A DNA stretch of 64,000 nucleotides. It comes from Actinomycetospora corticicola. GTDB taxonomy: Bacteria > Actinomycetota > Actinomycetes > Mycobacteriales > Pseudonocardiaceae. The notes below the pieces were generated by a model. It was given only the letters and a program-made list of their open reading frames with translations, was not told the origin of the DNA and searched no databases. The stretch is taken from NCBI RefSeq assembly GCF_013409505.1, contig NZ_JACCBN010000001.1, positions 5,642,001-5,706,000 on the forward strand. The letters run 5' to 3'. Numbering within the stretch: position 1 is the first letter of the stretch; every line of letters begins with the position of its first letter. A program made the position numbers and the translations under genes. Positions 1-64,000 of the stretch are shown here, piece after piece.

Positions 1-669
1 GCCGCCGACCGCGCCCGGACCCCGACGCGGATCACGCCCGCGACCCCGCTCGTGGCGCTGACCTTCGACGACGGCCCGACCCCGGAGCTCACCCCGTACG
101 TCCTCGACGTGCTGAAGGCGAAGGGCGCGAAGGCGACGTTCTTCTTCCAGGGCGACCAGGTCGAGAAGCACCCCGGGATCGCGCGCCGTGCGCAGGCGGA
201 GGGCCACGTGATCGCGCTGCACTCCTACGAGCACGTGTACTTCCCCGACCTCGACCAGGCGCGGGCCCGCGACCAGATCGTCCGCGGCGAGGAGGCGCTG
301 ACCCGCGAACTCGGCGTGCGCCCGACGATGTGGCGCTACCCGTTCGGCGAGGCCTCCCCGGTGGCCGACGCGGTGCTCGCCGAGCGGCGTCTCGTCGGTG
401 GCGTCGGGTGGGACTGGCTCTCCACCCTCAAGGGTGACTTCGAGTGCCCGGGCGCGGACGCGGTGACCCGGCTCGTGGTGACCGAGGCCCGCGGCGACGC
501 GGTGATCCTGCTCCACGACGGCGGGGACGCCATCTCGTGCGCCGGCGCGCAGTGGGAGTACCTGCCCCGCGCGATCGACGCGGTGCGCGACAAGGGCCTG
601 GAGTTCGGGGTCGTGGTCCCGACGGGTCGGCCGAACGGGTCGGAGGAGACCGCCGTGGTCGCCCCGTGA
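1..669 (+). CDS. Polysaccharide deacetylase (NodB fold), 5' end outside window
   Basis: The frame is open from base 1, so the N-terminus (probably with a signal peptide or membrane anchor) lies before the window; an internal GTG at 52 only begins the conserved part. NodB motifs appear in order: TFDDGP with the catalytic-base and metal Asp, HSYEH supplying the two metal His, RYPFGE, and LLHDGG near the end. This is carbohydrate esterase family 4, metal-dependent removal of N- or O-acetyl groups from an extracellular glycan such as peptidoglycan or a chitin-like polymer. Its stop overlaps the GTG of the next gene (GTGA), implying translational coupling to a secreted lipoprotein. The substrate is not identifiable from sequence. 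Confidence 0.9.
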   Translation, partial: AADRARTPTRITPATPLVALTFDDGPTPELTPYVLDVLKAKGAKATFFFQGDQVEKHPGIARRAQAEGHVIALHSYEHVYFPDLDQARARDQIVRGEEALTRELGVRPTMWRYPFGEASPVADAVLAERRLVGGVGWDWLSTLKGDFECPGADAVTRLVVTEARGDAVILLHDGGDAISCAGAQWEYLPRAIDAVRDKGLEFGVVVPTGRPNGSEETAVVAP

Positions 670-2123
670 CGCGCGTCCTGGTGCTCGTGGCGGTCCTGGC
701 CCTGGCCGTGGGCTGCGCGTCGGGGTCGTCGAGCGGGCCCGGGGCCGACCCGGCCCCGAGTCCCGCTGCGGCCGCCGTGCCCGCCGACGTGGCGCGGGGC
801 CTCGACGCCCTGATCGCGACGGCGGAGTCCGGCCCCTCGGGCGGGAGCGCGTGGCCGAGCGTGATCCAGGCGCCGCACCGCCAGGTCGACCGGGACGTCG
901 GGGTCGCCGGGATCGCCGCGGGCCTGCTCGCCGTCGCCGAGGGTGCGCCCGAGGGCTCGGTCCGCGACCGCTCCCTCGACACCGTCCGCGACGCCGCCGA
1001 CTTCCTCGTCGCCGCCCAGCGCGGCGCCGGTCGGTTCCCCGACTACGTCGACCCCGACGGCGTCGCCGGCTACGCGTACTCCTCCTACGACGACGGGGCG
1101 GCGGGCGTCGCCGACCTGCTCTGGACGGCGGGGGAGCGCCTCGACGAGCCGCGCTACCGCGACGCGGCCCGGGCGGCCACGGCGTGGCTGGTGGAGCGCG
1201 CGGAGGACGTGCCCGGCGCCCCGGCGTGCCCGCAGGTGTGCCGGTGGGCCTGGAGCGACGACGGCCCGCCGTCGTACCGCAACGGCATGGGGGAGGGGCA
1301 GGCCGGCATCGTCTACGCGCTGAGCGTGCTGGCCGACCGCACCGGCGACCGGCGCCTCGCCGCGTACGCCGCGGGCGGTGGCGCCTACCTGCTCTCCCAG
1401 CAGGGTCCCGACGGCGGGATGCCCGAGCGCGCCGACCAGCCCGCCCGCAACACCGGCTTCCTCTCCGGCGCTGCGGGCGCGGCCTTCACGTTCCTGCGGC
1501 TCCACCAGGCCACCGGCGAGCAGCGCTGGCGCGACGGCGCGGAGCGGGCCCTGGACTTCCTCGACCGCACCGCCGTGCCCGCGGCCGGTGGCTCGACGTG
1601 GCCGATCTGGGTCGACCCGGAGGGCGCGCCCGGCAACCCGCGGCGCGCGACCGGCATGGAGGAGGGCGCCGCGGGCATCGGCTGGGTGTCGCTGCAGGCC
1701 GCGGAGATCCTCGACGACGACGGGCACCGCGCACGGGCGGAGGCGGCCGGACGCTGGTTGCTCGCGGTCGGGCAGACCCGTGACGGCGGCGGCGTCTCGT
1801 GGCCCGAGTTCGAGGGCAGCCCGATCAGCCACCTCTCCACCAACTCCGGCGCGGCCGGGACCGGGTGGTACCTCGACACGCTGGGCCGGGTGACGGGGGA
1901 GGCGGTCTACCGCGACGCCGCGGTCGACGCGCAGCGCTGGCTCGCCGCCTCGATGCGGCCCGACGGCACGTGGCCGTCCAACGTCACCGACGGTCGGCCG
2001 CAACTGCTGGGCGAGCCGTCCTGGCACTGGGGCTCGGCGGGCATCCTCGCGTTCCTCGCCCGGATGTCGGGCGGCCCGGTCGACAGTCCGGGCATGCAGC
2101 CGCCGTTGGTGCCCCTGCGCTGA
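666..2123 (+). CDS. Lanthionine synthetase C-like (alpha/alpha-toroid) lipoprotein
   Basis: The 485-residue product starts at GTG 666, inside the stop of the deacetylase gene. The N-terminus is a lipoprotein signal: hydrophobic stretch, then LAVGCAS with the lipobox Cys at about residue 17, followed by a Gly/Ser/Pro linker. The rest is a series of Gly-rich helical hairpins: GMGEGQAGIVYAL, GFLSGAAGAAFTF, GMEEGAAGIGWVS, NSGAAGTGWYLD, WHWGSAGILAFL. That is the LanC/six-hairpin toroid repeat. The paired Cys plus Cys-His zinc ligands of true lanthionine cyclases are not evident (WHWGS sits where CHG would be expected), so cyclase activity is unlikely. A surface glycan-binding or glycan-processing role with the coupled deacetylase is inference. 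Confidence 0.75.
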   Translation: MTRVLVLVAVLALAVGCASGSSSGPGADPAPSPAAAAVPADVARGLDALIATAESGPSGGSAWPSVIQAPHRQVDRDVGVAGIAAGLLAVAEGAPEGSVRDRSLDTVRDAADFLVAAQRGAGRFPDYVDPDGVAGYAYSSYDDGAAGVADLLWTAGERLDEPRYRDAARAATAWLVERAEDVPGAPACPQVCRWAWSDDGPPSYRNGMGEGQAGIVYALSVLADRTGDRRLAAYAAGGGAYLLSQQGPDGGMPERADQPARNTGFLSGAAGAAFTFLRLHQATGEQRWRDGAERALDFLDRTAVPAAGGSTWPIWVDPEGAPGNPRRATGMEEGAAGIGWVSLQAAEILDDDGHRARAEAAGRWLLAVGQTRDGGGVSWPEFEGSPISHLSTNSGAAGTGWYLDTLGRVTGEAVYRDAAVDAQRWLAASMRPDGTWPSNVTDGRPQLLGEPSWHWGSAGILAFLARMSGGPVDSPGMQPPLVPLR

Positions 2124-2141
2124 GCTGCCGTCCGCGCCCTG

Positions 2142-2205
2142 TCCGCGAGGTGTACGTCAGGCAGGTTCCGGGAGCTCGGAGCCTGCCTCATGTCGACCTC
2201 GCGGA
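2142..2205. repeat. Palindromic intergenic repeat, family A, copy 1
   Basis: Imperfect inverted repeat of about 64 bp. The outer arms TCCGCGAGGT/ACCTCGCGGA are perfect, and inner arms CAGGCAGGTTCCG/CGGAGCCTGCCT nearly so, separated by a short loop. It lies after the LanC-like gene and could fold into a long stem in RNA from either strand. A second copy follows 22 bp later; others are at 9692 and, inside hrpB, at 62680. Confidence 0.85.
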
Positions 2206-2227
2206 CGCGGCCGGTCGGCGGCCCGCC

Positions 2228-2285
2228 GCGAGGTGTACGTGGGGCAGGTTCCGACGGCTCCGAACCTGCCTGATGTGCACCTCGC
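2228..2285. repeat. Palindromic intergenic repeat, family A, copy 2
   Basis: GCGAGGTG...CACCTCGC outer arms with inner arms GGGCAGGTTC and GAACCTGCC. Same layout and core as the preceding copy, in tandem. It lies just past the stop of the minus-strand regulator gene, so the pair separates two convergent genes and may act as a bidirectional terminator. Confidence 0.85.
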
Positions 2286-2293
2286 CGCGTCGG

Positions 2294-2842
2294 TCAACGC
2301 CGGGTGACCGCCACGAGGTAGCGCACCGGCCCGTCGTCCGGATTGCGGTAGACGCAGTCGACGGGAGGCCCGAGTTCGAGGCAGTCGCCGGCCTCGAGGC
2401 GGTGCACGGTCGTTCCCTCCACGAACTCCAGCACGCCCTCGAGCACCCAGATCCGGTGGCGCAGGAACGTGTAGGTGTCGGCGGCGAACCCGGCCTCCGC
2501 ACGGGGCGGCATCGTGACCTCGACGAGCTCGAGGTCACCCCCGGCCCGCGGGGAGACCGCCCGCCGCACGTATCCCGACGTCGGGTCGGTCCAGGTCGGC
2601 TGCTCGGCCCGCCGGGAGACGCGGCCGTCGCCCTCCGCGCGGGCGACGAGCTGCGAGAGGCTCAGCCCGAGCGCCCCGGACAACCGGCCGAGCAGCGCTG
2701 CCGTGGGCTGGGCCTCACCCGCCTCGACCTTGGCGATCATCGCGCGCGAGACCCCGGTGCGGTCGGCGAGCGCGCGGACCGTGAGGTCACGCTCCCATCG
2801 CCGTTCGCGGACGACGGCGGCGAGCGAGGTCGTCAGATCCAC
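2294..2842 (-). CDS. XRE-family regulator with C-terminal cupin domain
   Basis: The product is 182 residues. An N-terminal lambda-repressor-type HTH (residues about 8-60, with ALADRTGVSRAMIAKVEAGE as the helix-turn-helix) is joined to a C-terminal cupin sensor domain (about 95-180, including HRIWVLEGVLEFVEG). Such XRE-cupin regulators normally sense a small metabolite and often control the adjacent gene, here a divergent acetyltransferase. I chose GTG 2842 because a TATAGT hexamer ends 7 nt upstream, giving a leaderless mRNA. An upstream in-frame TTG at 2863 would add seven residues but would place the promoter inside the gene. Autoregulation through the palindrome at 2846-2861 is inference. 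Confidence 0.85.
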   Translation of the reverse strand: MDLTTSLAAVVRERRWERDLTVRALADRTGVSRAMIAKVEAGEAQPTAALLGRLSGALGLSLSQLVARAEGDGRVSRRAEQPTWTDPTSGYVRRAVSPRAGGDLELVEVTMPPRAEAGFAADTYTFLRHRIWVLEGVLEFVEGTTVHRLEAGDCLELGPPVDCVYRNPDDGPVRYLVAVTRR

Positions 2843-2845
2843 GGC

Positions 2846-2861
2846 GGCCACTATAGTGGCC
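2846..2861. promoter_or_regulatory. Perfect 16-bp palindrome carrying two overlapping divergent -10 elements
   Basis: GGCCACTATAGTGGCC reads identically on both strands. On the plus strand TATAGT (2852-2857) is followed by 8 nt and the GTG of the acetyltransferase (2866). On the minus strand the same hexamer (2855-2850) is followed by 7 nt and the GTG of the XRE regulator (2842). It can therefore be both shared -10 and operator: one regulator dimer here would block both leaderless transcripts. No clear -35 is visible. Confidence 0.7.
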
Positions 2862-2865
2862 AACC

Positions 2866-3345
2866 GTGCTGACCATCCGAGACGCAGGAGTGGACGACGC
2901 CGCGGCGTGCGCCACGATCTACGCCCCGTACGTCCGGGACACCGTCATCAGCTTCGAGGAGCACCCGCCGTCGCCCGGGACCATGGCCGAGCGCATGGCG
3001 GCCGCGCACGAGTGGTTGGTGGGCGAGGACGCCGGCCGGGTCGTGGGGTACGCCTACGCCGGGTCGTTCAACGACCGGCACGCCTACCGCTACACGTGCG
3101 GTGTCAGCGTCTACCTCGAGACGGGTCGCCGACGGACCGGTGCCGGCCGCTCGCTGTACGAGGAGCTGTTCGGGAGGCTCCGGGACCGTGGCTACGTCCG
3201 GGCCGCGGCCGGCATCACGCTGCCGAACGAGGCGAGCATCGGCCTCCACGCCGCGCTCGGGTTCGCGCCCGTGGGCACGTTCCCGCGCGTGGGGTGGAAG
3301 TTCGACGCGTGGCACGACGTCGCGTGGATGCAGCGCGACCTCTGA
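2866..3345 (+). CDS. GNAT acetyltransferase, phosphinothricin acetyltransferase-like
   Basis: 159 residues, the usual length for this family. The N-terminal IYAPYVRDTVISFEE is the signature of the Pat/Bar/YncA group, and the acetyl-CoA loop RRRTGAGRSLYEEL follows the central beta-strand, then GITLPNEASIGLHAALGF. The predicted reaction is transfer of acetyl from acetyl-CoA to the amine of a small acid; relatives act on phosphinothricin, methionine sulfoximine or methionine sulfone. It is transcribed divergently from an XRE-cupin regulator, which probably represses it. The substrate cannot be read from sequence; natural detoxification of glutamine-synthetase inhibitors is only one possibility. 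Confidence 0.88.
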   Translation: MLTIRDAGVDDAAACATIYAPYVRDTVISFEEHPPSPGTMAERMAAAHEWLVGEDAGRVVGYAYAGSFNDRHAYRYTCGVSVYLETGRRRTGAGRSLYEELFGRLRDRGYVRAAAGITLPNEASIGLHAALGFAPVGTFPRVGWKFDAWHDVAWMQRDL

Positions 3346-3350
3346 GCGTG

Positions 3351-3427
3351 GCGCGCGGCTGACGTCGGGCGTCAGCCGTGTGCCACCGCTGACGTCGGTC
3401 GTCAGCCGCGTGCCACCGCTGACGTCC
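3351..3427. repeat. Tandem palindromic repeat, family B, between convergent genes
   Basis: Nearly identical units of roughly 30 bp: GTGTGCCACC, then GCTGACG, tcggt/tcggg, CGTCAGC. Each GCTGACG...CGTCAGC pair is a small hairpin. The array separates the convergent acetyltransferase and mrp genes. Related sequence, inverted, occurs at 55350-55412, and a 21-bp exact match lies within hrpB. Probably a bidirectional terminator or a dispersed REP-like element. Confidence 0.75.
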
Positions 3428-3433
3428 CGGGGC

Positions 3434-4567
3434 CTAGCGGCCGGCGGGCGAGATGTTCAGCGACATCCCGGCGAGGCCCCGCGCACGCACGGTGAGCCGG
3501 TCGGCGACCTTGCGCAGCGCTTCGCCCGCGGCGGACTGCGGCGCGGAGAGCACCAGCGGCACCCCGGCGTCGCCGCCCTCGCGCAGGCGGGTGTCGATCG
3601 GGATCTGGCCGAGGAGCGGGACCTCGGAACCGATCGACTTGGTCAGCGAGTCGGCCACGGTCTGCCCGCCGCCGGAGCCGAACAGGTCCATCCGCGACCC
3701 GTCGGGCATGTCCATCCAGCTCATGTTCTCCACGACGCCGACCAGACGCTGCCGGGTCTGCAGGGAGATCGCGCCGGCGCGCTCGGCGACCTCGGCGGCC
3801 GCCTGCTGCGGCGTGGTGACCACGAGCAGCTCGGCGTTCGGGATCAGCTGCGCCACCGAGATGGCGATGTCGCCGGTGCCGGGCGGGAGGTCGAGGAGCA
3901 GGACGTCGAGGTCGCCCCAGAAGACGTCGGCGAGGAACTGCTGCAGCGCGCGGTGCAGCATCGGGCCACGCCACACCACGGGGGTGTTGCCGGGGGTGAA
4001 CATGCCGATGGAGATGACCTTCACCCCGTGGGCCTGGGGCGGCAGGATCATCTCGTCGACCTTGGTCGGCAGGTCGGTGGTGCCCAGCATCCGGGGCACG
4101 GAGTGGCCGTAGATGTCGGCGTCGACGACCCCGACCTTCAGGCCCTTGTCGGCCATCGCAGCTGCGAGGTTGACGGTCACCGAGGACTTGCCGACCCCGC
4201 CCTTGCCCGACGCCACGGCGTACACGCGGGTCATCGACCCGGGCTGGGCGAAGGGGATGACCGGCTCGTCGGCGTCGCCCTTGACGGTCTTGCGCAGCTC
4301 GCGACGCTGCTCGTCGTTCATGACGTCGAGCTCGACGGCGACGGCGCTGACGCCCGAGACCCCCGAGACCGCGGTGGTGACGCGGTTGGTGATCGTGTCC
4401 TTCATCGGGCAGCCGGCGACCGTGAGGTAGACCGCGACCTCGACCTTGCCGTGGTCGAGGACACGGATGTCCTTGACCATGCCCAGCTCGGTGATCGGAC
4501 GGTGGATCTCGGGGTCCTCGACACCGCCCAGTGCGGTGCGGATCGCCTCGACGGACGGTGCAGCCAT
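3434..4567 (-). CDS. mrp: Mrp/NBP35-family iron-sulfur cluster carrier ATPase
   Basis: 377 residues: an N-terminal MIP18-type domain (about 1-85, with the conserved Cys in VAGCPMKD) followed by a ParA/MinD-type P-loop ATPase. The deviant Walker A is SGKGGVGKSS at about residue 120, then VVDADIYGHSVPRML and the DLPPGTGD motif. Proteins of this family bind a [4Fe-4S] cluster at the dimer interface and deliver it to apoproteins. It is last in a minus-strand operon after the CBS protein and the DUF1003 membrane protein (9-bp gap), the order seen in Mycobacterium (Rv1229c-Rv1232c). The window encodes many Fe-S enzymes (NirB, the NirA-type fusion, a Rieske protein) that could be clients. Confidence 0.93.
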   Translation of the reverse strand: MAAPSVEAIRTALGGVEDPEIHRPITELGMVKDIRVLDHGKVEVAVYLTVAGCPMKDTITNRVTTAVSGVSGVSAVAVELDVMNDEQRRELRKTVKGDADEPVIPFAQPGSMTRVYAVASGKGGVGKSSVTVNLAAAMADKGLKVGVVDADIYGHSVPRMLGTTDLPTKVDEMILPPQAHGVKVISIGMFTPGNTPVVWRGPMLHRALQQFLADVFWGDLDVLLLDLPPGTGDIAISVAQLIPNAELLVVTTPQQAAAEVAERAGAISLQTRQRLVGVVENMSWMDMPDGSRMDLFGSGGGQTVADSLTKSIGSEVPLLGQIPIDTRLREGGDAGVPLVLSAPQSAAGEALRKVADRLTVRARGLAGMSLNISPAGR

Positions 4568-4576
4568 ACCCCGATG

Positions 4577-5212
4577 CTACGTGTCGGTACCGACGCTCCC
4601 GTTCGACGGACCCGTGTGCTCCAGCACCCTGCCGAGGGCCCGTTCCACGGCCTTGTCCACCGCGCGCTCGAGGGCCCGCTCCAACGTCTTGTCGAGCGAC
4701 TTGTCGACCGCGCGGGTCAGCGCCTTCTGGGTCTCCCGGTCGACGCCGGACCGCTCGGCGCCGCGCTCGGCGAGCTCGCTGCGCAGGAAGTCACGGGTGA
4801 CGGTCTCCCCGACGGCGAGACGCACCGCGGCCAGCTCGCGGGAGAGGTACTCGGTGTCGGCGATGGTGCGCTGGGCGCGGGCCCGGTCCTCGTCGAGCGA
4901 CACCCGGTCCCGGTCGTCCTGCCGGTTCTGCGCCAGCAGGATCAGCGGCGCGGCGTAGGCGGCCTGGGTGGAGAAGGCCAGGTTGAGCAGGATGAACGGG
5001 TAGGGGTCCCACTCGCCGATGATCCCGACGAGGTTCAGCGCGATCCAGACGATCACGAACACCGTCTGCCACAGCAGGTAGGTCCCGGTGCCGAGGAAGC
5101 GGGCGAGGCGCTCCGCCATCCGCCCGAACGCCTCGGTGTCGAAGTTGAAGCGGAGCCGGCGCTGGGGCCCCGAGGGCTGGTCCAGTCGCCGACGGGCGGA
5201 ACGCTCAGGCAC
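4577..5212 (-). CDS. DUF1003 membrane protein
   Basis: 211 residues. The DUF1003 core (about 20-130) contains two hydrophobic segments, GTYLLWQTVFVIVWIALNLV and YPFILLNLAFSTQAAYAAPL, followed by NRQDDRDR, the family hallmark. A long charged C-terminal helix after residue 150 is rich in heptad-like ALERAVDKAVERAL and probably forms a coiled coil. Biochemical function is unknown. Its start overlaps the end of the MgtE_N/CBS gene by 8 bp, so the two are translationally coupled, and mrp follows directly. A link to divalent cation handling is inferred only from those neighbours. Confidence 0.85.
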   Translation of the reverse strand: MPERSARRRLDQPSGPQRRLRFNFDTEAFGRMAERLARFLGTGTYLLWQTVFVIVWIALNLVGIIGEWDPYPFILLNLAFSTQAAYAAPLILLAQNRQDDRDRVSLDEDRARAQRTIADTEYLSRELAAVRLAVGETVTRDFLRSELAERGAERSGVDRETQKALTRAVDKSLDKTLERALERAVDKAVERALGRVLEHTGPSNGSVGTDT

Positions 5213-6539
5213 GGGGGGCTCCCTTGGCGGCGCCGGGGTTCGGGAGGGCGGCCTCCGGGATGCGGAGCCCGCCCGTCGTCGTGGGGTCGGGGTCCTGGGA
5301 CCGCCAGTCCTCCGGCAGGAGGTGGTCGAGGACGTCGTCGACGGTGACCGCGCCGAGCAGGTGGTCGTTCTCGTCGATCACCGGACCGCAGACGAGGTTG
5401 TACGTGGCGAAGTAGCGGGTGACCTCGGTGAGCGAGGCGTCCGGGTCCAGCCGGGTCAGCTCGGCGTCGAGCACGCCCGCGACCAGCTCGAACGGAGCCT
5501 CGCGCAGCAGTCGCTGGGCGTGCACGCAGCCGAGGTAGCGCCCGGTGGGGGTGGCCGACGGGGGTCGGCAGACGAACACCATCGACGCGAGGGCCGGGGT
5601 GATGTCGGGGTTGCGCACCCGGGCGAGGGCCTCGGCGACGGTCGCGTCCGGGGCCAGCACGATCGGCTCCGGCGTCATCATGCCGCCGGCCGTGTCGGCG
5701 GAGTAGGTGAGCAGGCGGCGCACCGACTGCGAGTCCTCGGGCTCCATGAGGCCCAGCAGCTGCTCGGACTCCGGGTCGGGCAGGTCGGCGAGCAGGTCGG
5801 CGGCGTCGTCGGGGTCCATCGCCTCGAGCACGTCGGCGGCGCGCTCCGAGGCGAGGTGGCGCAGCAGGTCGCGCTGCTCGTCGTTGGGGAGCTCCTCGAG
5901 GACGTCGGCGAGCCGCGCGTCGTCGAGACCGTCGGCCACGTCGAAGCGCCGCCGGGTGGGGAGGTCGAGCAGGGCCCGCGCGACGTCGGCCGGGCGCATG
6001 TCCTCGAACGTGGCCAGCAGCTGCTCGGTGCCCTGGCCCTCCTCGGCGAGCGACAGACCGCTGATCGCCGCCCACGGCAGCACCTGCACCGGGCCCCGTC
6101 GTCCGAGGACCCCCAGCCGCTCGGTGACCGCCAGCCGCGTGATCAGCCAGTCACGGCTGCGGGCGTGCTCCATGAGCACGTCGGCGACGGTGGCGTCGGT
6201 CTGCTTGTCGACGATCCGCACCCCCGCGTCGAGCATCTCCCCGACGACGAGCACCTCGTTCGGGCGCTGCGCGAACGGCCGCAGGTTGACCTGCCCCGTC
6301 GTCAGGGTCACCGCCCCGGCGTCGATGGCCGTGATGCGCAGCATCGGGACGAAGATCCGCCGTCGGGACCCCACCCCCACGACCAGACCGAGCACCCGGG
6401 GTGGTCGCGGACCGACCGAGACGGCGGACACCGCGTCGCGCACGCGACCGATGTGCTCGCCGTCGGGACCGAGAACGGGCAGACCGACCATCCGGGCGAC
6501 GAACACCCTGGTCATCGCGGTGGTGGCGGGACGGGTCAC
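5205..6539 (-). CDS. MgtE intracellular-domain/CBS-pair protein, no membrane channel
   Basis: 444 residues. An N-terminal PRC-barrel-like region (about 10-150) precedes the MgtE N-domain superhelix (ALLDLPTRRRFDVADGLDDARLADVLEEL...) and a CBS pair with the MgtE linker TYSADTAGGMMTPEPIVL at about 285. The five-helix MgtE channel is absent, so it resembles only the cytosolic Mg2+-sensing half of MgtE, as in actinobacterial Rv1232c-type proteins. It likely senses Mg2+ or adenosine nucleotides and regulates a partner. First gene of the operon with DUF1003 and mrp; corA lies 5 kb away. The start at 6539 could be replaced by the ATG eight codons in. Confidence 0.85.
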   Translation of the reverse strand: MTRPATTAMTRVFVARMVGLPVLGPDGEHIGRVRDAVSAVSVGPRPPRVLGLVVGVGSRRRIFVPMLRITAIDAGAVTLTTGQVNLRPFAQRPNEVLVVGEMLDAGVRIVDKQTDATVADVLMEHARSRDWLITRLAVTERLGVLGRRGPVQVLPWAAISGLSLAEEGQGTEQLLATFEDMRPADVARALLDLPTRRRFDVADGLDDARLADVLEELPNDEQRDLLRHLASERAADVLEAMDPDDAADLLADLPDPESEQLLGLMEPEDSQSVRRLLTYSADTAGGMMTPEPIVLAPDATVAEALARVRNPDITPALASMVFVCRPPSATPTGRYLGCVHAQRLLREAPFELVAGVLDAELTRLDPDASLTEVTRYFATYNLVCGPVIDENDHLLGAVTVDDVLDHLLPEDWRSQDPDPTTTGGLRIPEAALPNPGAAKGAPRA

Positions 6540-6687
6540 GCGCTGAGGTTAGCGGCGTTGCACTCCCGGCTCGCGGCGGAGAGGGTGCTCACCTGAATCG
6601 GGACAGCGGTGTCGTCGCATGTCAACATCCCGGTCAACCGTGTGCCTTCACGACGACAGGTGGAGGCCTTCGAGGAGGTCAGTGCGA

Positions 6688-7647
6688 GTGAGTGTCGAGA
6701 ACCGTCCGCGTCGGTCGTGTCTCGCGGTCCCGGGGTCGAGCCAGAAGTTCATCGACAAGGCCAGGACCCTGCCGGCGGACCAGATCTTCCTCGACCTGGA
6801 GGACGCCTGCGCGCCGCTGGCCAAGCCGGGCGCCCGCAAGACGATCGTCTCGGCGCTGAACGAGGGCGGCTGGGAGGGCAAGACCCGGGTCGTCCGCGTG
6901 AACGACTGGACCACCGAGTGGACCTACCGCGACGTGACCGAGGTCGTCGAGGGCGCCGGTGCGAACCTCGACGCGATCATGCTGCCGAAGGTGCAGACCG
7001 CGGCGCAGGTGCACGCCCTGGACTTCCTGCTCACGCAGATCGAGAAGACCATGGGCTACGAGGTCGGCCGCATCGGCATCGAGGCGCAGATCGAGAACGC
7101 CCTGGGCCTGACCAACGTCAACGCGATCGCCGCCGCGTCCCCGCGCATGGAGACCATCGTCTTCGGCCCGGCCGACTTCATGGCGTCGATCAACATGAAG
7201 TCGCTGGTGGTCGGCGAGCAGCCCCCGGGCTACACCGAGGGTGACGCCTACCACTACATCTACATGCAGATCCTCATGGCGGCCCGCGCCTACGACCTGC
7301 AGGCCATCGACGGTCCCTACCTGCAGATCCGCGACGTCGACGCCTTCCGTCGGGTCGCACAGCGGTCCGCGGCGCTCGGCTACGACGGCAAGTGGGTGCT
7401 GCACCCCGGCCAGATCGACGCGGCGAACGAGGTCTTCTCGCCGAACCAGGACGACTACGACCACGCCGAGAACATCCTCGACGCCTACGAGTACTTCACC
7501 TCCGAGGCGGGGGGCAAGAAGGGCTCGGCGATGATCGGCGACGAGATGATCGACGAGGCCTCGCGCAAGATGGCGCTGGTCATCGCGGGCAAGGGTCGCG
7601 CCGCCGGGATGACCCGTGGGGAGCGCTGGACCCCGCCGGAGAGCTGA
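6688..7647 (+). CDS. HpcH/HpaI-CitE family CoA-ester lyase (malyl/methylmalyl-CoA lyase-like)
   Basis: About 319 residues from GTG 6688, chosen because AGGAGG at 6673-6678 is 9 nt upstream; GTG 6682 is too close. TIM-barrel motifs: CLAVPGSSQKFIDKA, FLDLEDACAPLAK (metal-site acidic cluster), IMLPKVQTAAQVHALDFLLTQIEK, IEAQIENALGL, FGPADFMASI and the C-terminal KWVLHPGQI. The pattern matches Mcl-type lyases that cleave (3S)-malyl-CoA or beta-methylmalyl-CoA to glyoxylate plus acetyl- or propionyl-CoA. The acyl-CoA dehydrogenase follows 44 bp downstream, and a MaoC hydratase of the ethylmalonyl-CoA type is 5 kb away. In Streptomyces these three kinds of gene cluster with ccr and meaA, neither of which is in this window. 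Confidence 0.85.
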   Translation: MSVENRPRRSCLAVPGSSQKFIDKARTLPADQIFLDLEDACAPLAKPGARKTIVSALNEGGWEGKTRVVRVNDWTTEWTYRDVTEVVEGAGANLDAIMLPKVQTAAQVHALDFLLTQIEKTMGYEVGRIGIEAQIENALGLTNVNAIAAASPRMETIVFGPADFMASINMKSLVVGEQPPGYTEGDAYHYIYMQILMAARAYDLQAIDGPYLQIRDVDAFRRVAQRSAALGYDGKWVLHPGQIDAANEVFSPNQDDYDHAENILDAYEYFTSEAGGKKGSAMIGDEMIDEASRKMALVIAGKGRAAGMTRGERWTPPES

Positions 7648-7691
7648 GCGCATACTCGCCGGTAACTAACCTTCGTCAGGAGCACTCAGTC

Positions 7692-8885
7692 ATGGCACGT
7701 CTCGCCCAGACCGCCGGCCTCACCGAGGTCCAGGAGGAGATCCTCTCCACCGTCCGCGACTACGTGGACAAGGAGATCATCCCGAAGGCCCAGGAACTCG
7801 AGCACGCCGACGAGTACCCGCAGGAGATCGTCGACGGGATGAAGGAGATGGGCCTCTTCGGGCTCATGATCCCGGAGGAGTACGGCGGCCTGGGCGAGTC
7901 GCTGGCCACCTACGCGCTGACGGTCGAGCAGATCGCCCGCGGGTGGATGAGTGTCTCGGGTGTCATCAACACCCACTTCATCGTCGCCTACATGCTCATC
8001 CACCACGGTACGGAGGAGCAGAAGCAGAAGTACCTGCCGAAGATGGCGACCGGGGAGATCACCGGTTCCTTCTCGATGTCGGAGCCGGAGCTCGGCTCGG
8101 ACGTCGCGGCCATCAAGACCCGGGCGACCCGCGACGGCGACGACTACATCGTCAACGGCGCGAAGATGTGGCTGACCAACGGCGGGTCCTCGACCCTCAC
8201 CGCGGTGCTCGTCAAGACCGACGAGGGCGCCGAGAAGCCGTACCAGAACCTGACGACGCTCCTGGTGGAGAAGCCGCGCGGGTTCGGCAAGGTCGCCGAG
8301 GGGCTCTCGATCCCCGGCAAGATCGACAAGATGGGCTACAAGGGCGTCGACACCACCGAGATGGTGTTCGACGGCTACCGCATCCCGCAGACCCAGGTGC
8401 TCGGAGAGCTGCCGGGCAAGGGCTTCGCGCAGATGATGGACGGCGTCGAGGTCGGTCGCGTGAACGTGGCCGCCCGCGCCTGCGGCATCGCGATCCGCGC
8501 CTTCGAGCTCGGCATCGAGTACGCCCAGCAGCGCTCCACCTTCGGCAAGCCGATCGCCCAGCACCAGGCGATCGCGTTCAAGCTCGCCGAGATGGCCACC
8601 AAGGTCGAGGCGGCCCACCTCATGATGGTCAACGCGGCCCGCCTGAAGGACCGCGGCGAGCGCAACGACGTCGAGGCCGGCATGGCCAAGATGCTCGCCT
8701 CCGAGTACTGCAAGGAGGTCACCGAGGAGTCGTTCCGCATCCACGGCGGCTACGGCTACTCCAAGGAGTACGAGATCGAGCGGCTCATGCGTGAGGCGCC
8801 GTTCCTGCTCATCGGTGAGGGCACCTCGGAGATCCAGAAGACGATCATCAGCCGTGGTCTGCTGAAGGACTACAAGCTGCGCTGA
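7692..8885 (+). CDS. Acyl-CoA dehydrogenase
   Basis: 397 residues with AGGAG 8 nt upstream of ATG 7692. Family motifs: GLMIPEEYGG, the FAD-binding SFSMSEPELGSD and KMWLTNGGSS, RSTFGKPIAQHQAIAFKLAEM, the C-terminal IHGGYGYSKEYEIERLMREA, and IGEGTSEIQKTIISR. The catalytic Glu is expected in the IGEGTSEIQ region or the adjacent helix. It introduces a 2,3-double bond into a CoA thioester, passing electrons to ETF. Gene order with the upstream lyase suggests methylsuccinyl-CoA-like or branched-chain substrates. Classical methylsuccinyl-CoA dehydrogenase is longer, so the substrate stays open. Confidence 0.9.
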   Translation: MARLAQTAGLTEVQEEILSTVRDYVDKEIIPKAQELEHADEYPQEIVDGMKEMGLFGLMIPEEYGGLGESLATYALTVEQIARGWMSVSGVINTHFIVAYMLIHHGTEEQKQKYLPKMATGEITGSFSMSEPELGSDVAAIKTRATRDGDDYIVNGAKMWLTNGGSSTLTAVLVKTDEGAEKPYQNLTTLLVEKPRGFGKVAEGLSIPGKIDKMGYKGVDTTEMVFDGYRIPQTQVLGELPGKGFAQMMDGVEVGRVNVAARACGIAIRAFELGIEYAQQRSTFGKPIAQHQAIAFKLAEMATKVEAAHLMMVNAARLKDRGERNDVEAGMAKMLASEYCKEVTEESFRIHGGYGYSKEYEIERLMREAPFLLIGEGTSEIQKTIISRGLLKDYKLR

Positions 8886-8951
8886 TCCCCGCCCCTGGGT
8901 GGCAGCGAAGCGTCGTTGCTGTCGTCCAGTGGCAGGAACGCCACGTCGTCG

Positions 8952-8987
8952 CGAGGGAGTCGCCCGGTCGCCCGGGTGGCTCCCTCG
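8952..8987 (+). terminator. GC-rich hairpin downstream of the acyl-CoA dehydrogenase gene
   Basis: CGAGGGAG and CTCCCTCG outer arms, with CCCGG/CCCGGG inner arms, form a stem of about 16 bp with two mismatches around a 3-nt loop, 67 bp after the stop codon. No T-tract follows, as is usual in actinobacteria. A smaller hairpin, GTGGC...GCCAC, lies just upstream near 8930. The remaining 8988-9150 holds only the putative promoter region of the next gene. Confidence 0.5.
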
Positions 8988-9153
8988 AGTCGTCTCCGGA
9001 GTGGGCTCTTCGTGTCAGGACGTAGGCGCTGCGCCGTTCGGCCGACCGCGTCAGCGGGCACACACTCCGCGTGGGCACTTTCCACCGGTTCCGTCCGTTG
9101 GAAGGATGCGCGGACCCCGAGAAACGGGGCCGATCAGTCAGCGGAGGTCAGTC

Positions 9154-9672
9154 GTGAGCGCGCCGTTCCTCGGCAACCGTCCCGGGGCCGCCCCCGGGCT
9201 GCCGAACCTGCCCGAGCCGCCGTCGGGCTGGCCGATCGGGTCGTACGCGAAGTACGAGGAGGCGCAGCGGGCGGTCGACCACCTCGCCGACAACGACTTC
9301 CCGGTCGCCGACGTCACCATCGTGGGCGTCGACCTCATGCTCGTCGAGCGGGTCATCGGCCGGCTGACGTGGGGTCGGGTCCTCGCGACCGGCGCGGCGT
9401 CCGGCGCCTGGCTGGGCCTGTTCGTCGGCGTGATCCTGTCGCTGTTCAGCGCCAACGGGTCGTTCGGCGCGATCCTGCTCGGCCTCGGGATGGGCATCGT
9501 GTTCGGTGTCGTCTCGGGCGCGATCACCTACGGCGCCTCGCGCGGGCGGCGGGACTTCACCTCGGCGAGCCAGCTCGTGGCCGGCCGGTACGACGTCCTC
9601 TGCCAGCCCCGCAACGCCGAGAAGGCCCGCGACATGCTGGCCAAGCTGGCGATCGGTTCCGAGCAGACCTAG
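9154..9672 (+). CDS. General stress protein 17M-like membrane protein
   Basis: 172 residues from GTG 9154 with GGAGG 6 nt upstream. After a Pro-rich start comes the 17M-type domain: IGSYAKYEEAQRAVDHLAD, then VTIVGVDLMLVERVIGRLTWGRV. Two adjacent transmembrane helices (about 85-105 and 110-130, rich in Gly/Ala/Leu) follow, and the C-terminus returns to the cytosol with ASQLVAGRYDVLCQP. The arrangement matches the Rv1234-type proteins of mycobacteria, found near the mrp/corA region as here. Function is unknown; the Bacillus relatives are sigma-B-induced stress proteins. Confidence 0.75.
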   Translation: MSAPFLGNRPGAAPGLPNLPEPPSGWPIGSYAKYEEAQRAVDHLADNDFPVADVTIVGVDLMLVERVIGRLTWGRVLATGAASGAWLGLFVGVILSLFSANGSFGAILLGLGMGIVFGVVSGAITYGASRGRRDFTSASQLVAGRYDVLCQPRNAEKARDMLAKLAIGSEQT

Positions 9673-9691
9673 GTCGTCCCGACGGCGGGTC

Positions 9692-9750
9692 GCGAGGTCC
9701 ACGTCAGGCAGGCCTGCGGGCCGTCCGGCGTGCCTGGTGTGAACCTCGGA
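9692..9750. repeat. Palindromic repeat, family A, copy 3
   Basis: GCGAGGTCCACGTCAGGCAGG on the left and GCCTGGTGTGAACCTCG on the right, with a short GC loop. Same core (ACGTCAGGCAGG) and GAGGT/ACCTC outer arms as the copies at 2142 and 2228. It lies between the stops of the convergent stress-protein and SRPBCC genes. Confidence 0.8.
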
Positions 9751-9774
9751 CCCCGCAACGGTCGACGGTCGCGT

Positions 9775-10254
9775 TCAGGCCGTCGCCTTCGCCGTCCACG
9801 ACCGGAAGCGGCGCCAGAAGAGGCGCTGCGAGAACGCCCAGAGCCGCAGCATCCGCGGGTGGACGTGCGCGTCGATGCGCAGCTCCACCTCGGTGCCGCC
9901 GCCCGGCGCGTCGGCTACCCCGATCCACAGACGGGTCGGGCGGAGCAGCCGGAACGAGATCGCGTACGCGCCGTAGAGGTACTGCAGGTCGCGGTGCTCG
10001 CCCTCGCGGATCTCGCCCAGCACGCCCGGTAAGTGCAGGCCGGGGCCGTGGTGGGTGGTCACCACGCCCTCGCCGAAGCCGCCGCCCAGGAACTCCACGC
10101 GCCACGGCGGGATCTGGGTGCCGGTGAAGGTCGCCGGGTCGTTCAGCCACGCCCAGACCCGGTCCCGCGACGCCGGGGTGACGAAGCGCTGCACGTGCTG
10201 GTGGGATCGCCAGCCGGGCGGCGCCGGCTGGTCGGGCCCAGCGAGGTTGCTCAC
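9775..10254 (-). CDS. SRPBCC (START-like) family protein
   Basis: 159 residues starting at GTG 10254. An early helix-grip segment (VQRFVTPASRDRVWAWLNDPATF) is followed by beta-strands WRVEFLGGGFGEG and GEHRDLQYLYGAYAISFRL, ending in a long C-terminal helix (PRMLRLWAFSQRLFWRRFR) that would cap the hydrophobic cavity. This matches the Bet v1-like polyketide cyclase/SRPBCC fold, which binds hydrophobic ligands. No catalytic residues or genetic partner identify a ligand. It is convergent with the stress-protein gene and lies 61 bp downstream of the MFS transporter gene on the same strand. Confidence 0.75.
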   Translation of the reverse strand: MSNLAGPDQPAPPGWRSHQHVQRFVTPASRDRVWAWLNDPATFTGTQIPPWRVEFLGGGFGEGVVTTHHGPGLHLPGVLGEIREGEHRDLQYLYGAYAISFRLLRPTRLWIGVADAPGGGTEVELRIDAHVHPRMLRLWAFSQRLFWRRFRSWTAKATA

Positions 10255-10315
10255 GCCGGGTGATGCTGCCAGGCCGGGCCCGGACCTGCCGTCGGGAAGC
10301 GAGCGGGAACGGGGA

Positions 10316-11791
10316 TCAGGGGCTCGCCGCCCCCGAGGCGCGGACCACCGACAGCGGGGTCGCGACGTCCTCGAGCGACTGGTTCTCCGCCTTCACCCCG
10401 AGGGCGAGGGTCACGAGTCCTCCGACGATCATGATCACGGCGCCGACGATGTAGCCCAGGAACAGCTTCGAGGGGTCGGGCGCGTTCTTGTCGATCAGGG
10501 AGCCGTAGAACAACGGGGCGATCGAGCCGAAGCCCTGCGCGATGGCGAAGAAGACCGCGATGGCCTTCGCCCGCACCTCCATCGGGAAGATCTCGCTGAC
10601 GGTGAGGTACGCGGCCGAGGCGCCCGCCGAGGCGAAGAAGAAGATGACGCACCAGGCGATCGTCTGGGTGGTCGCGGTGAGGGCCCCGGCCCGGAACAGG
10701 AACGCCGAGACCACCAGCAGGCTGCCCGAGAGCAGGTACGTGCCCGAGATCATCGGCTTGCGCCCGAGCGAGTCGAACAGCGGTCCGAGGAGCAGCGGGC
10801 CGAGGAAGTTCCCGATCGCGAACGGGATGTAGTAGAGCGCCGTGTCCTGCACGCCGAAGAAGGTGCCGAGCACCGTGGCGTAGGTGAAGAAGATCGCGTT
10901 GTAGAGGAACGACTGCGTGATCATCAGCGTCGCCCCGAGCGTGGAGCGGCCCGGGTAGGTCCGGAAGAGCACGCGCAACAACGCGAGGTACCCGGTCTCC
11001 TCGGTGGGGGTGATCTCGATGGCCTTGCGGTCGTCGACCGGGGGCAGCGGCTTCCCGCCCGCCTCGACCTCCTGCTCGATGTAGGAGATCGAGGCCTCGG
11101 CCTCGTCGCCGCGGCCGTGCATGATCTGCCAGCGGGGGCTCTCGGGGAGGTTCCGGCGCAGGAACAGGATCGAGAGGCCGAGGACCGGGCCCAGCAGGAA
11201 CGCGACGCGCCAGTCGATCGCGGGGGAGAGGGCGCCGGAGAGCAGCGGGACCTGGACGACCGCGGCGATCGCGGCGCCCGCCCAGTAGGTGCCGTTGACC
11301 GCGATGTCCACGCGCCCGCGGTAGGACGCCGGGATGAGTTCGTCGATCGCCGAGTTGATCGCCGCGTACTCCCCGCCGATGCCCGCCCCTGCGATGAACC
11401 GGGTCAGGTAGATGAAGGCGATCGCCGCGCCGCCGGACCCGATCGTGAACGCGGTGAGCGCCGACCCGCCGAAGTAGATCGCCAGCGTGATCATGAACAG
11501 CCGTCGGCGGCCGAGCCGGTCGGAGATGTGGCCGAAGACCAGGGCGCCGACCACCTGACCGATCAGGTACGCCGTCGCGAGCCCGCCCACCGCGGTCGCG
11601 GACAGGCCGAGCCGCGAGGAGTCCGTGAGCTTGTCACCGACGTTGCTCGCGATCGTGATCTCGAGGCCGTCGAGGATCCAGGCCGTCCCGAGCGCGACCA
11701 CCATGCGGGTGTGGAACGGCGACCAGGGCAACCGGTCGATCCGGGCGGGGATGAGGGAGCGGACGCTCCCCGGTTGATGGGTCGCCGTCAC
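10316..11791 (-). CDS. Major facilitator superfamily transporter (metabolite:H+ symporter-like)
   Basis: 491 residues with about 12 transmembrane segments and an extended central loop (residues about 215-265). The MFS signature GHISDRLGRRRLFM lies between TM2 and TM3, and LFDSLGRKPMISG in the second half is the duplicated copy. The start PWSPFHTRMVVALGTAWILDGLEI with an Asp in TM1 is typical of the sugar/aromatic-acid type symporters. The substrate is unknown; there is no catabolic gene beside it. Its GTG start lies about 150 bp from the end of corA, transcribed in the same direction. Confidence 0.85.
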   Translation of the reverse strand: MTATHQPGSVRSLIPARIDRLPWSPFHTRMVVALGTAWILDGLEITIASNVGDKLTDSSRLGLSATAVGGLATAYLIGQVVGALVFGHISDRLGRRRLFMITLAIYFGGSALTAFTIGSGGAAIAFIYLTRFIAGAGIGGEYAAINSAIDELIPASYRGRVDIAVNGTYWAGAAIAAVVQVPLLSGALSPAIDWRVAFLLGPVLGLSILFLRRNLPESPRWQIMHGRGDEAEASISYIEQEVEAGGKPLPPVDDRKAIEITPTEETGYLALLRVLFRTYPGRSTLGATLMITQSFLYNAIFFTYATVLGTFFGVQDTALYYIPFAIGNFLGPLLLGPLFDSLGRKPMISGTYLLSGSLLVVSAFLFRAGALTATTQTIAWCVIFFFASAGASAAYLTVSEIFPMEVRAKAIAVFFAIAQGFGSIAPLFYGSLIDKNAPDPSKLFLGYIVGAVIMIVGGLVTLALGVKAENQSLEDVATPLSVVRASGAASP

Positions 11792-11937
11792 GAGAACCCC
11801 CTCGCGCCACCGCCGGACCGTTGGTGAGCCCAGCTACACGACGGCGGAGGTGCCCCCGATCCGGCGGTTCCAATCGCGTTCCCGACGGCAGGTGGGCCGG
11901 GTTGCGCCGCCCGGCGCAACCCGTCGTCCGGAATGTC

Positions 11938-13026
11938 CTACAACCACCGGTTCCGACGGAAGGTGCGGAAGAGCCATCCGCAGATCCCGAGGATCACGAG
12001 GACCACGAGCGGATAGCCGAAGCTCCAGTGCAGTTCGGGCATGTAGTCGAAGTTCATGCCGTAGATGCCGGCGAACATCGTCGGCACCGCGAGCAGCGCG
12101 GCGTAGGCGGTGATCTTGCGCATGTCGTTGTTCTGGCGCAGCGTGATCTTCGCGAGGACCGCGTCGACGAGCGTGGTCAGCAGTTCGTCGAACTGGGAGA
12201 CCCGCTCCGCGACGGTGGCGAGGTGGTCGTCGACGTCGCGGAAGTAGCTGCGCACCTCGGTCGGCACCAGCGGCGAGTAGCCCTCGGTGAGCCGCCGCAG
12301 CGGGTTGACCAGCGGCGCGACGGCCCGACGGAGCTCGAGGACCTCGCGCTTCATCAGGTAGATCTGGTCGGCCGAGAAGTCGGAGTAGGGCGCGAACACC
12401 TCGGCCTCGATGGTGTCGATGTCGCCCTCGACCGCGGCGGAGACGTCGAGGTAGGCGTCGACGATGTGGTCGGCCACCGCGTGCAGCACGACGGCGGGCC
12501 CGAGGGCCAGGTGCTCCGGGTCCTCCTCGAGCATCCGGCGCACGCGGCGCAGCCCGGAGTGCTGCCCGTGGCGGACGGTCACCACGAAGTCGCGCCCCAC
12601 GAAGCACATCAGCTCGCCGGACTCGACGATCTCGTTGGCGGTGGTCGGCGAGGCGTGCGCGACGTAGCGCATCGTCTTGAACACCGAGAACAGCATGTCG
12701 TCGAAGCGCTCGATCTTCGGGCGCTGGTGGGCGTGCACCGCGTCCTCGACGGCGAGCGGGTGCAGCCCGAAGACCTCGGCGATGTCCTCGATCTGCTCGG
12801 CGTCGGGCTCGTGCAGGCCGATCCAGACGAAGCCCTCACCGCGGCTGCGGACCTCGGCGATCGCGTCGCGCGGGTTCCACCGGCCCTCGACCCGGCGGCC
12901 GTCCACGTAGATGGCGCAGTCGACGACGAAGGCGGACATGGGCACGTGCGGGACGCCGACACCGGTGTCGAGGGCGCGGGGACGGCGCACGCGGGCGGCC
13001 GTGCGCAGCGAGGGGAGGGCGGGCAT
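11938..13026 (-). CDS. corA: CorA-family magnesium/cobalt transporter
   Basis: 362 residues from ATG 13026, which has GAGGT about 5 nt upstream; longer in-frame options toward 13239 lack this. The N-terminal cytosolic domain (about 30-290) includes WIGLHEPDAEQIEDIAEVFGLHPLAVEDA, the long stalk helix carries QNNDMRKITAYAALLAVPTM, and the pore signature YGMNF (GMN) precedes TM2. Two C-terminal TM helices and a basic tail (RTFRRNRWL) complete the family layout. It forms a pentameric channel for Mg2+ (also Co2+/Ni2+), gated by intracellular Mg2+. The nearby MgtE_N/CBS protein could be a companion sensor. Confidence 0.92.
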   Translation of the reverse strand: MPALPSLRTAARVRRPRALDTGVGVPHVPMSAFVVDCAIYVDGRRVEGRWNPRDAIAEVRSRGEGFVWIGLHEPDAEQIEDIAEVFGLHPLAVEDAVHAHQRPKIERFDDMLFSVFKTMRYVAHASPTTANEIVESGELMCFVGRDFVVTVRHGQHSGLRRVRRMLEEDPEHLALGPAVVLHAVADHIVDAYLDVSAAVEGDIDTIEAEVFAPYSDFSADQIYLMKREVLELRRAVAPLVNPLRRLTEGYSPLVPTEVRSYFRDVDDHLATVAERVSQFDELLTTLVDAVLAKITLRQNNDMRKITAYAALLAVPTMFAGIYGMNFDYMPELHWSFGYPLVVLVILGICGWLFRTFRRNRWL

Positions 13027-13330
13027 GGGTGACCTCGGTTCTCGGGTCGTGGCGGAGGACGGCTCTCCGCGTCGCCCCGGGCCGGAACGCCCGCTCAGGG
13101 GCGTGGAGACGGCCGCGAAGGGACGCGGCCGGTACTTCCGCCGGGGGTGTCGGCTGCCTGCTCGGGGGAGTCCACGTCCACCTCCTGTCTCGATCCATGT
13201 CGCACGGCTCACGCGTTCGTGCTGGTCCGCGCCGTGCACCGATGGTCCATCCTACGACTCGGCCCGCGGCCGCCGCCGTGGGAGTGACGTGCGACGTCGC
13301 CGTCGTCGAGTGAATTCAGGGAGTGGACAC
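13027..13330. other. Divergent intergenic region between corA and the MaoC hydratase gene
   Basis: 304 bp with no convincing gene. It must carry both promoters. A GC hairpin (GGCCGCG, AAGGGA, CGCGGCC) lies near 13110-13130 in the corA leader; I recognise no M-box-like Mg2+ riboswitch there. AGGGAG at 13318-13323 is the ribosome-binding site of the hydratase gene. Confidence 0.6.
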
Positions 13331-13846
13331 GTGCAGTTCGGTCGGTACTTCGAGGAGTTCGAGGTCGGGGCGACGTACAAGCACTGGCCCGGCAAGACGG
13401 TCACCGAGTACGACGACCACCTCTTCTGCCTCATCACGATGAACCACCACCCGTTGCACCTGGACAACCACTACGCGTCCGGGACCCAGCAGGGCCGCAA
13501 CGTCGTCGTCGGCAACTACGTGTACTCGTTGCTGCTCGGCATGTCGGTCGCCGACGTCTCGGGCAAGGCGATCGCCAACCTCGAGGTCGAGTCGCTGCGC
13601 CACGTGAAGCCGGTGTTCCACGGCGACACCATCTACGGCGAGTCGACGGTGCTGGACAAGAAGGAGTCGTCGTCGAAGAACGACCGCGGCGTCGTCGGAG
13701 TCGAGACGATCGGCTACAACCAGGACGGCGTGGTCGTCTGCATCTACCGGCGCAAGGTCATGGTGCCGAAGCGGCCGGTGGCCGACACCCCGGAGGAGCA
13801 GTTCGCCCTGGAGCAGCCGGGCCGCCCGGTGCCGCAGGAGCGCTGA
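13331..13846 (+). CDS. MaoC-family dehydratase, mesaconyl-CoA hydratase-like
   Basis: 171 residues from GTG 13331 (AGGGAG 7 nt upstream). A single hot-dog domain: FGRYFEEFEVGATYKHWPGKTVTEYDDHLFCLITMNHHPLHLD carries the hydratase-2 Asp/His motif (NHHPLHLD), then YVYSLLLGMSVADVSGKAIANLE and FHGDTIYGES. These features match the MaoC proteins associated with the ethylmalonyl-CoA pathway and with CitE-lyase/acyl-CoA dehydrogenase clusters. It would hydrate mesaconyl-CoA or a similar enoyl-CoA, making the substrate of the lyase at 6688. Here it is separated from the lyase and dehydrogenase by the transport genes. Confidence 0.85.
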   Translation: MQFGRYFEEFEVGATYKHWPGKTVTEYDDHLFCLITMNHHPLHLDNHYASGTQQGRNVVVGNYVYSLLLGMSVADVSGKAIANLEVESLRHVKPVFHGDTIYGESTVLDKKESSSKNDRGVVGVETIGYNQDGVVVCIYRRKVMVPKRPVADTPEEQFALEQPGRPVPQER

Positions 13847-13921
13847 GCCGCGGCGAGGTGGTCCTCCCGTCGGCGCCGCGCGGGTTACGCTCACTCCGGG
13901 CGCTGACAGGGGAGGACCGCC

Positions 13922-14431
13922 GTGCTGGCACCGCGGGACATCGACGAGTACGTCCTGCCGACCGAACGGCGGGTCATCCGCTTCCGGCGGCACTGGTTCG
14001 TGATCGTCAACGAGGTCGTCCAGGCGGCCGTGCTGGTGATCATCCTGATGATCGCCGCCGCGGTGCTGCCCGAGGGCCCCGTGCTGTCGAACATGCTCTG
14101 GTACGGCGCCCTGCTCGTGCTGATCAAGGCGTCCTACAAGATCAGCGAGTGGTGGGTCGAGAAGGTCGTCATGACCGACAAGCGCGTGATGCTCGCCGAG
14201 GGCGTCTTCACGCAGAAGGTCGGCATGATGCCGCTCGGGAAGGTCACCGACCTCACCTTCGAGCGCACCTTCATGGGCCGCATCCTCGGCTACGGCACGC
14301 TGGTGATCGAGTCGGCCGGACAGATCCAGGCGCTGAGCCGGATCAGCTACATGCCGGATCCCGACGAGTTCTACGAGGCGATCTCGGAGCTGGTGTTCGG
14401 GGAGAAGCGCCAGACCCCGTCCCGGCCCTGA
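13922..14431 (+). CDS. PH-domain (bPH2/DUF304) membrane protein
   Basis: 169 residues from GTG 13922 with GGGGAGGA upstream. Two transmembrane helices at about 30-50 and 55-75 (VVQAAVLVIILMIAAAVL and MLWYGALLVLIKASYKI) are followed by a bacterial PH domain: WWVEKVVMTDKRVMLAEGVFTQKVGMMPLGKVTDLTFERTFMGRILGYGTLVIESAG. Proteins of this type sit in the inner membrane with the PH domain in the cytosol; their role is not well defined. A 16-bp gap to the PHP gene suggests an operon. Confidence 0.85.
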   Translation: MLAPRDIDEYVLPTERRVIRFRRHWFVIVNEVVQAAVLVIILMIAAAVLPEGPVLSNMLWYGALLVLIKASYKISEWWVEKVVMTDKRVMLAEGVFTQKVGMMPLGKVTDLTFERTFMGRILGYGTLVIESAGQIQALSRISYMPDPDEFYEAISELVFGEKRQTPSRP

Positions 14432-14447
14432 GCCGGCTCGGATCGGC

Positions 14448-15305
14448 ATGATCGACCTCCACCTCCACTCGAACGCCTCCGACGGGTCCGACGACCCGGC
14501 CGACGTCGTCCGGCTCGCCGCCGCGGCGGGCGTGACGACGCTCGCGCTCACCGACCACGACACGACGGCCGGCTGGGCCGCGGCGGCGGACGCCGTGCCC
14601 TCGGGGGTGCGCCTGGTGCGGGGCGCGGAGTTCTCCACCGAGGCTCCCGACGGCAGGGGTGGCCGGGTCCCGGCCCACCTGCTCGGCTACCTGTTCGACC
14701 CCGACCATCCCGCCGTCCTGGCCGACCAGGAGCGCCTGCGGGGCGAGCGGCTGCGCCGGATCCGGGTGATGACCGGTCGGCTGCGCGCCGCGGGGTACGA
14801 CATCGACCCGGAGGCCATCGCGGACCGCACCGGGGCACCCCTCGGCCGCCCCCACGTGGGGCAGGCGCTGCTCGACCTCGGCGTCGTCGGCTCGGTCGGC
14901 GAGGCGTTCCGCACCTTCCTCGCGAAGGACGGGCCGTACTACGAGCCGAAGGCCGACACCCCGATCGACGAGGCGATCGCGACGATCCGCGCCGCCGGCG
15001 GCGTGCCGGTGTGGGCGCACCCGTGGGCCCGCACCCGGGGCGATGTGATCGAGGAGTCGGTCATCGCCGACCTCGCGGGGCGCGGACTCGCCGGCATCGA
15101 GGTCGATCACCCCGACCACACGCCGGCCGACCGGGAACGCCTCCGCGGCCTCGCGGGCGAGCTCGGCCTCGTCGTCACCGGATCGAGCGATTACCACGGC
15201 ACGCGCAAGGAGATCCCGATCGCGGCGGCGACCACCGCCCCCGATCAGCTCGAGGCCCTGCTCGACGGGGCCACCGGCGCGGGAGTGATCACCGGCGGCA
15301 CCTAG
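14448..15305 (+). CDS. PHP-domain metal-dependent phosphoesterase
   Basis: 285 residues. All PHP metal-ligand motifs are visible: DLHLHSNASDGSD at the start, LTDHDTTAGW, RGAEFST, VWAHPWA and the C-terminal GSSDYHGT. The insertion AHLLGYLFDPDHPAV is typical of the YciV/RNase AM group, which hydrolyse 3',5'-nucleoside bisphosphates or trim short RNAs 5' to 3'. A trinuclear metal site is expected. The stop abuts the nuclease gene, whose -10 element overlaps this stop codon. Confidence 0.88.
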   Translation: MIDLHLHSNASDGSDDPADVVRLAAAAGVTTLALTDHDTTAGWAAAADAVPSGVRLVRGAEFSTEAPDGRGGRVPAHLLGYLFDPDHPAVLADQERLRGERLRRIRVMTGRLRAAGYDIDPEAIADRTGAPLGRPHVGQALLDLGVVGSVGEAFRTFLAKDGPYYEPKADTPIDEAIATIRAAGGVPVWAHPWARTRGDVIEESVIADLAGRGLAGIEVDHPDHTPADRERLRGLAGELGLVVTGSSDYHGTRKEIPIAAATTAPDQLEALLDGATGAGVITGGT

Positions 15306-15308
15306 GAT
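15303..15308 (+). promoter_or_regulatory. -10 element for a leaderless nuclease mRNA
   Basis: TAGGAT (TANNNT) overlaps the stop codon of the PHP gene. Seven nt later comes GTG 15316, matching the spacing of a transcript that starts at its own start codon. Confidence 0.5.
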
Positions 15309-15315
15309 GGGGCCG

Positions 15316-16149
15316 GTGAGCGGGCAGCTGAGTCTGGCGGACATGCCCCTCCCGCTGGTCCGGGTGACCCCCGCACGGCTGGCGACCTGGGACGCCTGCC
15401 GCCGCCGCTACCGCATGACCTACCTCGACCGGCCGACCCCGCCGCGGGGTGGGGCCTGGGCGCACGCGACCCTCGGGGCCGTGGTCCACAACGTGTTCCG
15501 CGCGGTCTACGAGGCCCCGCCCGCGCGCCGGTCCCCGGCGGCCGCCGCCCGCCTCGTCGACACCCTCTGGTCCTCCGAGGGGTTCCGCGACGAGGCCCAG
15601 GCCGGGGAGTACCGCGGCCGGGCCCAGGAGTGGGTGGCCCGGTACGTGGCCGAGACCGAGGTCGGCGAGCCCCTGGGGGTCGAGCGTCGGGTGACGGCGC
15701 CGGCCGGCGGGATCGTCGCCGAGGGCCGGGTCGACCGGATCGACGCCGGGCCGGCCGGCGAGGCCGTGATCGTCGACTACAAGACCGGTCGCCACGTGCC
15801 GACCGTCTCCGACGCCCACGGGTCCCGCGCGCTCGCGCTGTACGCCCTGGCGGCGGCGCGGACGCTGCGCCGGACCTGCCGTCGGGTGGAGCTGCACCAC
15901 CCGCCGTCGGGGACGGTGGCCGTCGCCGAGCACGACGAGACGTCCCTGGCGCGGCACCGGCGGGCCGCCGAGACCGACGCCCGGGCCATGGCGGACACCA
16001 CCGACGCCCTGACCCGCGGCGGCGATCCGGAGGCGCTGTTCCCGCCGACGACCGGCCCCGGCTGCACGCGCTGCGACTTCCGTCGCAGCTGCCCCGAGGG
16101 TCGGGCCGCGTCGGCGTCACTGCCGTCGTGGTCGTTCCTCGCCCCGTGA
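15316..16149 (+). CDS. RecB-family PD-(D/E)XK nuclease with Fe-S cysteine signature
   Basis: 277 residues. The nuclease core is visible: GAVVHNVFRAVYEA (motif I His), RVDRIDAG (acidic residue), VIVDYKTGR (the D...DYK catalytic motif) and SRALALYALAAAR (the Q/Y motif region). Four cysteines, C28 in WDACRRRY and C250-x2-C253-x5-C259 in GCTRCDFRRSCPEG, follow the AddB/Cas4 [4Fe-4S] pattern. It resembles the stand-alone RecB-like exonucleases of actinobacteria (Rv2119 type) with no helicase domain. I chose GTG 15316 because of the -10 at 15303; ATG 15307 is in frame but overlaps that hexamer. No cas genes are nearby, so it is not a CRISPR Cas4. Confidence 0.85.
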   Translation: MSGQLSLADMPLPLVRVTPARLATWDACRRRYRMTYLDRPTPPRGGAWAHATLGAVVHNVFRAVYEAPPARRSPAAAARLVDTLWSSEGFRDEAQAGEYRGRAQEWVARYVAETEVGEPLGVERRVTAPAGGIVAEGRVDRIDAGPAGEAVIVDYKTGRHVPTVSDAHGSRALALYALAAARTLRRTCRRVELHHPPSGTVAVAEHDETSLARHRRAAETDARAMADTTDALTRGGDPEALFPPTTGPGCTRCDFRRSCPEGRAASASLPSWSFLAP

Positions 16150-16186
16150 CCGCGCCCGCGCCCACCGCCGCCCGAGGAAGGACGAG

Positions 16187-16717
16187 ATGAGCGCCCGACA
16201 GCCGGACGACTGGTCGAGCCCGGTCCCCGCGGACGACCCGACGCCGCCGCAGGGCTGGGCGGCCATGGACCGCGCGTTCACACCGGCCCCGGGGACGCCG
16301 ATCGAGCGGCCGGCGCCCGCGCCGTCCGACGGGCCGACCCTGCCGCACCCGGCGACGCCGCGGCACCTGCAGGCCCTGCCGTCCGCGCTGCCGGCGTCCG
16401 CGCCCCGGACCGGCGCGTTCGGACGTCCGATCGGGCGGCACCGCCCCACGGCGCTCATGCGGCTCGTGGAGGTCGCCCGGGTGCTGACCGGCGGGCTCAT
16501 GGTGCTCGCGCTCGTCGTCGTCGTGGCACCCCTCGTGCTGCGGGCGGTCGGGCCCGGGCTCGGCGTCGTGGTGGGGCACGTCAGCGGCGCCGTGGTGGCG
16601 CTCGCGGCCACCGGGGTCGCGGCCTGGCGCCGGACCCCGGTGTGGGCGGCCACGGTCGCCGCGGCGGCCGTGCCCGTCACGGTGCTGGTGGTGCTCTACC
16701 TCAACTGGTGGGCCTGA
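16187..16717 (+). CDS. Hypothetical Pro-rich membrane protein
   Basis: 176 residues, no family recognised. The first 85 residues are Pro/Ala-rich and probably disordered (RPAPAPSDGPTLPHPATP). Three hydrophobic helices follow at about 98-120, 122-142 and 148-172 (GGLMVLALVVVVAPLVLRAV, VVGHVSGAVVALAATGVAAW, ATVAAAAVPVTVLVVLYLNW). An AGGAAGGACGAG stretch upstream of ATG 16187 supports the start. Its last 17 bp overlap the 3' end of the oppositely oriented kynureninase gene. Confidence 0.65.
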   Translation: MSARQPDDWSSPVPADDPTPPQGWAAMDRAFTPAPGTPIERPAPAPSDGPTLPHPATPRHLQALPSALPASAPRTGAFGRPIGRHRPTALMRLVEVARVLTGGLMVLALVVVVAPLVLRAVGPGLGVVVGHVSGAVVALAATGVAAWRRTPVWAATVAAAAVPVTVLVVLYLNWWA

Positions 16718-17924
16718 GCCCCGCGACCTCGGAGAGCACCTCGAACCCCGCCGCCACCTCGGCGAAGGACGTCGAGAGCGGGCTCAGCCCGATGCGGACT
16801 CCGTCGGGCGCCCGGAAGTCGGGGATGACGCCGCGTTCCCACAGCGCCGCGACCAGCGCCCGGGCGTCCGGGTGCCGCACGGTGACGTGCCCGCCGCGAC
16901 GATCGGGATCGCGGGGGGAGGCGAGCTCGAGGCCGAGGGCGTCGGCGTACTCGACGGCGAACGCCGTCAGGCCGACCGACTTCGTCCGCACCGCGTCGAT
17001 CCCGACCTCCGCGTACAGGTCCAGCCCCACCTGCAGCGGCACGGTGGCGAGCACCGGCGGCGTGCCGGAGAGGAACTGCCGGATGCCGGCGGCCGGCTCG
17101 TAGCCCGCCGCCATGGCGAACGGGTCGTGGCGCCCGAACCAGCCCTGGATCGGCTGGCGCAGCACCCCGTGGTGGCGGGTCGCGACGTAGGCGAAGGCGG
17201 GGGAGCCGGGGCCGCCACCGAGGTACTTGTAGGTGCACCCGACGGCGAGGTCTGCGCCCCAGCCGTCGAGGTCGACCGGCACCGAACCGACCGAGTGGCA
17301 GAGGTCCCAGAGCACGGGCGCGCCGGCGTCGTGGGCGAGCCCGGTGATCGGCGCCGCGTCCGCGAGGTACCCGGAGCGGTAGGTGACGTGGGAGAGCACG
17401 ACGAGGGCCGTGCGGGGCCCGATCGCCGCGGCGGCCTGCTCGGGCGGGACCCCGCCGGCCCGGTCGGTGGGGATCCAGCGCAGGGTGCGACCGGTCTCCG
17501 CCGCGATGCCCTCGAGCAGGTAGCGGTCGGTCGGGAAGTCGTCGTCGGAGAGCACGATCTCGTCGCGCTCCGCGGGCGCGGCGTCCACGGCCGCGCGGGC
17601 GAGCTTGTAGAGCAGCACGCTCGTCGAGTCGCCGACGATCGTCTGGCCCGGTGCCGCTCCGAGCAGCACCGACCCGAGCCGGTCCCCGAGCTCGGTCGGC
17701 AGCGCCACCCACTGCTCGTCCCAGCCGCGGATGAGCCGGTCGCCCCAGTCCTCGCGGGCGAACCGTGCCAGGGCGTCGGCGGTGACCGTGAGCGGACGAC
17801 CCAGCGAGTTGCCGTCCAGGTAGGCGGTCTCCGGGCCGAGCACGAAGCGGTCCCGGCAGCGCGCGAGGGGGTCGGTGGCGTCGAGCTCCCGTGCGCGGTC
17901 GGCGAGGCCGTCGAGGTCGGTCAC
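16701..17924 (-). CDS. kynU: Kynureninase
   Basis: 407 residues, close to the family norm. PLP-dependent fold-type I: YLDGNSLGRP near the N-terminus, DSTSVLLYKLA, LSHVTYRSGYLAD, WDLCHSVGSVPVDLDGWGADLAVGCTYKYLGGGPGSPAF containing the Schiff-base Lys in TYKYL, and FLSGTPPVLATVPLQ. It hydrolyses L-kynurenine to anthranilate and alanine, or 3-hydroxykynurenine to 3-hydroxyanthranilate. It starts at GTG 17924, inside the stop of the upstream MpaB-type gene. Tryptophan dioxygenase and a recognisable kynurenine formamidase are absent from the window. Confidence 0.93.
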   Translation of the reverse strand: MTDLDGLADRARELDATDPLARCRDRFVLGPETAYLDGNSLGRPLTVTADALARFAREDWGDRLIRGWDEQWVALPTELGDRLGSVLLGAAPGQTIVGDSTSVLLYKLARAAVDAAPAERDEIVLSDDDFPTDRYLLEGIAAETGRTLRWIPTDRAGGVPPEQAAAAIGPRTALVVLSHVTYRSGYLADAAPITGLAHDAGAPVLWDLCHSVGSVPVDLDGWGADLAVGCTYKYLGGGPGSPAFAYVATRHHGVLRQPIQGWFGRHDPFAMAAGYEPAAGIRQFLSGTPPVLATVPLQVGLDLYAEVGIDAVRTKSVGLTAFAVEYADALGLELASPRDPDRRGGHVTVRHPDARALVAALWERGVIPDFRAPDGVRIGLSPLSTSFAEVAAGFEVLSEVAGLRPTS

Positions 17925-18763
17925 GCCGCGTCCCCGAGCATCGCCCTCTCCTTCGCCAGCGCCTCGCGCGCCACGGGGCCGCGCTGCCAGGTCTCGGGCA
18001 GGGTGAGGACGGTCGACCGCAACGCGCGGATCGCGAGACCGGCCGCGAGATCCGTCGTCGGGAGCCCGGGCAGGCCGTGCATCCGGCGGGCCCAGCGGGG
18101 CTGCAGCGCGAAGCCGAGGGTCGCGAGGGCGGCCCAGGCGGGGCGGGCCGGGGTGGCCAGCGCGACCTTCGCCGGCATCGGCGGCGCGAGCAGGCGCAGG
18201 GCACCGCTGCGGCTCGTGGACGAGGCCCGCAGCTCCGGGCGCACCGCCTCGAAGTAGGCGTCGACCTCGGCGCGGGAGGCGGGCACGTCGGTGGCGCCGA
18301 GCAGCTCGGCGGCCCGGACCTGCTCGGCGAGGAACCGGTCGGCCTCGGCGTCGGTGAGCCCGCCCCCGGCGCGCTGCACGGCGTCGAGGAACCCGTGGAC
18401 CTCGGTGACGTGGACCCAGCGGAGCAGGTCGGGCTCGGAGGCCGCATAGGTCCGGCCGGTGACGGGGTCGACACCGCGCACGTGCTCGTGGGCGCGGCGG
18501 ACGTGACCGGCGATGCGGTCGACCTCGTCCCGCGGGCCGTAGGTCACCGTCATCACGTACTGCGCGGTGCGCGCGAGGCGCGGCCAGAACTGCGTGCGGA
18601 AGTCGGAGTGCTGGTCGACACCGGCGAGCGCGCGGGGGTGCAGGGCCTGGGTGAACAGCGCGGCGATCCCGCCCGGACCCGCGGCCGGGTCGGCCATCAC
18701 CTTCCAGGTCACGCTCCCGGGCCCGAAGTAACCGAGGGCCGGGTCCCGCGGGAGATCCGTCAT
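17921..18763 (-). CDS. MpaB/latex-clearing-type oxygenase domain protein (DUF2236)
   Basis: 280 residues from ATG 18763. The family pattern is clear: GYFGPGSVTWKVMADPAAGPGGIAALFTQALHPRALAGV, then DFRTQFWPRLARTAQYVMTVTYG, VRRAHEHVRGVDP, DLLRWVHVTEVHGFLDA with conserved His residues that bind haem in characterised members, and the C-terminal PARPAWAALATLGFALQP. Characterised relatives are haem b oxygenases; the substrate here is unknown. It is coupled at both ends: its ATG overlaps the hydrolase stop (ATGA) and its stop overlaps the kynU start. Confidence 0.85.
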   Translation of the reverse strand: MTDLPRDPALGYFGPGSVTWKVMADPAAGPGGIAALFTQALHPRALAGVDQHSDFRTQFWPRLARTAQYVMTVTYGPRDEVDRIAGHVRRAHEHVRGVDPVTGRTYAASEPDLLRWVHVTEVHGFLDAVQRAGGGLTDAEADRFLAEQVRAAELLGATDVPASRAEVDAYFEAVRPELRASSTSRSGALRLLAPPMPAKVALATPARPAWAALATLGFALQPRWARRMHGLPGLPTTDLAAGLAIRALRSTVLTLPETWQRGPVAREALAKERAMLGDAA

Positions 18764-19686
18764 GGTTCCAGGGTGTCCTCGCGGAGCCAGGTCCGCCACG
18801 TGGGCACCAGGACGTCGAGCAGACCGACGGGGTTCTCGACGTTCGGCGAGTGCGCCGCCCCGGCCACGGCCGCGAACTCCGCCTCCAGCCGGTCGGCCAT
18901 CGTGCGCTGGGTGGTGACCGGCCAGGCGTCGTCGTGCATCCCGCACACCACGAGCGTCGCGAGCCGACGGCCCCGCAGGGCGGCCACCAGCTCCGGGACG
19001 CGGTCCGGTTCGCTGCGCAGCGCGTCGCCCATGCCGAGCAGCGCGACCGGCGAGGAGCGCTGCAGCCGCAGCTTGAGGAAGCCCGCCACGGCGGGGGAGG
19101 CCGCCTCCCAGTCGCCCGCCTCCTCGCGCAGGGCGACGACCGCCTCGAGTCCGCGCCGACGCAGCACGGGCTCCAGGACGTCGAGACGGGTGCGGCGCGG
19201 CCCCATCGGCAGCTCGCCCGGCCCGGTGTCCATGAGGGTGAGGCCGCGCACCGGCGCGCCCGCCAGCACCGCCGCCCGCGCGACCAGCCCGCCGAAGGAG
19301 TGCCCGAGCAGCAGCACGGTGCGTCCGGCGTCGACCTCGTCGCGCACGATCCGCGCCACGAGCGCCCCGAGGGAACTCGCCCGGTGGTCGAGCTCGCCGG
19401 GCAGCGGCGGCGACTCGAACTGCCCCGGCAGGTCCAGCGCGAGGACCCCGATCCCGGCGTCCGCGATCGGGTCGATCAGCGGCGCGAAGTCCTCCTTCGA
19501 GCCCGAGTAACCGGGCACCAGCACCGCGACCGCGTCCCACGCCTCGTCCGGCGTGCGGGCCCGGGCCTCGGCGCGCAGCGCGACGAGCGGCCCCGGCAGC
19601 TCCACCCGCTCCGCCCGGTGCGGCGTGAGCTGCGCGCTCGCGCGCGGCGCCTCCGCGACCCGCACGGGGAGGGGCTCGTGGCTCAC
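18760..19686 (-). CDS. Alpha/beta-hydrolase
   Basis: 308 residues, first gene of the hydrolase - MpaB - kynU operon. The nucleophile elbow is GHSFGG (Ser at about 133), the oxyanion region LVPGYSGSKEDF, the acid probably the Asp in CGMHDDAW, and the His in AGAAHSPNVENP. A cap domain lies between about 165 and 230. It could be a lipase/esterase-like hydrolase; as neighbour of kynureninase, N-formylkynurenine formamidase activity is conceivable, but the sequence does not show the HGG signature of known formamidases. Confidence 0.8.
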   Translation of the reverse strand: MSHEPLPVRVAEAPRASAQLTPHRAERVELPGPLVALRAEARARTPDEAWDAVAVLVPGYSGSKEDFAPLIDPIADAGIGVLALDLPGQFESPPLPGELDHRASSLGALVARIVRDEVDAGRTVLLLGHSFGGLVARAAVLAGAPVRGLTLMDTGPGELPMGPRRTRLDVLEPVLRRRGLEAVVALREEAGDWEAASPAVAGFLKLRLQRSSPVALLGMGDALRSEPDRVPELVAALRGRRLATLVVCGMHDDAWPVTTQRTMADRLEAEFAAVAGAAHSPNVENPVGLLDVLVPTWRTWLREDTLEP

Positions 19687-19775
19687 CCTCGTCAGTGTGC
19701 CCCATCACGGTGACGTCGCGGTGTCCTCACCGGCCGCCCCCACTGGTCGTCACCCGTCGTCGTCACCGGTCGTCC

Positions 19776-21152
19776 TCACCGGGGCGGGCGCAGCCCCACG
19801 ACCGTCCCGCCGCGCTGTTCGACCACCGTCGCCCCGACCACGTCCACCCCGATCGGCCCGGGCTGGTCGGCCCGACGGTCGACGGGGATCAGCGGCCGCA
19901 CCGCGCCGGTCGCGGCGTCCACCGGGGCGAGCCCGGCAGCGACGGGGACGAGCACCGTCGTCGGGGCACCGAGCACCCCGGTCGGCACCGCGGCCCCCGG
20001 CCCGAGCGTGCCGGGCAGGGTCCAGCGGGGGAGCAGCGTCGAGGGGTCGAGCCCGATCGTCGCGGTGCCGGTCCACCACAGCAGCACCGGACCGGCGAGC
20101 CGCGCCCCGAGCCCCTGGCCCGCCGGATCGGTGGCCGTGGAGTCGGGGATCGAGCCGGCGGCCGGGCCGAGCGGCACGGTCGAGACCGGCGTGCCGGCCG
20201 CGTCGTAGACGCGCAACGTCCCGTCCGGGGCCTCGAGGGCCGTGCGGGACTCCGCGGTGGCCACCAACCGGCCGCCGGTCACACCGGAGAGCACGCTGAA
20301 GCGGTCCTCGGGGCGGTCGTACTCGGCCGGGGCCGAGGACAGCACGGAGAGCCGCTCGGACGGTTCGCCGGGGCAGCGCTCGAGCACCGCGACGTCGTCC
20401 GCGCCGACCGCGACCGAGGTGTGCGGGCACTGCGCCCGCGGCTGGGGGGCGCTCTGCACGGGGGTGGGGAGGGCGCCGTACTCGAGGGTCGCGACCAGGT
20501 CGTCGCGCCACACCTCGAGGTAGTCCCGCCCGGTCGCGGTGACGTGGGAGCCGTCGGCGAGCAGCCGGGTCCCGGGCCGCACGTCGGCGTTACGGGAGGG
20601 GCCGCGGTCACCCGTCGAGGGGTCGAAGGACGCGACGTCGCTGCAGAACGTCCCCACCGGCGAGGTGGTACGGAACAGGGCGAGCACCACGCCCGAACCC
20701 TCGCCCAGCGTGCAGAGCGGGTCGGGGCGGCGGTACTCCCACGCGACGGCCCCGGTGGCCGCGTCCAGCCCGGTGACCACGCCCGTGCCGTCGGGCTCCG
20801 TGCGCCCGGTGGCCACGGCGGCCCCGACGCTCACCGGCCCGCCGAGCAGACCCGGCCCGGGCGGTGCGCCGACCGGGTCGGTGGCCCGCCAGGCCTCGGC
20901 CAGGACGGTGGGGACGGCGGCCTGGTCGGGCGAGGGGATCGTGCGGAACTGCTCGAGAGTGGTCGAGGCCTCGTCCCCGGAGCGGACGAACAGGACCACC
21001 CCGACGACGGCCAGGACCACGATGAGCGCGATCACCACCAGGTCACCCCGGCGGCGGCGCTCCGCCCGGGGCCACCAGGTGTCCCGCCGGGAGGGCGGGG
21101 CCGGGTCGGACGACCCGGCCCCCTCGCGCTGCTCCGGCGGTGCGCTGCTCAC
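19776..21152 (-). CDS. PQQ-like beta-propeller membrane-anchored protein
   Basis: 458 residues. A cytosolic Arg-rich start precedes one transmembrane helix at about 38-57 (GDLVVIALIVVLAVVGVVLFV). The extracytoplasmic part is a series of propeller blades with GLDAATGAVAWEYR, ASFDPSTGDRG, GLDPSTLLPRW and PVDAATGAVRP motifs. Cys residues (PLCTLGEG, TFCSDV, AQCPHT, ERCPGE) may form disulfides. It matches the Ala/Val-rich Rv3212-type protein encoded next to rhlE in mycobacteria. Function unknown; the gene ends 12 bp before the rhlE stop region, on the same strand and downstream of it. Confidence 0.8.
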   Translation of the reverse strand: MSSAPPEQREGAGSSDPAPPSRRDTWWPRAERRRRGDLVVIALIVVLAVVGVVLFVRSGDEASTTLEQFRTIPSPDQAAVPTVLAEAWRATDPVGAPPGPGLLGGPVSVGAAVATGRTEPDGTGVVTGLDAATGAVAWEYRRPDPLCTLGEGSGVVLALFRTTSPVGTFCSDVASFDPSTGDRGPSRNADVRPGTRLLADGSHVTATGRDYLEVWRDDLVATLEYGALPTPVQSAPQPRAQCPHTSVAVGADDVAVLERCPGEPSERLSVLSSAPAEYDRPEDRFSVLSGVTGGRLVATAESRTALEAPDGTLRVYDAAGTPVSTVPLGPAAGSIPDSTATDPAGQGLGARLAGPVLLWWTGTATIGLDPSTLLPRWTLPGTLGPGAAVPTGVLGAPTTVLVPVAAGLAPVDAATGAVRPLIPVDRRADQPGPIGVDVVGATVVEQRGGTVVGLRPPR

Positions 21153-21164
21153 CCCGAGATGAAA

Positions 21165-22706
<1,542 letters not shown>

Positions 22707-23131
22707 CCCGTGGTCGTCGGCGACGACCTCGGTGACCTCGTCGGGGTTCTCGGGGGTGTCGATGGAGTTCAGGGGTCTGCCTCTCTCGCGGCGGGTGCAC
22801 GCGAGATGTGCCGGTTGGCTCGACCGCTCCGCCCGGGCATCGGTGCCGTGTTCGGGCGAGAAGGGCGGGAGAACCAGGGAGACCCGCGCGCGCTGGTACG
22901 TCCCGTTCCGGGGCCGACCGTCGGTCGGCCCGCTCGGGAGCGGGAGGGCCCGCGGCCGGCGACGACGTGCGTGGGGGAGCGGCTCCTGGTGGGGCCACAT
23001 CGGTCAGGTAGGGGTGTCACCGGCCTGGACCTGCCCTCATGGTACCTGCCCCGTCCACCGGTGCCGACCACCACCGCACCGCGTCGCGGTCGCGGGCGCT
23101 CCCCGGACGGGTGGTCGTAGGCTTCCGCGCC
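22707..23131. other. Long leader/divergent promoter region of the helicase gene
   Basis: 425 bp between the rhlE ATG and the ferritin-like gene. Up to about 65 bp next to rhlE may be coding if the CTG start is used. A minus-strand -10 candidate TACCAT is at 23044-23039, which would give an rhlE leader of more than 300 nt. On the plus strand TAGGCT (23118-23123) serves the ferritin-like gene. I see no known riboswitch. Long 5' leaders are common for DEAD-box helicase genes that autoregulate. Confidence 0.5.
23118..23123 (+). promoter_or_regulatory. -10 element for a leaderless ferritin-like gene
   Basis: TAGGCT (TANNNT) ends 8 nt before GTG 23132, and no ribosome-binding site lies between. 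Confidence 0.5.
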
Positions 23132-23779
23132 GTGAGCGACGGCGGCGTACGGGACGAATCGCGGGCCCTGCTGGGCCTCGTGGCCTACGGCGAGCTCGCC
23201 GCCTTCAGCCGGCTCGCCGCGGACGCGCAGCGCGCGCCGGACCTCGCGGGGCGCATCGAGCTGGCGACCCTGGCCGCCGTCGAGATGGACCACTTCCGAC
23301 GGGTGCGCGACCACCTCGCGGAGGGCGGCGTCGACGTCGCGGACGCCATGGCGCCCTTCGTCGAGCGGGTCGACCGGTTGCTTCGCACCGTCGCGGGCCG
23401 GGACTGGGCCGAGGCGCTGGTCGCGACGACGCTGGGTCGGGGCCTCGTCACCGACCTGCAGACCGAGGCGCTGGAGAGCCTGGACGGCGGCGACGCCGAC
23501 CTGGTCCGCGAGGTGATCGCGGACGCCGGGCACGACGCGTTCGTCGCCGAGCGCATCCGGGAGGCCTGCGTCGACCCGCAGGTGCACGGCCGGCTGTCGA
23601 TGTGGGCGCGCCGGCTGCTCGGCGAGGCGCTCGTGGCGGTGACCGAGGCCCTCGCCGAACCGGGCCTGGCGGCGGCGCTGGCGTCCGACGGCGCGCCGGC
23701 CCCGACCGGGACCCGTTCGCCCGTGCTCAAGCGCCTCAAGTCGGCGCACAACAAGCGGGTCGCCGCGCTGGGGCTGTAG
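23132..23779 (+). CDS. Ferritin-like fold protein
   Basis: 215 residues, all helical. ALLGLVAYGELAAFSRLAADAQRAPDLAGRIELATLAAVEMDHFRRVRDHL carries the E...ExxxH pattern of a four-helix ferritin-like di-metal site, with further acidic and His residues in the second half (EVIADAGHDAFV). It is the actinobacterial tRNA-hydroxylase-like (MiaE-related) family usually encoded beside rhlE, as in Rv3210c. The substrate is unknown. The C-terminus is basic (LKRLKSAHNKRVAALGL). Start GTG 23132 is supported by the -10 element at leaderless spacing. Confidence 0.8.
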   Translation: MSDGGVRDESRALLGLVAYGELAAFSRLAADAQRAPDLAGRIELATLAAVEMDHFRRVRDHLAEGGVDVADAMAPFVERVDRLLRTVAGRDWAEALVATTLGRGLVTDLQTEALESLDGGDADLVREVIADAGHDAFVAERIREACVDPQVHGRLSMWARRLLGEALVAVTEALAEPGLAAALASDGAPAPTGTRSPVLKRLKSAHNKRVAALGL

Positions 23780-23874
23780 CGCCCGTTCGCCCTGAGCGAG
23801 CCCGGCCGCCCCGGGTGCCCGATCTGGTCTAGCCTCGCGGACGCCAGGTCAAGGAACGAGGACCGGAGGGTCGC

Positions 23875-24105
23875 GTGGAGGTCAAGATCGGCGTCGCGGA
23901 CAGCCCGCGCGAACTCGTCGTCTCGAGCGGGCAGACGCCCGACGAGGTGGCGGAGCTCGTCGACGGTGCCCTGTCCGGCAGCAGCGGCACCCTGTCGCTC
24001 ACCGACGACAAGGGCCGCCGCTACCTCATCCCGGCCACCCGCATCGCCTACGTGGAGATCGCACCCTCCGAGGTGCGGCGCGTGGGCTTCGGGGTCGGTA
24101 GCTGA
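23875..24105 (+). CDS. DUF3107 small protein (Rv3208A/TB9.4-like)
   Basis: 76 residues starting at GTG 23875 with a GGAGGG ribosome-binding site. EVKIGVADSPRELVV, then TPDEVAELVDGAL and GTLSLTDDKGRRYLIPATRIAYVEI fill the whole family length. A small alpha/beta protein of unknown function, conserved across actinobacteria between rhlE and a TetR gene as here. A -10-like TAGCCT occurs at about 23830. A strong hairpin terminator follows immediately. Confidence 0.88.
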   Translation: MEVKIGVADSPRELVVSSGQTPDEVAELVDGALSGSSGTLSLTDDKGRRYLIPATRIAYVEIAPSEVRRVGFGVGS

Positions 24106-24131
24106 GGGAGTCCCTGACGACGGGGACTCCC
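24106..24131. terminator. Hairpin terminator between DUF3107 and TetR genes
   Basis: GGGAGTCCC, an 8-nt loop, GGGACTCCC: a perfect 9-bp stem beginning right after the DUF3107 stop codon. It lies between convergent genes, so it can serve both strands. Confidence 0.75.
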
Positions 24132-24144
24132 GGTCGGGAGGGCG

Positions 24145-24807
24145 TCAGCCCTCCTGCCGGGGGAACCCGCCGCCGATGCCGCGCCACGCGAGCGTGGACA
24201 TGAGCGCGATGGCGTCCTCGCGGGGGGGCTGCAGCCCGGCGTCGAGCCAGTAGCGCGCCGCCGTCGTGGACAACCCGACGAGCCCCACGGCCAGCAGCCG
24301 GGCCCGCTCCGGCTCCAGCCCGGCGTCCGCGGTGACGACCTCGGTCACCGCGTCGATGCAGTCGCTGGTCGCCCGGTCGACGATCTCCGCGATCTCGGGC
24401 GTGGCCCGCGTGTCGGTCTCGAACACCAGGCGCATCGCACCGTCGCGCGAGGACACCACGTCGAAGTAGGCCTGCACGGCGGCGTGCACCCGGGCCTTGT
24501 TGTCGGTGGTCGAGCGCATCGCCGCGCGGACCGTGCGCACCATCTCGTTGGCGGCGGACTCGACGAGCGCCCGGTAGAGGTCGAGCTTGCCGGGGAAGTG
24601 CTGGTAGAGCACCGGCTTGCTGACGCCGGCGCGCTCGGCGATCTCGTCCATCGCGGCCGCGTGGTAGCCCTGGGCCCCGAACACCGACCGGGCGGCCGCC
24701 AGGAGCTGTGCGCGCCGCTGCGAGCGCGACATGCGGGGCCGGCCCCCCGGACCCGGGGCGGGGGATCCGCCGGCCGCCGTCTGCGCCGCCGCTCCGGTCT
24801 CGCTCAT
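24145..24807 (-). CDS. TetR-family transcriptional regulator
   Basis: 220 residues from ATG 24807. A disordered N-terminal stretch (about 1-25) precedes the HTH: RRAQLLAAARSVFGAQGYHAAAMDEIAERAGVSKPVLYQHFPGKLDLYRALV, with recognition helix SKPVLYQHF. The ligand domain contains RLVFETDTRATPEIAEIV. It corresponds to the TetR gene (Rv3208 type) of the conserved rhlE-moeZ block. A divergent alpha/beta-hydrolase gene begins 178 bp away and is the obvious candidate target. The ligand is unknown. Confidence 0.9.
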   Translation of the reverse strand: MSETGAAAQTAAGGSPAPGPGGRPRMSRSQRRAQLLAAARSVFGAQGYHAAAMDEIAERAGVSKPVLYQHFPGKLDLYRALVESAANEMVRTVRAAMRSTTDNKARVHAAVQAYFDVVSSRDGAMRLVFETDTRATPEIAEIVDRATSDCIDAVTEVVTADAGLEPERARLLAVGLVGLSTTAARYWLDAGLQPPREDAIALMSTLAWRGIGGGFPRQEG

Positions 24808-24984
24808 CGACTCACCGCTCCCCTCGTCCGCGTTCCCGTCCGGGCGCACGTGTGCCGCCCCGACCGGTCGGGGCGACCCTACCGACCGTGACGCTCCGAC
24901 GCGTCCGTCACGCGCGGTTCGCCGACCGTCGCCCTCCGGGACACCGGCCGGGCGGATTCGCTTCACCTGTCGTCCACCGGCACC

Positions 24985-26031
24985 ATGGTCATCGTGACGA
25001 TCACGGCTCCGGGGAGTGGCCCGCAGGTGAACGGGACCCCGGTCCCGCTCGCCCCGACCGGCGCGCTCGGGCCGATCGGCGACCCCACGCCGCACTGGCC
25101 GGGACGCCGGGTGACCGTCGACGGGCTCGAGCTGCACGTGCGCGACACCCCGGCGACCGGCGCGCCGTCCGGCACGGTCGTGTACGTGCACGGGCTCGGC
25201 GGTTCGGCCACGAACTGGACCGACCTCGCCGGCGCGCTCTCCTCGCGGTGGACCGGGCACGCGGTCGACCTCCCGGGCTTCGGCCACTCCACCCCCCGCG
25301 TCGACCGGGACTACTCGCTGCGCGCCCACGCCGACGCCGTCGGCGCCTACGTCGCCTCGCTCGGCGAGCCGGTGCACCTGGTGGGCAACTCGCTCGGCGG
25401 TGCCGTCGCGCTCTGCGTCGCGGCCGAGAACCCGGGCTCGGTCCTGACGACGACGCTGGTCAGCCCGGCCATGCCCGACCTGCGCCCGGCGCCGGCGCGC
25501 CTCGGCGACGGGAAGATGGCGCTGGCGGCCATCCCGCTGGTCGGAGCGCGCACGCGCCGTGAGCTGGCCGCCGAGGACCCGGGGACGCGGCTGCGGCGCA
25601 CCATGCGTCTCTGCTACGCCGACCCGGACGCGGTCAGCCCGGCCGCCTTCGCCCAGGCCGTCACCGAGGCGACCGAGCGCGCCGAGTACCCGTGGCTGGC
25701 GGAGGCGCTGCAGCGGTCCTTCGGCGGCCTCGTGTCCACCTGGTTCGCCCCCCGCTCGCGCTCGCTGTGGTCGATCGCGGCACGGGTGCGCACCCCCACC
25801 CTCGTGGTCTGGGGCGAGCTCGACCGGCTCATCTCGGTGCGCAAGGCCCGACGCACCGTCGACTCCATCCCCCGTGCCCGCCTGCTGCGCCTGCCGGGGA
25901 CGGGCCACGTGGCGCAGATGGAACGACCCGCCGTGGTCGCGCGGGCCGTCCTCGGGATGGTCGATGCGGTCGCGGCCGGTACGTGGGACACCGTCGGAGT
26001 TCGTCCGGTGTGTGGGACCGTGCTGGGGTGA
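24985..26031 (+). CDS. Alpha/beta-hydrolase
   Basis: 348 residues. YVHGLGGSATNWTDLA (oxyanion loop), DLPGFGHSTP, nucleophile elbow VGNSLGGAVA with Ser at about 135, acid in VVWGELDRLIS, and His in PGTGHVAQMERP. This is the haloperoxidase/epoxide hydrolase-like branch without an obvious dehalogenase triad. It is conserved upstream of DUF3152 and moeZ in relatives. The GTGA overlap with the DUF3152 gene means coupled translation. The substrate is unknown; the initial ATG 24985 has no strong ribosome-binding site, and GTG 24994 is an alternative. Confidence 0.82.
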   Translation: MVIVTITAPGSGPQVNGTPVPLAPTGALGPIGDPTPHWPGRRVTVDGLELHVRDTPATGAPSGTVVYVHGLGGSATNWTDLAGALSSRWTGHAVDLPGFGHSTPRVDRDYSLRAHADAVGAYVASLGEPVHLVGNSLGGAVALCVAAENPGSVLTTTLVSPAMPDLRPAPARLGDGKMALAAIPLVGARTRRELAAEDPGTRLRRTMRLCYADPDAVSPAAFAQAVTEATERAEYPWLAEALQRSFGGLVSTWFAPRSRSLWSIAARVRTPTLVVWGELDRLISVRKARRTVDSIPRARLLRLPGTGHVAQMERPAVVARAVLGMVDAVAAGTWDTVGVRPVCGTVLG

Positions 26032-27038
26032 CCCGACCGACCGGCTCGTCCCACCGGACGCGCCCGCCCGCCCGCGAGGCGGACGGCGACCGGTCGGACC
26101 GGGGTGCCGGCGCGGCCGCCGAAGGGCGCCGCTCCCGGCGTCGCGGTGAGCCGCTGGCCGCCTCGTGGACGCCGTCGGGACGCGCAGCAGCGTCGGGGAC
26201 GCCCTCCCGGTCCCGTCGCGGGACGCTCGCCGCGCTCGCCGTCGTGCTGCTGGCCCTGACCGGCTTCGTGGTCGTGCGGTTCCTGACGCCGAGCGCCGAG
26301 ACCACCGACGTGCGCTCGCCCGCCGCGGCGGCCGAGCAGGGGCCCGTCGTCGGGGAGGCACCGTCCGGCGGGGACTTCGCCGGCGTCGACATCCCCACCG
26401 CGGAACTGCCGGCCGGGGGCGACTTCCCGGTGTCGGGGAAGGGCACGTGGCGGGTGGTGCCGGGCGCGACCCCGCAGGTCGGGACCGGGCGGGTCTACAC
26501 GTACACCGTCGAGGTGGAGGACGGGGCGGTGCTCGCCGAGGGCGACGCCGCGTTCGCCACCGCGGTCGACGCGACCCTCGACGATCCCCGCAGCTGGACC
26601 GGCAGCGGCCAGATCGCGCTCCGCCGCGTCGACGCCGCGGCAGGTGTGGTCCCCGACTTCCGGATCAGCCTCACCTCGCAGCTCACCACCCGTGCGCAGT
26701 GCGGCTACCAGATCCGCTACGAGGCCTCGTGCTGGAAGTCCGACATCGGACGCGTGCTGATCAACGGGTCGCGCTGGGTGCGCGGGGCCGCCGCCTTCGA
26801 GGGGCAGCTGGGGCTCTACCGCCAGTACGCCATCAACCACGAGGTCGGGCACGTCTTCCGCAACCAGCACGTGCCCTGCCCGGCGGGCGGCGCGCTGGCG
26901 CCGGTGATGATGCAGCAGAGCTTCGGCGTGTCGAACGACTACCTCGCGCAGCTCACCGACGACAACCCGCAGGGCATCCAGATCCCCCGCGACGGCAAGG
27001 TCTGCCGGCCGAACGCCTGGCCGAACCCGGTCCGCTGA
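26028..27038 (+). CDS. DUF3152 membrane-anchored zinc-metalloprotease-like protein
   Basis: 336 residues from GTG 26028, overlapping the hydrolase stop. A long basic cytosolic N-terminus is followed by one transmembrane helix at about 65-85 (RGTLAALAVVLLALTGFVVV). The secreted DUF3152 domain occupies about 125-335. It ends with INHEVGHVFRNQHVPCP, an HExxHxxxxxH zinc-metalloprotease-type motif, followed by MMQQSFGVSNDY, reminiscent of the Met-turn of metzincins. Cys pairs (AQCGYQIRYEASCW, VPCP, KVCRP) suggest disulfides. No substrate is known. It belongs to the conserved block with moeZ (Rv3207c type). Confidence 0.82.
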   Translation: MTRPTGSSHRTRPPAREADGDRSDRGAGAAAEGRRSRRRGEPLAASWTPSGRAAASGTPSRSRRGTLAALAVVLLALTGFVVVRFLTPSAETTDVRSPAAAAEQGPVVGEAPSGGDFAGVDIPTAELPAGGDFPVSGKGTWRVVPGATPQVGTGRVYTYTVEVEDGAVLAEGDAAFATAVDATLDDPRSWTGSGQIALRRVDAAAGVVPDFRISLTSQLTTRAQCGYQIRYEASCWKSDIGRVLINGSRWVRGAAAFEGQLGLYRQYAINHEVGHVFRNQHVPCPAGGALAPVMMQQSFGVSNDYLAQLTDDNPQGIQIPRDGKVCRPNAWPNPVR

Positions 27039-27128
27039 GACCGCGACCGCACCCGTCGTCGGGAACACGCGACCGGGACGTGCGGTTGAATCGGACCGAG
27101 CAGTCGTCCTAGAGGAGCTGAACGCGCG

Positions 27129-28304
27129 ATGGCAACCCTGCCGCCCCTGGTGGAACCGGCCGCCGAGCTGACGAAGGAGGAGGTCGCCCGCTACTCGCGG
27201 CACCTCATCATCCCCGACGTGGGCGTCGACGGTCAGAAGCGCCTGAAGAACGCGAAGGTCCTGGTGGTCGGCGCGGGTGGCCTCGGCAGCCCGGCCCTGC
27301 TGTACCTGGCCGCCGCCGGCGTGGGCACGCTGGGCATCGTCGACTTCGACGTCGTCGACGAGTCGAACCTGCAGCGCCAGGTCATCCACGGCCAGTCCGA
27401 CGTGGGCAAGCCGAAGGCGCAGTCGGCGAAGGAGTCGGTCGCCGAGATCAACCCGTTCGTCACGGTGAACCTGCACGAGCAGGCGCTGGACTCGTCGAAC
27501 GCGCTGGACATCTTCCGCGACTACGACCTGATCCTCGACGGCACCGACAACTTCGCCACCCGCTACCTGGTGAACGACGCCGCGGTGCTGCTCGGCAAGC
27601 CCTACGTGTGGGGCTCGATCTTCCGCTTCGAGGGCCAGGTCTCGGTGTTCTGGGAGGACGCCCCGAACGGGCAGGGCCTCAACTACCGGCACCTCTACCC
27701 CGAGCCCCCGCCGCCGGGCATGGTCCCGTCGTGCGCCGAGGGCGGCGTGCTGGGCGTGTTGTGCGCGTCGATCGGCTCGATCATGGTCACCGAGGCGATC
27801 AAGCTGATCTGCGGCATCGGCGACACCCTGCTCGGTCGGCTCAAGATCTACGACGCCCTCGACATGGAGTACCGCGAGGTCAAGATCCGGCGCGACCCGA
27901 ACGCCGTCGAGATCACCGAGCTGATCGACTACGAGGCCTTCTGCGGCGTCGTGTCCGACGAGGCGCAGTCGGCCGCCGCCGGGCACACCATCACCGCGGT
28001 GGAGCTCAAGGAGAAGATCGACGCGGGCGACAAGTTCGAGCTGATCGACGTCCGTGAGCCCCACGAGTGGGAGATCGTCCGCATCCCGGGCGCCAAGCTC
28101 ATCCCGAAGGACAAGATCCTCTCGGGTGAGGCGTTCGCCGAGATCCCGCAGGACCGCCAGACGATCCTGTACTGCAAGTCGGGGGTGCGCTCCGCCGAGG
28201 CGCTCGCGGCCCTGCAGAACGCCGGGTTCTCCAACGCCGTGCACGTGGGCGGCGGCGTGACCGGGTGGGCCCAGCAGGTCGACACCTCCCTGCCGACGTA
28301 CTGA
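27129..28304 (+). CDS. moeZ: Adenylyltransferase/sulfurtransferase MoeZ
   Basis: 391 residues. An N-terminal MoeB/E1-like domain (about 15-255) has RYSRHLIIPDVG, the nucleotide-binding GAGGLGSPALLYLAAAGVG, and DGTDNFATRYLVNDA. A C-terminal rhodanese domain (about 285-388) has the active-site loop ILYCKSGVRSAEAL. It adenylates the C-terminal Gly-Gly of sulfur-carrier proteins (CysO, MoaD or ThiS types) and transfers sulfur to form the thiocarboxylate. The paired CxxC zinc motifs of E. coli MoeB are not complete, as in mycobacterial MoeZ. A perfect terminator follows 10 bp after the stop. Confidence 0.94.
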   Translation: MATLPPLVEPAAELTKEEVARYSRHLIIPDVGVDGQKRLKNAKVLVVGAGGLGSPALLYLAAAGVGTLGIVDFDVVDESNLQRQVIHGQSDVGKPKAQSAKESVAEINPFVTVNLHEQALDSSNALDIFRDYDLILDGTDNFATRYLVNDAAVLLGKPYVWGSIFRFEGQVSVFWEDAPNGQGLNYRHLYPEPPPPGMVPSCAEGGVLGVLCASIGSIMVTEAIKLICGIGDTLLGRLKIYDALDMEYREVKIRRDPNAVEITELIDYEAFCGVVSDEAQSAAAGHTITAVELKEKIDAGDKFELIDVREPHEWEIVRIPGAKLIPKDKILSGEAFAEIPQDRQTILYCKSGVRSAEALAALQNAGFSNAVHVGGGVTGWAQQVDTSLPTY

Positions 28305-28314
28305 GTCGCACGAT

Positions 28315-28350
28315 CGAAGGGCCCCGCCGGAGTTCCGGCGGGGCCCTTCG
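28315..28350. terminator. Perfect 16-bp stem terminator after moeZ
   Basis: CGAAGGGCCCCGCCGG, loop AGTT, and the exact complement. It lies between moeZ (+) and dctA (-), which converge, so it probably ends both transcripts. Confidence 0.9.
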
Positions 28351-28366
28351 TGCGTTCGCGAGGGGA

Positions 28367-29791
28367 CTACGCGGACGCCCCCACCGGGGTGCGGTCCTTC
28401 GCGTCCACGTCGTCCTCGCCGCCGTGGGTCTCCTGCTCGATCGCGTCGCGGACGAGCGACGGGTCGTTCAGGGCGGCCTGGAACTTCTCGTCGTCCCGCT
28501 CACCGCACCAACCGGCCACGACCATGACGGCCACGGTGTTGCCGATGACGTTGGTGAGGGCGCGGCCCTCGCTCATGATGCGGTCGATGCCGGCGATGAT
28601 CGCGATACCGATGGCGATCGACTCCACGGTGTAGAACTCTCCGCCGAAGGCCTGCAGCGAGGCGGCCAGCGTGATGAGGCCGGCGCCGGAGACGCCCGCG
28701 GCGCCCTTCGAGGTCAGCAGCATCAGCGCGACGAGGCCGAGCTGGACCCCCCAGGGCAGGTCCTGCCCGCCGGCCTGGGCGATGAACAGGGCCGCCATCG
28801 TGAGGTAGATGCAGGTGCCGTCGAGGTTGAACGAGTACCCGGTCGGCAGCACCATGCTGACCGTCGAGCGGGACGCGCCCGCCGCCTCGAGCTTGGCCAG
28901 CAGCCGGGGGAGCACCGTCTCCGACGACGAGGTGCCGACGATGATGAGGATCTCGTCCTTGATCATCCGGATCAGCTTGAAGACGTTGAAGCCGGAGATG
29001 GCGCAGACCACGAACAGCACGCCGAAGACGAAGATCGCGCAGGTCGCCCAGAAGGTCACCATGAGCGAGAGCAGGTTCGTCAGGCTCTCCCCGCCGAGGG
29101 CGCCGACGGTGTAGGCGATACCGCCGAAGGCCGCGAGCGGCGCCAGGAACATGATCATGCGGATGATGCCGAAGATGACCTTGGCGATGAGGTCGATCCC
29201 GCCGACGACGCGCTTGCGCAGGGCCGGGGCCAGCATCGAGGTCGCGGCGGCCACGAGGATCGCGAGGACGAGGACGCGCAGGATCTCGTTCTCGACGAAC
29301 GGGCCGAGGAAGCTCTCCGGGAGCAGCGTGCCCTGGATGAAGTCCAGCGCGCCGCCGCCCTGGGCGCCCTTCGCGATGTCCTCCTGCGCCTCGGCCAGCG
29401 TGGCCGGGTCCGGCGGGATCTGGGGGAACCCGGCGCCGGGCTGCACGACGTTGACCACGACCAGCCCGAGGCCGAGCGCGATCAGCGTCATGAGCAGGAA
29501 GTAGGCGAGGGCCCGCCCCGCGATGCCGCCCGCCGCGGCCAGGTTGCCGATCGAGGCGATGCCGACGATGACCGTGCAGAAGATGACCGGAGCGGTCACC
29601 ATCTTGATCAGCTGGATGAAGATGTCGGGCAGGACCTTGAGGTCCGAGGCGAAGCCGGGGGCCGTGAAGCCGACGATGATGCCCGCGACGATGCCGACGA
29701 TGACCCAGAACCAGAGCTGCTTGTAGACGCCGCCCCGCTTCGAGCTCGAGGGCGGGGGATCGGTCGGCGGAGCCTGGGTGGTCGTCGACAT
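28367..29791 (-). CDS. dctA: Dicarboxylate/amino acid:cation symporter (DAACS)
   Basis: 474 residues from ATG 29791 with GAGGAG upstream. Family landmarks: FIQLIKMVTAPVIFCTVIVGIAS in the first half, the serine-rich re-entrant loop HP1 GTSSSETVLPRL, TM7 PTGYSFNLDGTCIYLTMAALFIAQ (the NxDG-type Na+/substrate site), HP2 LLTSKGAAGVSGAGLITLA, and DRIMSEGRALTNVIGN in TM8. It would import C4-dicarboxylates (succinate, fumarate, malate) or acidic amino acids with H+ or Na+. The divergent response regulator and a kinase of the citrate/C4-dicarboxylate-sensing family support a dicarboxylate substrate. Confidence 0.88.
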   Translation of the reverse strand: MSTTTQAPPTDPPPSSSKRGGVYKQLWFWVIVGIVAGIIVGFTAPGFASDLKVLPDIFIQLIKMVTAPVIFCTVIVGIASIGNLAAAGGIAGRALAYFLLMTLIALGLGLVVVNVVQPGAGFPQIPPDPATLAEAQEDIAKGAQGGGALDFIQGTLLPESFLGPFVENEILRVLVLAILVAAATSMLAPALRKRVVGGIDLIAKVIFGIIRMIMFLAPLAAFGGIAYTVGALGGESLTNLLSLMVTFWATCAIFVFGVLFVVCAISGFNVFKLIRMIKDEILIIVGTSSSETVLPRLLAKLEAAGASRSTVSMVLPTGYSFNLDGTCIYLTMAALFIAQAGGQDLPWGVQLGLVALMLLTSKGAAGVSGAGLITLAASLQAFGGEFYTVESIAIGIAIIAGIDRIMSEGRALTNVIGNTVAVMVVAGWCGERDDEKFQAALNDPSLVRDAIEQETHGGEDDVDAKDRTPVGASA

Positions 29792-29886
29792 CGGTGTCTC
29801 CTCAACGGTGGAACGTGGTACAGCTCTCAGGCGGTGACGTGAGGTTAGGAACACCGTGCCCTCCACACCCAGGTCACACGCCCGGA

Positions 29887-29904
29887 ACTTGAGGAACACT
29901 TGAG
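29887..29904. promoter_or_regulatory. Direct repeats upstream of the response-regulator gene
   Basis: ACTTGAG occurs twice with an 11-bp period (29887 and 29898), just before ATG 29911 and in the divergent dctA promoter region. OmpR-family regulators bind head-to-tail repeats with this spacing, so it is a candidate autoregulatory and dctA-control site. Confidence 0.45.
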
Positions 29905-29910
29905 CCAGCG

Positions 29911-30594
29911 ATGAAGGTCTTGCTCGTCGAGGACACCGCACCGGTGCGGGACGCACTGGCGAAGGTGCTGCGCGCCCAGGGCTGGCGGGTGGGCACCGCG
30001 TCGACCGGCGTGTCGGCGGTCGAGATGGTCGCGGACACCGCCGACCCGCCCGACCTCGTCCTGCTCGACCTCGGGCTGCCCGACCTCGACGGCATCGAGG
30101 TCTGCCGGCGGATCCGCGGGCGCTCGACGGTGCCGATCATCGCGGTGACCGCCCGCGGCCACGACAGCGCCCGCGTGATGGGTCTGCGCAGTGGCGCCGA
30201 CGACTACGTGGTCAAGCCGTTCTCGATCGACGAGCTGCTCGCCCGCATCGAGGCCGTGATGCGGCGCGTGTCCGGCCACGCCCTCGCCTCCACGATCACG
30301 GCGGGGCCCCTCGAGGTCGACCTGGGCGCCCGGTCGGTGCGGGTCGACGGCACCGAGATCGCGCTGCGCCGCAAGGAGTTCGACCTGCTCGCCGCGCTCG
30401 CCCGGCGGGAGGGCCGGGTGGCCAGCCGGGAGGAGCTGCTGGACGACGTCTGGGGCCTCGCCCCCGACGACCACGGCGCCGACGCGGGCGGACGCACCCT
30501 CGAGGTGCACGTCGCCGCGCTGCGCTCACGCCTGGGCGTCCCCGGCCTCGTGGTCACCGTGCGGGGCGTGGGCTACCGGCTCGCGAGCACCTGA
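29911..30594 (+). CDS. OmpR-family response regulator of the dicarboxylate locus
   Basis: 227 residues. The receiver (1-120) has the acidic pair ED near the start (LLVEDTAP), phospho-acceptor Asp in LVLLDLGLPDLDG at about 51, a Thr in AVTARG and the Lys in YVVKPFS. The C-terminal winged helix (about 130-225) has RRKEFDLLAALARREGRVASREELLDDVW and VVTVRGVGYRLAS. All phosphorylation residues are intact. It is divergent from dctA and convergent with the sensor kinase gene, overlapping the latter's 3' end by 69 bp. The combination with a DcuS/CitA-type kinase is unusual, since those kinases normally pair with CitB-type regulators. Confidence 0.9.
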   Translation: MKVLLVEDTAPVRDALAKVLRAQGWRVGTASTGVSAVEMVADTADPPDLVLLDLGLPDLDGIEVCRRIRGRSTVPIIAVTARGHDSARVMGLRSGADDYVVKPFSIDELLARIEAVMRRVSGHALASTITAGPLEVDLGARSVRVDGTEIALRRKEFDLLAALARREGRVASREELLDDVWGLAPDDHGADAGGRTLEVHVAALRSRLGVPGLVVTVRGVGYRLAST

Positions 30595-32283
30595 GGGAGC
30601 CGCACCCGACGGGGACACCGCGGGCAGCACGACGACGAAGCCGGTGCCGGTCCCGTCCACCCCGGGACCCGTCGTCACCGTGCCGCCGCGGCGCTCCACC
30701 ACGCGCGCGACGAGGGCGAGCCCGAGACCCCGCGGACCGGTCTTCCCGGTCTGCCGGCCCCCGTCGTCGGTTCCCTTGGTCGACCAGCCGGCCGTGAACG
30801 CCGCCGCGGGGTCGGCCAGCCCCGGCCCGTCGTCGGCCACCCGGATCGTCAGCCCGTCGTCGGCGTCGGCGAGCGCCAGCTCGACCACGCCCCGGCCCGC
30901 CGTCGCGAGGACGGCGTCGAGGGCGTTGTCCACGAGGTTCCCGACGACCGTGACGAGGTCGTCGGTGCCGTCGGTGTGCGCGGTCCGGCCGGTGATGCGC
31001 AGGTCGACGCCGCGGTCGCGCGCGTCGGTCGCCTTGTCGAGCACCAGCGCGGCGAGGGCGGGGTCGGCGATGCGCTCGCGCAGGTCGGCGCCGAGGTCGG
31101 CGAGGTCGCGGGTCCAGCGCACGGCGAGCTCGCGGGCGTCGTCGTGGGCCCCGAGCTCGATGAGCGTCGAGACCGCCTGCAGGTGGTTGGCGTGCTCGTG
31201 GGCCTGGAAGCGCAGCGCCCCGGCGACCGAGCGCGCATCGTCGAGGGCGCGCATCACCTGCTCGACCTCCGTGCGGTCCCGCAGCGTGATCACCCACGAG
31301 TCGTCCGTGAGCGTCCGGTTCACCAGCAGCAGCCGCTCGCCCACGAGCAGCGACTCGTCCGACACCGTGCTCGGGTCGGCCAGCCGCGCCGCCAGGGCCG
31401 GGTCCACCCCCAGCTCGGCGAGGGTCCTCCCGACGGCGGGTCCGGGCACCTCGAGCAGGCGCATCGCCTCGTCGTTGACCACCACCACGCGATCGGCGGC
31501 GTCCAGCACGAGCAGCCCCTCGCGGATCGCGTGCAGCACCGCCTCGTGGTGGCGGTGCAGCGCGGTGATCTCGGACGGTTCGAGGCCGAGCGTGTCGCGG
31601 CGCACCCGCCGGGCGGCGAGCAGCGCGAGACCGGTGCCGATCCCGATCGCCGCGACCGCTCCGAGGGCCAGGTAGCCGAGCTCGCGCAGCACCCGGGAGA
31701 AGACGTCGACGCGCAGCAGCCCCACCGCCACCATCCCGACGACGGGTCCGCCCGGCGCGGCGCGCACCGGGACGATCGCCCGCACGGACGGCCCGAGCGT
31801 GCCCGGGAACGTCTCGACCAGCGTCTCCCCGCGGGCGGCGGGGAGGAAGGTGCCCTGGTAGGTCTGCCCGATGAGGGCCCGGTCGGGGTGGGTGAGCCGG
31901 GTGCCGTCGGGCGTCATCACGGTGACGAAGGAGGCGTCGGCATCGACCCGGACCGCCTCGGCGGAGGGCTCGAGGCGCGCGACGTCGCGTGCCGCGACGG
32001 CCTCCGGCACGCCCGGGGCGACGGCGAGCGTGGTCGCGAGCCCGAGCATCCGGGCGGCCTCGTCGTCCTCGACCAGCGTTCGGGTGCTGACCGCGCTGAC
32101 GCCCGCCGCGATCAGCACGGTCAGCAGGACCGTCACCAGTTCGACGACCAGGAGGCGTCGGACGAGGCGGGAACGGCGGCGGGGTGCGGGCACCCGGAAA
32201 CCGTGACGGTGCCCACCGGGCACCCGCAAGTCCGGCCACGATGCTCCGAACCGTGACAAACAACCGGGAGGAATCGGACGCAT
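30526..32283 (-). CDS. DcuS/CitA-type sensor histidine kinase
   Basis: About 585 residues if ATG 32283 is used; GTG 32223 or 32193 are alternatives, all before TM1. TM1 (LLVVELVTVLLTVLIAAGVSAV) and TM2 (LGYLALGAVAAIGIGTGLAL) flank a PASp/sCache-like sensor of about 130 residues with TPDGTRLTHPDRALIGQTYQG. A cytosolic PAS domain follows. The H-box FQAHEHANHLQAVSTLIEL at about 360 is the DcuS/CitA (HEHANKLH-like) type. The ATPase domain has VVGNLVDNALDAV, ADDGPGL and GPRGLGLALVARVVERRGG. It senses extracellular citrate or C4-dicarboxylates by family analogy. The last ~23 codons lie antisense to the response regulator. Confidence 0.88.
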   Translation of the reverse strand: MRPIPPGCLSRFGASWPDLRVPGGHRHGFRVPAPRRRSRLVRRLLVVELVTVLLTVLIAAGVSAVSTRTLVEDDEAARMLGLATTLAVAPGVPEAVAARDVARLEPSAEAVRVDADASFVTVMTPDGTRLTHPDRALIGQTYQGTFLPAARGETLVETFPGTLGPSVRAIVPVRAAPGGPVVGMVAVGLLRVDVFSRVLRELGYLALGAVAAIGIGTGLALLAARRVRRDTLGLEPSEITALHRHHEAVLHAIREGLLVLDAADRVVVVNDEAMRLLEVPGPAVGRTLAELGVDPALAARLADPSTVSDESLLVGERLLLVNRTLTDDSWVITLRDRTEVEQVMRALDDARSVAGALRFQAHEHANHLQAVSTLIELGAHDDARELAVRWTRDLADLGADLRERIADPALAALVLDKATDARDRGVDLRITGRTAHTDGTDDLVTVVGNLVDNALDAVLATAGRGVVELALADADDGLTIRVADDGPGLADPAAAFTAGWSTKGTDDGGRQTGKTGPRGLGLALVARVVERRGGTVTTGPGVDGTGTGFVVVLPAVSPSGAAPSGAREPVAHAPHGDHEAGDAQA

Positions 32284-32410
32284 CGCCCGAGCGAGATGAC
32301 CGACCGTGAACTGGCACTGTCGGGCCTTCACGACGTGACCGGAACGAGATGTCACACTGCGGACACGGTCACGGTGCGTGGCCGCGTCGAGGGCGATGGG
32401 GGGAACGCAC

Positions 32411-35400
32411 GTGGCACGTCGGTCGGGCCCGGAGCGCTCCGGCACGTCGTTCGGGACGTGGCTCGTGGTCGTCGTGCTCGGCCTGCTCGTGGCGACGGTG
32501 CTCGGCGTGACCGGCCTGGTCAACGCGACGATCGGCAACGACGCGAACCACGACCAGGGCGACAGCGCGGCCGTGCCGCCCACGGTGTCCCGCGGCGGGA
32601 CCTTCGTCGACGGACGCGTCGACCCGGCGCGCTCGACGGGCCTCCCGCCGCGCACCATCGCGCTGACCTTCGACGACGGGCCGGACCCGACCTGGACCCC
32701 GCAGATCCTCGCGGTCCTCGCGAAGCACCGGGTGCCGGGCACGTTCTTCGTCGTCGGGTCGCTCGGCGTGCGCCACCCCGACCTCCTGCGCCAGATCCGC
32801 GCCTCCGGCAGCGAGATCGGCATCCACACGTTCACCCACGCCGACCTCTCCCAGGTCCCGCGCTGGCGCCTCGAACGGGAGCTCGGCGAGACCCAGCTCG
32901 CGATCGCCGGGGCCACCGGCGAGACCACCTACCTCATCCGCCCCCCCTACTCCTCCACGCCCGACGCGATCGACGACCGCGCCTACGAGGCCGTGCTCGA
33001 GTCCGGGCAGGACGGCTACGTCAACGTCTTCACCGACGTCGACGGCGAGGACTGGCAGCGCCCCGGCGTCGACGCGATCGTCCGCAACGCGACGCCCGCG
33101 AACGGCGTCGGCGCGACCGTCCTGCTCCACGACGCCGGCGGCGACCGCTCGCAGACCGTCGCCGCGCTCGACCGGCTCATCCCCGAGCTGCAGGCGCAGG
33201 GCTACCGCTTCGACACCGTGACCGGCGCCGTCGGCGCCCCCTCGGCCCACGCCCCCGCCTCCGAGCGCGACCGGCTCGTCGGCGGCGGTCTGGTCGGCGC
33301 CGTCGACCTCGCCACCGGCACCGTCCGCGTGCTGCAGGTGCTGCTCATCGGGGTCGGGCTCGTCGTCGTGCTCCGGCTGCTGCTGACGCTCGTCGTCGCC
33401 CGCCGCCACGCCCGCCGTCGTCGGGATCCCGCCTTCTCGTGGGGGCCGCCGCCGACCGCGCCGCCGCCGGTGTCGGTGATCGTCCCGGCCTACAACGAGA
33501 CCGAGAACATCGAGGCCACGCTGCGCTCGATCCTCGCGAACGACCACCCGCTGGAGATCCTCGTCGTCGACGACGGGTCCACCGACGGGACCGCGGAGCT
33601 CGTCGAGTCCCTCGGGCTGCCCGCGGTGCGGGTGATCCGGCAGCCCAACAGCGGCAAGCCGATCGCGCTCAACACCGGCGTCGCGCGGGCGAAGCACGAC
33701 CTCGTCGTCATGATGGACGGCGACACGGTGTTCCAGCCGGACACGATCGCCCACCTCGTGGCCCCGTTCGCGGACCCGGGGATCGGGGCCGTCGCAGGCA
33801 ACGTCAAGGTCGCCAACCGGGCCGCGCTCATCCCGCGCCTGCAGCACATCGAGTACGTGGTCGGGTTCGGTGTCGACCGGCGCGTGCAGGACACGATGCG
33901 CGCCATCACGACGATCCCCGGCGCGGCCGGGGCGTTCCGCCGCGCGGCGGTGCTCGAGGTCGGCGGCCTCTCGCTCGACACCCTCGCCGAGGACACCGAC
34001 CTGACGATCGCGCTCGGCCGTGCGGGCTGGCGGGTCGTCTACGAGGAGCGGGCGATCGCCTGGACCGAGGCGCCGACCACGCTCTCCCAGCTGTGGCGGC
34101 AGCGCTACCGGTGGACCTACGGGACGATGCAGGCGGTCTGGAAGCACCGCCGCTCGCTGCGGGAACGCGGCGCCTCCGGTCGCACCGGGTGGCTGGGCCT
34201 CGGCCACATCGGGGTCTTCCAGGTGCTGTTCCCGCTGGCCGCGCCGCTGGTCGACCTCTTCTTCGTCTACGGGCTGCTCTTCGGGGACGCCGCGCTGACG
34301 CTGGTGCTGTGGGGCTCGATGCTCGTCGTGCAGACCGCGGCGGCCGCCTACGCGTTCCGGCTCGACGGCGAACCGATGGCGCCGCTCTGGGTCGCCCCCG
34401 TCCAACAGATCCTCTACCGACCGCTGATGTACGCGGTGCTGCTCCGCTCGCTGCTCGCCGCCGTCACCGGCGGTCGGGTGCGGTGGCAGCGGATCCAGCG
34501 GCTCGGAGCCCTGCGGGCCCTCATGCCGGGCCAGGCGGCGCCCGTGCCGGTGCCGGCGGCGGCACCTGCCGGTGCCGGCAATGCGGCACTGCGTGCACCC
34601 GGCGCCAGGAGAGACACACCGTCGAAGCCGGCCGCACCCGTCGTCGTGAAGGACGAGAAGCCGCTCGAGCGGACACGGTGGCTCGACGTGCTCCGGGCGA
34701 TCGCCCTGGTCCGCGTGATCGGCTACCACATCGTCGGCTGGGGCTGGCTGTCCTTCGTCTTCCCCTCGATGGGCGTGATGTTCGCGCTCGGCGGGTCGCT
34801 GATGCTCGCGTCGCTGGCGCGCGCCGAGGCCGTCGACGTGATCGGGCGCCGCCTCAAGCGCCTGCTGCCGCCGTTCTGGCTGTTCGGGCTCCTCGTCGTC
34901 CCGATCATGGTCTGGCACGGCTTCGGGCCCGACGAGACGCCGAACGCGTCCGAGTGGCTGTTCTGGTTCGTGCCGCTGCTCGACCCGCCGGGCAGCGAGT
35001 GGGCCGGGGACGCCACGGTCGTGCTCTGGTACATCCGCACCTACCTGTGGCTGGTGCTGCTGACCCCCGCGCTGCTCTGGGCCTGGCGGCGGCGTCCGGC
35101 CGTGGCGATCACGGTGCCGCTGGCCCTCGTCGCGCTGGACGCGGTGCTGGGCGGGGCGATCCGGGACTTCGGGGCGGTCGGGACGGCGCTGACCGACGCC
35201 TCGATCTTCGCGGGCTGCTGGATGCTCGGGTTCGCGCACCGCGACGGCACGCTGCGCCGCATGCCGTGGGGCTGGGCCCTGCTCGCCGCGGGCGTCGCGA
35301 TCGGCGCCGGGACGGCCTGGGCGCTGGCGAACCCGGCCGGCGACAACGGCATCGACCTCAACGACATCCCGCTCGGCCAGGCGCTCGTGTCGCTCGGTGC

Positions 35401-36406
35401 GGTGCTGCTCGTGCTGCGCTACACGCCGCGCCTCGCGTGGCTGGAGCGGATCCCGCTGCTCGGCCGGATCATCACCGTGATCAACGCCCGCGCGGTGACG
35501 ATCTACCTCTGGCACAACGTCGCGATCGCGGTCGCCCCGCTGATCGACGAGCGGTTCGAGTGGACGGGCACCGGCGAATTGGTCGGGACGGCGGTGGCGC
35601 TCACGGTGGTGCTCGCCCTCGGCCTCGGTTGGATCGAGGACCTCGCGGCCGGACGCCGACCCGCGCTGATCCCCGGCCCGGCCCAGCGGCCCCTGCGTCC
35701 GCGGGGACCCCGGCGCGCGGCCCCGCGGCCGCCCGAGATCCCGGCCGGCGCGATGGTGGTGCCCGCCGAGACCGAGGAGAGCCCGCTCGCGGCGCTCAAC
35801 GCCCTGCGGCCGGCCTCGGACTTCCGTCGCGACCCCACCTTCGGAGCCGTGCCGGAGTCCCGCCGCGCGGGCCCGTCGTCGCAGCCGGGGCCCGCTGTGC
35901 GCCCGGGGCCGCGGCCGGGTGGTCGCGTCCCGAGTGCTCCCACGCCGGTCCCGACGGCGGGTGGTCGCGTCCCCAGTACCCCCACCCCGGTCCCGACGGC
36001 GGGTGGTCGTGCCCCGAGTGCGCCGACGCCGGGTTCCCGGACTCCCAGCGGGCCGACGCCGGTGCCGACGCCGGTGCCGACGCCGGTCCCGGCCTCGCGA
36101 GTGCGGCAGAGTGCCCCACCGGTGACGCATTCCGCCGCACCCGCGGACAACCGGCGTCAGCCCGAGCCGGCCACGACGGCGACCCGCCGCGCCCCCGAGC
36201 CGGACGCCGTGACCGGCGTGGTCGGACGCGCGCCCACCGGACGGCGGCGGCTGATGTCGTTCGGGGACGAGTCGCCCTCGCCGCGCCAGGAACCGGACGG
36301 CCGCCCCGCACCGGAGCCTCCGACCCGGACCACGGGGAACCACCGCAGCGACGACGTCGACGACCGGTTCAGCCGTCTCGACGCCCCGAGCCGGCACCGC
36401 CGCTGA
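32411..36406 (+). CDS. Trifunctional fusion: NodB deacetylase - GT2 glycan synthase - membrane acyltransferase
   Basis: A single frame of about 1331 residues. I prefer GTG 32411, with GGGGGGA upstream; ATG 32396 and GTG 32378 are alternatives. TM helix at 14-36; NodB deacetylase at 84-285 (ALTFDDGPDP, IGIHTFTHADLS, IRPPYSSTP, LLHDAGGD); TM at 308-330; processive GT2 at 355-690 (VPAYNETENIEATLRSIL, VVDDGSTDGT, MMDGDTV, EDTDLT, QRYRW) with C-terminal membrane helices; acyltransferase-3 domain at 755-1085 (WLDVLRAIALVRVIGYHIVGW and about ten TM helices); then a 245-residue Pro/Ala-rich tail. The domains correspond to IcaB, IcaA and IcaC of poly-N-acetylglucosamine synthesis, or NodB/NodC plus an O-acyltransferase. 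Likely product: a partly deacetylated, O-acylated beta-linked aminosugar polymer. Confidence 0.9.
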   Translation: MARRSGPERSGTSFGTWLVVVVLGLLVATVLGVTGLVNATIGNDANHDQGDSAAVPPTVSRGGTFVDGRVDPARSTGLPPRTIALTFDDGPDPTWTPQILAVLAKHRVPGTFFVVGSLGVRHPDLLRQIRASGSEIGIHTFTHADLSQVPRWRLERELGETQLAIAGATGETTYLIRPPYSSTPDAIDDRAYEAVLESGQDGYVNVFTDVDGEDWQRPGVDAIVRNATPANGVGATVLLHDAGGDRSQTVAALDRLIPELQAQGYRFDTVTGAVGAPSAHAPASERDRLVGGGLVGAVDLATGTVRVLQVLLIGVGLVVVLRLLLTLVVARRHARRRRDPAFSWGPPPTAPPPVSVIVPAYNETENIEATLRSILANDHPLEILVVDDGSTDGTAELVESLGLPAVRVIRQPNSGKPIALNTGVARAKHDLVVMMDGDTVFQPDTIAHLVAPFADPGIGAVAGNVKVANRAALIPRLQHIEYVVGFGVDRRVQDTMRAITTIPGAAGAFRRAAVLEVGGLSLDTLAEDTDLTIALGRAGWRVVYEERAIAWTEAPTTLSQLWRQRYRWTYGTMQAVWKHRRSLRERGASGRTGWLGLGHIGVFQVLFPLAAPLVDLFFVYGLLFGDAALTLVLWGSMLVVQTAAAAYAFRLDGEPMAPLWVAPVQQILYRPLMYAVLLRSLLAAVTGGRVRWQRIQRLGALRALMPGQAAPVPVPAAAPAGAGNAALRAPGARRDTPSKPAAPVVVKDEKPLERTRWLDVLRAIALVRVIGYHIVGWGWLSFVFPSMGVMFALGGSLMLASLARAEAVDVIGRRLKRLLPPFWLFGLLVVPIMVWHGFGPDETPNASEWLFWFVPLLDPPGSEWAGDATVVLWYIRTYLWLVLLTPALLWAWRRRPAVAITVPLALVALDAVLGGAIRDFGAVGTALTDASIFAGCWMLGFAHRDGTLRRMPWGWALLAAGVAIGAGTAWALANPAGDNGIDLNDIPLGQALVSLGAVLLVLRYTPRLAWLERIPLLGRIITVINARAVTIYLWHNVAIAVAPLIDERFEWTGTGELVGTAVALTVVLALGLGWIEDLAAGRRPALIPGPAQRPLRPRGPRRAAPRPPEIPAGAMVVPAETEESPLAALNALRPASDFRRDPTFGAVPESRRAGPSSQPGPAVRPGPRPGGRVPSAPTPVPTAGGRVPSTPTPVPTAGGRAPSAPTPGSRTPSGPTPVPTPVPTPVPASRVRQSAPPVTHSAAPADNRRQPEPATTATRRAPEPDAVTGVVGRAPTGRRRLMSFGDESPSPRQEPDGRPAPEPPTRTTGNHRSDDVDDRFSRLDAPSRHRR
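35918..36033 (+). repeat. 42-bp tandem repeat in the Pro-rich tail of the fusion gene
   Basis: Units start at 35918, 35960 and 36002 (the last partial), encoding GGRVPSAPTPVPTA-like 14-residue repeats. A shorter PTPVPTPVP run follows. It is in frame and probably disordered; copy number may vary between strains. Confidence 0.8.
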
Positions 36407-37763
36407 GCCGGGCCGCGCGCAGGGCGTGCCGCCGCACCTTCCCGGCGTCGTCGCGCAGCGGGCCCCCGACGAGTTCCACACCGGTCGGCACCGCCCACGG
36501 CGGGAGCTCCGCCGCGGCGACGACCGCGTCCGGGTCGGCCTCCCGGTCCAGGTCGAGCAGGGCGTGCACCCCGCCGTGGAGCTCGAACACCGCCGCGGAC
36601 CGGACGGCGGGATGCCGTTCCAGGGCCGCCTCGACGCGGGCCGGGTGCACCTCGTGGCCGTCACGGCGGATCACGTCGTCGGCCCGGTCGACGAGGAACA
36701 ACCGGCCCTCGTCGTCGAGCCACCCGAGGTCGCCGAGCGCGTCCCACCCCTCCCACCCGGGGACCCGGCGGGCCGTCCCGCCGAGGTAGCGGTACCGGGG
36801 ACCGCCGGTGCGGGTCATGATCACCTCGCCGACCTCCCCGGTCGGGAGCTCCGTCCCGCGCGCGTCGACCACCCGGAACTCCGACCCGCCGACCGGGCGG
36901 CCCACCGAGCCCGGAGCGGCGAGCCACTCGTCGCCCCGGATCATCGTGATCCCGGCCGACTCCGAGCTCGCGTAGACCTCGACGACCCGTTCCGCGCCGA
37001 CCCGGTCCAGCCACCACCGCTTGAGCCCGGGCGGACACGGCGCGCCGAGGTGGACGAGGTGACGCAGCGATCCCAGGTCCGCCGCCCCGACGTCGGGATG
37101 GCGGGCCAGGCGATGGAGCATGCTCGGCACGAGCAGCGCCCACGTCACGCCGAAGCGCGGGATCGCGGCGAGGACGGCCGCGGGGGAGAAGCGGTCGAGC
37201 AGGACGAGCGTGTGCCCGGTCATGAGGCCGCGCAGCGCGTAGGTGAACGGCGCCGAGTGGTGCAGCGGCCCGCTGACCAGCTGGATCTGCTCGCGCGGCA
37301 GGTACGGCGCGACGTCGGCGTCCGGATCGACGGTCGCGCGGCCGGTCGACACCACCACCTTCGGCGCGCCGGTGCTGCCGCCGGAGGAGGTCGCCTTCCA
37401 CGACGACGCCGGAGGCCGGTCCGCGATCCGGCCCGGCGTCGGATCGGGCAGGCTCCCGACGACGAGGGCGGGCGCGGCCACGTCGAGCACGGTCGCGGGC
37501 TCGGGCGGCAGCGGAAGTGGGGTCGCGCCGAGCCGCCACACCGCGGCGCAGGCCACCACGAGGTCGGCGGTGTTGCCGAGGTGGAGGCCGACGAGGTCCT
37601 CGGGCGCGACGGCGTCGGCCCACGCGGCGGCGAGCGCCGCCGAGCGGTCCGCGACCTCCCGGCGGGTGACGGTGCGCCCGCTCGGGACCTCGTGGACGGC
37701 CGGTCGGTCGGGGTCGCGGTCGGCGAGCAGGTCGAGCGCGGCACCGATCGGTTGGACCGTCAC
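36369..37763 (-). CDS. AMP-dependent acyl-CoA synthetase/ligase
   Basis: 464 residues from GTG 37763, shorter than typical 500-550-residue ligases. ANL motifs: SSGGSTGAPKVVV (A3 P-loop), PLHHSAPFTYALRGLM, VYASSESAG (A5, replacing the usual Tyr-Gly-x-Thr-Glu), ALGDLGWLDDEGRLFLVDRADDVIRRDGHEVHPARVEAAL (A7-A8), and the C-terminal GKVRRHAL with the catalytic Lys. It resembles bile-acid- or steroid-type CoA ligases, but the substrate is not assignable. Its 3' end overlaps the trifunctional synthase gene by 38 bp, tail to tail. Confidence 0.83.
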   Translation of the reverse strand: MTVQPIGAALDLLADRDPDRPAVHEVPSGRTVTRREVADRSAALAAAWADAVAPEDLVGLHLGNTADLVVACAAVWRLGATPLPLPPEPATVLDVAAPALVVGSLPDPTPGRIADRPPASSWKATSSGGSTGAPKVVVSTGRATVDPDADVAPYLPREQIQLVSGPLHHSAPFTYALRGLMTGHTLVLLDRFSPAAVLAAIPRFGVTWALLVPSMLHRLARHPDVGAADLGSLRHLVHLGAPCPPGLKRWWLDRVGAERVVEVYASSESAGITMIRGDEWLAAPGSVGRPVGGSEFRVVDARGTELPTGEVGEVIMTRTGGPRYRYLGGTARRVPGWEGWDALGDLGWLDDEGRLFLVDRADDVIRRDGHEVHPARVEAALERHPAVRSAAVFELHGGVHALLDLDREADPDAVVAAAELPPWAVPTGVELVGGPLRDDAGKVRRHALRAARLSGGAGSGRRDG

Positions 37764-37882
37764 GTCGGATCGACTACCCCGTTCGCCGCCCGTCTCGTGC
37801 CGCGATGGGCGGAATGACGCCAACGGTGATCCACACTTGACCGCCTGTTCACGGACTTCGCACCGCCGACCGGGCATCGGCT

Positions 37883-37900
37883 GTTCGTATGCCTACGAAC
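37883..37900. promoter_or_regulatory. Inverted repeat upstream of the formate/nitrite channel gene
   Basis: GTTCGTA TGCC TACGAAC: perfect 7-bp arms with a 4-bp spacer, ending 26 bp before ATG 37927. Its position between divergent genes suggests an operator for the channel gene. No regulator gene is adjacent. Confidence 0.5.
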
Positions 37901-37926
37901 ATGATCCCGTCGTCCGGAAGGTGACC

Positions 37927-38790
37927 ATGCCCATCCCCATCAGCGAGGCCGTGGACGAGCAGGCCGAGGCCGCGACCACCAAGGCCCGCGCCTCCCGCTC
38001 GCCCGGCTCCTACCTCGTGAGCTCCGCGCTCGCCGGGGCCTACATCGGGGTGGCGGTCGCCCTGATGCTGGCCGCCGCGGGTCCCCTCAACGCCGCGAAC
38101 AGCCCGTTCACCAAGCTGGTGCAGGGCCTCGTCTTCGGGATCGCCCTGACCCTGGTCGTCTTCGCCGGCGGCGAGCTCACCACCGGCAACATGATGACGA
38201 TGATCCTCGGCCTGTTCGGCCGGGCGCGGCGCGTCGGGGTCGGCGCGGTGGTCGCGGTCATCCTGTTCTCGTTCGTCGGCAACCTCGTCGGCGGGCTGCT
38301 GTTCTCCCTGCTCGTCGAGGCGTCGGGCGTGCTGCGGATCGCGAACCCGGGTCAGCCGCCGGCGGCGCTGAACTTCCTCACCTCGACGTTCCGGTCGAAG
38401 GAGACCGAGACGGTCGCGACCATGTTCTTCCGCGGCGTGCTCTGCAACTTCCTGGTCTGCCTCGGCGTGTGGATGGCCGCGCGGACGCGGTCGGACGGCG
38501 CGAAGCTGGTCGTGCTGTTCTGGGCGTTGCTGGCCTTCATCACCACCGGCTTCGACCACGTCGTCGCCAACATGACGATCTTCGGTCTCGGCCTGTTCAG
38601 CGGGCTGCCCGAGGCCACCGTCGGGCACTTCGCCTGGAACCTGCTCTGGGTCGGGCTCGGCAACCTCGTCGGCGGGGGTCTGCTGGTCGGCGCCGCCTAC
38701 GGGTTCGTCGCGCGCAGCGAGAAGCCGGGCCACGACGAGGACGTCCCCGACTCGGCGGTGCCCCGCGAGCGGGAGGTCGCGCAGGCGTAG
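37927..38790 (+). CDS. Formate/nitrite transporter (FNT) family channel
   Basis: 287 residues with GGAAGG before ATG 37927. Six transmembrane helices; FNT features include AGAYIGVAVALMLA, LVFAGGELTTGNMM, the broken-helix region FRGVLCNFLVCLGVWMA, and FITTGFDHVVANMTIFGLGL with the conserved pore His (FDHVVANM). It mediates pH-gated passage of formate, nitrite or related small anions (FocA/NirC/HSC). With nirBD, narK and a second siroheme reductase in the same window, nitrite is the plausible substrate, but the genes are 12 kb apart. It could be nirC; the sequence alone does not separate nitrite from formate. Confidence 0.9.
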   Translation: MPIPISEAVDEQAEAATTKARASRSPGSYLVSSALAGAYIGVAVALMLAAAGPLNAANSPFTKLVQGLVFGIALTLVVFAGGELTTGNMMTMILGLFGRARRVGVGAVVAVILFSFVGNLVGGLLFSLLVEASGVLRIANPGQPPAALNFLTSTFRSKETETVATMFFRGVLCNFLVCLGVWMAARTRSDGAKLVVLFWALLAFITTGFDHVVANMTIFGLGLFSGLPEATVGHFAWNLLWVGLGNLVGGGLLVGAAYGFVARSEKPGHDEDVPDSAVPREREVAQA

Positions 38791-38813
38791 GTGCGCTCCG
38801 GCGCCGCGCCCGG

Positions 38814-38861
38814 ACGAACGGGCCGTTCGTCACGGACGAGCGTGCCGAACGGCCTGTTCGT
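38814..38861. terminator. Long inverted repeat between convergent FNT and MBL genes
   Basis: Two 21-nt arms with two mismatches around the 6-nt loop GACGAG (38835-38840). Each arm itself contains a GAACGG...CCGTTC-type small palindrome. It begins 23 bp after the FNT stop and ends 20 bp before the MBL stop; a bidirectional terminator is likely. Confidence 0.75.
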
Positions 38862-38881
38862 ACCGCACGGCCCGCCGGGGG

Positions 38882-39934
38882 CTAGGCCGCGAAGGTGTAG
38901 CGGCTGCCCACGGCACCCGGCACGAACGCGTCGCCGAGGGCCTGGGCCAGCCGCATCTGTGCACGCCAGCCGGTGCAGTGCGCGGGGACGACGACGTCGG
39001 GGGCGAGGTCGACGAGCGCCTCGACGGTGGGCTCGATGATCGGTTCGAACCCGGGGCCGGTGAGGTGCAGGCCGCCCAGCAGGGCGTGCAGCCGCTCGTG
39101 CCCGGTCAGCCGGAGCGCGTGCCGGGCGATGTTCACCGACCCGGCGTGCCCGCAGCCGGTCAGCACGACGAGGCCCCGACCGCGGACGTCGACGACGAGC
39201 GCCTGGTCGTCGACGATCCACGGGTCGGGCGTCCAGTTCCCGTCGACCCGGGCCTCGTGGAAGGGCATGCCCTGCTCGAACTCCGTGGTCCGGTCGACCT
39301 CGCCCGTGATCAGCACGCTGCCGCCGAGCAGGAACGACGGCTCGCGGCGCTCGATCAGCTCGATGCCGTCCCCGACGAGGGCCGCGCGGTCGAGCCGCGG
39401 CATCACGAACGGCGCGCCCCCTGGCGGCACGAGGCGTCGCTCGGTGAAGGCCACCGGGTGCAGCACGAGCGGGCTCGCCGCCCGGCCGAGCCAGCGCTCC
39501 AGGCCGGGGAAGCCGCCGGTGTGGTCGGCGTGGCCGTGGGAGAGGACGATGGCCCCGATGTCGCCCGGGTCGACCTCGAGCCGGCGCCCGTTCACCGCCA
39601 TGCCCTCCGGCGAGACGCCGGTGTCGAAGAGCAGGGTGTGGTCGTGCCCGTCGCGCGTGACCGTGACCAGCGCCGAGAACCCGTGCTCCGCCACCAGCCC
39701 GGGTCGGGCGAGCCCGTCGACGTACTGGTCGGCCGGCTCCCCGGGCCCGGTGCCGAGCCGGGCGCGGGTGACCCCCGGCCCGTCGGCGAGCAGGGCGTCG
39801 AAGGAGTTGTCCACGAGGACGGTGATCGTCAGGGCGTCGACCGGCTCCAGGTGGACCGGGTCGACGGCGGCGCCGTCCGCGGCTCGCGGGGTGGCGAAGG
39901 CGACGGCGGCCGCATCGGGGGTCTCGGTGCACAC
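38882..39934 (-). CDS. MBL-fold metallo-hydrolase
   Basis: 350 residues from GTG 39934. Metallo-beta-lactamase motifs: LLFDTGVSPEGM, the HxHxDH box in LSHGHADHTGGFPGLE, GHAGSVNIARHA and the terminal VVPAHCTGW. The layout fits the COG1237 group (7,8-dihydropterin-6-methyl-4-(beta-D-ribofuranosyl)aminobenzene-phosphate synthase-like hydrolases). The substrate is unknown. It is divergent from the broken carbonic anhydrase/marR pair and shares with them the palindrome at 39996, so it may be the real target of the MarR regulator. Confidence 0.82.
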   Translation of the reverse strand: MCTETPDAAAVAFATPRAADGAAVDPVHLEPVDALTITVLVDNSFDALLADGPGVTRARLGTGPGEPADQYVDGLARPGLVAEHGFSALVTVTRDGHDHTLLFDTGVSPEGMAVNGRRLEVDPGDIGAIVLSHGHADHTGGFPGLERWLGRAASPLVLHPVAFTERRLVPPGGAPFVMPRLDRAALVGDGIELIERREPSFLLGGSVLITGEVDRTTEFEQGMPFHEARVDGNWTPDPWIVDDQALVVDVRGRGLVVLTGCGHAGSVNIARHALRLTGHERLHALLGGLHLTGPGFEPIIEPTVEALVDLAPDVVVPAHCTGWRAQMRLAQALGDAFVPGAVGSRYTFAA

Positions 39935-39995
39935 GGCGTCGATCCTGGCCCTCGACGAGGTCGACCGTCATCTGCGGCCTGCGCGTGCTTCACTG

Positions 39996-40013
39996 GTGAT
40001 GTAGATACATCAC
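39996..40013. promoter_or_regulatory. Candidate MarR-type operator
   Basis: GTGATGTA GA TACATCAC: perfect 8-bp arms with a 2-bp centre, an AT-rich spot in this DNA. It lies between the MBL gene (-) and the carbonic anhydrase remnant/marR genes (+), as expected for an operator of the marR product encoded 0.55 kb downstream. Confidence 0.55.
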
Positions 40014-40030
40014 TTGGGGAGATGACGGCC

Positions 40031-40555
40031 GTGGCCTCGTTCGACGTGCTGCTCGACCGGAACGCCCGCTTCGCCGCGGGCGACGCGTAACGCGACGTCC
40101 CGATCTACCCAACGGGCAACGTCGTCATCGTGACCTGTCTCGACCCGCGGACCGATCCGGCTGCGTTCCTGGGGCTCGGGCCGGGCGAGGGGGCGGTGAT
40201 CCGGAACGCCGGCGGGCGGGTCACACCGACGGTGCTCGCCGACCTCGCCTTCGTCACCTACCTCTCGGAGCGGAAGCTCCGGCCGGAGGGCCCGCTCTTC
40301 GAGATCGCCGTCGTCCACCACACGCAGTGCGGCACCCACGTCCTCGCGGACGACGCGTTCCGGCAGGCGTTCATGGCGGCGGTCGGCGAGGACGTGGCCG
40401 GTTCGGTCGGCGGAGCCGTCACCGACCCCGCGAGCACGGTGCGCCACGACGTCGGCCTGTTGCGCGCGTCGGGCCTGGTGTCCGCGCGGGGCGCCGTGTC
40501 GGGGCACGTCTACGACCTCGACACGGGAACGGTCACCACGGTTGTCCCCGCCTGA
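40031..40555 (+). pseudogene. Beta-carbonic anhydrase-like gene interrupted by an in-frame TAA
   Basis: Read from GTG 40031 (GGGGAG 9 nt upstream; ATG 40022 is also in frame), the frame gives VASFDVLLDRNARFAAGDA, then TAA at 40088-40090, and continues without frame change as RDVPIYPTGNVVIVTCLDPR. Both halves match the beginning of small beta-carbonic anhydrases. The zinc ligands and Asp-Arg dyad (CLDPR, HHTQCG) all lie after the stop, and GVIRNAGGR-like and RHDVGLLRASGLV segments complete the fold to a normal end at 40555. Re-initiation at GTG 40130 would keep the zinc site but lose the first strand. A single-base change (for example TAC to TAA), sequencing error, or stop read-through are all possible. 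Confidence 0.75.
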
Positions 40556-40574
40556 GCGGGCCGCGGCCGAGGCG

Positions 40575-41009
40575 ATGGCCCGGGACCTCGTTGCCGGGTG
40601 CGTGGGGCTCCGCGTGGACCGCCTGCACCGCGCGGTGGCCCGGATCCACGAGGGCGCGCTGGCGCGGATCGGGCTGTCCCTCGCGCAGACCGAGATCCTG
40701 GGGATAGTCGTCGGGCACGGGCGGCCGCTCCCGCCCTCGGCCGTCGCCTCCGCGCTGACCATGGAGCGGTCCACGGTCAGTCGGACGCTGGCCGGGATGA
40801 CGACGGCGGGCTGGATCGAGGCGGTCGAGCTCACGCCCACCGGGCGGACCCGTCTCGTCGGCGTGACCCCGCTCGGGCTCCAGGTGCTCGCCTCGGCGCG
40901 TGGGGCGTGGGAGGGCGCGCAGACCAGGGTCCTCGAGCGCCTCGGGCCCGAGGCCCTCGACGTGCTGGACCGGTGGTTGGCGGCCCTGGTGGATCCGATG
41001 CCGCCGTGA
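40575..41009 (+). CDS. MarR-family transcriptional regulator
   Basis: About 144 residues from ATG 40575; TTG 40542, inside the carbonic-anhydrase frame, is an alternative. The winged helix has LSLAQTEILGIVVGHGRPLPPSAVASALTMERSTVSRTLAGMTTAGWIEAVELTPTGRTRLVGVTPLG, with recognition helix ERSTVSRTLAGM. The C-terminal helix would form the dimer. No regulatory Cys is evident. It follows the interrupted carbonic anhydrase by 19 bp and probably binds the palindrome at 39996, repressing itself and the MBL gene. Confidence 0.85.
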   Translation: MARDLVAGCVGLRVDRLHRAVARIHEGALARIGLSLAQTEILGIVVGHGRPLPPSAVASALTMERSTVSRTLAGMTTAGWIEAVELTPTGRTRLVGVTPLGLQVLASARGAWEGAQTRVLERLGPEALDVLDRWLAALVDPMPP

Positions 41010-41065
41010 CAGGTGTGGTCGCTCGGGAACGACAGGGGGCCCGTACCGGTCCACCGGGTGCCTCC

Positions 41066-41779
41066 TCAGGGGCGGGTGGTGACGGTCAGCTCCGGGCCGC
41101 CCGCGACCTGCAGGGTCCAGCGCTGACCCGGCTCGATCCACGGCGGGTCGACCAGCGTCCCCGTCGTCACGATCTCGCCATCGGCGACGGGGGTGGCGCC
41201 AGGGAGGTCGGCCAACGCGGCAAGCGCGTGCCGGGGGCCGCCGAGGGCGTTCGCACCCCGACCCGTCGTCGAGAAGCCGGGGCCGGAGAGGGCGACCTCG
41301 ACGTCCGCCAACCCGTCCACCGGCAGCTGCGGGCCGAGGACCAGCATCGCGTGCAGGCCGAAGTCGGCGACCGCCTCGGCGGGGGAGAACCGCCACCCCG
41401 GATGGTGGCTGGCGACGATCTCCACGCCGAGCGCCGCCCACGCGATCTCCGGGTACCGCGACACCCCGAGGACGATCTCGGGCTCCAGGCGTGGCTCGGG
41501 GAGGGCGCCGAGGGAGAGGCTCCGACAACGGGTGAGGGTGGTGTCGTAGACCGGCGCCCAGATCGGGCGGTCGAGCCCGTGCGCGTCCCATGCCCCGCGG
41601 TTGGTGAACCCGATCTTGCGTCCGACCCGGCGGTTGCCCCGCTCGCCGAGCCGCTGCTCGACCTCCGCAGCGAGGAGGTAGGCCGCGTCGAGGTCCAGGT
41701 CGGGGTCCCGGGGGAGCCGCGCGCCCGTGTCCCGCGCGCCGAGCAGCCGGTCGACCCGTCGGTCCTCCATGGCGGTCAT
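41066..41779 (-). CDS. 2-keto-4-pentenoate hydratase/oxalocrotonate decarboxylase-like (FAH superfamily)
   Basis: 237 residues from ATG 41779 with GAGGG upstream. Family features: AYLLAAEVEQRLGERGNRRVGRKIGFTN (the Lys-Ile-Gly-Phe/Thr motif of MhpD/DmpE/DmpH), WAPVYDTTL, LEPEIVLGVS with the metal-binding Glu pair, VEIVASHHPGWRFSPAEAVADFGLHAMLVLG, and GALGGP-like NALGGPRHALAALAD. It would hydrate 2-hydroxypenta-2,4-dienoate or decarboxylate 4-oxalocrotonate in aromatic meta-cleavage pathways. No ring-cleavage dioxygenase accompanies it, so the substrate is unproven. It is convergent with marR. Confidence 0.82.
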   Translation of the reverse strand: MTAMEDRRVDRLLGARDTGARLPRDPDLDLDAAYLLAAEVEQRLGERGNRRVGRKIGFTNRGAWDAHGLDRPIWAPVYDTTLTRCRSLSLGALPEPRLEPEIVLGVSRYPEIAWAALGVEIVASHHPGWRFSPAEAVADFGLHAMLVLGPQLPVDGLADVEVALSGPGFSTTGRGANALGGPRHALAALADLPGATPVADGEIVTTGTLVDPPWIEPGQRWTLQVAGGPELTVTTRP

Positions 41780-41917
41780 CGATACACCCTCGGACCGGGA
41801 CGGTCCGCGAGCCGGTCGTCCGACCACCCGCGCGGACGCCGCGAGCACGTGCGCGACGACGTCGAACTAGTGCGCGTGACCCCTGGTGGATCCGACGTTC
41901 CTGTGACGGGCCGGGAC

Positions 41918-41956
41918 GACGAGGGCCGGGCCGCCCGCGGCGACCCGGCCCTCGTG
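41918..41956 (-). terminator. Hairpin terminator of the small secreted protein gene
   Basis: CACGAGGGCCGGG on the minus strand pairs across a 13-nt loop with its complement (CGAGGGCCGGG at 41920-41930, CCCGGCCCTCG at 41944-41954). It begins 12 bp past the stop codon of the minus-strand gene. Confidence 0.8.
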
Positions 41957-41967
41957 CGTGCGCGGAC

Positions 41968-42234
41968 TCAGCCGAGGCCGAGGCCCTCCTCGGCCTTCGT
42001 CACGCCGAGGTCCTCCTCGACGTCGTCCAGGCCGGTGGCCTCGCTGACGGCATCCGAGGCGTCCGCGACCCCGGTGGCCTCCTCGACGTCGGAGACGGCG
42101 CCGCCGACCTCCTGGATGACCCCGTCCGGGGTCTCGTCCGCGAAGGCCACACCGCCTCCGAGGCCCATGAGGGCGACCGAGACGGCGGCGGCCGCCGCGA
42201 GGCGGCCGAGACGTGCGGTGAGCGTGTTCGACAT
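41968..42234 (-). CDS. Small secreted acidic protein
   Basis: 88 residues from ATG 42234 with AAGGAA upstream. A Sec-type signal peptide (RLGRLAAAAAVSVALMGLGGGVAFA, cleavage after AFA) leaves a mature peptide of about 57 residues that is strongly acidic and repetitive: VSDVEEATGVADASDAVSEATGLDDVEEDLGVTKAEEGLGLG. There are no Cys or Lys-rich segments and no recognised family. It has its own terminator and is preceded by an unusually AT-rich region, so it is probably a separately transcribed extracellular protein. Function unknown. Confidence 0.7.
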   Translation of the reverse strand: MSNTLTARLGRLAAAAAVSVALMGLGGGVAFADETPDGVIQEVGGAVSDVEEATGVADASDAVSEATGLDDVEEDLGVTKAEEGLGLG

Positions 42235-42322
42235 CAGGAGTTCCTTCCGACTGACCGCCCCCGACGGCGGCGGGTCATGGGATGCGCCGGACCTGTCATC
42301 CCGGCGCACGGACGACCCTGAC

Positions 42323-42410
42323 TGCCGCGTATAGCGGCAATAAATACTCCCTTTGCCTCCACGTTAACCAGCTATGGCGAACTCCATGTTTGAAAATCGT
42401 CGTAGCGTGA
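42323..42410 (-). promoter_or_regulatory. AT-rich promoter island upstream of the secreted-protein gene
   Basis: About half A/T in a genome of roughly 73% G+C, with AATAAATACT, GTTAAC and TTTGAAAATC. TGCCGC GTATA GCGGCA (42323-42339) is an inverted repeat. On the minus strand GTTAAC followed by GGGAGTAT is loosely like an alternative (SigB/SigF-type) promoter, but I cannot define the -10 with confidence. It lies between the secreted-protein start and the menB stop. Confidence 0.4.
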
Positions 42411-42424
42411 CCGTCCGGGTGCGC

Positions 42425-43327
42425 TCAGTAGTACCAGGGGAAGGGCGACCAGTCGGGCTCGCGCTTCTCGAGGAACGACTCCTTGCCCTCCACGGCCTCG
42501 TCGGTCATGTAGGCCAGGCGCGTCGTCTCGCCGGCGAAGAGCTGCTGGCCGACCAGGCCGTCGTCGATCAGGTTGAACGAGTACTTGAGCATCCGCTGGG
42601 CCTGCGGGGACTTGCCGAGGATCTCCCGCGCCCACTGCAGGGCGGTGGTCTCCAGCTCCGCGTGCGGCACGACCTCGTTGACCGCGCCCATCCGGTGCAT
42701 CTGCTCGGCGGTGTAGGTCCGGCCGAGGAAGAAGATCTCGCGGGCGAACTTCTGCCCGACCTGCCGGGCGAGGTAGGCCGAGCCGTACCCGCCGTCGAAG
42801 GACCCGACGTCGGCGTCGGTCTGCTTGAAGCGGGCGTGCTCGGCGCTCGCCAGGGTGAGGTCGGAGACGGCGTGCAGGGAGTGGCCGCCGCCCGCTGCCC
42901 ACCCGTTGACCACGGAGATGACGATCTTCGGCATGAAGCGGATCAGCCGCTGGCACTCGAGGATGTGCAGCCGGCCCGCGCGGCCCTGCTCCTGGGCGCT
43001 GACCGCGGTCTCGGACGACGCGTACTGGTAGCCCGTGCGCCCGCGGATGCGCTGGTCGCCGCCGGAGCAGAACGCGTGCCCGCCGTCGCGCGGGGAGGGA
43101 CCGTTGCCGGTGAGCAGGACGACGCCGACGTCGGCGCTCGTCCGGGCGTGCTCGAGGGCCGTCGCCAGCTCGTCGACGGTGTGCGGGCGGAACGCGTTGC
43201 GCACCTCGGGCCGGTCGAAGGCGATGCGCACGCATCCCAGCTCGACCGAGCGGTGATACGTGATGTCGGTGAGGTCGAAGCCCTCCACCGGGCGCCAGAC
43301 CGAGCTGTCGAAGAGCGGTTCGTCCAC
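42425..43327 (-). CDS. menB: 1,4-dihydroxy-2-naphthoyl-CoA synthase
   Basis: 300 residues from GTG 43327. Crotonase fold with MenB-specific features: ITYHRSVELGCVRIAFDRPEVRNAFRPHTVDEL, the insert DGGHAFCSGGDQRIRGRTGYQYASS, KIVISVVNGWAAGGGHSLH (oxyanion Gly), and the DADVGSFDGGYGSAYLARQVGQKFAREIFFLGR segment with the catalytic Asp. It closes the second ring of menaquinone by Dieckmann-type cyclisation of O-succinylbenzoyl-CoA. menE and menC are nearby, separated from it by the GlnR-like/reductase fusion. Confidence 0.95.
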   Translation of the reverse strand: MDEPLFDSSVWRPVEGFDLTDITYHRSVELGCVRIAFDRPEVRNAFRPHTVDELATALEHARTSADVGVVLLTGNGPSPRDGGHAFCSGGDQRIRGRTGYQYASSETAVSAQEQGRAGRLHILECQRLIRFMPKIVISVVNGWAAGGGHSLHAVSDLTLASAEHARFKQTDADVGSFDGGYGSAYLARQVGQKFAREIFFLGRTYTAEQMHRMGAVNEVVPHAELETTALQWAREILGKSPQAQRMLKYSFNLIDDGLVGQQLFAGETTRLAYMTDEAVEGKESFLEKREPDWSPFPWYY

Positions 43328-43499
43328 GGGGAGCGACCCTAGGCGTCGGGTGCGGTGCCCGCGGATGCGGCGGGAGCAGGACCGACTCGCCGCGCCGTTC
43401 GCGAGGGGTACACCAGGCATCGCGCGGCACGCTCGGACCTGCTTCCCGTGCGTCTCGCGAAGGCCGACCCGGCGTCCGGAACGGAGCTCCCCGCCGAGC

Positions 43500-45953
43500 C
43501 TAGGAGCGGGTCCGCACCGGCGTGATCGGCGGGGACGGGCGGTCGGGGCCCTCGTCGTCGCCGGCCTCCCACGACAGCCCCGGCAGCCCGCGCAGGCCCG
43601 ACACGAACGGCTCCAGCCCGGTGCGGGCGACGCTGTCGGCCAGGGTCTCGTGGCCCACCCGGAGGTCCTCCCAGGTGCGCACGACCTGATCGACGAGCTG
43701 GGTGACCTGGTCCTGCGCGACCCGCCCGAGCACCCGGCCGATCCGGTCGCGCCCGAGGTCGCCGCCGAGGTGCACCCGGTAGCCGGGGACGCGCCGCCCG
43801 CGGACCGACACCAGGTTCCCGGCCAGTCCGAGGTCGGCGGCCTGGTGGCGGGCGCAGGAGGCGGGGCAGCCGGAGACGCTCACCGACACCCGCGAGTTCC
43901 GGCGCAGCACGGGGAGGTGCCACAACGCGCCGGCGAGGTCGCGGGTCGGGGTGATGGCCAGCGCGCAGGAAGGGGCCCCGACGCAGGACCGCACGTCCCG
44001 CGCCGGACGGTGGGTGTGCACGGCGAGGCCCACCGCGGCGACCCGGACGGCGAGCTCCCCGACCCGCCCGACCGGGACGTCCCGGAGCACGACGTTCTGC
44101 TCGCGGCTCAGTCGCACCATCCCGTCGCCGAGCTCGCGGGCGACCTCGGCGAGGACGTCGAGCGCGTCGGCGGACAGGCGGCCGAGCGGCACGGTGACGG
44201 TGACCGTCGCGAGGCCCGGCACCCGCTGCGGCCGCACGTCGTCGCCCCACCCGTGCTCGGGCGTCGGCCCGCTCGGCACGCCGGGGGCGTGGACCTCGGG
44301 CAGTGGGGCGGGCGCCGGCCACGGACGTCCACGCAGCTCGGCGGTGGCCTCGGCGACCAGCGCGGTGAAGCGGTCGGCTCCGAGCCGGGCGAGGAGGAAC
44401 TTGAGCCGCGCCCGGTTCGGCTGCTCGAACGCGCCGTGCGCGAGGAACACCGCGAGCACGGCGTGGACGGCCGGGAGGAGCTCGTCGCGCGGGACGAACG
44501 CGGTGAGCCGGGTCGCGAGTGTCGGACGGGAGCGGCCGAGGCCACCGCCCACCCACAACTCGTAGCCCGGCCGCCCCTCGCCGTCGAGGACGGAGACGAG
44601 CCCGACGTCGGAGACCTTGGCCTGCGCGCGGCACCCCGGGCAGCCGCCGAGGCTCACCGTGAAGCGTTGCGGCAGCCGCGTGTTCAGCCCGGGTCCGAGC
44701 CGCAGCAGCGAGTCGGTGAGCAGCTCGGCGTCGGGCGTGCAGTCGAACGGCTCCTCGGCCGAGACGCCCGCGTCCGGGCAGCTGGTGACGCCGCGGACGG
44801 TGTGCCCGCAGGTCGCGTCCGTGTCCAGGCCGGCGGCGTGCAGGGCGTCGAGGGTGTCCACGACCCGGTCGGCCGGCACACCGTGGAGCTCGAGCTGCTG
44901 GCGGGTGGTGAGGTGGACCGGGCCGGACCCGCGCCCGCGCAGGAGGGCGGCGAGCGCCGCGGCGGCGTCCGCCGACACGCGTCCGCGGGTCCGCGCGCGC
45001 AGCAGGAACGACCCGTCCTCGCGCTCCGAGCACGCCCCGAGGGTCTTGAGGCTGTAGCGCTCCAGGGCGCCGAGCCGGGCGGGGTCGGCGACCGCGTCGA
45101 GGTCGAGGGGCAGGCCCGCCCGCTTGCTCGCGACGACGTCGCCGGGGGCGTCCCGTCCACCCGGCCGGGCGGGTGCCGACGGGGCCCCGAGCGCGTCGTC
45201 CGGACGCAGCGGCGCGGCCACCCGCGCCGGCGGGGCGGCGGGCGCGGCAGCCACACCGGCCGTCGGGACGAGGGCGTAGCCGACGCCGTGGAGGGTGCGG
45301 ACCATCTCGCGGTGGGTCGGCCCGAGCGCCCGGCGCAGCGCGCGGACGTGCACGTCGACGGTGCGCGCGCTGCCCTCGTACTCCGGGCCCCACACCCGAC
45401 GCAGCAGGGCGGCCCGCGTGACGGGGCGGCCGGGCCGCGCGGCGAGGTCGGCGAGCAGCTCCAGCTCACGGCGGGCGAGCGCGAGCGGGCGCCCGCCGAC
45501 CGACGCCTGGTAGGCGACGGTGTCGACGACCAGGTCGCCGACGACGAGGGCCCCCGGTGGCGGGGCGGTCGGGCGCCGGTCCCGGCGCGGCCGCGGGACG
45601 GGCGGGACCGGGCGGGCGAGCAGGCGCAGGCGGGTGGCCACCTCGCCGGGGGAGGCGTCGGGCAGGAGCAGGGTGTCGACCGGGACGTCCTGTTCGACCG
45701 GGAACGCCGCGTCCGGTCCCACCACGACCGCGACCGGCAGCCCGGGCCGGACCGCGTCGATCGCGGCGGCGAGCTCGGCGGCGGCGAAGGGGCGGGTCCG
45801 GGCGTCGAGCAGCACGGCGTCGACGTCGACGGCGGAGGTCAGGGCGTCGGCCGCGGTGAGGGCGCCGGGGGTGACGCGGTGGTCGGGCAGCATCGCGAGC
45901 CCCGGGAGCACCTCGTCGACCGTGGACGCCCCGCTGAGCAGGAGCAGGTGCAC
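43500..45953 (-). CDS. Fusion of GlnR-like regulator with siroheme nitrite/sulfite reductase
   Basis: One uninterrupted frame, 817 residues from GTG 45953. Residues 1-115 are an atypical receiver (HLLLLSGAS, VDAVLLDART with D50, TLLLPDASPGEVATRLRLL) in which the usual Lys is replaced, as in orphan GlnR. Residues about 137-232 form an OmpR-type winged helix (ARRELELLADLAARPGRPVTRAALLRRVWG, RTLHGVGYALVP). An Ala/Pro linker (233-268) leads to a full two-repeat NirA/SiR reductase: LTTRQQLELHGV, CGHTVRGVTSCPDAG, then C657-x5-C663-x32-C696-x3-C700 for siroheme/[4Fe-4S]. It lies 23 bp after menE. Predicted: six-electron reduction of nitrite or sulfite, possibly also DNA binding. Internal GTGs in the linker could allow a separate reductase. 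Confidence 0.85.
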   Translation of the reverse strand: MHLLLLSGASTVDEVLPGLAMLPDHRVTPGALTAADALTSAVDVDAVLLDARTRPFAAAELAAAIDAVRPGLPVAVVVGPDAAFPVEQDVPVDTLLLPDASPGEVATRLRLLARPVPPVPRPRRDRRPTAPPPGALVVGDLVVDTVAYQASVGGRPLALARRELELLADLAARPGRPVTRAALLRRVWGPEYEGSARTVDVHVRALRRALGPTHREMVRTLHGVGYALVPTAGVAAAPAAPPARVAAPLRPDDALGAPSAPARPGGRDAPGDVVASKRAGLPLDLDAVADPARLGALERYSLKTLGACSEREDGSFLLRARTRGRVSADAAAALAALLRGRGSGPVHLTTRQQLELHGVPADRVVDTLDALHAAGLDTDATCGHTVRGVTSCPDAGVSAEEPFDCTPDAELLTDSLLRLGPGLNTRLPQRFTVSLGGCPGCRAQAKVSDVGLVSVLDGEGRPGYELWVGGGLGRSRPTLATRLTAFVPRDELLPAVHAVLAVFLAHGAFEQPNRARLKFLLARLGADRFTALVAEATAELRGRPWPAPAPLPEVHAPGVPSGPTPEHGWGDDVRPQRVPGLATVTVTVPLGRLSADALDVLAEVARELGDGMVRLSREQNVVLRDVPVGRVGELAVRVAAVGLAVHTHRPARDVRSCVGAPSCALAITPTRDLAGALWHLPVLRRNSRVSVSVSGCPASCARHQAADLGLAGNLVSVRGRRVPGYRVHLGGDLGRDRIGRVLGRVAQDQVTQLVDQVVRTWEDLRVGHETLADSVARTGLEPFVSGLRGLPGLSWEAGDDEGPDRPSPPITPVRTRS

Positions 45954-45976
45954 GCCTCCATCGCACCATCCGATCG

Positions 45977-47143
45977 TTACGCCGGTGTTGCTCCGCCCTC
46001 GGTCGCGAAGAGCTCCCGCACGGCCGCCCGGTCCGGCTTGCCGATCCCGCGCAGCGGCAGCTCGTCGAGCACCCGGACCGCCCGCGGCCTCGCCCGGCCC
46101 AGCCAGTCGACCTCGCGGCGGACCGCCTCGGGCTCCAGGTCGGAGCCGGTCACGACGGCGACCACCCGCGCGCCCCACTCCGGGTCCGGCACCCCGACCA
46201 CGCACGCCTCGCGCACCCCCGGCACCGCGCGCAGGGCCCGCTCGACGACGATCGGCGGCACCTTCTCGCCACCGGTGACGATCACGTCGTCCGCCCGCCC
46301 GAGCACCTCGAGCCGCCCGCCCGGGAGCACGCGCCCGAGGTCGGAGGTGCGGAACCGGCGGCCCGGGAGGAACGACGGGTCGGTCGACCCCTGGTAGCCG
46401 TCGGCGACGGTCGCGCCGCCCAGCACGATCCGTCCGACGCCGGACGCGTCCGGGTCCTCGAGGTCGAGGGTGACCCGGTCCAGCGGCACCCCGTCGTACA
46501 CGCAGCCGCCGCAGGTCTCGCTCATCCCGTAGGTGGTCACCACCCGCACCCCGGCGGCACGGGCCCGCTCGAGGAGCGCGGTCTCGGTGGCGGCCCCACC
46601 GATCAGCACCGCGCCGAACCCCCGGAGCGCGTCGAGGCCGGCGTCCGCGTCGTCCAGCAGCCGCCGCAGCTGCGTGGGCACGAGGGAGAGCCGGGTGACC
46701 GCCGGGCGGGCGGCCCGGACGGCGGCGGCGAACGCGTCGGGCCGGAAGCCGTCGCGCAGATCCATCACCGCGGCCGGCGTCCCGGCCCGGGCCGAGCGCA
46801 GCAGCACCTGCACCCCGGCGACGTGGTGCGCGGGGAGCGCGAGCAGCCAGCGGCCCTCGCCGCCGAGCCGGGCGGCCGTCGACGTCGCGGACGCGGCGAG
46901 CGCCGTGCCGGAGAGCAGGACGGCCTTGGGGACGCCGGTGGAGCCCGACGTCGTCACCACCGCGGCGACGCCGGGGCCGACCGGGGCGCGCAGCGTCGCC
47001 GGCGGGGGCGGGTCGTCGGGACCCGTCGGCAGGACCGCGGGGCCGTGCCCGGCCACGGCCGCCACGAGCCGCTCGCCGAGCGCGCGGGCGGCGGCGGCGG
47101 ACCCGTCGGTGGCGACGACCTCGACGGGGCGGGTGCGGTCCAT
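45977..47143 (-). CDS. menE: O-succinylbenzoate-CoA ligase
   Basis: 388 residues from ATG 47143, short like actinobacterial MenE. ANL motifs: VVTTSGSTGVPKAVLLSG (P-loop), LPAHHVAGVQVLLRS, TTYGMSETCGGCVYDGVPL (A5), TSDLGRVLPGGRLEVLGRADDVIVTGGEKV (A7-A8) and the catalytic Lys in GIGKPDRAAV. It activates O-succinylbenzoate through an acyl-adenylate to the CoA thioester used by MenB. It is divergent from menC, and the reductase fusion follows 23 bp downstream, so the two probably share a transcript. Confidence 0.92.
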   Translation of the reverse strand: MDRTRPVEVVATDGSAAAARALGERLVAAVAGHGPAVLPTGPDDPPPPATLRAPVGPGVAAVVTTSGSTGVPKAVLLSGTALAASATSTAARLGGEGRWLLALPAHHVAGVQVLLRSARAGTPAAVMDLRDGFRPDAFAAAVRAARPAVTRLSLVPTQLRRLLDDADAGLDALRGFGAVLIGGAATETALLERARAAGVRVVTTYGMSETCGGCVYDGVPLDRVTLDLEDPDASGVGRIVLGGATVADGYQGSTDPSFLPGRRFRTSDLGRVLPGGRLEVLGRADDVIVTGGEKVPPIVVERALRAVPGVREACVVGVPDPEWGARVVAVVTGSDLEPEAVRREVDWLGRARPRAVRVLDELPLRGIGKPDRAAVRELFATEGGATPA

Positions 47144-47190
47144 GGCCCCCACGGTAGGCCGCACCGACGGGCAAGATCGGGATCGGGGAC

Positions 47191-47196
47191 TACCGT
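47191..47196 (+). promoter_or_regulatory. -10 element for a leaderless menC mRNA
   Basis: TACCGT (TANNNT) ends 6 nt before GTG 47203, with no ribosome-binding site between. It lies in the 59-bp menE/menC divergent gap. Confidence 0.45.
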
Positions 47197-47202
47197 GGAC
47201 CG

Positions 47203-48189
47203 GTGGGCGATCTCGTCACGACCACCGGCGGCGTGGAGCTCCGGGCGGTCCCGGTGGCCCTCCCGATGCGCGTCCGGTTCCGCGGCATCACCGTCCGGGA
47301 GACGCTGCTGCTCGCCGGTCCCGACGGCGGGTGGGGCGAGTTCTGCCCGTTCGTCGAGTACGACGACGACGAGGCCGTGCCCTGGCTGCGCTGCGCGCTG
47401 GAGTCGGCGCTCGGCCCCGCCTGGCCGCCCCCGCGACGGACGCGGATCCCGGTGAACGCGACCGTCCCCGCCGTCGACCCCGAGCAGGCGCACCGCACCG
47501 TCACCGCGTCCGGGGCCGGCACCGCGAAGGTGAAGGTCGCCGAGGCCGGCCAGGACCCGGGGGAGGACCTCGCCCGGGTCGAGGCGGTCCGCGCGGCCCT
47601 GGGCCCGGCCGGACGGATCCGCGTCGACGCCAACGGCGGCTGGCCGGTCGACGCGGCCGTCACGGCGATCCGCGCGCTGGACCGGGCGGCCGGCGGCCTG
47701 GAGTACGTCGAGCAGCCGTGCCGCACCGTCGAGGAGCTGGCCGCGGTGCGCCGTCGGGTGGACGTCCCGGTGGCCGCCGACGAGTCGATCCGCCGGGCGT
47801 CCGACCCGATGCGGGTGGTCGAGGCCGAGGCGGCCGACGTCGCGGTGGTCAAGGTCGCGCCGCTCGGCGGGGTCGCGGCGTCGCTGCGCATCGCCGAGGC
47901 GATCGGGCTGCCGTGCGTGGTGTCCTCCGCGGTGGAGAGCTCGGTCGGTCTCGCCGCGGGCCTCGCCCTCGCCGGGGCGCTGCCCGAACTGCCGTACGCC
48001 TGCGGGCTCGGGACGACGAGCCTGCTCGCGCAGGACACGGTGGCGGCGTCGCTCGTGCCCGACGCCGGGTGGTTGCCGGTGCTGCCCGCAGCCCCCACGC
48101 CCGTCGTCGGGGAGGCCATGTCCCCGGACCGGGCCACGTGGTGGCTCGACCGGGTGAGCCGGGTGCTACGCCTGGTCGACGACCGGTGA
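47203..48189 (+). CDS. menC: O-succinylbenzoate synthase
   Basis: 328 residues. Enolase-superfamily features: WGEFCPFVEYDDDEAVPWLRCALE, the KVKVAE strand carrying the catalytic Lys pair, RVDANGGWPVDAAVTAI (first metal Asp), YVEQPC (Glu), VAADESIR (Asp-Glu), VVKVAPLGGV with the second Lys, and VVSSAVESSVGLAAGLALA. It dehydrates SHCHC to O-succinylbenzoate in menaquinone synthesis. Start GTG 47203 fits a leaderless transcript. menD, menF and menH are not in the window. Confidence 0.93.
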   Translation: MGDLVTTTGGVELRAVPVALPMRVRFRGITVRETLLLAGPDGGWGEFCPFVEYDDDEAVPWLRCALESALGPAWPPPRRTRIPVNATVPAVDPEQAHRTVTASGAGTAKVKVAEAGQDPGEDLARVEAVRAALGPAGRIRVDANGGWPVDAAVTAIRALDRAAGGLEYVEQPCRTVEELAAVRRRVDVPVAADESIRRASDPMRVVEAEAADVAVVKVAPLGGVAASLRIAEAIGLPCVVSSAVESSVGLAAGLALAGALPELPYACGLGTTSLLAQDTVAASLVPDAGWLPVLPAAPTPVVGEAMSPDRATWWLDRVSRVLRLVDDR

Positions 48190-48311
48190 ACCCCGACCCC
48201 GACCCCGACCCGCGGGGACGGACACGCCGGGGCTGGTGACCGTCCCTCGACCCGTGTCGGGTATAGCGTGCGGAGCGTGACGGGCAGGGCGTCCTTGGTG
48301 ACGGGGGAACG

Positions 48312-49181
48312 ATGACCGCGGTGGCTCGGGGATCGTCGGCGGGGGCGTCGGCGGCCGGCGAGCCCGAGGGTCCTCCGGTGCACGTCCGGACCGCCTTCGG
48401 CGTCCGGGACTCGGTACCGCGGCCCCGTCCGCACCTGCCCGGCCCCGCCTGGAGCTGCGACGGTGTGCTGCTGCGCCCGGTGTCGGACACCGTGCTCGCC
48501 GCCTGGTCGGCCGCGACGCTCGAGGAACTGGCCGGCGGGGGCGTCGACGGCATCCGGCTCGCCCGGCCGGTCCGCGCCTCCGACGGCCGCCGCGTGGTGT
48601 CCGGCTGGTCGGCCTGCCACGACGTCGCGGGGGAGGTCCGCCCGCGGCACGACGACGTGGTGGCGGTCTCACTGCGCCTGCACCGCGCCACCGCCCGGCT
48701 GTCCCGCCCCCGCCTGGTCGACGACCGGGACGACATCCTCGCGCGCGCCGACCGCGCGGCGTTCGGCGAGAAGACGGTGCCGCTCGACCCCGAGACCGGC
48801 GGCGACCTGTTCGCCGAGCTCGCCCGCCGTCGGGTGTCCTCGACGCTGCCGCTGCAGCTCGTGCACGGCGACCTGTTCGGCACCGTGCTCTTCGAGGGGG
48901 CCGGGGCGGGCGAGGACGCGACCCCGCCCGCCGTCCTGGACCTCGTCCCGTTCTGGCGGCCGGTGGAGTGGGCGGCGGCCGTGGTCGTCGTGGACGCCCT
49001 CGCGTGGGGCGGCGCCGACGCGGGCATCGTCGGTCGCTGGTCGCACCTGCAGGCGTGGCCGCAGATGCTGCTGCACGGCCTGCTGTTCCGGCTGGCCGTG
49101 CACGCCCAGCACCCGGCGTGCACCAAGGAGTCGCTGCGCGGGCTCGAGCACGCCGCCCGCGTCATCACCGAACTGCTCTAG
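48312..49181 (+). CDS. TIGR02569-family protein (aminoglycoside-phosphotransferase-like fold)
   Basis: 289 residues with GGGGGAA before ATG 48312. The N-terminal half has VRTAFGVRDSVPRPRPHLPGPAWSCDGVLLRPVSD. The C-terminal half has LPLQLVHGDLFGTVLFEG and AVLDLVPFWRPVEWAAAVVVVDALAWGGADA, which parallel the catalytic HGD and metal-binding D of APH-like kinases, though in degenerate form (HGDLFGTVL in place of HGDLxxxN). The family is restricted to actinobacteria, without known function. It sits between menC and narK on the same strand. Confidence 0.7.
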   Translation: MTAVARGSSAGASAAGEPEGPPVHVRTAFGVRDSVPRPRPHLPGPAWSCDGVLLRPVSDTVLAAWSAATLEELAGGGVDGIRLARPVRASDGRRVVSGWSACHDVAGEVRPRHDDVVAVSLRLHRATARLSRPRLVDDRDDILARADRAAFGEKTVPLDPETGGDLFAELARRRVSSTLPLQLVHGDLFGTVLFEGAGAGEDATPPAVLDLVPFWRPVEWAAAVVVVDALAWGGADAGIVGRWSHLQAWPQMLLHGLLFRLAVHAQHPACTKESLRGLEHAARVITELL

Positions 49182-49313
49182 CCAACCGTGACGGGAGGCT
49201 CTCCTTCCGTCGTCCGCCCGCAACACGACGTCATCGCCGTGTAACGCCCGATTCCTACCGTCCGGTCCCGAACGGGGCGCACCACGGATCGCCCCCTGCG
49301 GGAGGCGGACGCG

Positions 49314-50705
49314 ATGACGGTGCAGGCCAGGTCCGAGGGACCGGTCCGGGGGCGGTGGATCGACGACTGGCGCCCGGAGGACGAGTCCTTCTGGCAGGGC
49401 GGCGGGAAGCGGGTCGCGAACCGCAACCTGTGGTTCTCCGTCTTCTCCGAGCACATCGGGTTCTCGATCTGGACCCTGTGGTCGGTCCTCGTGCTCTTCA
49501 TGCCGAACGACGCGTTCGGGCTCGACGTGGCCGGGAAGTTCTTCCTCGTCGCGATGCCGACGCTCGTCGGGTCGTTCCTGCGCCTGCCCTACACGATGGC
49601 CGTCGCGGTGTTCGGCGGCCGCAACTGGTCGATCATCGCCGCGGCGCTGCTGCTCGTCCCGACGATCCTCGCGGCGTTCATCGTCCAGCCCGGCGTCAGC
49701 TACACGACGCTCATGGTGCTCGCGGCGATCGCGGGCGTCGGCGGCGGCAACTTCGCCTCGTCGATGACCAACATCAACGCGTTCTTCCCCGACCGGTACA
49801 AGGGCTACGCGCTCGGCCTCAACGCCGGCGGCGGGAACCTCGGCGTCGCGGTGATCCAGCTGCTCGGCCTGCTCATCCTCGCGACGGCGGGCGGCGGCGT
49901 CACCGGCATCCGCATCCTGCTCGGGATCTACATCCCGCTCGTCGTGATCGCCACGCTCTGCTCGGCGATCTTCATGGACAACCTGAGTACCGTGCGCAAC
50001 GACACCGGTGCGCTCAAGGAGGCGACGAAGGAGGCCCAGACCTGGGTCATCTCCTTCCTCTACATCGGCACCTTCGGCTCGTTCATCGGTTACAGCTTCG
50101 CCTTCGGCCTCGTGCTGCAGAACCAGTTCGGCCGGACCCCGCTGCAGGCGGCGACCCTGACCTTCATCGGCCCGCTGCTCGGGTCGCTCATCCGCCCGGT
50201 CGGCGGCTGGCTCTCCGACCGCATCGGCGGGGTGCGGGTGACCTTCTGGAACTTCGTCGCGATGGCCGTCTCCTCGCTGATCTGCATCATCGCCTCGGGG
50301 CAGCAGTCGCTCGGCCTGTTCGTCGTCGGCTTCACCCTGCTGTTCATCACCTCCGGGATCGGCAACGGCTCGGTCTACAAGATGATCCCGGCGATCTTCC
50401 GGACGAAGGCCCTGGCCGCGTCGGAGTCGACGGGCCGGGACACCGACGCCTCCCTGCTGTGGGCACGCCGCATCTCCGGCGCCGTCATCGGGATCGCCGG
50501 CGCGATCGGCGCCTTCGGCGGCCTGCTGATCAACCTCGCGTTCCGGCAGTCCTTCCTCACCGTGAAGAGCGGCGTGCCGGCGTTCTGGGCGTTCCTCGCC
50601 TTCTACGCCGTCTGCTTCGTCGTGACCTACCTCGTCTACATGCGCAACGCGAAGGCGGCGACCGACCCGAAGACCGGGTCCACGGTCTCGTACGCGTCGG
50701 TGTAG
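49314..50705 (+). CDS. narK: Nitrate/nitrite MFS transporter
   Basis: 463 residues, 12 transmembrane segments, GGAGG before ATG 49314. NarK/NasA features: WSVLVLFMPNDAFGLDVAGKFFLVAMPTLVGSFLRLPYTMAV with the TM2 Arg (FLRLPYT), the nitrate signature GVGGGNFASSMTNINAFFPDRYKGYALGLNAGGGNLGV, and the second signature ITSGIGNGSVYKMIPAIF with an Arg earlier in SLIRPVGGWLSDRIGG. It carries nitrate in or exchanges nitrate and nitrite. No nitrate reductase is in the window; nirBD follow directly, so nitrite uptake for assimilation fits best, with nitrate reductase possibly elsewhere. Confidence 0.92.
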   Translation: MTVQARSEGPVRGRWIDDWRPEDESFWQGGGKRVANRNLWFSVFSEHIGFSIWTLWSVLVLFMPNDAFGLDVAGKFFLVAMPTLVGSFLRLPYTMAVAVFGGRNWSIIAAALLLVPTILAAFIVQPGVSYTTLMVLAAIAGVGGGNFASSMTNINAFFPDRYKGYALGLNAGGGNLGVAVIQLLGLLILATAGGGVTGIRILLGIYIPLVVIATLCSAIFMDNLSTVRNDTGALKEATKEAQTWVISFLYIGTFGSFIGYSFAFGLVLQNQFGRTPLQAATLTFIGPLLGSLIRPVGGWLSDRIGGVRVTFWNFVAMAVSSLICIIASGQQSLGLFVVGFTLLFITSGIGNGSVYKMIPAIFRTKALAASESTGRDTDASLLWARRISGAVIGIAGAIGAFGGLLINLAFRQSFLTVKSGVPAFWAFLAFYAVCFVVTYLVYMRNAKAATDPKTGSTVSYASV

Positions 50706-50717
50706 GTGGCTTCGCCC

Positions 50718-50759
50718 GGTGAGCAGAAAAGGTCGCCGTAGCGACCTTTTCTGCTCACC
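50718..50759. repeat. Perfect 19-bp inverted repeat between narK and nirB
   Basis: Arms GGTGAGCAGAAAAGGTCGC and its exact complement around the loop CGTA. It begins 13 bp after the narK stop and ends 24 bp before nirB. As RNA it would be a very stable hairpin: an attenuating terminator or an mRNA-stabilising element that separates narK from nirBD. Confidence 0.85.
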
Positions 50760-50783
50760 TGCGACCGAAGGGAGCACATCCGC

Positions 50784-53372
50784 ATGAACCCCCGCACGGT
50801 CGTCGTCGTCGGCCACGGGATGGTCGGGCACCGCTTCGTCGAGAGCCTGCGCCGGCTCGACACCGAGGACGCGTGGAAGGTGGTGGTGCTGGCCGAGGAG
50901 AACCGGCCGGCCTACGACCGGGTCGCGCTGTCCTCCTACGTCGGCGACGCCTCGGCGGACGACCTCACCCTCGACGAGCACAGCGACCCGCTGGTGGAGC
51001 TGCACCTCGACGAGCCGGTGGCGTCCGTCGACCTCGCGCGGCGCACGGTCCGGACCGCGAAGGGTCGCGACGTCGCCTACGACGAACTGGTCGTCGCCAC
51101 CGGCAGCGTCCCGTTCGTGCCGCCGGTGCCGGGCCGCGACCTCGACGACGTCTTCGTCTACCGCACGCTCGACGACCTCGACGGGTTGCGCGCGGCGGCG
51201 GAGAAGGCGATCTCGACGGCGGGTGCGGGCCGGCGGTCCGGCGTCGTCGTCGGCGGCGGGCTGCTCGGGCTGGAGGCCGCGAACGCGCTGCGGCAGCTCG
51301 GCCTGTCGCCGCACGTGGTGGAGATGGCGCCGCGACTGATGCCGGTGCAGGTCGACGAGGGCGGTGGCGCGTTGCTCCGGCGGCTCGTGTCCGAGCTCGG
51401 CCTGCGGGTTCACACCGGCGTCTCCACGAGCTCGATCGCCCGGGACCACCGCGGCGGCCTGACCGTCACGCTCTCCGACGGCACCGAGCTCGACGCCTCC
51501 GTGGTCGTCTTCTCCGCCGGCATCCGTCCGGCCGACACGGTGGCCCGCGAGGCGGGGCTCGAGGTGGGGGAGCGCGGCGGGGTGCTGGTCGACGACCGGT
51601 GCCGGACCTCCGACGAGCACGTCTGGGCCATCGGCGAGGTCGCCGCGGTCAAGGGCCGGACCTACGGCCTCGTCGCGCCGGGGTACGCGATGGCCGAGGT
51701 CGTCGCGGGGCGGCTCACCGGCGGCGAGGGCCGCTTCACCGAGGCCGACCTGTCGACGAAGCTCAAGCTGCTCGGGGTCGACGTGGCGAGCTTCGGCGAC
51801 GCGCACGCGGCGACCGCCGGGGCGCTCGAGGTGACGCTGAACGACCCCGTGGCGGGCACGTACTCCAAGCTCGTCGTCTCCGACGACGCGACGACCCTGC
51901 TCGGCGGCATCCTCGTCGGCGACGCCTCGAACTACGAGACGCTGCGCGGCTTCCTCGGCGAGAAGCTCCCCGGCGACCCGATGTCGCTGATCGCGCCGGC
52001 CTCCGACGGGGCCGTGGGCGTCGGCATCGACGCCCTGCCCGACGGCGCCCAGATCTGCTCGTGCAACGCGGTGACGAAGGGCGCGCTCGTCGAGGCCATC
52101 AGCTCCGGCGAGGCCACGACCGTCCCGCAGCTCAAGGCCTGCACCCGGGCCGGCACCACCTGTGGCTCCTGCGTGCCGACCCTCGGCAAGGTCCTCGCGT
52201 CCTGTGGCGTCGAGGTCTCGAAGGCGCTCTGCGAGCACTTCGCGCAGTCCCGCGCGGAGCTCTACGAGATCGTCCGGGTGACCGGCCTGCGGACGTTCAC
52301 CGAGGTCGTCGAGGGCTACGGCACGGGCCGGGGCTGCGACGTCTGCAAGCCCGCCGTGGCGTCGATGCTCGCGACCCTCGCCGGCGGGCACGTGCTCGAC
52401 GGCGAGTCGGCGACGCTGCAGGACACCAACGACCACTTCCTCGCGAACATGCAGCGCAACGGCACCTACTCGGTGGTCCCGCGCCTGCCCGGCGGGGAGG
52501 TGACGCCCGAGGGGCTCATCGCGATCGGCTCGGTGGCGAAGGACTTCGGGCTCTACACGAAGATCACCGGCGGCCAGCGGATCGACATGTTCGGGGCGCG
52601 CGTCGACGACCTGCCGAAGATCTGGCGCCGGTTGGTCGACGCCGGGTTCGAGTCCGGCCACGCCTACGGCAAGTCGCTGCGCACGGTGAAGTCGTGCGTC
52701 GGCACCGACTGGTGCCGCTACGGCGTGCAGGACTCCGTCGGGCTCGCCGTCGCCCTGGAGCTGCGCTACCGGGGGCTCCGGTCGCCGCACAAGCTGAAGT
52801 CCGGGGTGTCGGGCTGCGCCCGCGAGTGCGCGGAGGCCCGGTCGAAGGACTTCGGGATCATCGCCACCGAGACCGGGTGGAACCTCTACCTCGGCGGCAA
52901 CGGCGGGTTCACCCCGAGGCACGCGGAGCTGATCGCCTCGGACCTGGACACGACGACGCTGGTCCGCACGATCGACCGCTTCCTCATGTTCTACGTCCGC
53001 ACCGCCGACCGGCTGCAGCGCACCGCGCCGTGGATCGAGTCGCTCGAGGGCGGCATCGACCACCTCCGTGAGGTGATCATGGAGGACTCGCTCGGCATCT
53101 GCGCCTCGCTCGACGAGCAGATGGCGGGTCACGTCGCGGGCTACGCCGACGAGTGGGCCGCGGTCCTGGAGGACCCGGAGAAGCTCGAGCGGTTCACCTC
53201 GTTCGTCAACGCGCCGGGCGTGCCCGACCCGACGATCGAGTTCGTCGACCACCTCGGCCGGCGGGTCCCGGCCGGGATGAAGGACGGCCAGCCGACCGAC
53301 CTCGCCGCGCTCGGCCTCGGCGGGGTCCCGATCACCGACGGAGCCCGGATCCCGATGGGAGCGCCCGCATGA
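50784..53372 (+). CDS. nirB: NADH-dependent nitrite reductase, large subunit
   Basis: 862 residues, normal for NirB. FAD/NADH domains at 1-320 (VVVGHGMVGHRFVESL, YDRVALSSYVG, GVVVGGGLLGLEAANALRQLG). A BFD-like [2Fe-2S] domain starts at C425-x-C427 and continues in ACTRAGTTCGSC, with a second CDVCKPAV Cys pair further on. The siroheme/[4Fe-4S] site is C638-x5-C644 and C678-x3-C682 (KSCVGTDWC, SGCARECAEA). With NirD it reduces nitrite to ammonium with six electrons from NADH in the cytosol. It is coupled to nirD by an ATGA overlap. Confidence 0.96.
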   Translation: MNPRTVVVVGHGMVGHRFVESLRRLDTEDAWKVVVLAEENRPAYDRVALSSYVGDASADDLTLDEHSDPLVELHLDEPVASVDLARRTVRTAKGRDVAYDELVVATGSVPFVPPVPGRDLDDVFVYRTLDDLDGLRAAAEKAISTAGAGRRSGVVVGGGLLGLEAANALRQLGLSPHVVEMAPRLMPVQVDEGGGALLRRLVSELGLRVHTGVSTSSIARDHRGGLTVTLSDGTELDASVVVFSAGIRPADTVAREAGLEVGERGGVLVDDRCRTSDEHVWAIGEVAAVKGRTYGLVAPGYAMAEVVAGRLTGGEGRFTEADLSTKLKLLGVDVASFGDAHAATAGALEVTLNDPVAGTYSKLVVSDDATTLLGGILVGDASNYETLRGFLGEKLPGDPMSLIAPASDGAVGVGIDALPDGAQICSCNAVTKGALVEAISSGEATTVPQLKACTRAGTTCGSCVPTLGKVLASCGVEVSKALCEHFAQSRAELYEIVRVTGLRTFTEVVEGYGTGRGCDVCKPAVASMLATLAGGHVLDGESATLQDTNDHFLANMQRNGTYSVVPRLPGGEVTPEGLIAIGSVAKDFGLYTKITGGQRIDMFGARVDDLPKIWRRLVDAGFESGHAYGKSLRTVKSCVGTDWCRYGVQDSVGLAVALELRYRGLRSPHKLKSGVSGCARECAEARSKDFGIIATETGWNLYLGGNGGFTPRHAELIASDLDTTTLVRTIDRFLMFYVRTADRLQRTAPWIESLEGGIDHLREVIMEDSLGICASLDEQMAGHVAGYADEWAAVLEDPEKLERFTSFVNAPGVPDPTIEFVDHLGRRVPAGMKDGQPTDLAALGLGGVPITDGARIPMGAPA

Positions 53373-53800
53373 CCGCACAGGCCGACGCCCGCCACCACCC
53401 GTCGGGCTCGACCGACGGCGCGGAGGCCAAGGACCCGCACCCGACCCCGGCGACCCCGGCCCACCCGCCGTCGGGAACGGGGTGGACCGCGGTCTGTCCG
53501 CTCGAGAAGCTGCAGCCGGAGCGCGGGGTGTGCGCGCTGGTGGAGGGTGAGCCGGTCGCGCTGTTCCGCACCCGGGACGACCGGCTGTTCGCCCTGCACA
53601 ACGTCGACCCGTTCTCGGCGGCGTCGGTGCTCTCGCGCGGCATCGTCGGCGACCTGGGCGGGACCCCGGTCGTCGCCTCGCCGTTGTACAAGCAGCACTT
53701 CGCGCTGGAGTCGGGCGTGGCGCTGGAGGACTCGGACGTCGTCGTCGCCACCTATCCTGTGCGGGTGGTGAACGGGACGGTCGAGGTCGGTGGTCCGTGA
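53369..53800 (+). CDS. nirD: Nitrite reductase small subunit
   Basis: 143 residues from ATG 53369, overlapping the nirB stop. A 35-residue Pro-rich lead (HPTPATPAHPPSG) precedes the Rieske-like fold: TAVCPLEKLQPERGVCALVEGEPVALFRTRDDRLFALHNVDPFSAASVLSRGIVGDLGGTPVVASPLYKQHFALESG. The Cys-His cluster ligands of true Rieske proteins are absent, as normal for NirD. Its stop overlaps the GTG of hemD, so the nirB-nirD-hemD chain is translationally coupled. Confidence 0.95.
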   Translation: MTAQADARHHPSGSTDGAEAKDPHPTPATPAHPPSGTGWTAVCPLEKLQPERGVCALVEGEPVALFRTRDDRLFALHNVDPFSAASVLSRGIVGDLGGTPVVASPLYKQHFALESGVALEDSDVVVATYPVRVVNGTVEVGGP

Positions 53801-54633
53801 GCGGCCCCCTGGACGGCGTGCGGGTCGGCGTGACGGCCGACCGCCGCGCCGACGACCAGATCGAGCTCCTGCACCGCAAGGGCGCGACGACGGTGCACGG
53901 CCCGACGATGCGGATCGTGCCCCTGGCCGACGACGCGCAGCTCGCGTCGGAGACCCGCGGGCTGCTCGACGCGCCGCCCGACGTCGTGGTCGCGACCACC
54001 GGGCAGGGCTTCCGCGGGTGGCTCGAGGTCGCCGACGAGTGGGAGCTGGGGGAGCGGCTGCGGGCGGTCCTCGCCGCCGCCGAGGTGCTGGCGCGGGGCC
54101 CGAAGGCGCGCGGCGCGATCCGCGGCGCCGGGTTCCGCGAGGCGTGGTCGGCCGACGAGACCGAGTCGTCGCCCGAGGTCCTGGAGCACCTGCTCGAGCA
54201 GGGGGTGTCCGGACGACGGATCGCGGTCCAGCTGCACGGCGACCCCATGACCTCCTTCCTCGCCGCGCTGCGTGAGGCCGGCGCGGACGTCGTCGAGGTG
54301 CACGTCTACCGGTGGGAGCCGCCGCCCGACCTGCCCGCCGTCGACGCCCTCATCGACGCCGTCATCGCGCGCGAGGTCGACGTCGTCACCTTCACGAGCG
54401 CTCCCGCCGTCGAGGGTCTGGTGCAGCGCGCGGAGGCGCTGGGGCGGGACGCGGACCTGCTCGCCGCCCTGCGCGACGGCGTGCTCGCCTGCACCGTGGG
54501 GCCCGTGACGTCCGCCCCGCTCGATCGTCTCGACGTGCCCTCGCTGGCGCCGGAGCGGTTCCGGTTGGGGGCGATGGTGAAGCGGCTCGAGGAACACGTG
54601 GGAGACGCAGCGCAGCGGAGCTCGACCCGATGA
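53797..54633 (+). CDS. hemD: Uroporphyrinogen-III synthase without the winged-helix tail
   Basis: 278 residues. VRVGVTADRRADDQIELLHRKGATTVHGPTMRIVPL, PPDVVVATTGQGFRGWLEVADEW, VQLHGDPMTSFLAALREAGADVVEVHVYRWEPP, VVTFTSAPAVEGLVQRAE and a final PERFRLGAMVKRLEEHV define the HemD fold of the actinobacterial nitrate-cluster type. It cyclises hydroxymethylbilane to uroporphyrinogen III, feeding siroheme to NirB. Relatives in such clusters (NnaR of Streptomyces, Rv0260c) carry an extra C-terminal winged-helix DNA-binding domain after this point; here the protein ends about 13 residues later, so that domain is missing. Confidence 0.9.
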   Translation: MSGPLDGVRVGVTADRRADDQIELLHRKGATTVHGPTMRIVPLADDAQLASETRGLLDAPPDVVVATTGQGFRGWLEVADEWELGERLRAVLAAAEVLARGPKARGAIRGAGFREAWSADETESSPEVLEHLLEQGVSGRRIAVQLHGDPMTSFLAALREAGADVVEVHVYRWEPPPDLPAVDALIDAVIAREVDVVTFTSAPAVEGLVQRAEALGRDADLLAALRDGVLACTVGPVTSAPLDRLDVPSLAPERFRLGAMVKRLEEHVGDAAQRSSTR

Positions 54634-54646
54634 GGGCGGTGTCCCC

Positions 54647-55351
54647 GTGACCCTGGTGGTCCTCGCGCACGGCACGAACGACCCGGCCGGCCGCGCGACC
54701 TGGGGTGCCCTGCTCACGCGCGTGCGGGCGCTCCTTCCCGACGTCGGGGTGCGGCTGGCCTGGGCGGGCGTCGCCCGTCCGCAGCTGGCGGACCTGCTGC
54801 CGAAGCTGCCCTCCGGACCCGTGGACGCGGAGCGGGGCGGAGCCGGACCATCGGGCGTCGTCGTGGTCCCGGCGTTCCTGGCCTCGGGCTTCCACGTGCG
54901 CCGGGACGTGCCGGAGCAGCTGGCGTCCCTCGGCCGCGACGACGTGGTGGTGACCGAGCCGCTCGGGCCGGACGCCGTCCTCGTGGACGCGGCGCTGTCC
55001 CGGCTGCGCGCCGCCAGGTGGACCGACCAGCAGGTGGTGCTGGCGGCCGCCGGGTCGACGGACCCGGTGGCGCAGGCCGACCTCCGCGTCGCGGCCGACC
55101 TGGTGCGGGAGCGGGTGGGCGGCGAGGTGCCGGTCGGCTACGTCGCGGGGGGCGATCCGCGGCTGGCCGACGTCGTCGCGGCCCAGGACGGTCCGGTCGC
55201 GCTGCTGACGTGGCTGCTGGCGCCCGGGGTGTTCCACCGGTGGGCGTCCGGGGTGGGCGCGGCCGTGGTGGCGGAGCCGTTGGGGGACCACCCGGCGGTC
55301 GCGTCGCTGCTGGTCGAGCGGTACCGCGCGTCGGTGGCGCTCGCGTCCTGA
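54647..55351 (+). CDS. Sirohydrochlorin chelatase (CbiX/SirB-like)
   Basis: 234 residues, 13 bp after hemD. LVVLAHGTNDPAGRATWGAL provides the N-terminal metal-site His, VVVVPAFLASGFHVRRDVPEQL the second His (GFHVRRDVP), and VVLAAAGSTDPVAQAD begins the degenerate second repeat. It inserts ferrous iron into sirohydrochlorin for siroheme (or cobalt for cobalamin). Position at the end of the nirB-nirD-hemD operon points to iron and siroheme, as for Rv0259c. The methyltransferase CysG/CobA is not in the window. Confidence 0.9.
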   Translation: MTLVVLAHGTNDPAGRATWGALLTRVRALLPDVGVRLAWAGVARPQLADLLPKLPSGPVDAERGGAGPSGVVVVPAFLASGFHVRRDVPEQLASLGRDDVVVTEPLGPDAVLVDAALSRLRAARWTDQQVVLAAAGSTDPVAQADLRVAADLVRERVGGEVPVGYVAGGDPRLADVVAAQDGPVALLTWLLAPGVFHRWASGVGAAVVAEPLGDHPAVASLLVERYRASVALAS

Positions 55352-55412
55352 CGTCGACGTCAGCGGTGGCCCACGGCCGACGCCCGATGTCAGCGGTGGC
55401 ACACGGCTGATG
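55350..55412. repeat. Palindromic repeat, family B, inverted copy
   Basis: GACGTCAGCGGTGGCCCACGG and GATGTCAGCGGTGGCACACGG, two related units in tandem, inverted relative to the array at 3351. The first (55356-55376) matches the hrpB segment 63417-63437 exactly over 21 bp on the opposite strand. It lies between the chelatase and kinase genes. Confidence 0.75.
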
Positions 55413-55485
55413 TCGGACACGCGTATGGCGGGCGACCCGGATGGGCACTCCGGACCCCGCGGACGGCGGAGGGAGGGACACCGGG

Positions 55486-57066
55486 GTGGCCGAGGACGAC
55501 GAGCTGATCGCCGGGCGCTACCGCGTCGTCGCGCGGGTCGGGAGCGGGGCGATGGGCGTGGTCTGGCGCGCCGAGGACGAGCGGCTGCAGCGCACGGTGG
55601 CCCTCAAGCAGGTCCGGCTGCCCGGCGGGGTCGACGAACGCAGCACCGAGCAGGCCCATCAGCGCGTCATGCGCGAGGGCCGGCTCGTCGCCCGCATCCA
55701 CCACCCGCACGCCATCGCGATGTTCGACGCGGTCGACCACGGCGGGGAGCCGTGGCTGGTCATGGAGTACCTGCCGTCGCGGAGCCTCGCCGAGGTGGTC
55801 GCCGCCGACGGGCCGCTGACCCCGCACGCCGCCGCGGCGATGGGCCACCAGGTCGCCGCGGCCCTGACGGCGGCACACACGGCCGGGATCGTCCACCGCG
55901 ACGTGAAGCCCGGCAACGTCCTGCTCGGCACCGACGGCATCGTCAAGGTCACCGACTTCGGCATCTCCCGCGCCGTCGACGAGGCCACCCTCACCTCGAC
56001 CGGGATGATGGCCGGGACGCCCGCCTACCTCGCGCCGGAGATCGCCCGTGGGGCGTCGGCCGACTTCCGGTCGGACGTCTACTCGCTCGGATCCACGATC
56101 TACGCGGCGGTCGAGGGCGAGCCGCCGTTCGGGTCGGGCGAGAACGCGCTGGCCCTGCTGCACCGGGTCGCGTCCGGGGACCACCCGCCGCCCCGCCGTG
56201 CCGGCAGCCTCGCGCCGCTGCTGGAGCGCATGCTCGCCGCCGATCCGGTGCACCGCCCGGAGATGCACCAGGTCCGCGACGAACTCGAACGGCTCGCCGC
56301 CGTCGACGTCGAGACCGACGCCTGGCCCGAGGAGGTCCCGGCGACGAGCCCGACCGTGCCGGTCCCGCCGTCGGCCCCGTCCGACCCGTCCGACCCGTCG
56401 ACCGGGCCCGGGAGCACCTCCGGCAGCGGCCGTCGCGTCGCGGTCGCGCCCGTCCCGGCCCCGCCCGGTCCCGGCCCGACACACCCGCTGCCGCCGCGCG
56501 CCGACCCCGCGCCGGTGGGCGAGGAGGAGGGGACCCGCCGTCGTCCGTTGCTGATCGGCCTCGGGGTGCTGCTGGTGGCCGCCGCCGCGGTCGTGGCGCT
56601 GGTGCTGGGGACGGGCGGTGGCGGGCTCGGGGGTGCCACCACCGGCCCGTCGACCGCGACCGACCAGGCCGAGCCCGGGAGCGGGACGGCCTCCGACGAC
56701 TGGTCGGCCGCCGACGCCTCGGACGCCCCGCCCGCGCCGGGCACGTCCGACCAGGTCGCGCAGCAGCAGGCGGTCATCGACTACTACGGGCTGATCCCGT
56801 CGGACCTGGCCGAGGGCTGGCAGCGGCTGACGCCGTCGTACCAGCGGAACACCGCGGGCGGGTTCGCCGGGTACTCCCGGTTCTGGGGCGACATGAGCCG
56901 GGTGACCGTCCGTGGGGTGTCCCCGGCCCCGGGCGACGCCGTGGACGCCACCGTCACCTACACCTACCGCGACGGGCGGACCAGCGAGGAGCGGACGCTG
57001 TTCCGGATGGTGCAGCAGGACGGCGTCTGGAAGATCGACGGGAGCCAGGTCCTCTCGAGCCGCTGA
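55486..57066 (+). CDS. Transmembrane serine/threonine protein kinase
   Basis: 526 residues from GTG 55486 (GGAGGGAGGG 9 nt upstream; ATG 55441 is in frame but lacks this). Kinase domain at about 8-270: GSGAMGVVW loop, VALKQV Lys, HRDVKPGNVLL catalytic loop, DFGISR, GTPAYLAPEIARG. A Pro/Ser-rich juxtamembrane linker (about 285-350), one TM helix (PLLIGLGVLLVAAAAVVALVL) and an extracytoplasmic domain of about 150 residues follow. The latter has a SnoaL/DUF4878-like pattern (VIDYYGLIPSDLAEGWQRLTPSYQRN...GVWKIDGSQVL) rather than PASTA repeats. Hanks-type signalling kinase; signal and targets unknown. Confidence 0.9.
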   Translation: MAEDDELIAGRYRVVARVGSGAMGVVWRAEDERLQRTVALKQVRLPGGVDERSTEQAHQRVMREGRLVARIHHPHAIAMFDAVDHGGEPWLVMEYLPSRSLAEVVAADGPLTPHAAAAMGHQVAAALTAAHTAGIVHRDVKPGNVLLGTDGIVKVTDFGISRAVDEATLTSTGMMAGTPAYLAPEIARGASADFRSDVYSLGSTIYAAVEGEPPFGSGENALALLHRVASGDHPPPRRAGSLAPLLERMLAADPVHRPEMHQVRDELERLAAVDVETDAWPEEVPATSPTVPVPPSAPSDPSDPSTGPGSTSGSGRRVAVAPVPAPPGPGPTHPLPPRADPAPVGEEEGTRRRPLLIGLGVLLVAAAAVVALVLGTGGGGLGGATTGPSTATDQAEPGSGTASDDWSAADASDAPPAPGTSDQVAQQQAVIDYYGLIPSDLAEGWQRLTPSYQRNTAGGFAGYSRFWGDMSRVTVRGVSPAPGDAVDATVTYTYRDGRTSEERTLFRMVQQDGVWKIDGSQVLSSR

Positions 57067-57073
57067 CCCGTCG

Positions 57074-57469
57074 TCAGGAACGGCGGTAGCGCTCCGCGTA
57101 CCGGGCCGCGGCCGCGTCGTCCTTGTCGCGGTCCCGTTCCGCGCGGGTCGCGACGCCGGTGCCGACGGGGTAGCCGGCCTTCACCAGCCGGTGTTCCGCG
57201 GTCTCGTGCACGTAGGCGACCGCGAAGATCATGCCCATGATCCCGCCGCCGAGCGCGCACATCGCGCGCAGCCACAGCGGGCCGGGCACGAAGACGAGGA
57301 TCGCGATCGCGAACGGGGCGATCTGGACCAGGATCCGGGCGATGTGGCGCAGCCACCAGGTCCGGCAGGTCGTGTCGTGCAGGACCCAGGGTGAGAACCG
57401 CTCGGGCAGCCCGCCGCCGTAGGCGTACCAGAGCCACCGGAGCGGGTCGGGTCGCTTGACGTTTTGCAC
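57074..57469 (-). CDS. DUF5313-like membrane protein
   Basis: 131 residues from GTG 57469. PDPLRWLWYAYGGGLPERFSPWVLHDTTCRTWWLRHIARIL precedes two transmembrane helices (IAPFAIAILVFVPGPLWLRAM and ALGGGIMGMIFAVAYVHETA), and the C-terminus is charged (RAERDRDKDDAAAARYAERYRRS). It matches a small actinobacterial DUF family of unknown function. Divergent from ohrR, whose -10 element lies within the 36-bp gap; the two promoters must overlap. Confidence 0.7.
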   Translation of the reverse strand: MQNVKRPDPLRWLWYAYGGGLPERFSPWVLHDTTCRTWWLRHIARILVQIAPFAIAILVFVPGPLWLRAMCALGGGIMGMIFAVAYVHETAEHRLVKAGYPVGTGVATRAERDRDKDDAAAARYAERYRRS

Positions 57470-57492
57470 ACCAACAGTATGCACCCCACGTG

Positions 57493-57498
57493 TAGGGT
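57493..57498 (+). promoter_or_regulatory. -10 element for a leaderless ohrR-like mRNA
   Basis: TAGGGT (TANNNT) ends 7 nt before GTG 57506 with no ribosome-binding site. The CACGTG just upstream and the divergent gene start make this a compact shared control region. Confidence 0.5.
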
Positions 57499-57505
57499 CG
57501 CCGGT

Positions 57506-57955
57506 GTGACGGCGGCCCCGGAGGAGATCGACCCCCTCGCCCTGGAGAACCAGGTGTGCTTCGCGCTGGCGGTGGCGGCGCGCTCGGTGATCGCCCTCTA
57601 CCGACCGCTGCTGGAGCCGATGGGCCTCACGCATCCGCAGTACCTCGTCATGCTGGCGCTGTGGGGCGGGGAGCCGCTGTCGGTCACGGCGCTCTCGACG
57701 AGGCTCGCGCTCGACCCGGGCACGCTCTCGCCGCTGCTCAAGCGGCTCGAGGCGCAGGGCTACCTGGAACGACGGCGGGTCCCGGGCGACGAGCGCACGC
57801 TCGCCGTCACGCTCACCGCGGCCGGTCGGGCGCTGCGGACGGAGGCGGAGCGCATCCCGCCGGCGATCGTGGAACGGCTCGGGATGCCGGTCGAGGAGCT
57901 GCTCCGGCTGCACGGCGACCTGGGCGCGGTCATCGCGGCGGCGCGGGAGCCCTGA
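57506..57955 (+). CDS. ohrR: OhrR-type MarR-family peroxide sensor
   Basis: 149 residues. PLALENQVCFALAVAARSVIALYRPLLEPMGLTHPQYLVMLALWG is the OhrR signature: the reactive Cys is C18 (NQVCFAL), with the partner Tyr residues in ALYRPLL and PQYLVM. The winged helix has LSVTALSTRLALDPGTLSPLLKRLEAQGYLERRRVPGDERTLAVTLT. No second (resolving) Cys is visible in the C-terminal part, so a one-Cys mechanism is expected. It senses organic hydroperoxides or hypochlorite. The usual neighbour ohr is absent, so its target may be the divergent membrane-protein gene. Confidence 0.85.
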   Translation: MTAAPEEIDPLALENQVCFALAVAARSVIALYRPLLEPMGLTHPQYLVMLALWGGEPLSVTALSTRLALDPGTLSPLLKRLEAQGYLERRRVPGDERTLAVTLTAAGRALRTEAERIPPAIVERLGMPVEELLRLHGDLGAVIAAAREP

Positions 57956-58795
57956 TCACGGGCGGGCCGCGAGCATCGCCAGCACGACCGGGCTGCGGGT
58001 GACCGCCCGCGACCAGGCCGCGACCACCGGCAGCGGCTCGGCGGGCAGCGGGACCCGCGCCACCCCGTCGTCGGGAACGGGCTGCGCGAGCACCGACCAG
58101 CCGAGGCCCTGGGCGACGAGGGCGCGCACCATCTCGGTCGACCGCGTGCGGTGCTCGATCCGGGGCGAGACGCCGAGCTCCCGGCAGACGGCGAGCGCGT
58201 GGTCGGACGACGGCGGGAGGTCGAGCAGCACCATCGGCTCGTCGGCGACGGCGGCGAGGTCCGACGCCGGGTGGCCGCGCCGTACCAGCAGGTAGGGGAC
58301 GTTCGCGGCGACCTGCTCGGTGTCGAGATCGGGGGAGAGGCCGTGGTCGTGGAGCACGGCGAGGTCGAGCTCGCCGTCGAGCAGGCGGCGTTGGAGGCGG
58401 TCCTGGTCGTCCTCGACGAAGGCGACGCGGGTGCGCGGGTGCCGCCCGCGCAGCGCCGCGATCCACGGGGCGAGGACGGTCGGCGCGAGGGTCGGGTAGC
58501 AGCCGACCGACACGACCCCGGCGACCTCGCCCAGGCTGGTGGCCAGCTCGCCCGCGTCGCGGAGCAGCCGGCGACCGCGGGTCACGGCGGACCGGCCCGC
58601 CGGCGTGAGCTGCACGCCGTGCGCGCGGCGGCGCAGCGTGAGCTGGACCCCGAGCGTCCGCTCGAGCTCGTCGAGCGCGACGGAGATCGCCGACGGGGAG
58701 ACGTGCAGGGTCGACGCGGCGGCCGCGAGGGTGCCGTGGTCGGCGACGGCGACCAGGTAGGACACCTGTCGCAACGTAAAGTTCGAGGAACTCAC
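57956..58795 (-). CDS. LysR-family transcriptional regulator
   Basis: 279 residues from GTG 58795; ATG 58810 would add five. The HTH is LRQVSYLVAVADHGTLAAAASTLHVSPSAISVALDELERTLGVQLTLRR (residues about 7-60), followed by a periplasmic-binding-protein-like effector domain (SVGCYPTLAPTVLAPWIAALRGRHPRTRVAF). It is divergent from the Rieske-hypothetical-amidohydrolase operon and most likely controls it. The intergenic region holds GTAAAGTTC and GAAATTTAC half-sites, inverted, about 36 bp apart, and a GTTC-GAG-GAAC palindrome. The effector is probably the operon's substrate. Confidence 0.88.
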   Translation of the reverse strand: MSSSNFTLRQVSYLVAVADHGTLAAAASTLHVSPSAISVALDELERTLGVQLTLRRRAHGVQLTPAGRSAVTRGRRLLRDAGELATSLGEVAGVVSVGCYPTLAPTVLAPWIAALRGRHPRTRVAFVEDDQDRLQRRLLDGELDLAVLHDHGLSPDLDTEQVAANVPYLLVRRGHPASDLAAVADEPMVLLDLPPSSDHALAVCRELGVSPRIEHRTRSTEMVRALVAQGLGWSVLAQPVPDDGVARVPLPAEPLPVVAAWSRAVTRSPVVLAMLAARP

Positions 58796-58853
58796 GAAGC
58801 ACCGTAGCATCGTGAAATTTACAGATCGGCCGTCGGCGGGGACGCTGGTCGCT

Positions 58854-59252
58854 ATGACCACCACCACACCGCAGGCGCGCGACGTCGACGTCGCCGCGTC
58901 CGGGGACGTGCCCGAGCGGGGCCGCCTCGTCGTCGAGATCGGGTCCGGTCCCGACGCCGTGACCGTCGGCATCTTCCGCTTCGGCGGCCGCCTGCACGCG
59001 TGGGAGAACGTGTGCGCGCACCAGGGCGGGCCCGCCTGCCAGGGCCGGATCGTCGGCCGCGTCCGGGAGCGGCTCGACGAGGGCAAGCGCAGCCTCGGCC
59101 TGCGGTTCGACGAGGACACGATGCACGTGGTGTGCCCGTGGCACGGCTACGAGTACGACGTGACGACCGGCCGGCACCCCGGGGTGCCGGGGGCGTCGCT
59201 GCGCCGCATCGAGGTCGCCGAGGCGGAGGGCCGGATCCGTGTCACGGTCTGA
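58854..59252 (+). CDS. Stand-alone Rieske [2Fe-2S] protein
   Basis: 132 residues from ATG 58854; GTG 58812 is in frame and would add 14. The cluster motif is complete: NVCAHQGGPACQG (Cys-x-His) and VVCPWHGYEYDVTTGRHPGV (Cys-x2-His). A 20-residue insertion between them (GRVRERLDEGKRSLGLRFDEDTMH) is longer than in dioxygenase ferredoxins. No oxygenase domain is attached, so it should act as an electron-transfer partner or a small Rieske component. It starts the LysR-controlled operon; the next gene overlaps it by 14 bp. Confidence 0.87.
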   Translation: MTTTTPQARDVDVAASGDVPERGRLVVEIGSGPDAVTVGIFRFGGRLHAWENVCAHQGGPACQGRIVGRVRERLDEGKRSLGLRFDEDTMHVVCPWHGYEYDVTTGRHPGVPGASLRRIEVAEAEGRIRVTV

Positions 59253-59523
59253 GCGCATCGCGGCCCTGGTGGCGGAACTGGACGCCGAGGTCGCCGCCGG
59301 TCTCGACGACGGGGCACTCGCTCGCCTCGACCCCGGCACCGCGCGCCGGCTCGTCGGCGTCGCCGGACGGTGCTGGGCGGTCGCCGCCGAGGAGGGGCAC
59401 GACCCGCCGTCGGGAACCGATCTCAGCCCGACCGACGCGGTGGTGCTCGCGACCGCCGCCCTGCGCAGCAACGACCTGAACCCGTTCGACCTCGCCCTGT
59501 GGTTCTCGAGGAGCTCGTCATGA
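59239..59523 (+). CDS. Small hypothetical protein of the Rieske/amidohydrolase operon
   Basis: 94 residues from GTG 59239 with CGGAGGG upstream, overlapping genes on both sides (14 bp with the Rieske gene; ATGA with the amidohydrolase). I recognise no family. It is mostly helical: RIAALVAELDAEVAAGLDDGALARLDPGTARRLVGVAGRCWAVAAEEG, then DLSPTDAVVLATAALRSNDLNPFDLALWFSRS. One Cys, no membrane segment, no signal peptide. Tight coupling suggests it is an accessory subunit or adaptor of the operon's enzyme. Confidence 0.75.
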   Translation: MSRSERIAALVAELDAEVAAGLDDGALARLDPGTARRLVGVAGRCWAVAAEEGHDPPSGTDLSPTDAVVLATAALRSNDLNPFDLALWFSRSSS

Positions 59524-60740
59524 CGATCACGCCCGACCCGGCGGTGCGGCGCCTGCCCACGCAGGAGATCACCACCACCACCGACACCCGCGAGATCCTC
59601 GCGAACGCGCGGCGGGACACCGAGCGCTACGGCCTCGACGACTACTTCATCGTCGACGTCGACTCCCACCACGTGGAGCTCGACTCGTGGCCGGAGATCC
59701 TGCAGTACCTCGACAGCCCGGTGCTGCGCGACAGCGCGAACCAGATGATGCGGAACTGGCCCAACGCGGCGCGCCTGGCCCTGCACAACCACTCGCCCGG
59801 CCTGACGATGCAGGACGTCTCCGGGCGCATCCCGCACCAGGCGTCGCTCGGGGAGGAGACCCCGGGCACGACGTCGGGCGCGGACCGGGACGCGACGCTG
59901 GTGCGGCGCGCGATGGACGCGATGTCGATCGACGTCCAGGTCGTGTTCCCGCAGCCGATGCTGGAGACGGGGCTGCACCCGCAGCCGGAGGTCGCGACGG
60001 CGCTGCTGCAGGCCTACAACCGCTGGTTCACCGCCGAGGTGCTGCCCCGCGAGCCGCGCATCCGGACGATGCTGGGGCTGCCGTTCGAGAACCCGGACGC
60101 CTGCCTGGAGACGATCGAGGAGTTCGCCGACACCCCCGGCGTCATCGGGTTCCTCGTGACCTCCCAGCGGCACGCCGGGGTGCACCGCAACGCGTACATG
60201 CCGGTGTACCGGGAGCTGGAGCGCCGCGGCCTGCCGATCGGGTTCCACGCGGGGCCGAACCAGGCCGACACGATGACCTCGACGATGAACCGGTTCCTCT
60301 CGGCCCACGCGATGAGCTTCGTGACCTGCAACATGACCCACATGACCAACTGGGTGGTCAACGGCATCCCGGAGCGGTTCCCGGGGCTGAAGACCATCTG
60401 GATCGAGAGCGGCCTCGCGTGGTTGCCGTTCATGATGCAGCGGCTCGACCACGAGTACTCGATGCGCCAGTCGGACGCCCCGCTGCTCACGCGCCCGCCG
60501 TCGCACTACATCCGCGAGATGTACTACACCTCGCAGCCGATGGAGTGGACCGACGACAAGCTGCTCGCGGCCACGCTCGAGGCGATCGACGCGGAGAACA
60601 CGCTGATGTACTCCAGCGACTGGCCGCACTGGGACTTCGACGTCCCGGGCCGGATCGCCGCGCTGCCGTTCGTGTCCGAGCACGGCAAGCGCAACATCCT
60701 CGGCGAGACGGCGCGGAAGGTGTTCTCGCTGGGTGGCTGA
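59520..60740 (+). CDS. Amidohydrolase 2 (ACMSD-like) family enzyme
   Basis: 406 residues. The TIM-barrel metal site is visible: IVDVDSHHVELDSW near residue 45, PIGFHAGPNQ (His), CNMTHMTNWVVNGIPERFPGLKTIWIESGLAWLPFMMQRLDHEY, and YSSDWPHWDFD with the terminal Asp. Such enzymes decarboxylate or hydrolyse aromatic or cyclic acids (ACMSD, gamma-resorcylate decarboxylase and relatives). The N-terminal 45 residues are an extension. With a Rieske partner and LysR control, degradation of an aromatic or phenolic compound is the likely context; the substrate is not identifiable. A palindrome begins four bases after the stop. Confidence 0.85.
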   Translation: MTITPDPAVRRLPTQEITTTTDTREILANARRDTERYGLDDYFIVDVDSHHVELDSWPEILQYLDSPVLRDSANQMMRNWPNAARLALHNHSPGLTMQDVSGRIPHQASLGEETPGTTSGADRDATLVRRAMDAMSIDVQVVFPQPMLETGLHPQPEVATALLQAYNRWFTAEVLPREPRIRTMLGLPFENPDACLETIEEFADTPGVIGFLVTSQRHAGVHRNAYMPVYRELERRGLPIGFHAGPNQADTMTSTMNRFLSAHAMSFVTCNMTHMTNWVVNGIPERFPGLKTIWIESGLAWLPFMMQRLDHEYSMRQSDAPLLTRPPSHYIREMYYTSQPMEWTDDKLLAATLEAIDAENTLMYSSDWPHWDFDVPGRIAALPFVSEHGKRNILGETARKVFSLGG

Positions 60741-60743
60741 CGC

Positions 60744-60789
60744 CCTGTGAGTACTTTTCCGTGTCCTGGCACGGATGAGTACTCACAGG
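60744..60789. repeat. 20-bp inverted repeat after the amidohydrolase gene
   Basis: CCTGTGAGTACTTTTCCGTG and CACGGATGAGTACTCACAGG, two mismatches, loop TCCTGG. Probable terminator of the operon. The GTGAG ends and internal A/T run resemble the hairpin at 50718. Confidence 0.8.
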
Positions 60790-60808
60790 TGCGGAGCACA
60801 CCTCGCTC

Positions 60809-61183
60809 ATGAGCGGATTCGTGCGCCCGGCCGGGACCGGCGAGACCTACGACTTCGACGGCGCCGTGTTCACGGTGAAGGCCGCCGGGGACGACACCGA
60901 GGGTCGGGTGTCGGTCATGGAGCAGGCGGCACCGGTCGGGCTCGTCGTCGCGCCGCACACCCACGAGGGCGAGGACGAGATGTTCCACGTGCTCGCCGGT
61001 CGGGTCGGCGGGCGGTGCGGCTCCGACGAGTTCACCGCGGACACCGGCGCGTTCATCTTCCTGCCGCGCGACGTCGAGCACTCGCTCTGGGTGCTGGGCG
61101 ACGAGCCGGTGCGGATGCTGACGATCTGCGGCCCGGCGACGTTCGACGCGCTCGTCCGCGAGCAGGGGCGTCGTCGCGGGTAG
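60809..61183 (+). CDS. Cupin-domain protein
   Basis: 124 residues, a single cupin barrel. Motif 1 is PHTHEGEDEMFHVLAGRVGG with two His and Glu as metal ligands; motif 2 is GAFIFLPRDVEHSLWVLG with the last His. Metal binding is therefore likely intact. Function is not assignable: small cupins include isomerases, dioxygenases and ligand binders. It follows the amidohydrolase operon on the same strand after the palindrome, so it is probably a separate unit. Confidence 0.78.
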   Translation: MSGFVRPAGTGETYDFDGAVFTVKAAGDDTEGRVSVMEQAAPVGLVVAPHTHEGEDEMFHVLAGRVGGRCGSDEFTADTGAFIFLPRDVEHSLWVLGDEPVRMLTICGPATFDALVREQGRRRG

Positions 61184-61191
61184 CCCCGCCC

Positions 61192-61761
61192 ATGGCGAAG
61201 GGCACGCAGGACTACGAGAAGGACTACACCGACCCCGAGCTGCGCGAGCGCCTCAAGGAGGAGATCAAGGCCTCCGACAAGGGCGGCGCCCCCGGGAAGT
61301 GGTCCGCGCGCAAGAGCCAGCTGCTCACCCAGGAGTACGAGAAGCAGGGCGGGGACTACGAGCACGAGGACGAGCCCACCGAGCAGCAGCGCAGCCTGAA
61401 GCAGTGGACCGACGAGGACTGGCAGACCGCTGACGGCTCCACCGAGGCCCGCGGCGAGGACGGCACCGACCGCTACCTCCCGAAGAAGGCGTGGGAGGAG
61501 CTCTCCGACGAGGAGAAGGAGAAGACGCGCGCCAGGAAGAAGGACGCGTCGAAGAAGGGCCAGGGCACCGTCGCGAACACCGACGAGGCCAAGCAGGCCC
61601 GCACGGACGCGAAGCTCGAGGAGATGAACGCCGACGACGCCGTCAAGCGGGCGACGTCGATGGAGCCCGACGAGGCGGAGAAGGCCCTCGAGCACGAGAA
61701 GGACACGAAGGACCGCAAGACGGTGAAGCAGAAGCTCGAGAAGGTCGCGGCGAAGGACTAG
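61192..61761 (+). CDS. Highly charged DUF5872-like protein
   Basis: 189 residues, nearly half Glu, Asp, Lys and Arg. The central PGKWSARKSQLLTQEYEKQGGDY and RYLPKKAWEELSDEEKEKTRARKKDASKKGQG match the DUF5872 pattern (a Trp-Ser-x-Arg-Lys motif and a Leu-Pro-x-x-Ala-Trp motif), found in a variety of DNA- and stress-associated proteins. The rest is predicted helical and coiled (ALEHEKDTKDRKTVKQKLEK). No signal peptide or membrane segment. Its stop shares the four bases CTAG with the stop of hrpB on the other strand. Confidence 0.7.
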   Translation: MAKGTQDYEKDYTDPELRERLKEEIKASDKGGAPGKWSARKSQLLTQEYEKQGGDYEHEDEPTEQQRSLKQWTDEDWQTADGSTEARGEDGTDRYLPKKAWEELSDEEKEKTRARKKDASKKGQGTVANTDEAKQARTDAKLEEMNADDAVKRATSMEPDEAEKALEHEKDTKDRKTVKQKLEKVAAKD

Positions 61762-64000
61762 GGGCGCCGCGGGTCCTCCGGCCACGCGTGCTTCGGGTAG
61801 CGCCCGCGCAGGTCGGCGCGCACCTGCCGGTAGCCCTCGCCCCAGAACGACGCCAGGTCGGCGGTCACGGCCGCCGGCCGTCCCGCGGGTGAGAGCAGGT
61901 GCACGACGACGGGTACCCCGGCCAGCTCCGGCGCGCGCTCCCATCCGAACGCGTGCTGGAGCTTCAGCGCGACGGTGGGTTTCTCCGGGTCGGCGTAGTC
62001 CACGCGTACCCGTCGCCCGTCGGGGGTGGTGACGTGCGTCGGGGCGAGCTCGTCGAACCGGGACGCCTCGGGCCACGGCAGCAGCGCTGTCAGGGGTGGG
62101 GTGAGCCGGGCGAGGTCGGCACGACGGCGGACGCGGGAGAGGTCGAGCCACTCGTCGGCCCGCGCCAGGAGTGACGCGTCGTCGACGGCGGGCCACGGGG
62201 CGCCGAGCGCGGTGTGCAGGAAGGCCAGGCGCTGCCGGAGCGACGTCGCCGCGTCGGTCCAGTGCAGCAGGCCGAGCCCCTCCTGTTCCAGCCCCTTCCG
62301 GACGGCGGGTGCGAGGGCTCTCGCCGTCGGCTTCGGGATCGGGCGCCGGGCGAGGACGATCGCGCCGAGCCTTTCGCGACGCTCCACCACGACGTCGCCG
62401 TCCTCCCAGTCGACCACCTCGTCGTCGGTGTGCAGGTGCGCGGCGGCGGTGCGGGCGAGGTCCTCGTCGATCGGCACGGCGAGCCGGACGCGCGCGACCC
62501 GGTCGCCGGGGCCCCGCGCCGCGTCCGCGACGGCGAGCCACTCCTGCCCGCGCAGTCCCGACTCCCGCCCGAGCTCGACCCCCGTGCCACCCGTCGTCAG
62601 GAACTCGCGGGAGTCGGCGCCGCGGGCGCGGGCGAGGCGGTCGGGGTAGGCGAGGGCGACGACCGTGGCGGCGCCGGTCGCGAGGGTGACGTCAGGCAGG
62701 CGCGCGCCGCTCGTGGCCTGTCTGGTGTGCGCCTCGCGGAGCGCCCGGTCGAGGCGGCGGACCTCGGCGCGCCAGCCCGGGTCGTCCCCGGAACGGGCGG
62801 CCCGCAGCCGGTCCTCGAGGTCGTCCGACCGTCCCGGTCCGCCGGTGGCGAGCAGGGCGACGACCTCGGCGGTCAGGCGGGCCCCGACGGCGTCCGCTCC
62901 GTCGAGCAGCGCCCGACCCAGCCGCGGGTGCACCCCGACGCCCGCGACCGCCCGGCCGCGCGAGGTGATCGACCCCCTATCGGCGTGCTCGGTTGCTCTG
63001 TCGTGAACGAGCCCGAGGCCGCGCAGGGTGGCGCGGGCGGCGTCGAAGGCGGGCGGCGGGGGAGCGTCGAGCAGGGCGAGTCCACCGGCGTCGGGCGTGC
63101 CCCAGCGGGCGAGCGCGAGGGCGAAGGCGGCGAGGTCGGCGTGGGCGACCTCGGGGTCGTCGTCGCGGTCGCGGTGGGCGTGCTCGGCCTCCGACCAGCA
63201 TCGATACGCAACGCCGGGTGCCTCCCGACCCGCGCGCCCCGCTCGCTGCGTGGCCGACGAGCGGGAGGCGAGCACGGTGACGAGGGCGTCGAGGCCGCGG
63301 GCGTGGTCCGTCCAGGGCTGCCGGGAGAGCCCGGCGTCGACGACGATCCGGACGCCCGGGACGGTCAGGCTCGTCTCGGCGATGGACGTGGTGAGGACGA
63401 CCCGCCGCGGGGTCGGCCGTGGCCCACCGCTGACGTCCGGCGCCAGCAGGTCGCCACGCACGCTCCCCGCGAGCACGACGTCCTGCGCCGCGCTGCTCAG
63501 CCCGCCGTGCAGGGGGAGCACCTCGGCGTCGACCCCGGAGAGTCGCCGCGCCACGTCGTCGATCTCGCGGCGGCCGGGGAGGAACACGAGGGCGTCGCCG
63601 TCGTGCTCGGCCAGTGCCCGACGCGTGGTCGCGGCGACGTGGTCGAGCAGGGCCGGCTCCACCCGCATGCCCTGGGGCGGCGGTACGGGGCGCGGCGGCG
63701 GGGACCAGACGACCGCGACGTCGTGCAGCGGGTCGGGGGCGGTGACGACGGGGCCGTCGAGGGCGTCGGCCAGCCGGTCGGCGGCGGCGGTCGCCGACGT
63801 CGCGAGGAGCCGGAGGTCGGGGCGCAGGACCCGGGCGTCGACGGTGAACGCGAGCGCCAGGTCGGTGTCGAGGTGGCGCTCGTGGCACTCGTCGAGGACG
63901 ACCGCGTCGACCCCGGCGAGCTCCGGGTCGTGCTGCAGGCGGGCGACGAGCAGGCCCGTCGTCACGACCTCGACGCGGGAACCCGGCTTCCGCTCGCCGC
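61758..64000 (-). CDS. hrpB: ATP-dependent helicase HrpB, N-terminus outside window
   Basis: The frame stays open to the right edge (at least 747 residues; full-length members have about 820-850). Visible: the end of RecA domain 1 (VEVVTTGLLVARLQ, VVLDECHERHLD as DECH box, LLATSATAAADRL), RecA domain 2 (VFLPGRREI, TSIAETSLTVPGVRIVVDAGL, QRAGRAGREAPGVAYR), a winged-helix/ratchet region, and the HrpB C-terminal domain ending GEGYRQVRADLRGRYPKHAWPEDP. The Walker A motif lies beyond the window. DEAH-type helicase of uncertain role in bacteria. Two segments coincide with dispersed intergenic repeats (62680-62739, 63417-63437). Confidence 0.92.
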   Translation of the reverse strand, partial: GERKPGSRVEVVTTGLLVARLQHDPELAGVDAVVLDECHERHLDTDLALAFTVDARVLRPDLRLLATSATAAADRLADALDGPVVTAPDPLHDVAVVWSPPPRPVPPPQGMRVEPALLDHVAATTRRALAEHDGDALVFLPGRREIDDVARRLSGVDAEVLPLHGGLSSAAQDVVLAGSVRGDLLAPDVSGGPRPTPRRVVLTTSIAETSLTVPGVRIVVDAGLSRQPWTDHARGLDALVTVLASRSSATQRAGRAGREAPGVAYRCWSEAEHAHRDRDDDPEVAHADLAAFALALARWGTPDAGGLALLDAPPPPAFDAARATLRGLGLVHDRATEHADRGSITSRGRAVAGVGVHPRLGRALLDGADAVGARLTAEVVALLATGGPGRSDDLEDRLRAARSGDDPGWRAEVRRLDRALREAHTRQATSGARLPDVTLATGAATVVALAYPDRLARARGADSREFLTTGGTGVELGRESGLRGQEWLAVADAARGPGDRVARVRLAVPIDEDLARTAAAHLHTDDEVVDWEDGDVVVERRERLGAIVLARRPIPKPTARALAPAVRKGLEQEGLGLLHWTDAATSLRQRLAFLHTALGAPWPAVDDASLLARADEWLDLSRVRRRADLARLTPPLTALLPWPEASRFDELAPTHVTTPDGRRVRVDYADPEKPTVALKLQHAFGWERAPELAGVPVVVHLLSPAGRPAAVTADLASFWGEGYRQVRADLRGRYPKHAWPEDPRRP
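62680..62739 (-). repeat. Family A palindromic repeat inside hrpB
   Basis: GCGAGGGTGACGTCAGGCAGG and CCTGTCTGGTGTGCGCCTCGC with a GC loop, the same arms and spacing as the intergenic copies at 2142, 2228 and 9692. In hrpB it encodes the stretch REAHTRQATSGARLPDVTLA in frame. Confidence 0.7.
63417..63437 (-). repeat. Family B repeat fragment inside hrpB
   Basis: A 21-bp exact match, on the opposite strand, to the first unit at 55356-55376, and similar to the array at 3351. It lies in the part of hrpB encoding the loop APDVSGGPRPTPRR, where HrpB proteins vary. Confidence 0.65.

Follow-up and report, generated by a model that had tools for sequence, protein, structure and literature searches.

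The window, a 64,000-nucleotide stretch of the genome of Actinomycetospora corticicola, contains a gene whose single frame encodes a GlnR-type regulator followed by a NirA/SiR-like reductase. Because regulator and reductase reside in one protein that is conserved beside nitrite-assimilation genes, the fusion is probably a switch that directly senses nitrite or its cofactors. By analogy with NnaR, we place about even confidence in a reading in which it acts as a one-component regulator of nitrite assimilation that would respond to nitrite or siroheme. On this view, siroheme, the 4Fe-4S cluster, and a ligand (nitrite or one related to it) would all be bound by the reductase part, which would signal their state, and the GlnR part would bind putative GlnR-box-like sites upstream of narK and of the fusion gene itself. 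The model for such a mechanism is NnaR, whose HemD domain, from the siroheme pathway, is joined to a winged helix of this type, and the fusion could fill the role of NnaR in this genus, where HemD lacks a DNA-binding domain. A more specific and distinctly tentative version holds that nitrite is read directly via the tethered siroheme reductase, with substrate binding or turnover at siroheme, and possibly an additional iron-sulfur cluster at four repeat-1 cysteines (Table 1), controlling DNA binding by the attached GlnR dimer, and that the fusion replaced NnaR where HemD carries no winged helix.

For substrate sensing in actinobacterial nitrite assimilation, the natural joining of a GlnR-type regulator to a nitrite-reductase fold gives a further case, besides NnaR, of an enzyme domain paired with a regulator at genes of this type, here in a genus with a HemD that lacks the DNA-binding domain. 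The purified fusion could reveal which of siroheme, the cluster, and nitrite governs DNA binding.

One frame and its distribution

The preliminary description had proposed one uninterrupted minus-strand frame for a receiver, a winged helix, a linker, and a two-repeat reductase, and both the frame and its Pfam matches confirm this arrangement (Table 1). The frame is open throughout from a GTG start at position 45953, and the computed mass of 85.4 kDa is close to the earlier figure of ~87 kDa. All Pfam matches exceed the gathering cut-offs, with GlnR_1st on residues 1-112 (61 bits versus 27), Trans_reg_C on residues 154-228 (74.9 versus 26.2), and two stretches each for NIR_SIR_ferr (101.2 versus 24) and NIR_SIR (139.6 versus 27). 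The reductase part is complete, beginning at the N-terminal KRAGLP motif of its stand-alone relatives, and third-codon-position G+C is 0.97-0.98 across the receiver, the winged helix, and both reductase halves, in a single frame. In PHROGs, one family of unknown function matches the winged helix only, and PADLOC gave no match.

Table 1. Coordinates of the fusion gene, its parts, and neighbouring features in the window
Feature	Position	Strand	Remarks
Fusion gene, GlnR-type regulator + NirA/SiR-like reductase	43500..45953	-	817 aa
GlnR_1st receiver, residues 1-112	45618..45953	-	S7, D50, R52 at GlnR charge-triad places
OmpR-type winged helix and leading strands, residues 134-229	45267..45554	-	
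Ala/Pro linker, residues 230-270	45144..45266	-	
NirA/SiR-type two-repeat reductase, residues 271-800	43554..45143	-	
C657-x5-C663	43965..43985	-	first 4Fe-4S ligand pair
C696-x3-C700	43854..43868	-	second 4Fe-4S ligand pair
R430-x-T432	44658..44666	-	aligned to Lys-x-Lys of NirA/SirA homologues
C392, C405, C438, C441 in repeat 1	44631..44780	-	at or beside positions pseudo-symmetric to 4Fe-4S ligands
GlnR-box-like element before fusion start	45976..45991	-	GCAAC-n6-GTAAC; includes menE stop
GlnR-box-like element before narK	49220..49245	+	GCAAC-n5-GTCAT-n6-GTAAC
menB	42425..43420	-	downstream neighbour of fusion
menE	45977..47164	-	upstream neighbour; 23 bases from menE stop to fusion start
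menC (o-succinylbenzoate synthase)	47203..48189	+	divergent from menE
narK-like nitrate/nitrite transporter	49314..50705	+	best NarK-family model 303.1 bits, just under cut-off 311.7
nirB, nitrite reductase large subunit	50784..53372	+	1049.5 bits, cut-off 578.35
nirD, Rieske-type small subunit	53483..53800	+	115.7 bits, cut-off 74.65; start not fixed
hemD-like gene at nnaR position	53797..54633	+	278 aa, without NnaR's winged helix
CbiX-type chelatase	54647..55351	+	

In the predicted structure, pLDDT falls below 50 at residues 232-251 and 253-280, and the linker is predicted to be disordered or flexible. Values are just 46-75 per ten-residue block in the receiver and just 58-68 in blocks 641-670, which contain C657 and C663; these low values count against the main reading.

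It is extremely improbable that the gene is an artefact, created either by a sequencing error that joins two genes or by a second start that yields two proteins from one frame. Long GC-rich frames at the locus do overlap many spurious frames, but the same fusion frame is found in seven assemblies, and an assembly or frame artefact is rejected on this agreement. The linker contains no stop in any of the seven carriers. In addition, no in-frame ATG, GTG, or TTG at residues 225-330 is common to all seven fusions, and in those of G075 and G135 none of these codons occurs in frame ahead of residue 288. The linker therefore holds no conserved second start, and a separate reductase made from a linker start is rejected.

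Full-length fusions are present in seven of 18 Actinomycetospora genomes, including that of the window, and the other six proteins are 62-86% identical to the window's. All carriers fall in one of two clades of the genus, and no fusion was found in the sister clade, which comprises 10 genomes, two of them only 83-84% complete. On the genus tree this distribution corresponds to one change with the 59%-complete genome G156 uncounted, or two if G156 is a non-carrier. Outside the genus, no full-length fusion was found in 150 family, 150 order, and 178 phylum genomes, samples that overlap and in which only five or six candidates per genome were scored. A scan of GTDB genomes with two peptide patterns returned 13 loci, of which six are fusions, all from Actinomycetospora. 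Spread of the fusion beyond this genus is rejected on these samples and the one scan. Purifying selection is indicated for both fusion modules at the codon level, with dN/dS of 0.09-0.41 across five segments in four close pairs.

The reductase half and its relatives

The C-x5-C and C-x3-C motifs, named as cluster ligands in the preliminary description, correspond to C657/C663 and C696/C700, which are invariant in all seven fusions, as are the two active-site arginines, R351 and R387. The fusion shares these ligands and arginines with NirA/SirA enzymes. It also has their two-repeat NIR_SIR_ferr/NIR_SIR arrangement and their fold (TM-score 0.77, normalised by target length, for the predicted structure against M. 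tuberculosis NirA, 1zj8). However, it differs from them in its extra repeat-1 cysteines, its N-terminal regulator, and its substrate-binding pair, which is R430-x-T/S432 in all seven fusions (Thr or Ser at position 432) and Lys-x-Lys in all homologues compared (33 family/order, nine phylum, and five other-phylum proteins). For the two arginines and two lysines of the pocket, we presume the roles and numbering of E. coli SiR. Tobacco NiR has Lys-x-Asn at this position pair, with an Asn that we take to be N226, and a PDB title names a tobacco NiR N226K mutant. The fusion scores below the NCBIfam cut-offs for NirA (191.6 bits versus 523) and CobG (147.8 versus 234.8), and its assignment as CobG is rejected on the latter score. 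The preliminary description suggested that the enzyme may act as its own regulator; because the substrate-binding pair is changed, the reductase half may be an enzyme-derived sensor.

The sister group of the reductase half is a subfamily of stand-alone proteins from other Actinomycetota. Six such proteins (L076, L151-L155) are 42-48% identical to the fusion and all have the KRAGLP start, C308, C392, C438-x2-C441, R430, and R655. They differ in that no regulator module is seen and that the pair reads Arg-x-Asn, with Asn in place of the fusion's Thr or Ser. Four of the six adjoin nitrate/nitrite genes, which encode a NasC-like molybdopterin reductase, a NarK-like or formate/nitrite transporter, or a HemD-winged-helix protein (NnaR-type), and one relative has a 2Fe-2S ferredoxin gene directly upstream.

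These features bear on the somewhat unlikely alternative that the fusion is a trigger enzyme, a working ferredoxin-dependent nitrite (or sulfite) reductase that controls DNA binding by its GlnR half through turnover or the state of cofactor loading. The retained cluster ligands and pocket arginines, the completeness of the domain from its N-terminal motif, the gene neighbourhoods and ferredoxin gene of the relatives, and the Arg that all six share at the first Lys position argue for such an enzyme. The same shared Arg is the reason why a dead enzyme, judged by the lost Lys pair alone, is rejected. At the second substrate-binding position, however, all six relatives have Asn and all seven fusions have Thr or Ser. 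Moreover, the genome already encodes three other NIR_SIR proteins, which are a two-repeat reductase that we assume to be SirA-type, a NirB at narK, and a NirB after a nasC-like gene, leaving no need for another housekeeping reductase.

Loss of the Lys pair would also fit a regulator under canonical GlnR-style control that carries a cofactor-free reductase scaffold and whose reductase fold senses nothing. This is quite improbable, given that all six residues, the four cluster cysteines and two pocket arginines, are invariant even in fusions of only 62-63% identity.

The regulator half and GlnR-box-like elements

The fusion matches both GlnR domains above the curated cut-offs, whereas GlnR itself is a two-domain protein of ~250 aa with no reductase. 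A canonical GlnR (266 aa, 43% identical to the fusion) is encoded elsewhere in the same genome, and identity between the fusion's GlnR part and the GlnR proteins of the family is just 39-47%. All seven fusions retain ARTVDVHV and the wing GxGY. In the recognition helix, they differ from GlnR in having Ala or Gln in place of an Arg that presumably contacts DNA, and because of this replacement the DNA site of the fusion may differ from that of GlnR. The charge triad for GlnR dimerisation is given as Asp-50, Arg-52, and Thr-9 in PMC10704036. D50 and R52 are invariant in the seven fusions, and residue 7, which aligns to Thr-9, is Thr in four and Ser in three.

Between distant carriers (the window's protein versus G155), conservation is lowest in the receiver, with 49% identity and a dN/dS of 0.60. 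This divergence and the replaced recognition-helix Arg are observations against the main reading. They would suit a protein that is mainly an enzyme, with a GlnR part that serves only dimerisation or localisation and has lost gene regulation, as would the low identity to family GlnR proteins and the higher identity of the reductase (69%) between these two carrier subclades. We nevertheless consider this unlikely, since in the G152-G155 pair the winged helix (88% identity, dN/dS 0.19) is more conserved than the reductase (81%), and since the two invariant regulator motifs persist. The second GlnR-like gene of G152 retains the VRRLRAKL helix of GlnR and lies near amtB-glnK-like genes, and for these reasons it is rejected as an unfused ancestor.

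GlnR-box-like elements are located ahead of the fusion in all seven carriers and, in the same pattern, ahead of narK in 16 of 17 genomes. None was found at the eight menE 3ˊ ends examined among the 11 non-carriers. The element persists in G042 and G098, where the menE stop has shifted by three bases. The fusion element ends 22-23 bases ahead of the start codon in five carriers, a spacing that does not match the narK promoter. The pattern was written after the alignments had been seen, and single sites mean little because the window contains four, compared to a mean of 1.75 (range 0-5) in shuffles. This background, the differing spacing, and the overlap with the menE stop also count against the main reading.

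Neighbouring genes and comparison with NnaR

An association of the GlnR-like regulator with nitrite metabolism had been proposed at the outset together with a tie to menaquinone and electron transport. The former, as the likely theme, is supported by the adjoining narK-nirBD-hemD-cbiX genes and by the elements before narK and the fusion. The latter is rejected because menE and menC also adjoin narK-hemD in genomes of the genus that have no fusion. The fusion is divergent from narK at a distance of 3.4 kb in the window and less than 5 kb in all seven carriers, and the local gene order is that of the M. abscessus NnaR operon. A nirB gene is present at the narK locus in all seven carriers versus three of the 11 non-carriers, but this co-occurrence reflects one event on the tree and is rejected as independent support.

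All 18 Actinomycetospora HemD proteins lack a winged helix, which is present in 25 of 28 family homologues. The 10 sister-clade genomes in which no fusion was found likewise have HemD proteins of this type, an observation against the main reading.

Like NnaR (SCO2958, MSMEG_0432, MAB_3520c), the fusion would be an actinobacterial orphan regulator that combines a siroheme-pathway domain with an OmpR-type DNA-binding domain, and its gene lies in or beside the same kind of genes (narK, nirBD, sirB). In the case of NnaR, nitrate or nitrite triggers activation of narK/nirBD. The enzyme domain is HemD in NnaR and NirA/SiR in the fusion, which lacks HEM4. In addition, NnaR has a C-terminal winged helix and no receiver, whereas the fusion carries a whole GlnR, receiver included, at its N terminus. 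Two reports describe NnaR as a HemD domain joined to an OmpR-type winged helix that controls narK/nirBD-type genes (PMC11162112, PMC10704036), and one of them states that the role of the HemD domain is unclear (PMC11162112).

The preliminary description knew of no protein with this architecture. This stands insofar as no GlnR-reductase fusion was found in a literature search that covered few subscription journals, but NnaR is a comparable pairing of HemD and winged helix on the same kind of genes. The folds and pathways of BzdR-type regulators are presumably unrelated to those of the fusion. BzdR and other enzyme-derived regulators resemble it in joining a DNA-binding domain to an enzyme fold, as is reported for BzdR (PMC3602430).

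Frame, domains and distribution of the fusion

The preliminary description placed regulator and reductase in one uninterrupted frame, which is borne out by 817 open codons and by Pfam domains over their cut-offs in both modules (GlnR_1st at residues 1-112, Trans_reg_C at 154-228, with NIR_SIR_ferr and NIR_SIR each matching in two stretches). The start codon lies 23 bases downstream of the menE stop. Third-position G+C is 0.97-0.98 for both modules, and the linker (residues 230-270) deviates, with 0.85 at third and 0.83 at second codon positions. A second start within the linker, a possibility raised beforehand, finds no support, as no in-frame start codon at residues 225-330 is common to all seven fusions.

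The full-length fusion is present in seven of 18 genus genomes, the window's own included. A GTDB scan yielded 13 loci, six of them full-length fusions and every one from Actinomycetospora (A. chiangmaiensis, termitidis, soli, endophytica, sp. NBRC 106378 and sp. TBRC 11914); these are the same genomes as the other six carriers, whose proteins are 86, 85, 84, 82, 62 and 63% identical to that of the window. Among the matches listed from samples of the family (150 genomes), the order (150) and the phylum (178), no full-length fusion occurs outside the genus, and matches beyond those listed are too weak for such a fusion. A genus tree built from up to seven neighbouring proteins separates, with support of 100, eight genomes (the carriers plus G156, a 59% complete genome where the fusion was not found) from ten non-carriers. 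On this tree a single change accounts for the fusion when G156 is not scored, and two changes are needed when it is scored as a non-carrier. The dN/dS values for four close pairs are 0.16-0.19 (receiver), 0.25-0.41 (winged helix) and 0.17-0.21 (reductase), and those between the window's genome and carrier G155 are 0.60, 0.38 and 0.45. In the short piece between the domains, dN/dS is 0.91 for the latter pair and 1.18 for carriers G152 and G155.

Coordinates of the features discussed
Feature	Sequence	Position	Strand	Remarks
Fusion ORF	window	43500-45953	minus	start GTG 45953, 817 codons, stop TAG
Repeat 1 cysteines	window	44631-44780		C392, C405, C438, C441
orf48312	window	48312-49181		289-aa protein
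HemD at nnaR position	window	53797-54633		without winged helix; genus rows L089-L106
NasC-like gene, then second nirB	L060, own genome	4533-9540		NirB over cut-off
2Fe-2S ferredoxin gene	L165	7578-7886		directly 5ˊ of stand-alone sister reductase
Second stand-alone GlnR-like gene	L229, in G152	4795-7633		adjoins apparent amtB-glnK genes (by-eye reading)

The two halves of the fusion

Retention of the receiver aspartate is confirmed, since D50 is invariant in the fusions, as is R52, with Ser or Thr at position 7. These residues match Asp-50, Arg-52 and Thr-9 of GlnR, whose interactions are reported in PMC10704036. The recognition helix reads ARTVDVHVRALRR, and the Arg of the VRRLRAKL helix of GlnR is replaced by Ala or Gln in the fusions. 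The GlnR half is matched in 97 of 100 family genomes, with non-fusion proteins 39-47% identical. Because the window's genome also encodes a separate GlnR, the fusion is a distinct regulator.

A 39-sequence reductase tree groups the seven fusions in one clade (support 99), sister to six stand-alone proteins (joint support 100) and distinct from family and order NirA/SirA enzymes, with the caveat that the amino acid make-up of the fusions departs from the assumption of the model. The sisters are L076, from an Egibacteraceae record, and L151-L155, which represent three family codes within the phylum. They begin with the same KRAGLP motif as the fusion reductase, and the fusion is therefore a whole GlnR joined to a whole enzyme. 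NirA is the best NCBIfam fit (191.6 bits across residues 314-781), far from its cut-off of 523. An assignment as CobG was rejected because that NCBIfam cut-off was not reached.

The two repeats are recognized by Pfam, and R351, R387 and the C-x5-C and C-x3-C ligands C657, C663, C696 and C700 are retained in all seven fusions, as expected of the complete reductase described initially. The fusions read R430-x-T/S432, in contrast to the Lys-x-Lys of NirA/SirA homologues (33/33 family and order, 9/9 phylum and 5/5 other sequences). Tobacco NiR has Lys-x-Asn at this site and the six stand-alone relatives have Arg-x-Asn, so the R430 change is common with these relatives and the T/S432 change is fusion-specific. 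The main alternative to a regulator with a reductase-derived sensor is a functional reductase doubling as a regulator, which we consider rather unlikely.

In a repeat-versus-repeat profile comparison (E 6e-17), C392, C405 and C438 fall on C657, C663 and C696, and C441 is one residue off C700. One fusion, that of G135, has Gly in place of C405. Judging from the sequence, these cysteines could possibly form a second metal site. The NirA-like subfamily (window, L076 and L151-L155) carries four repeat 1 cysteines at or adjoining the positions pseudo-symmetric to the 4Fe-4S ligands of repeat 2, plus C308.

An AlphaFold2 model built from 12 sequences has a mean pLDDT of 74.6 and a pTM of 0.62. Predicted confidence by ten-residue block is 46-75 in the receiver, mostly 77-84 in the winged helix, mostly 73-96 in the reductase (58-69 at 281-300, 391-400, 421-430, 641-670 and 791-800) and below 50 in the linker. 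In a Foldseek search, the NirA structure 1zj8 from M. tuberculosis matched the model with a TM-score of 0.77 (normalized by target length), and GlnR chains, including the DNA-binding domain 8hml, are among the best 50 matches.

Beside the stand-alone sisters, NasC-like molybdopterin genes under the cut-off occur at L169, with a NarK-family transporter (over cut-off) and a HemD-winged-helix gene; at L166, with a NarK-like transporter (under cut-off); and at L165, where the ferredoxin is a candidate electron donor. L076 adjoins genes for a Rieske protein, a formate/nitrite transporter and a HemD-winged-helix protein, and L168 adjoins one for a different molybdopterin protein. The L167 contig is short.

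Locus organization and a proposed NnaR-like function

In the window, menE, the fusion and menB are divergent from menC, orf48312, narK, nirB, nirD, hemD and cbiX. The order menC, menE, fusion, menB, narK, nirB, hemD, cbiX recurs in all seven carriers, some with extra genes between the fusion and menB. Non-carriers have menC-orf48312-narK-hemD-cbiX without the fusion (narK being absent there in G156), with menE found in nine of 11 and menB in seven, the remainder being short contigs or stretches. Because non-carriers possess the men genes and narK at the same locus, these are not tied to the fusion, and the proposed menaquinone connection is not upheld. At the narK locus, nirB is present in 7/7 carriers and 3/11 non-carriers, a single event on the tree; seven Actinomycetospora genomes (L107, L108, L109, L111, L113, L116 and L117) retain narK-hemD-cbiX with nirB absent between. 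The orf48312 gene, whose product has no Pfam match at E 0.001, is flanked by menC and narK (or hemD) in 18/18 genus loci examined. A two-repeat reductase, which in the window's genome we take to be SirA-type, is encoded in all 18 genus genomes, and six of seven carriers (not G135) have a further, single NIR_SIR match away from the narK locus. For the window's genome, this match is the second NirB listed in the table, which exceeds its cut-off and is encoded downstream of the NasC-like gene.

The cluster is ordered like the NnaR operon of M. abscessus, narK-nirBD-nnaR-sirB, as given in PMC11162112. HemD at the nnaR position lacks a winged helix in 18/18 Actinomycetospora proteins, and 25 of 28 family homologues outside the genus carry one (loci returned from matches in 58/60 genomes, some with a second, shorter copy). 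The most likely reading, at about even confidence, is that the fusion is an NnaR-like one-component regulator in which the nitrite-reductase-derived half would act as sensor and the GlnR-type half as output; the ligand sensed and the direction of response are what we infer. The architecture was initially thought undescribed. Regulators such as NnaR, which join a tetrapyrrole-pathway domain to an OmpR-type winged helix, are known, whereas a whole GlnR paired with a NirA/SiR fold was not found in the literature searched.

A GlnR-box-like pattern, G[CAT]AAC-n5/6-GT[AC][AG][CT], composed after the alignment was seen, occurs within 170 bases 5ˊ of the fusion in all seven carriers and 5ˊ of narK in 16/17 genomes (not G135; the G156 stretch lacks narK). 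It is absent from the eight menE 3ˊ ends examined among the 11 non-carriers. The window holds four sites on both strands, two of them before the fusion and narK, versus a mean of 1.75 (range 0-5) in 20 Markov resamplings. The menE stop falls inside the element in the window, G075 and G135, and three bases further on in G042 and G098, where the element is kept. In G155 and G152, the element is 35-41 bases beyond the menE stop and ~165 bases 5ˊ of the fusion. In the other five carriers it ends 22-23 bases 5ˊ of the start codon, a distance that does not fit activation at a narK-like spacing.
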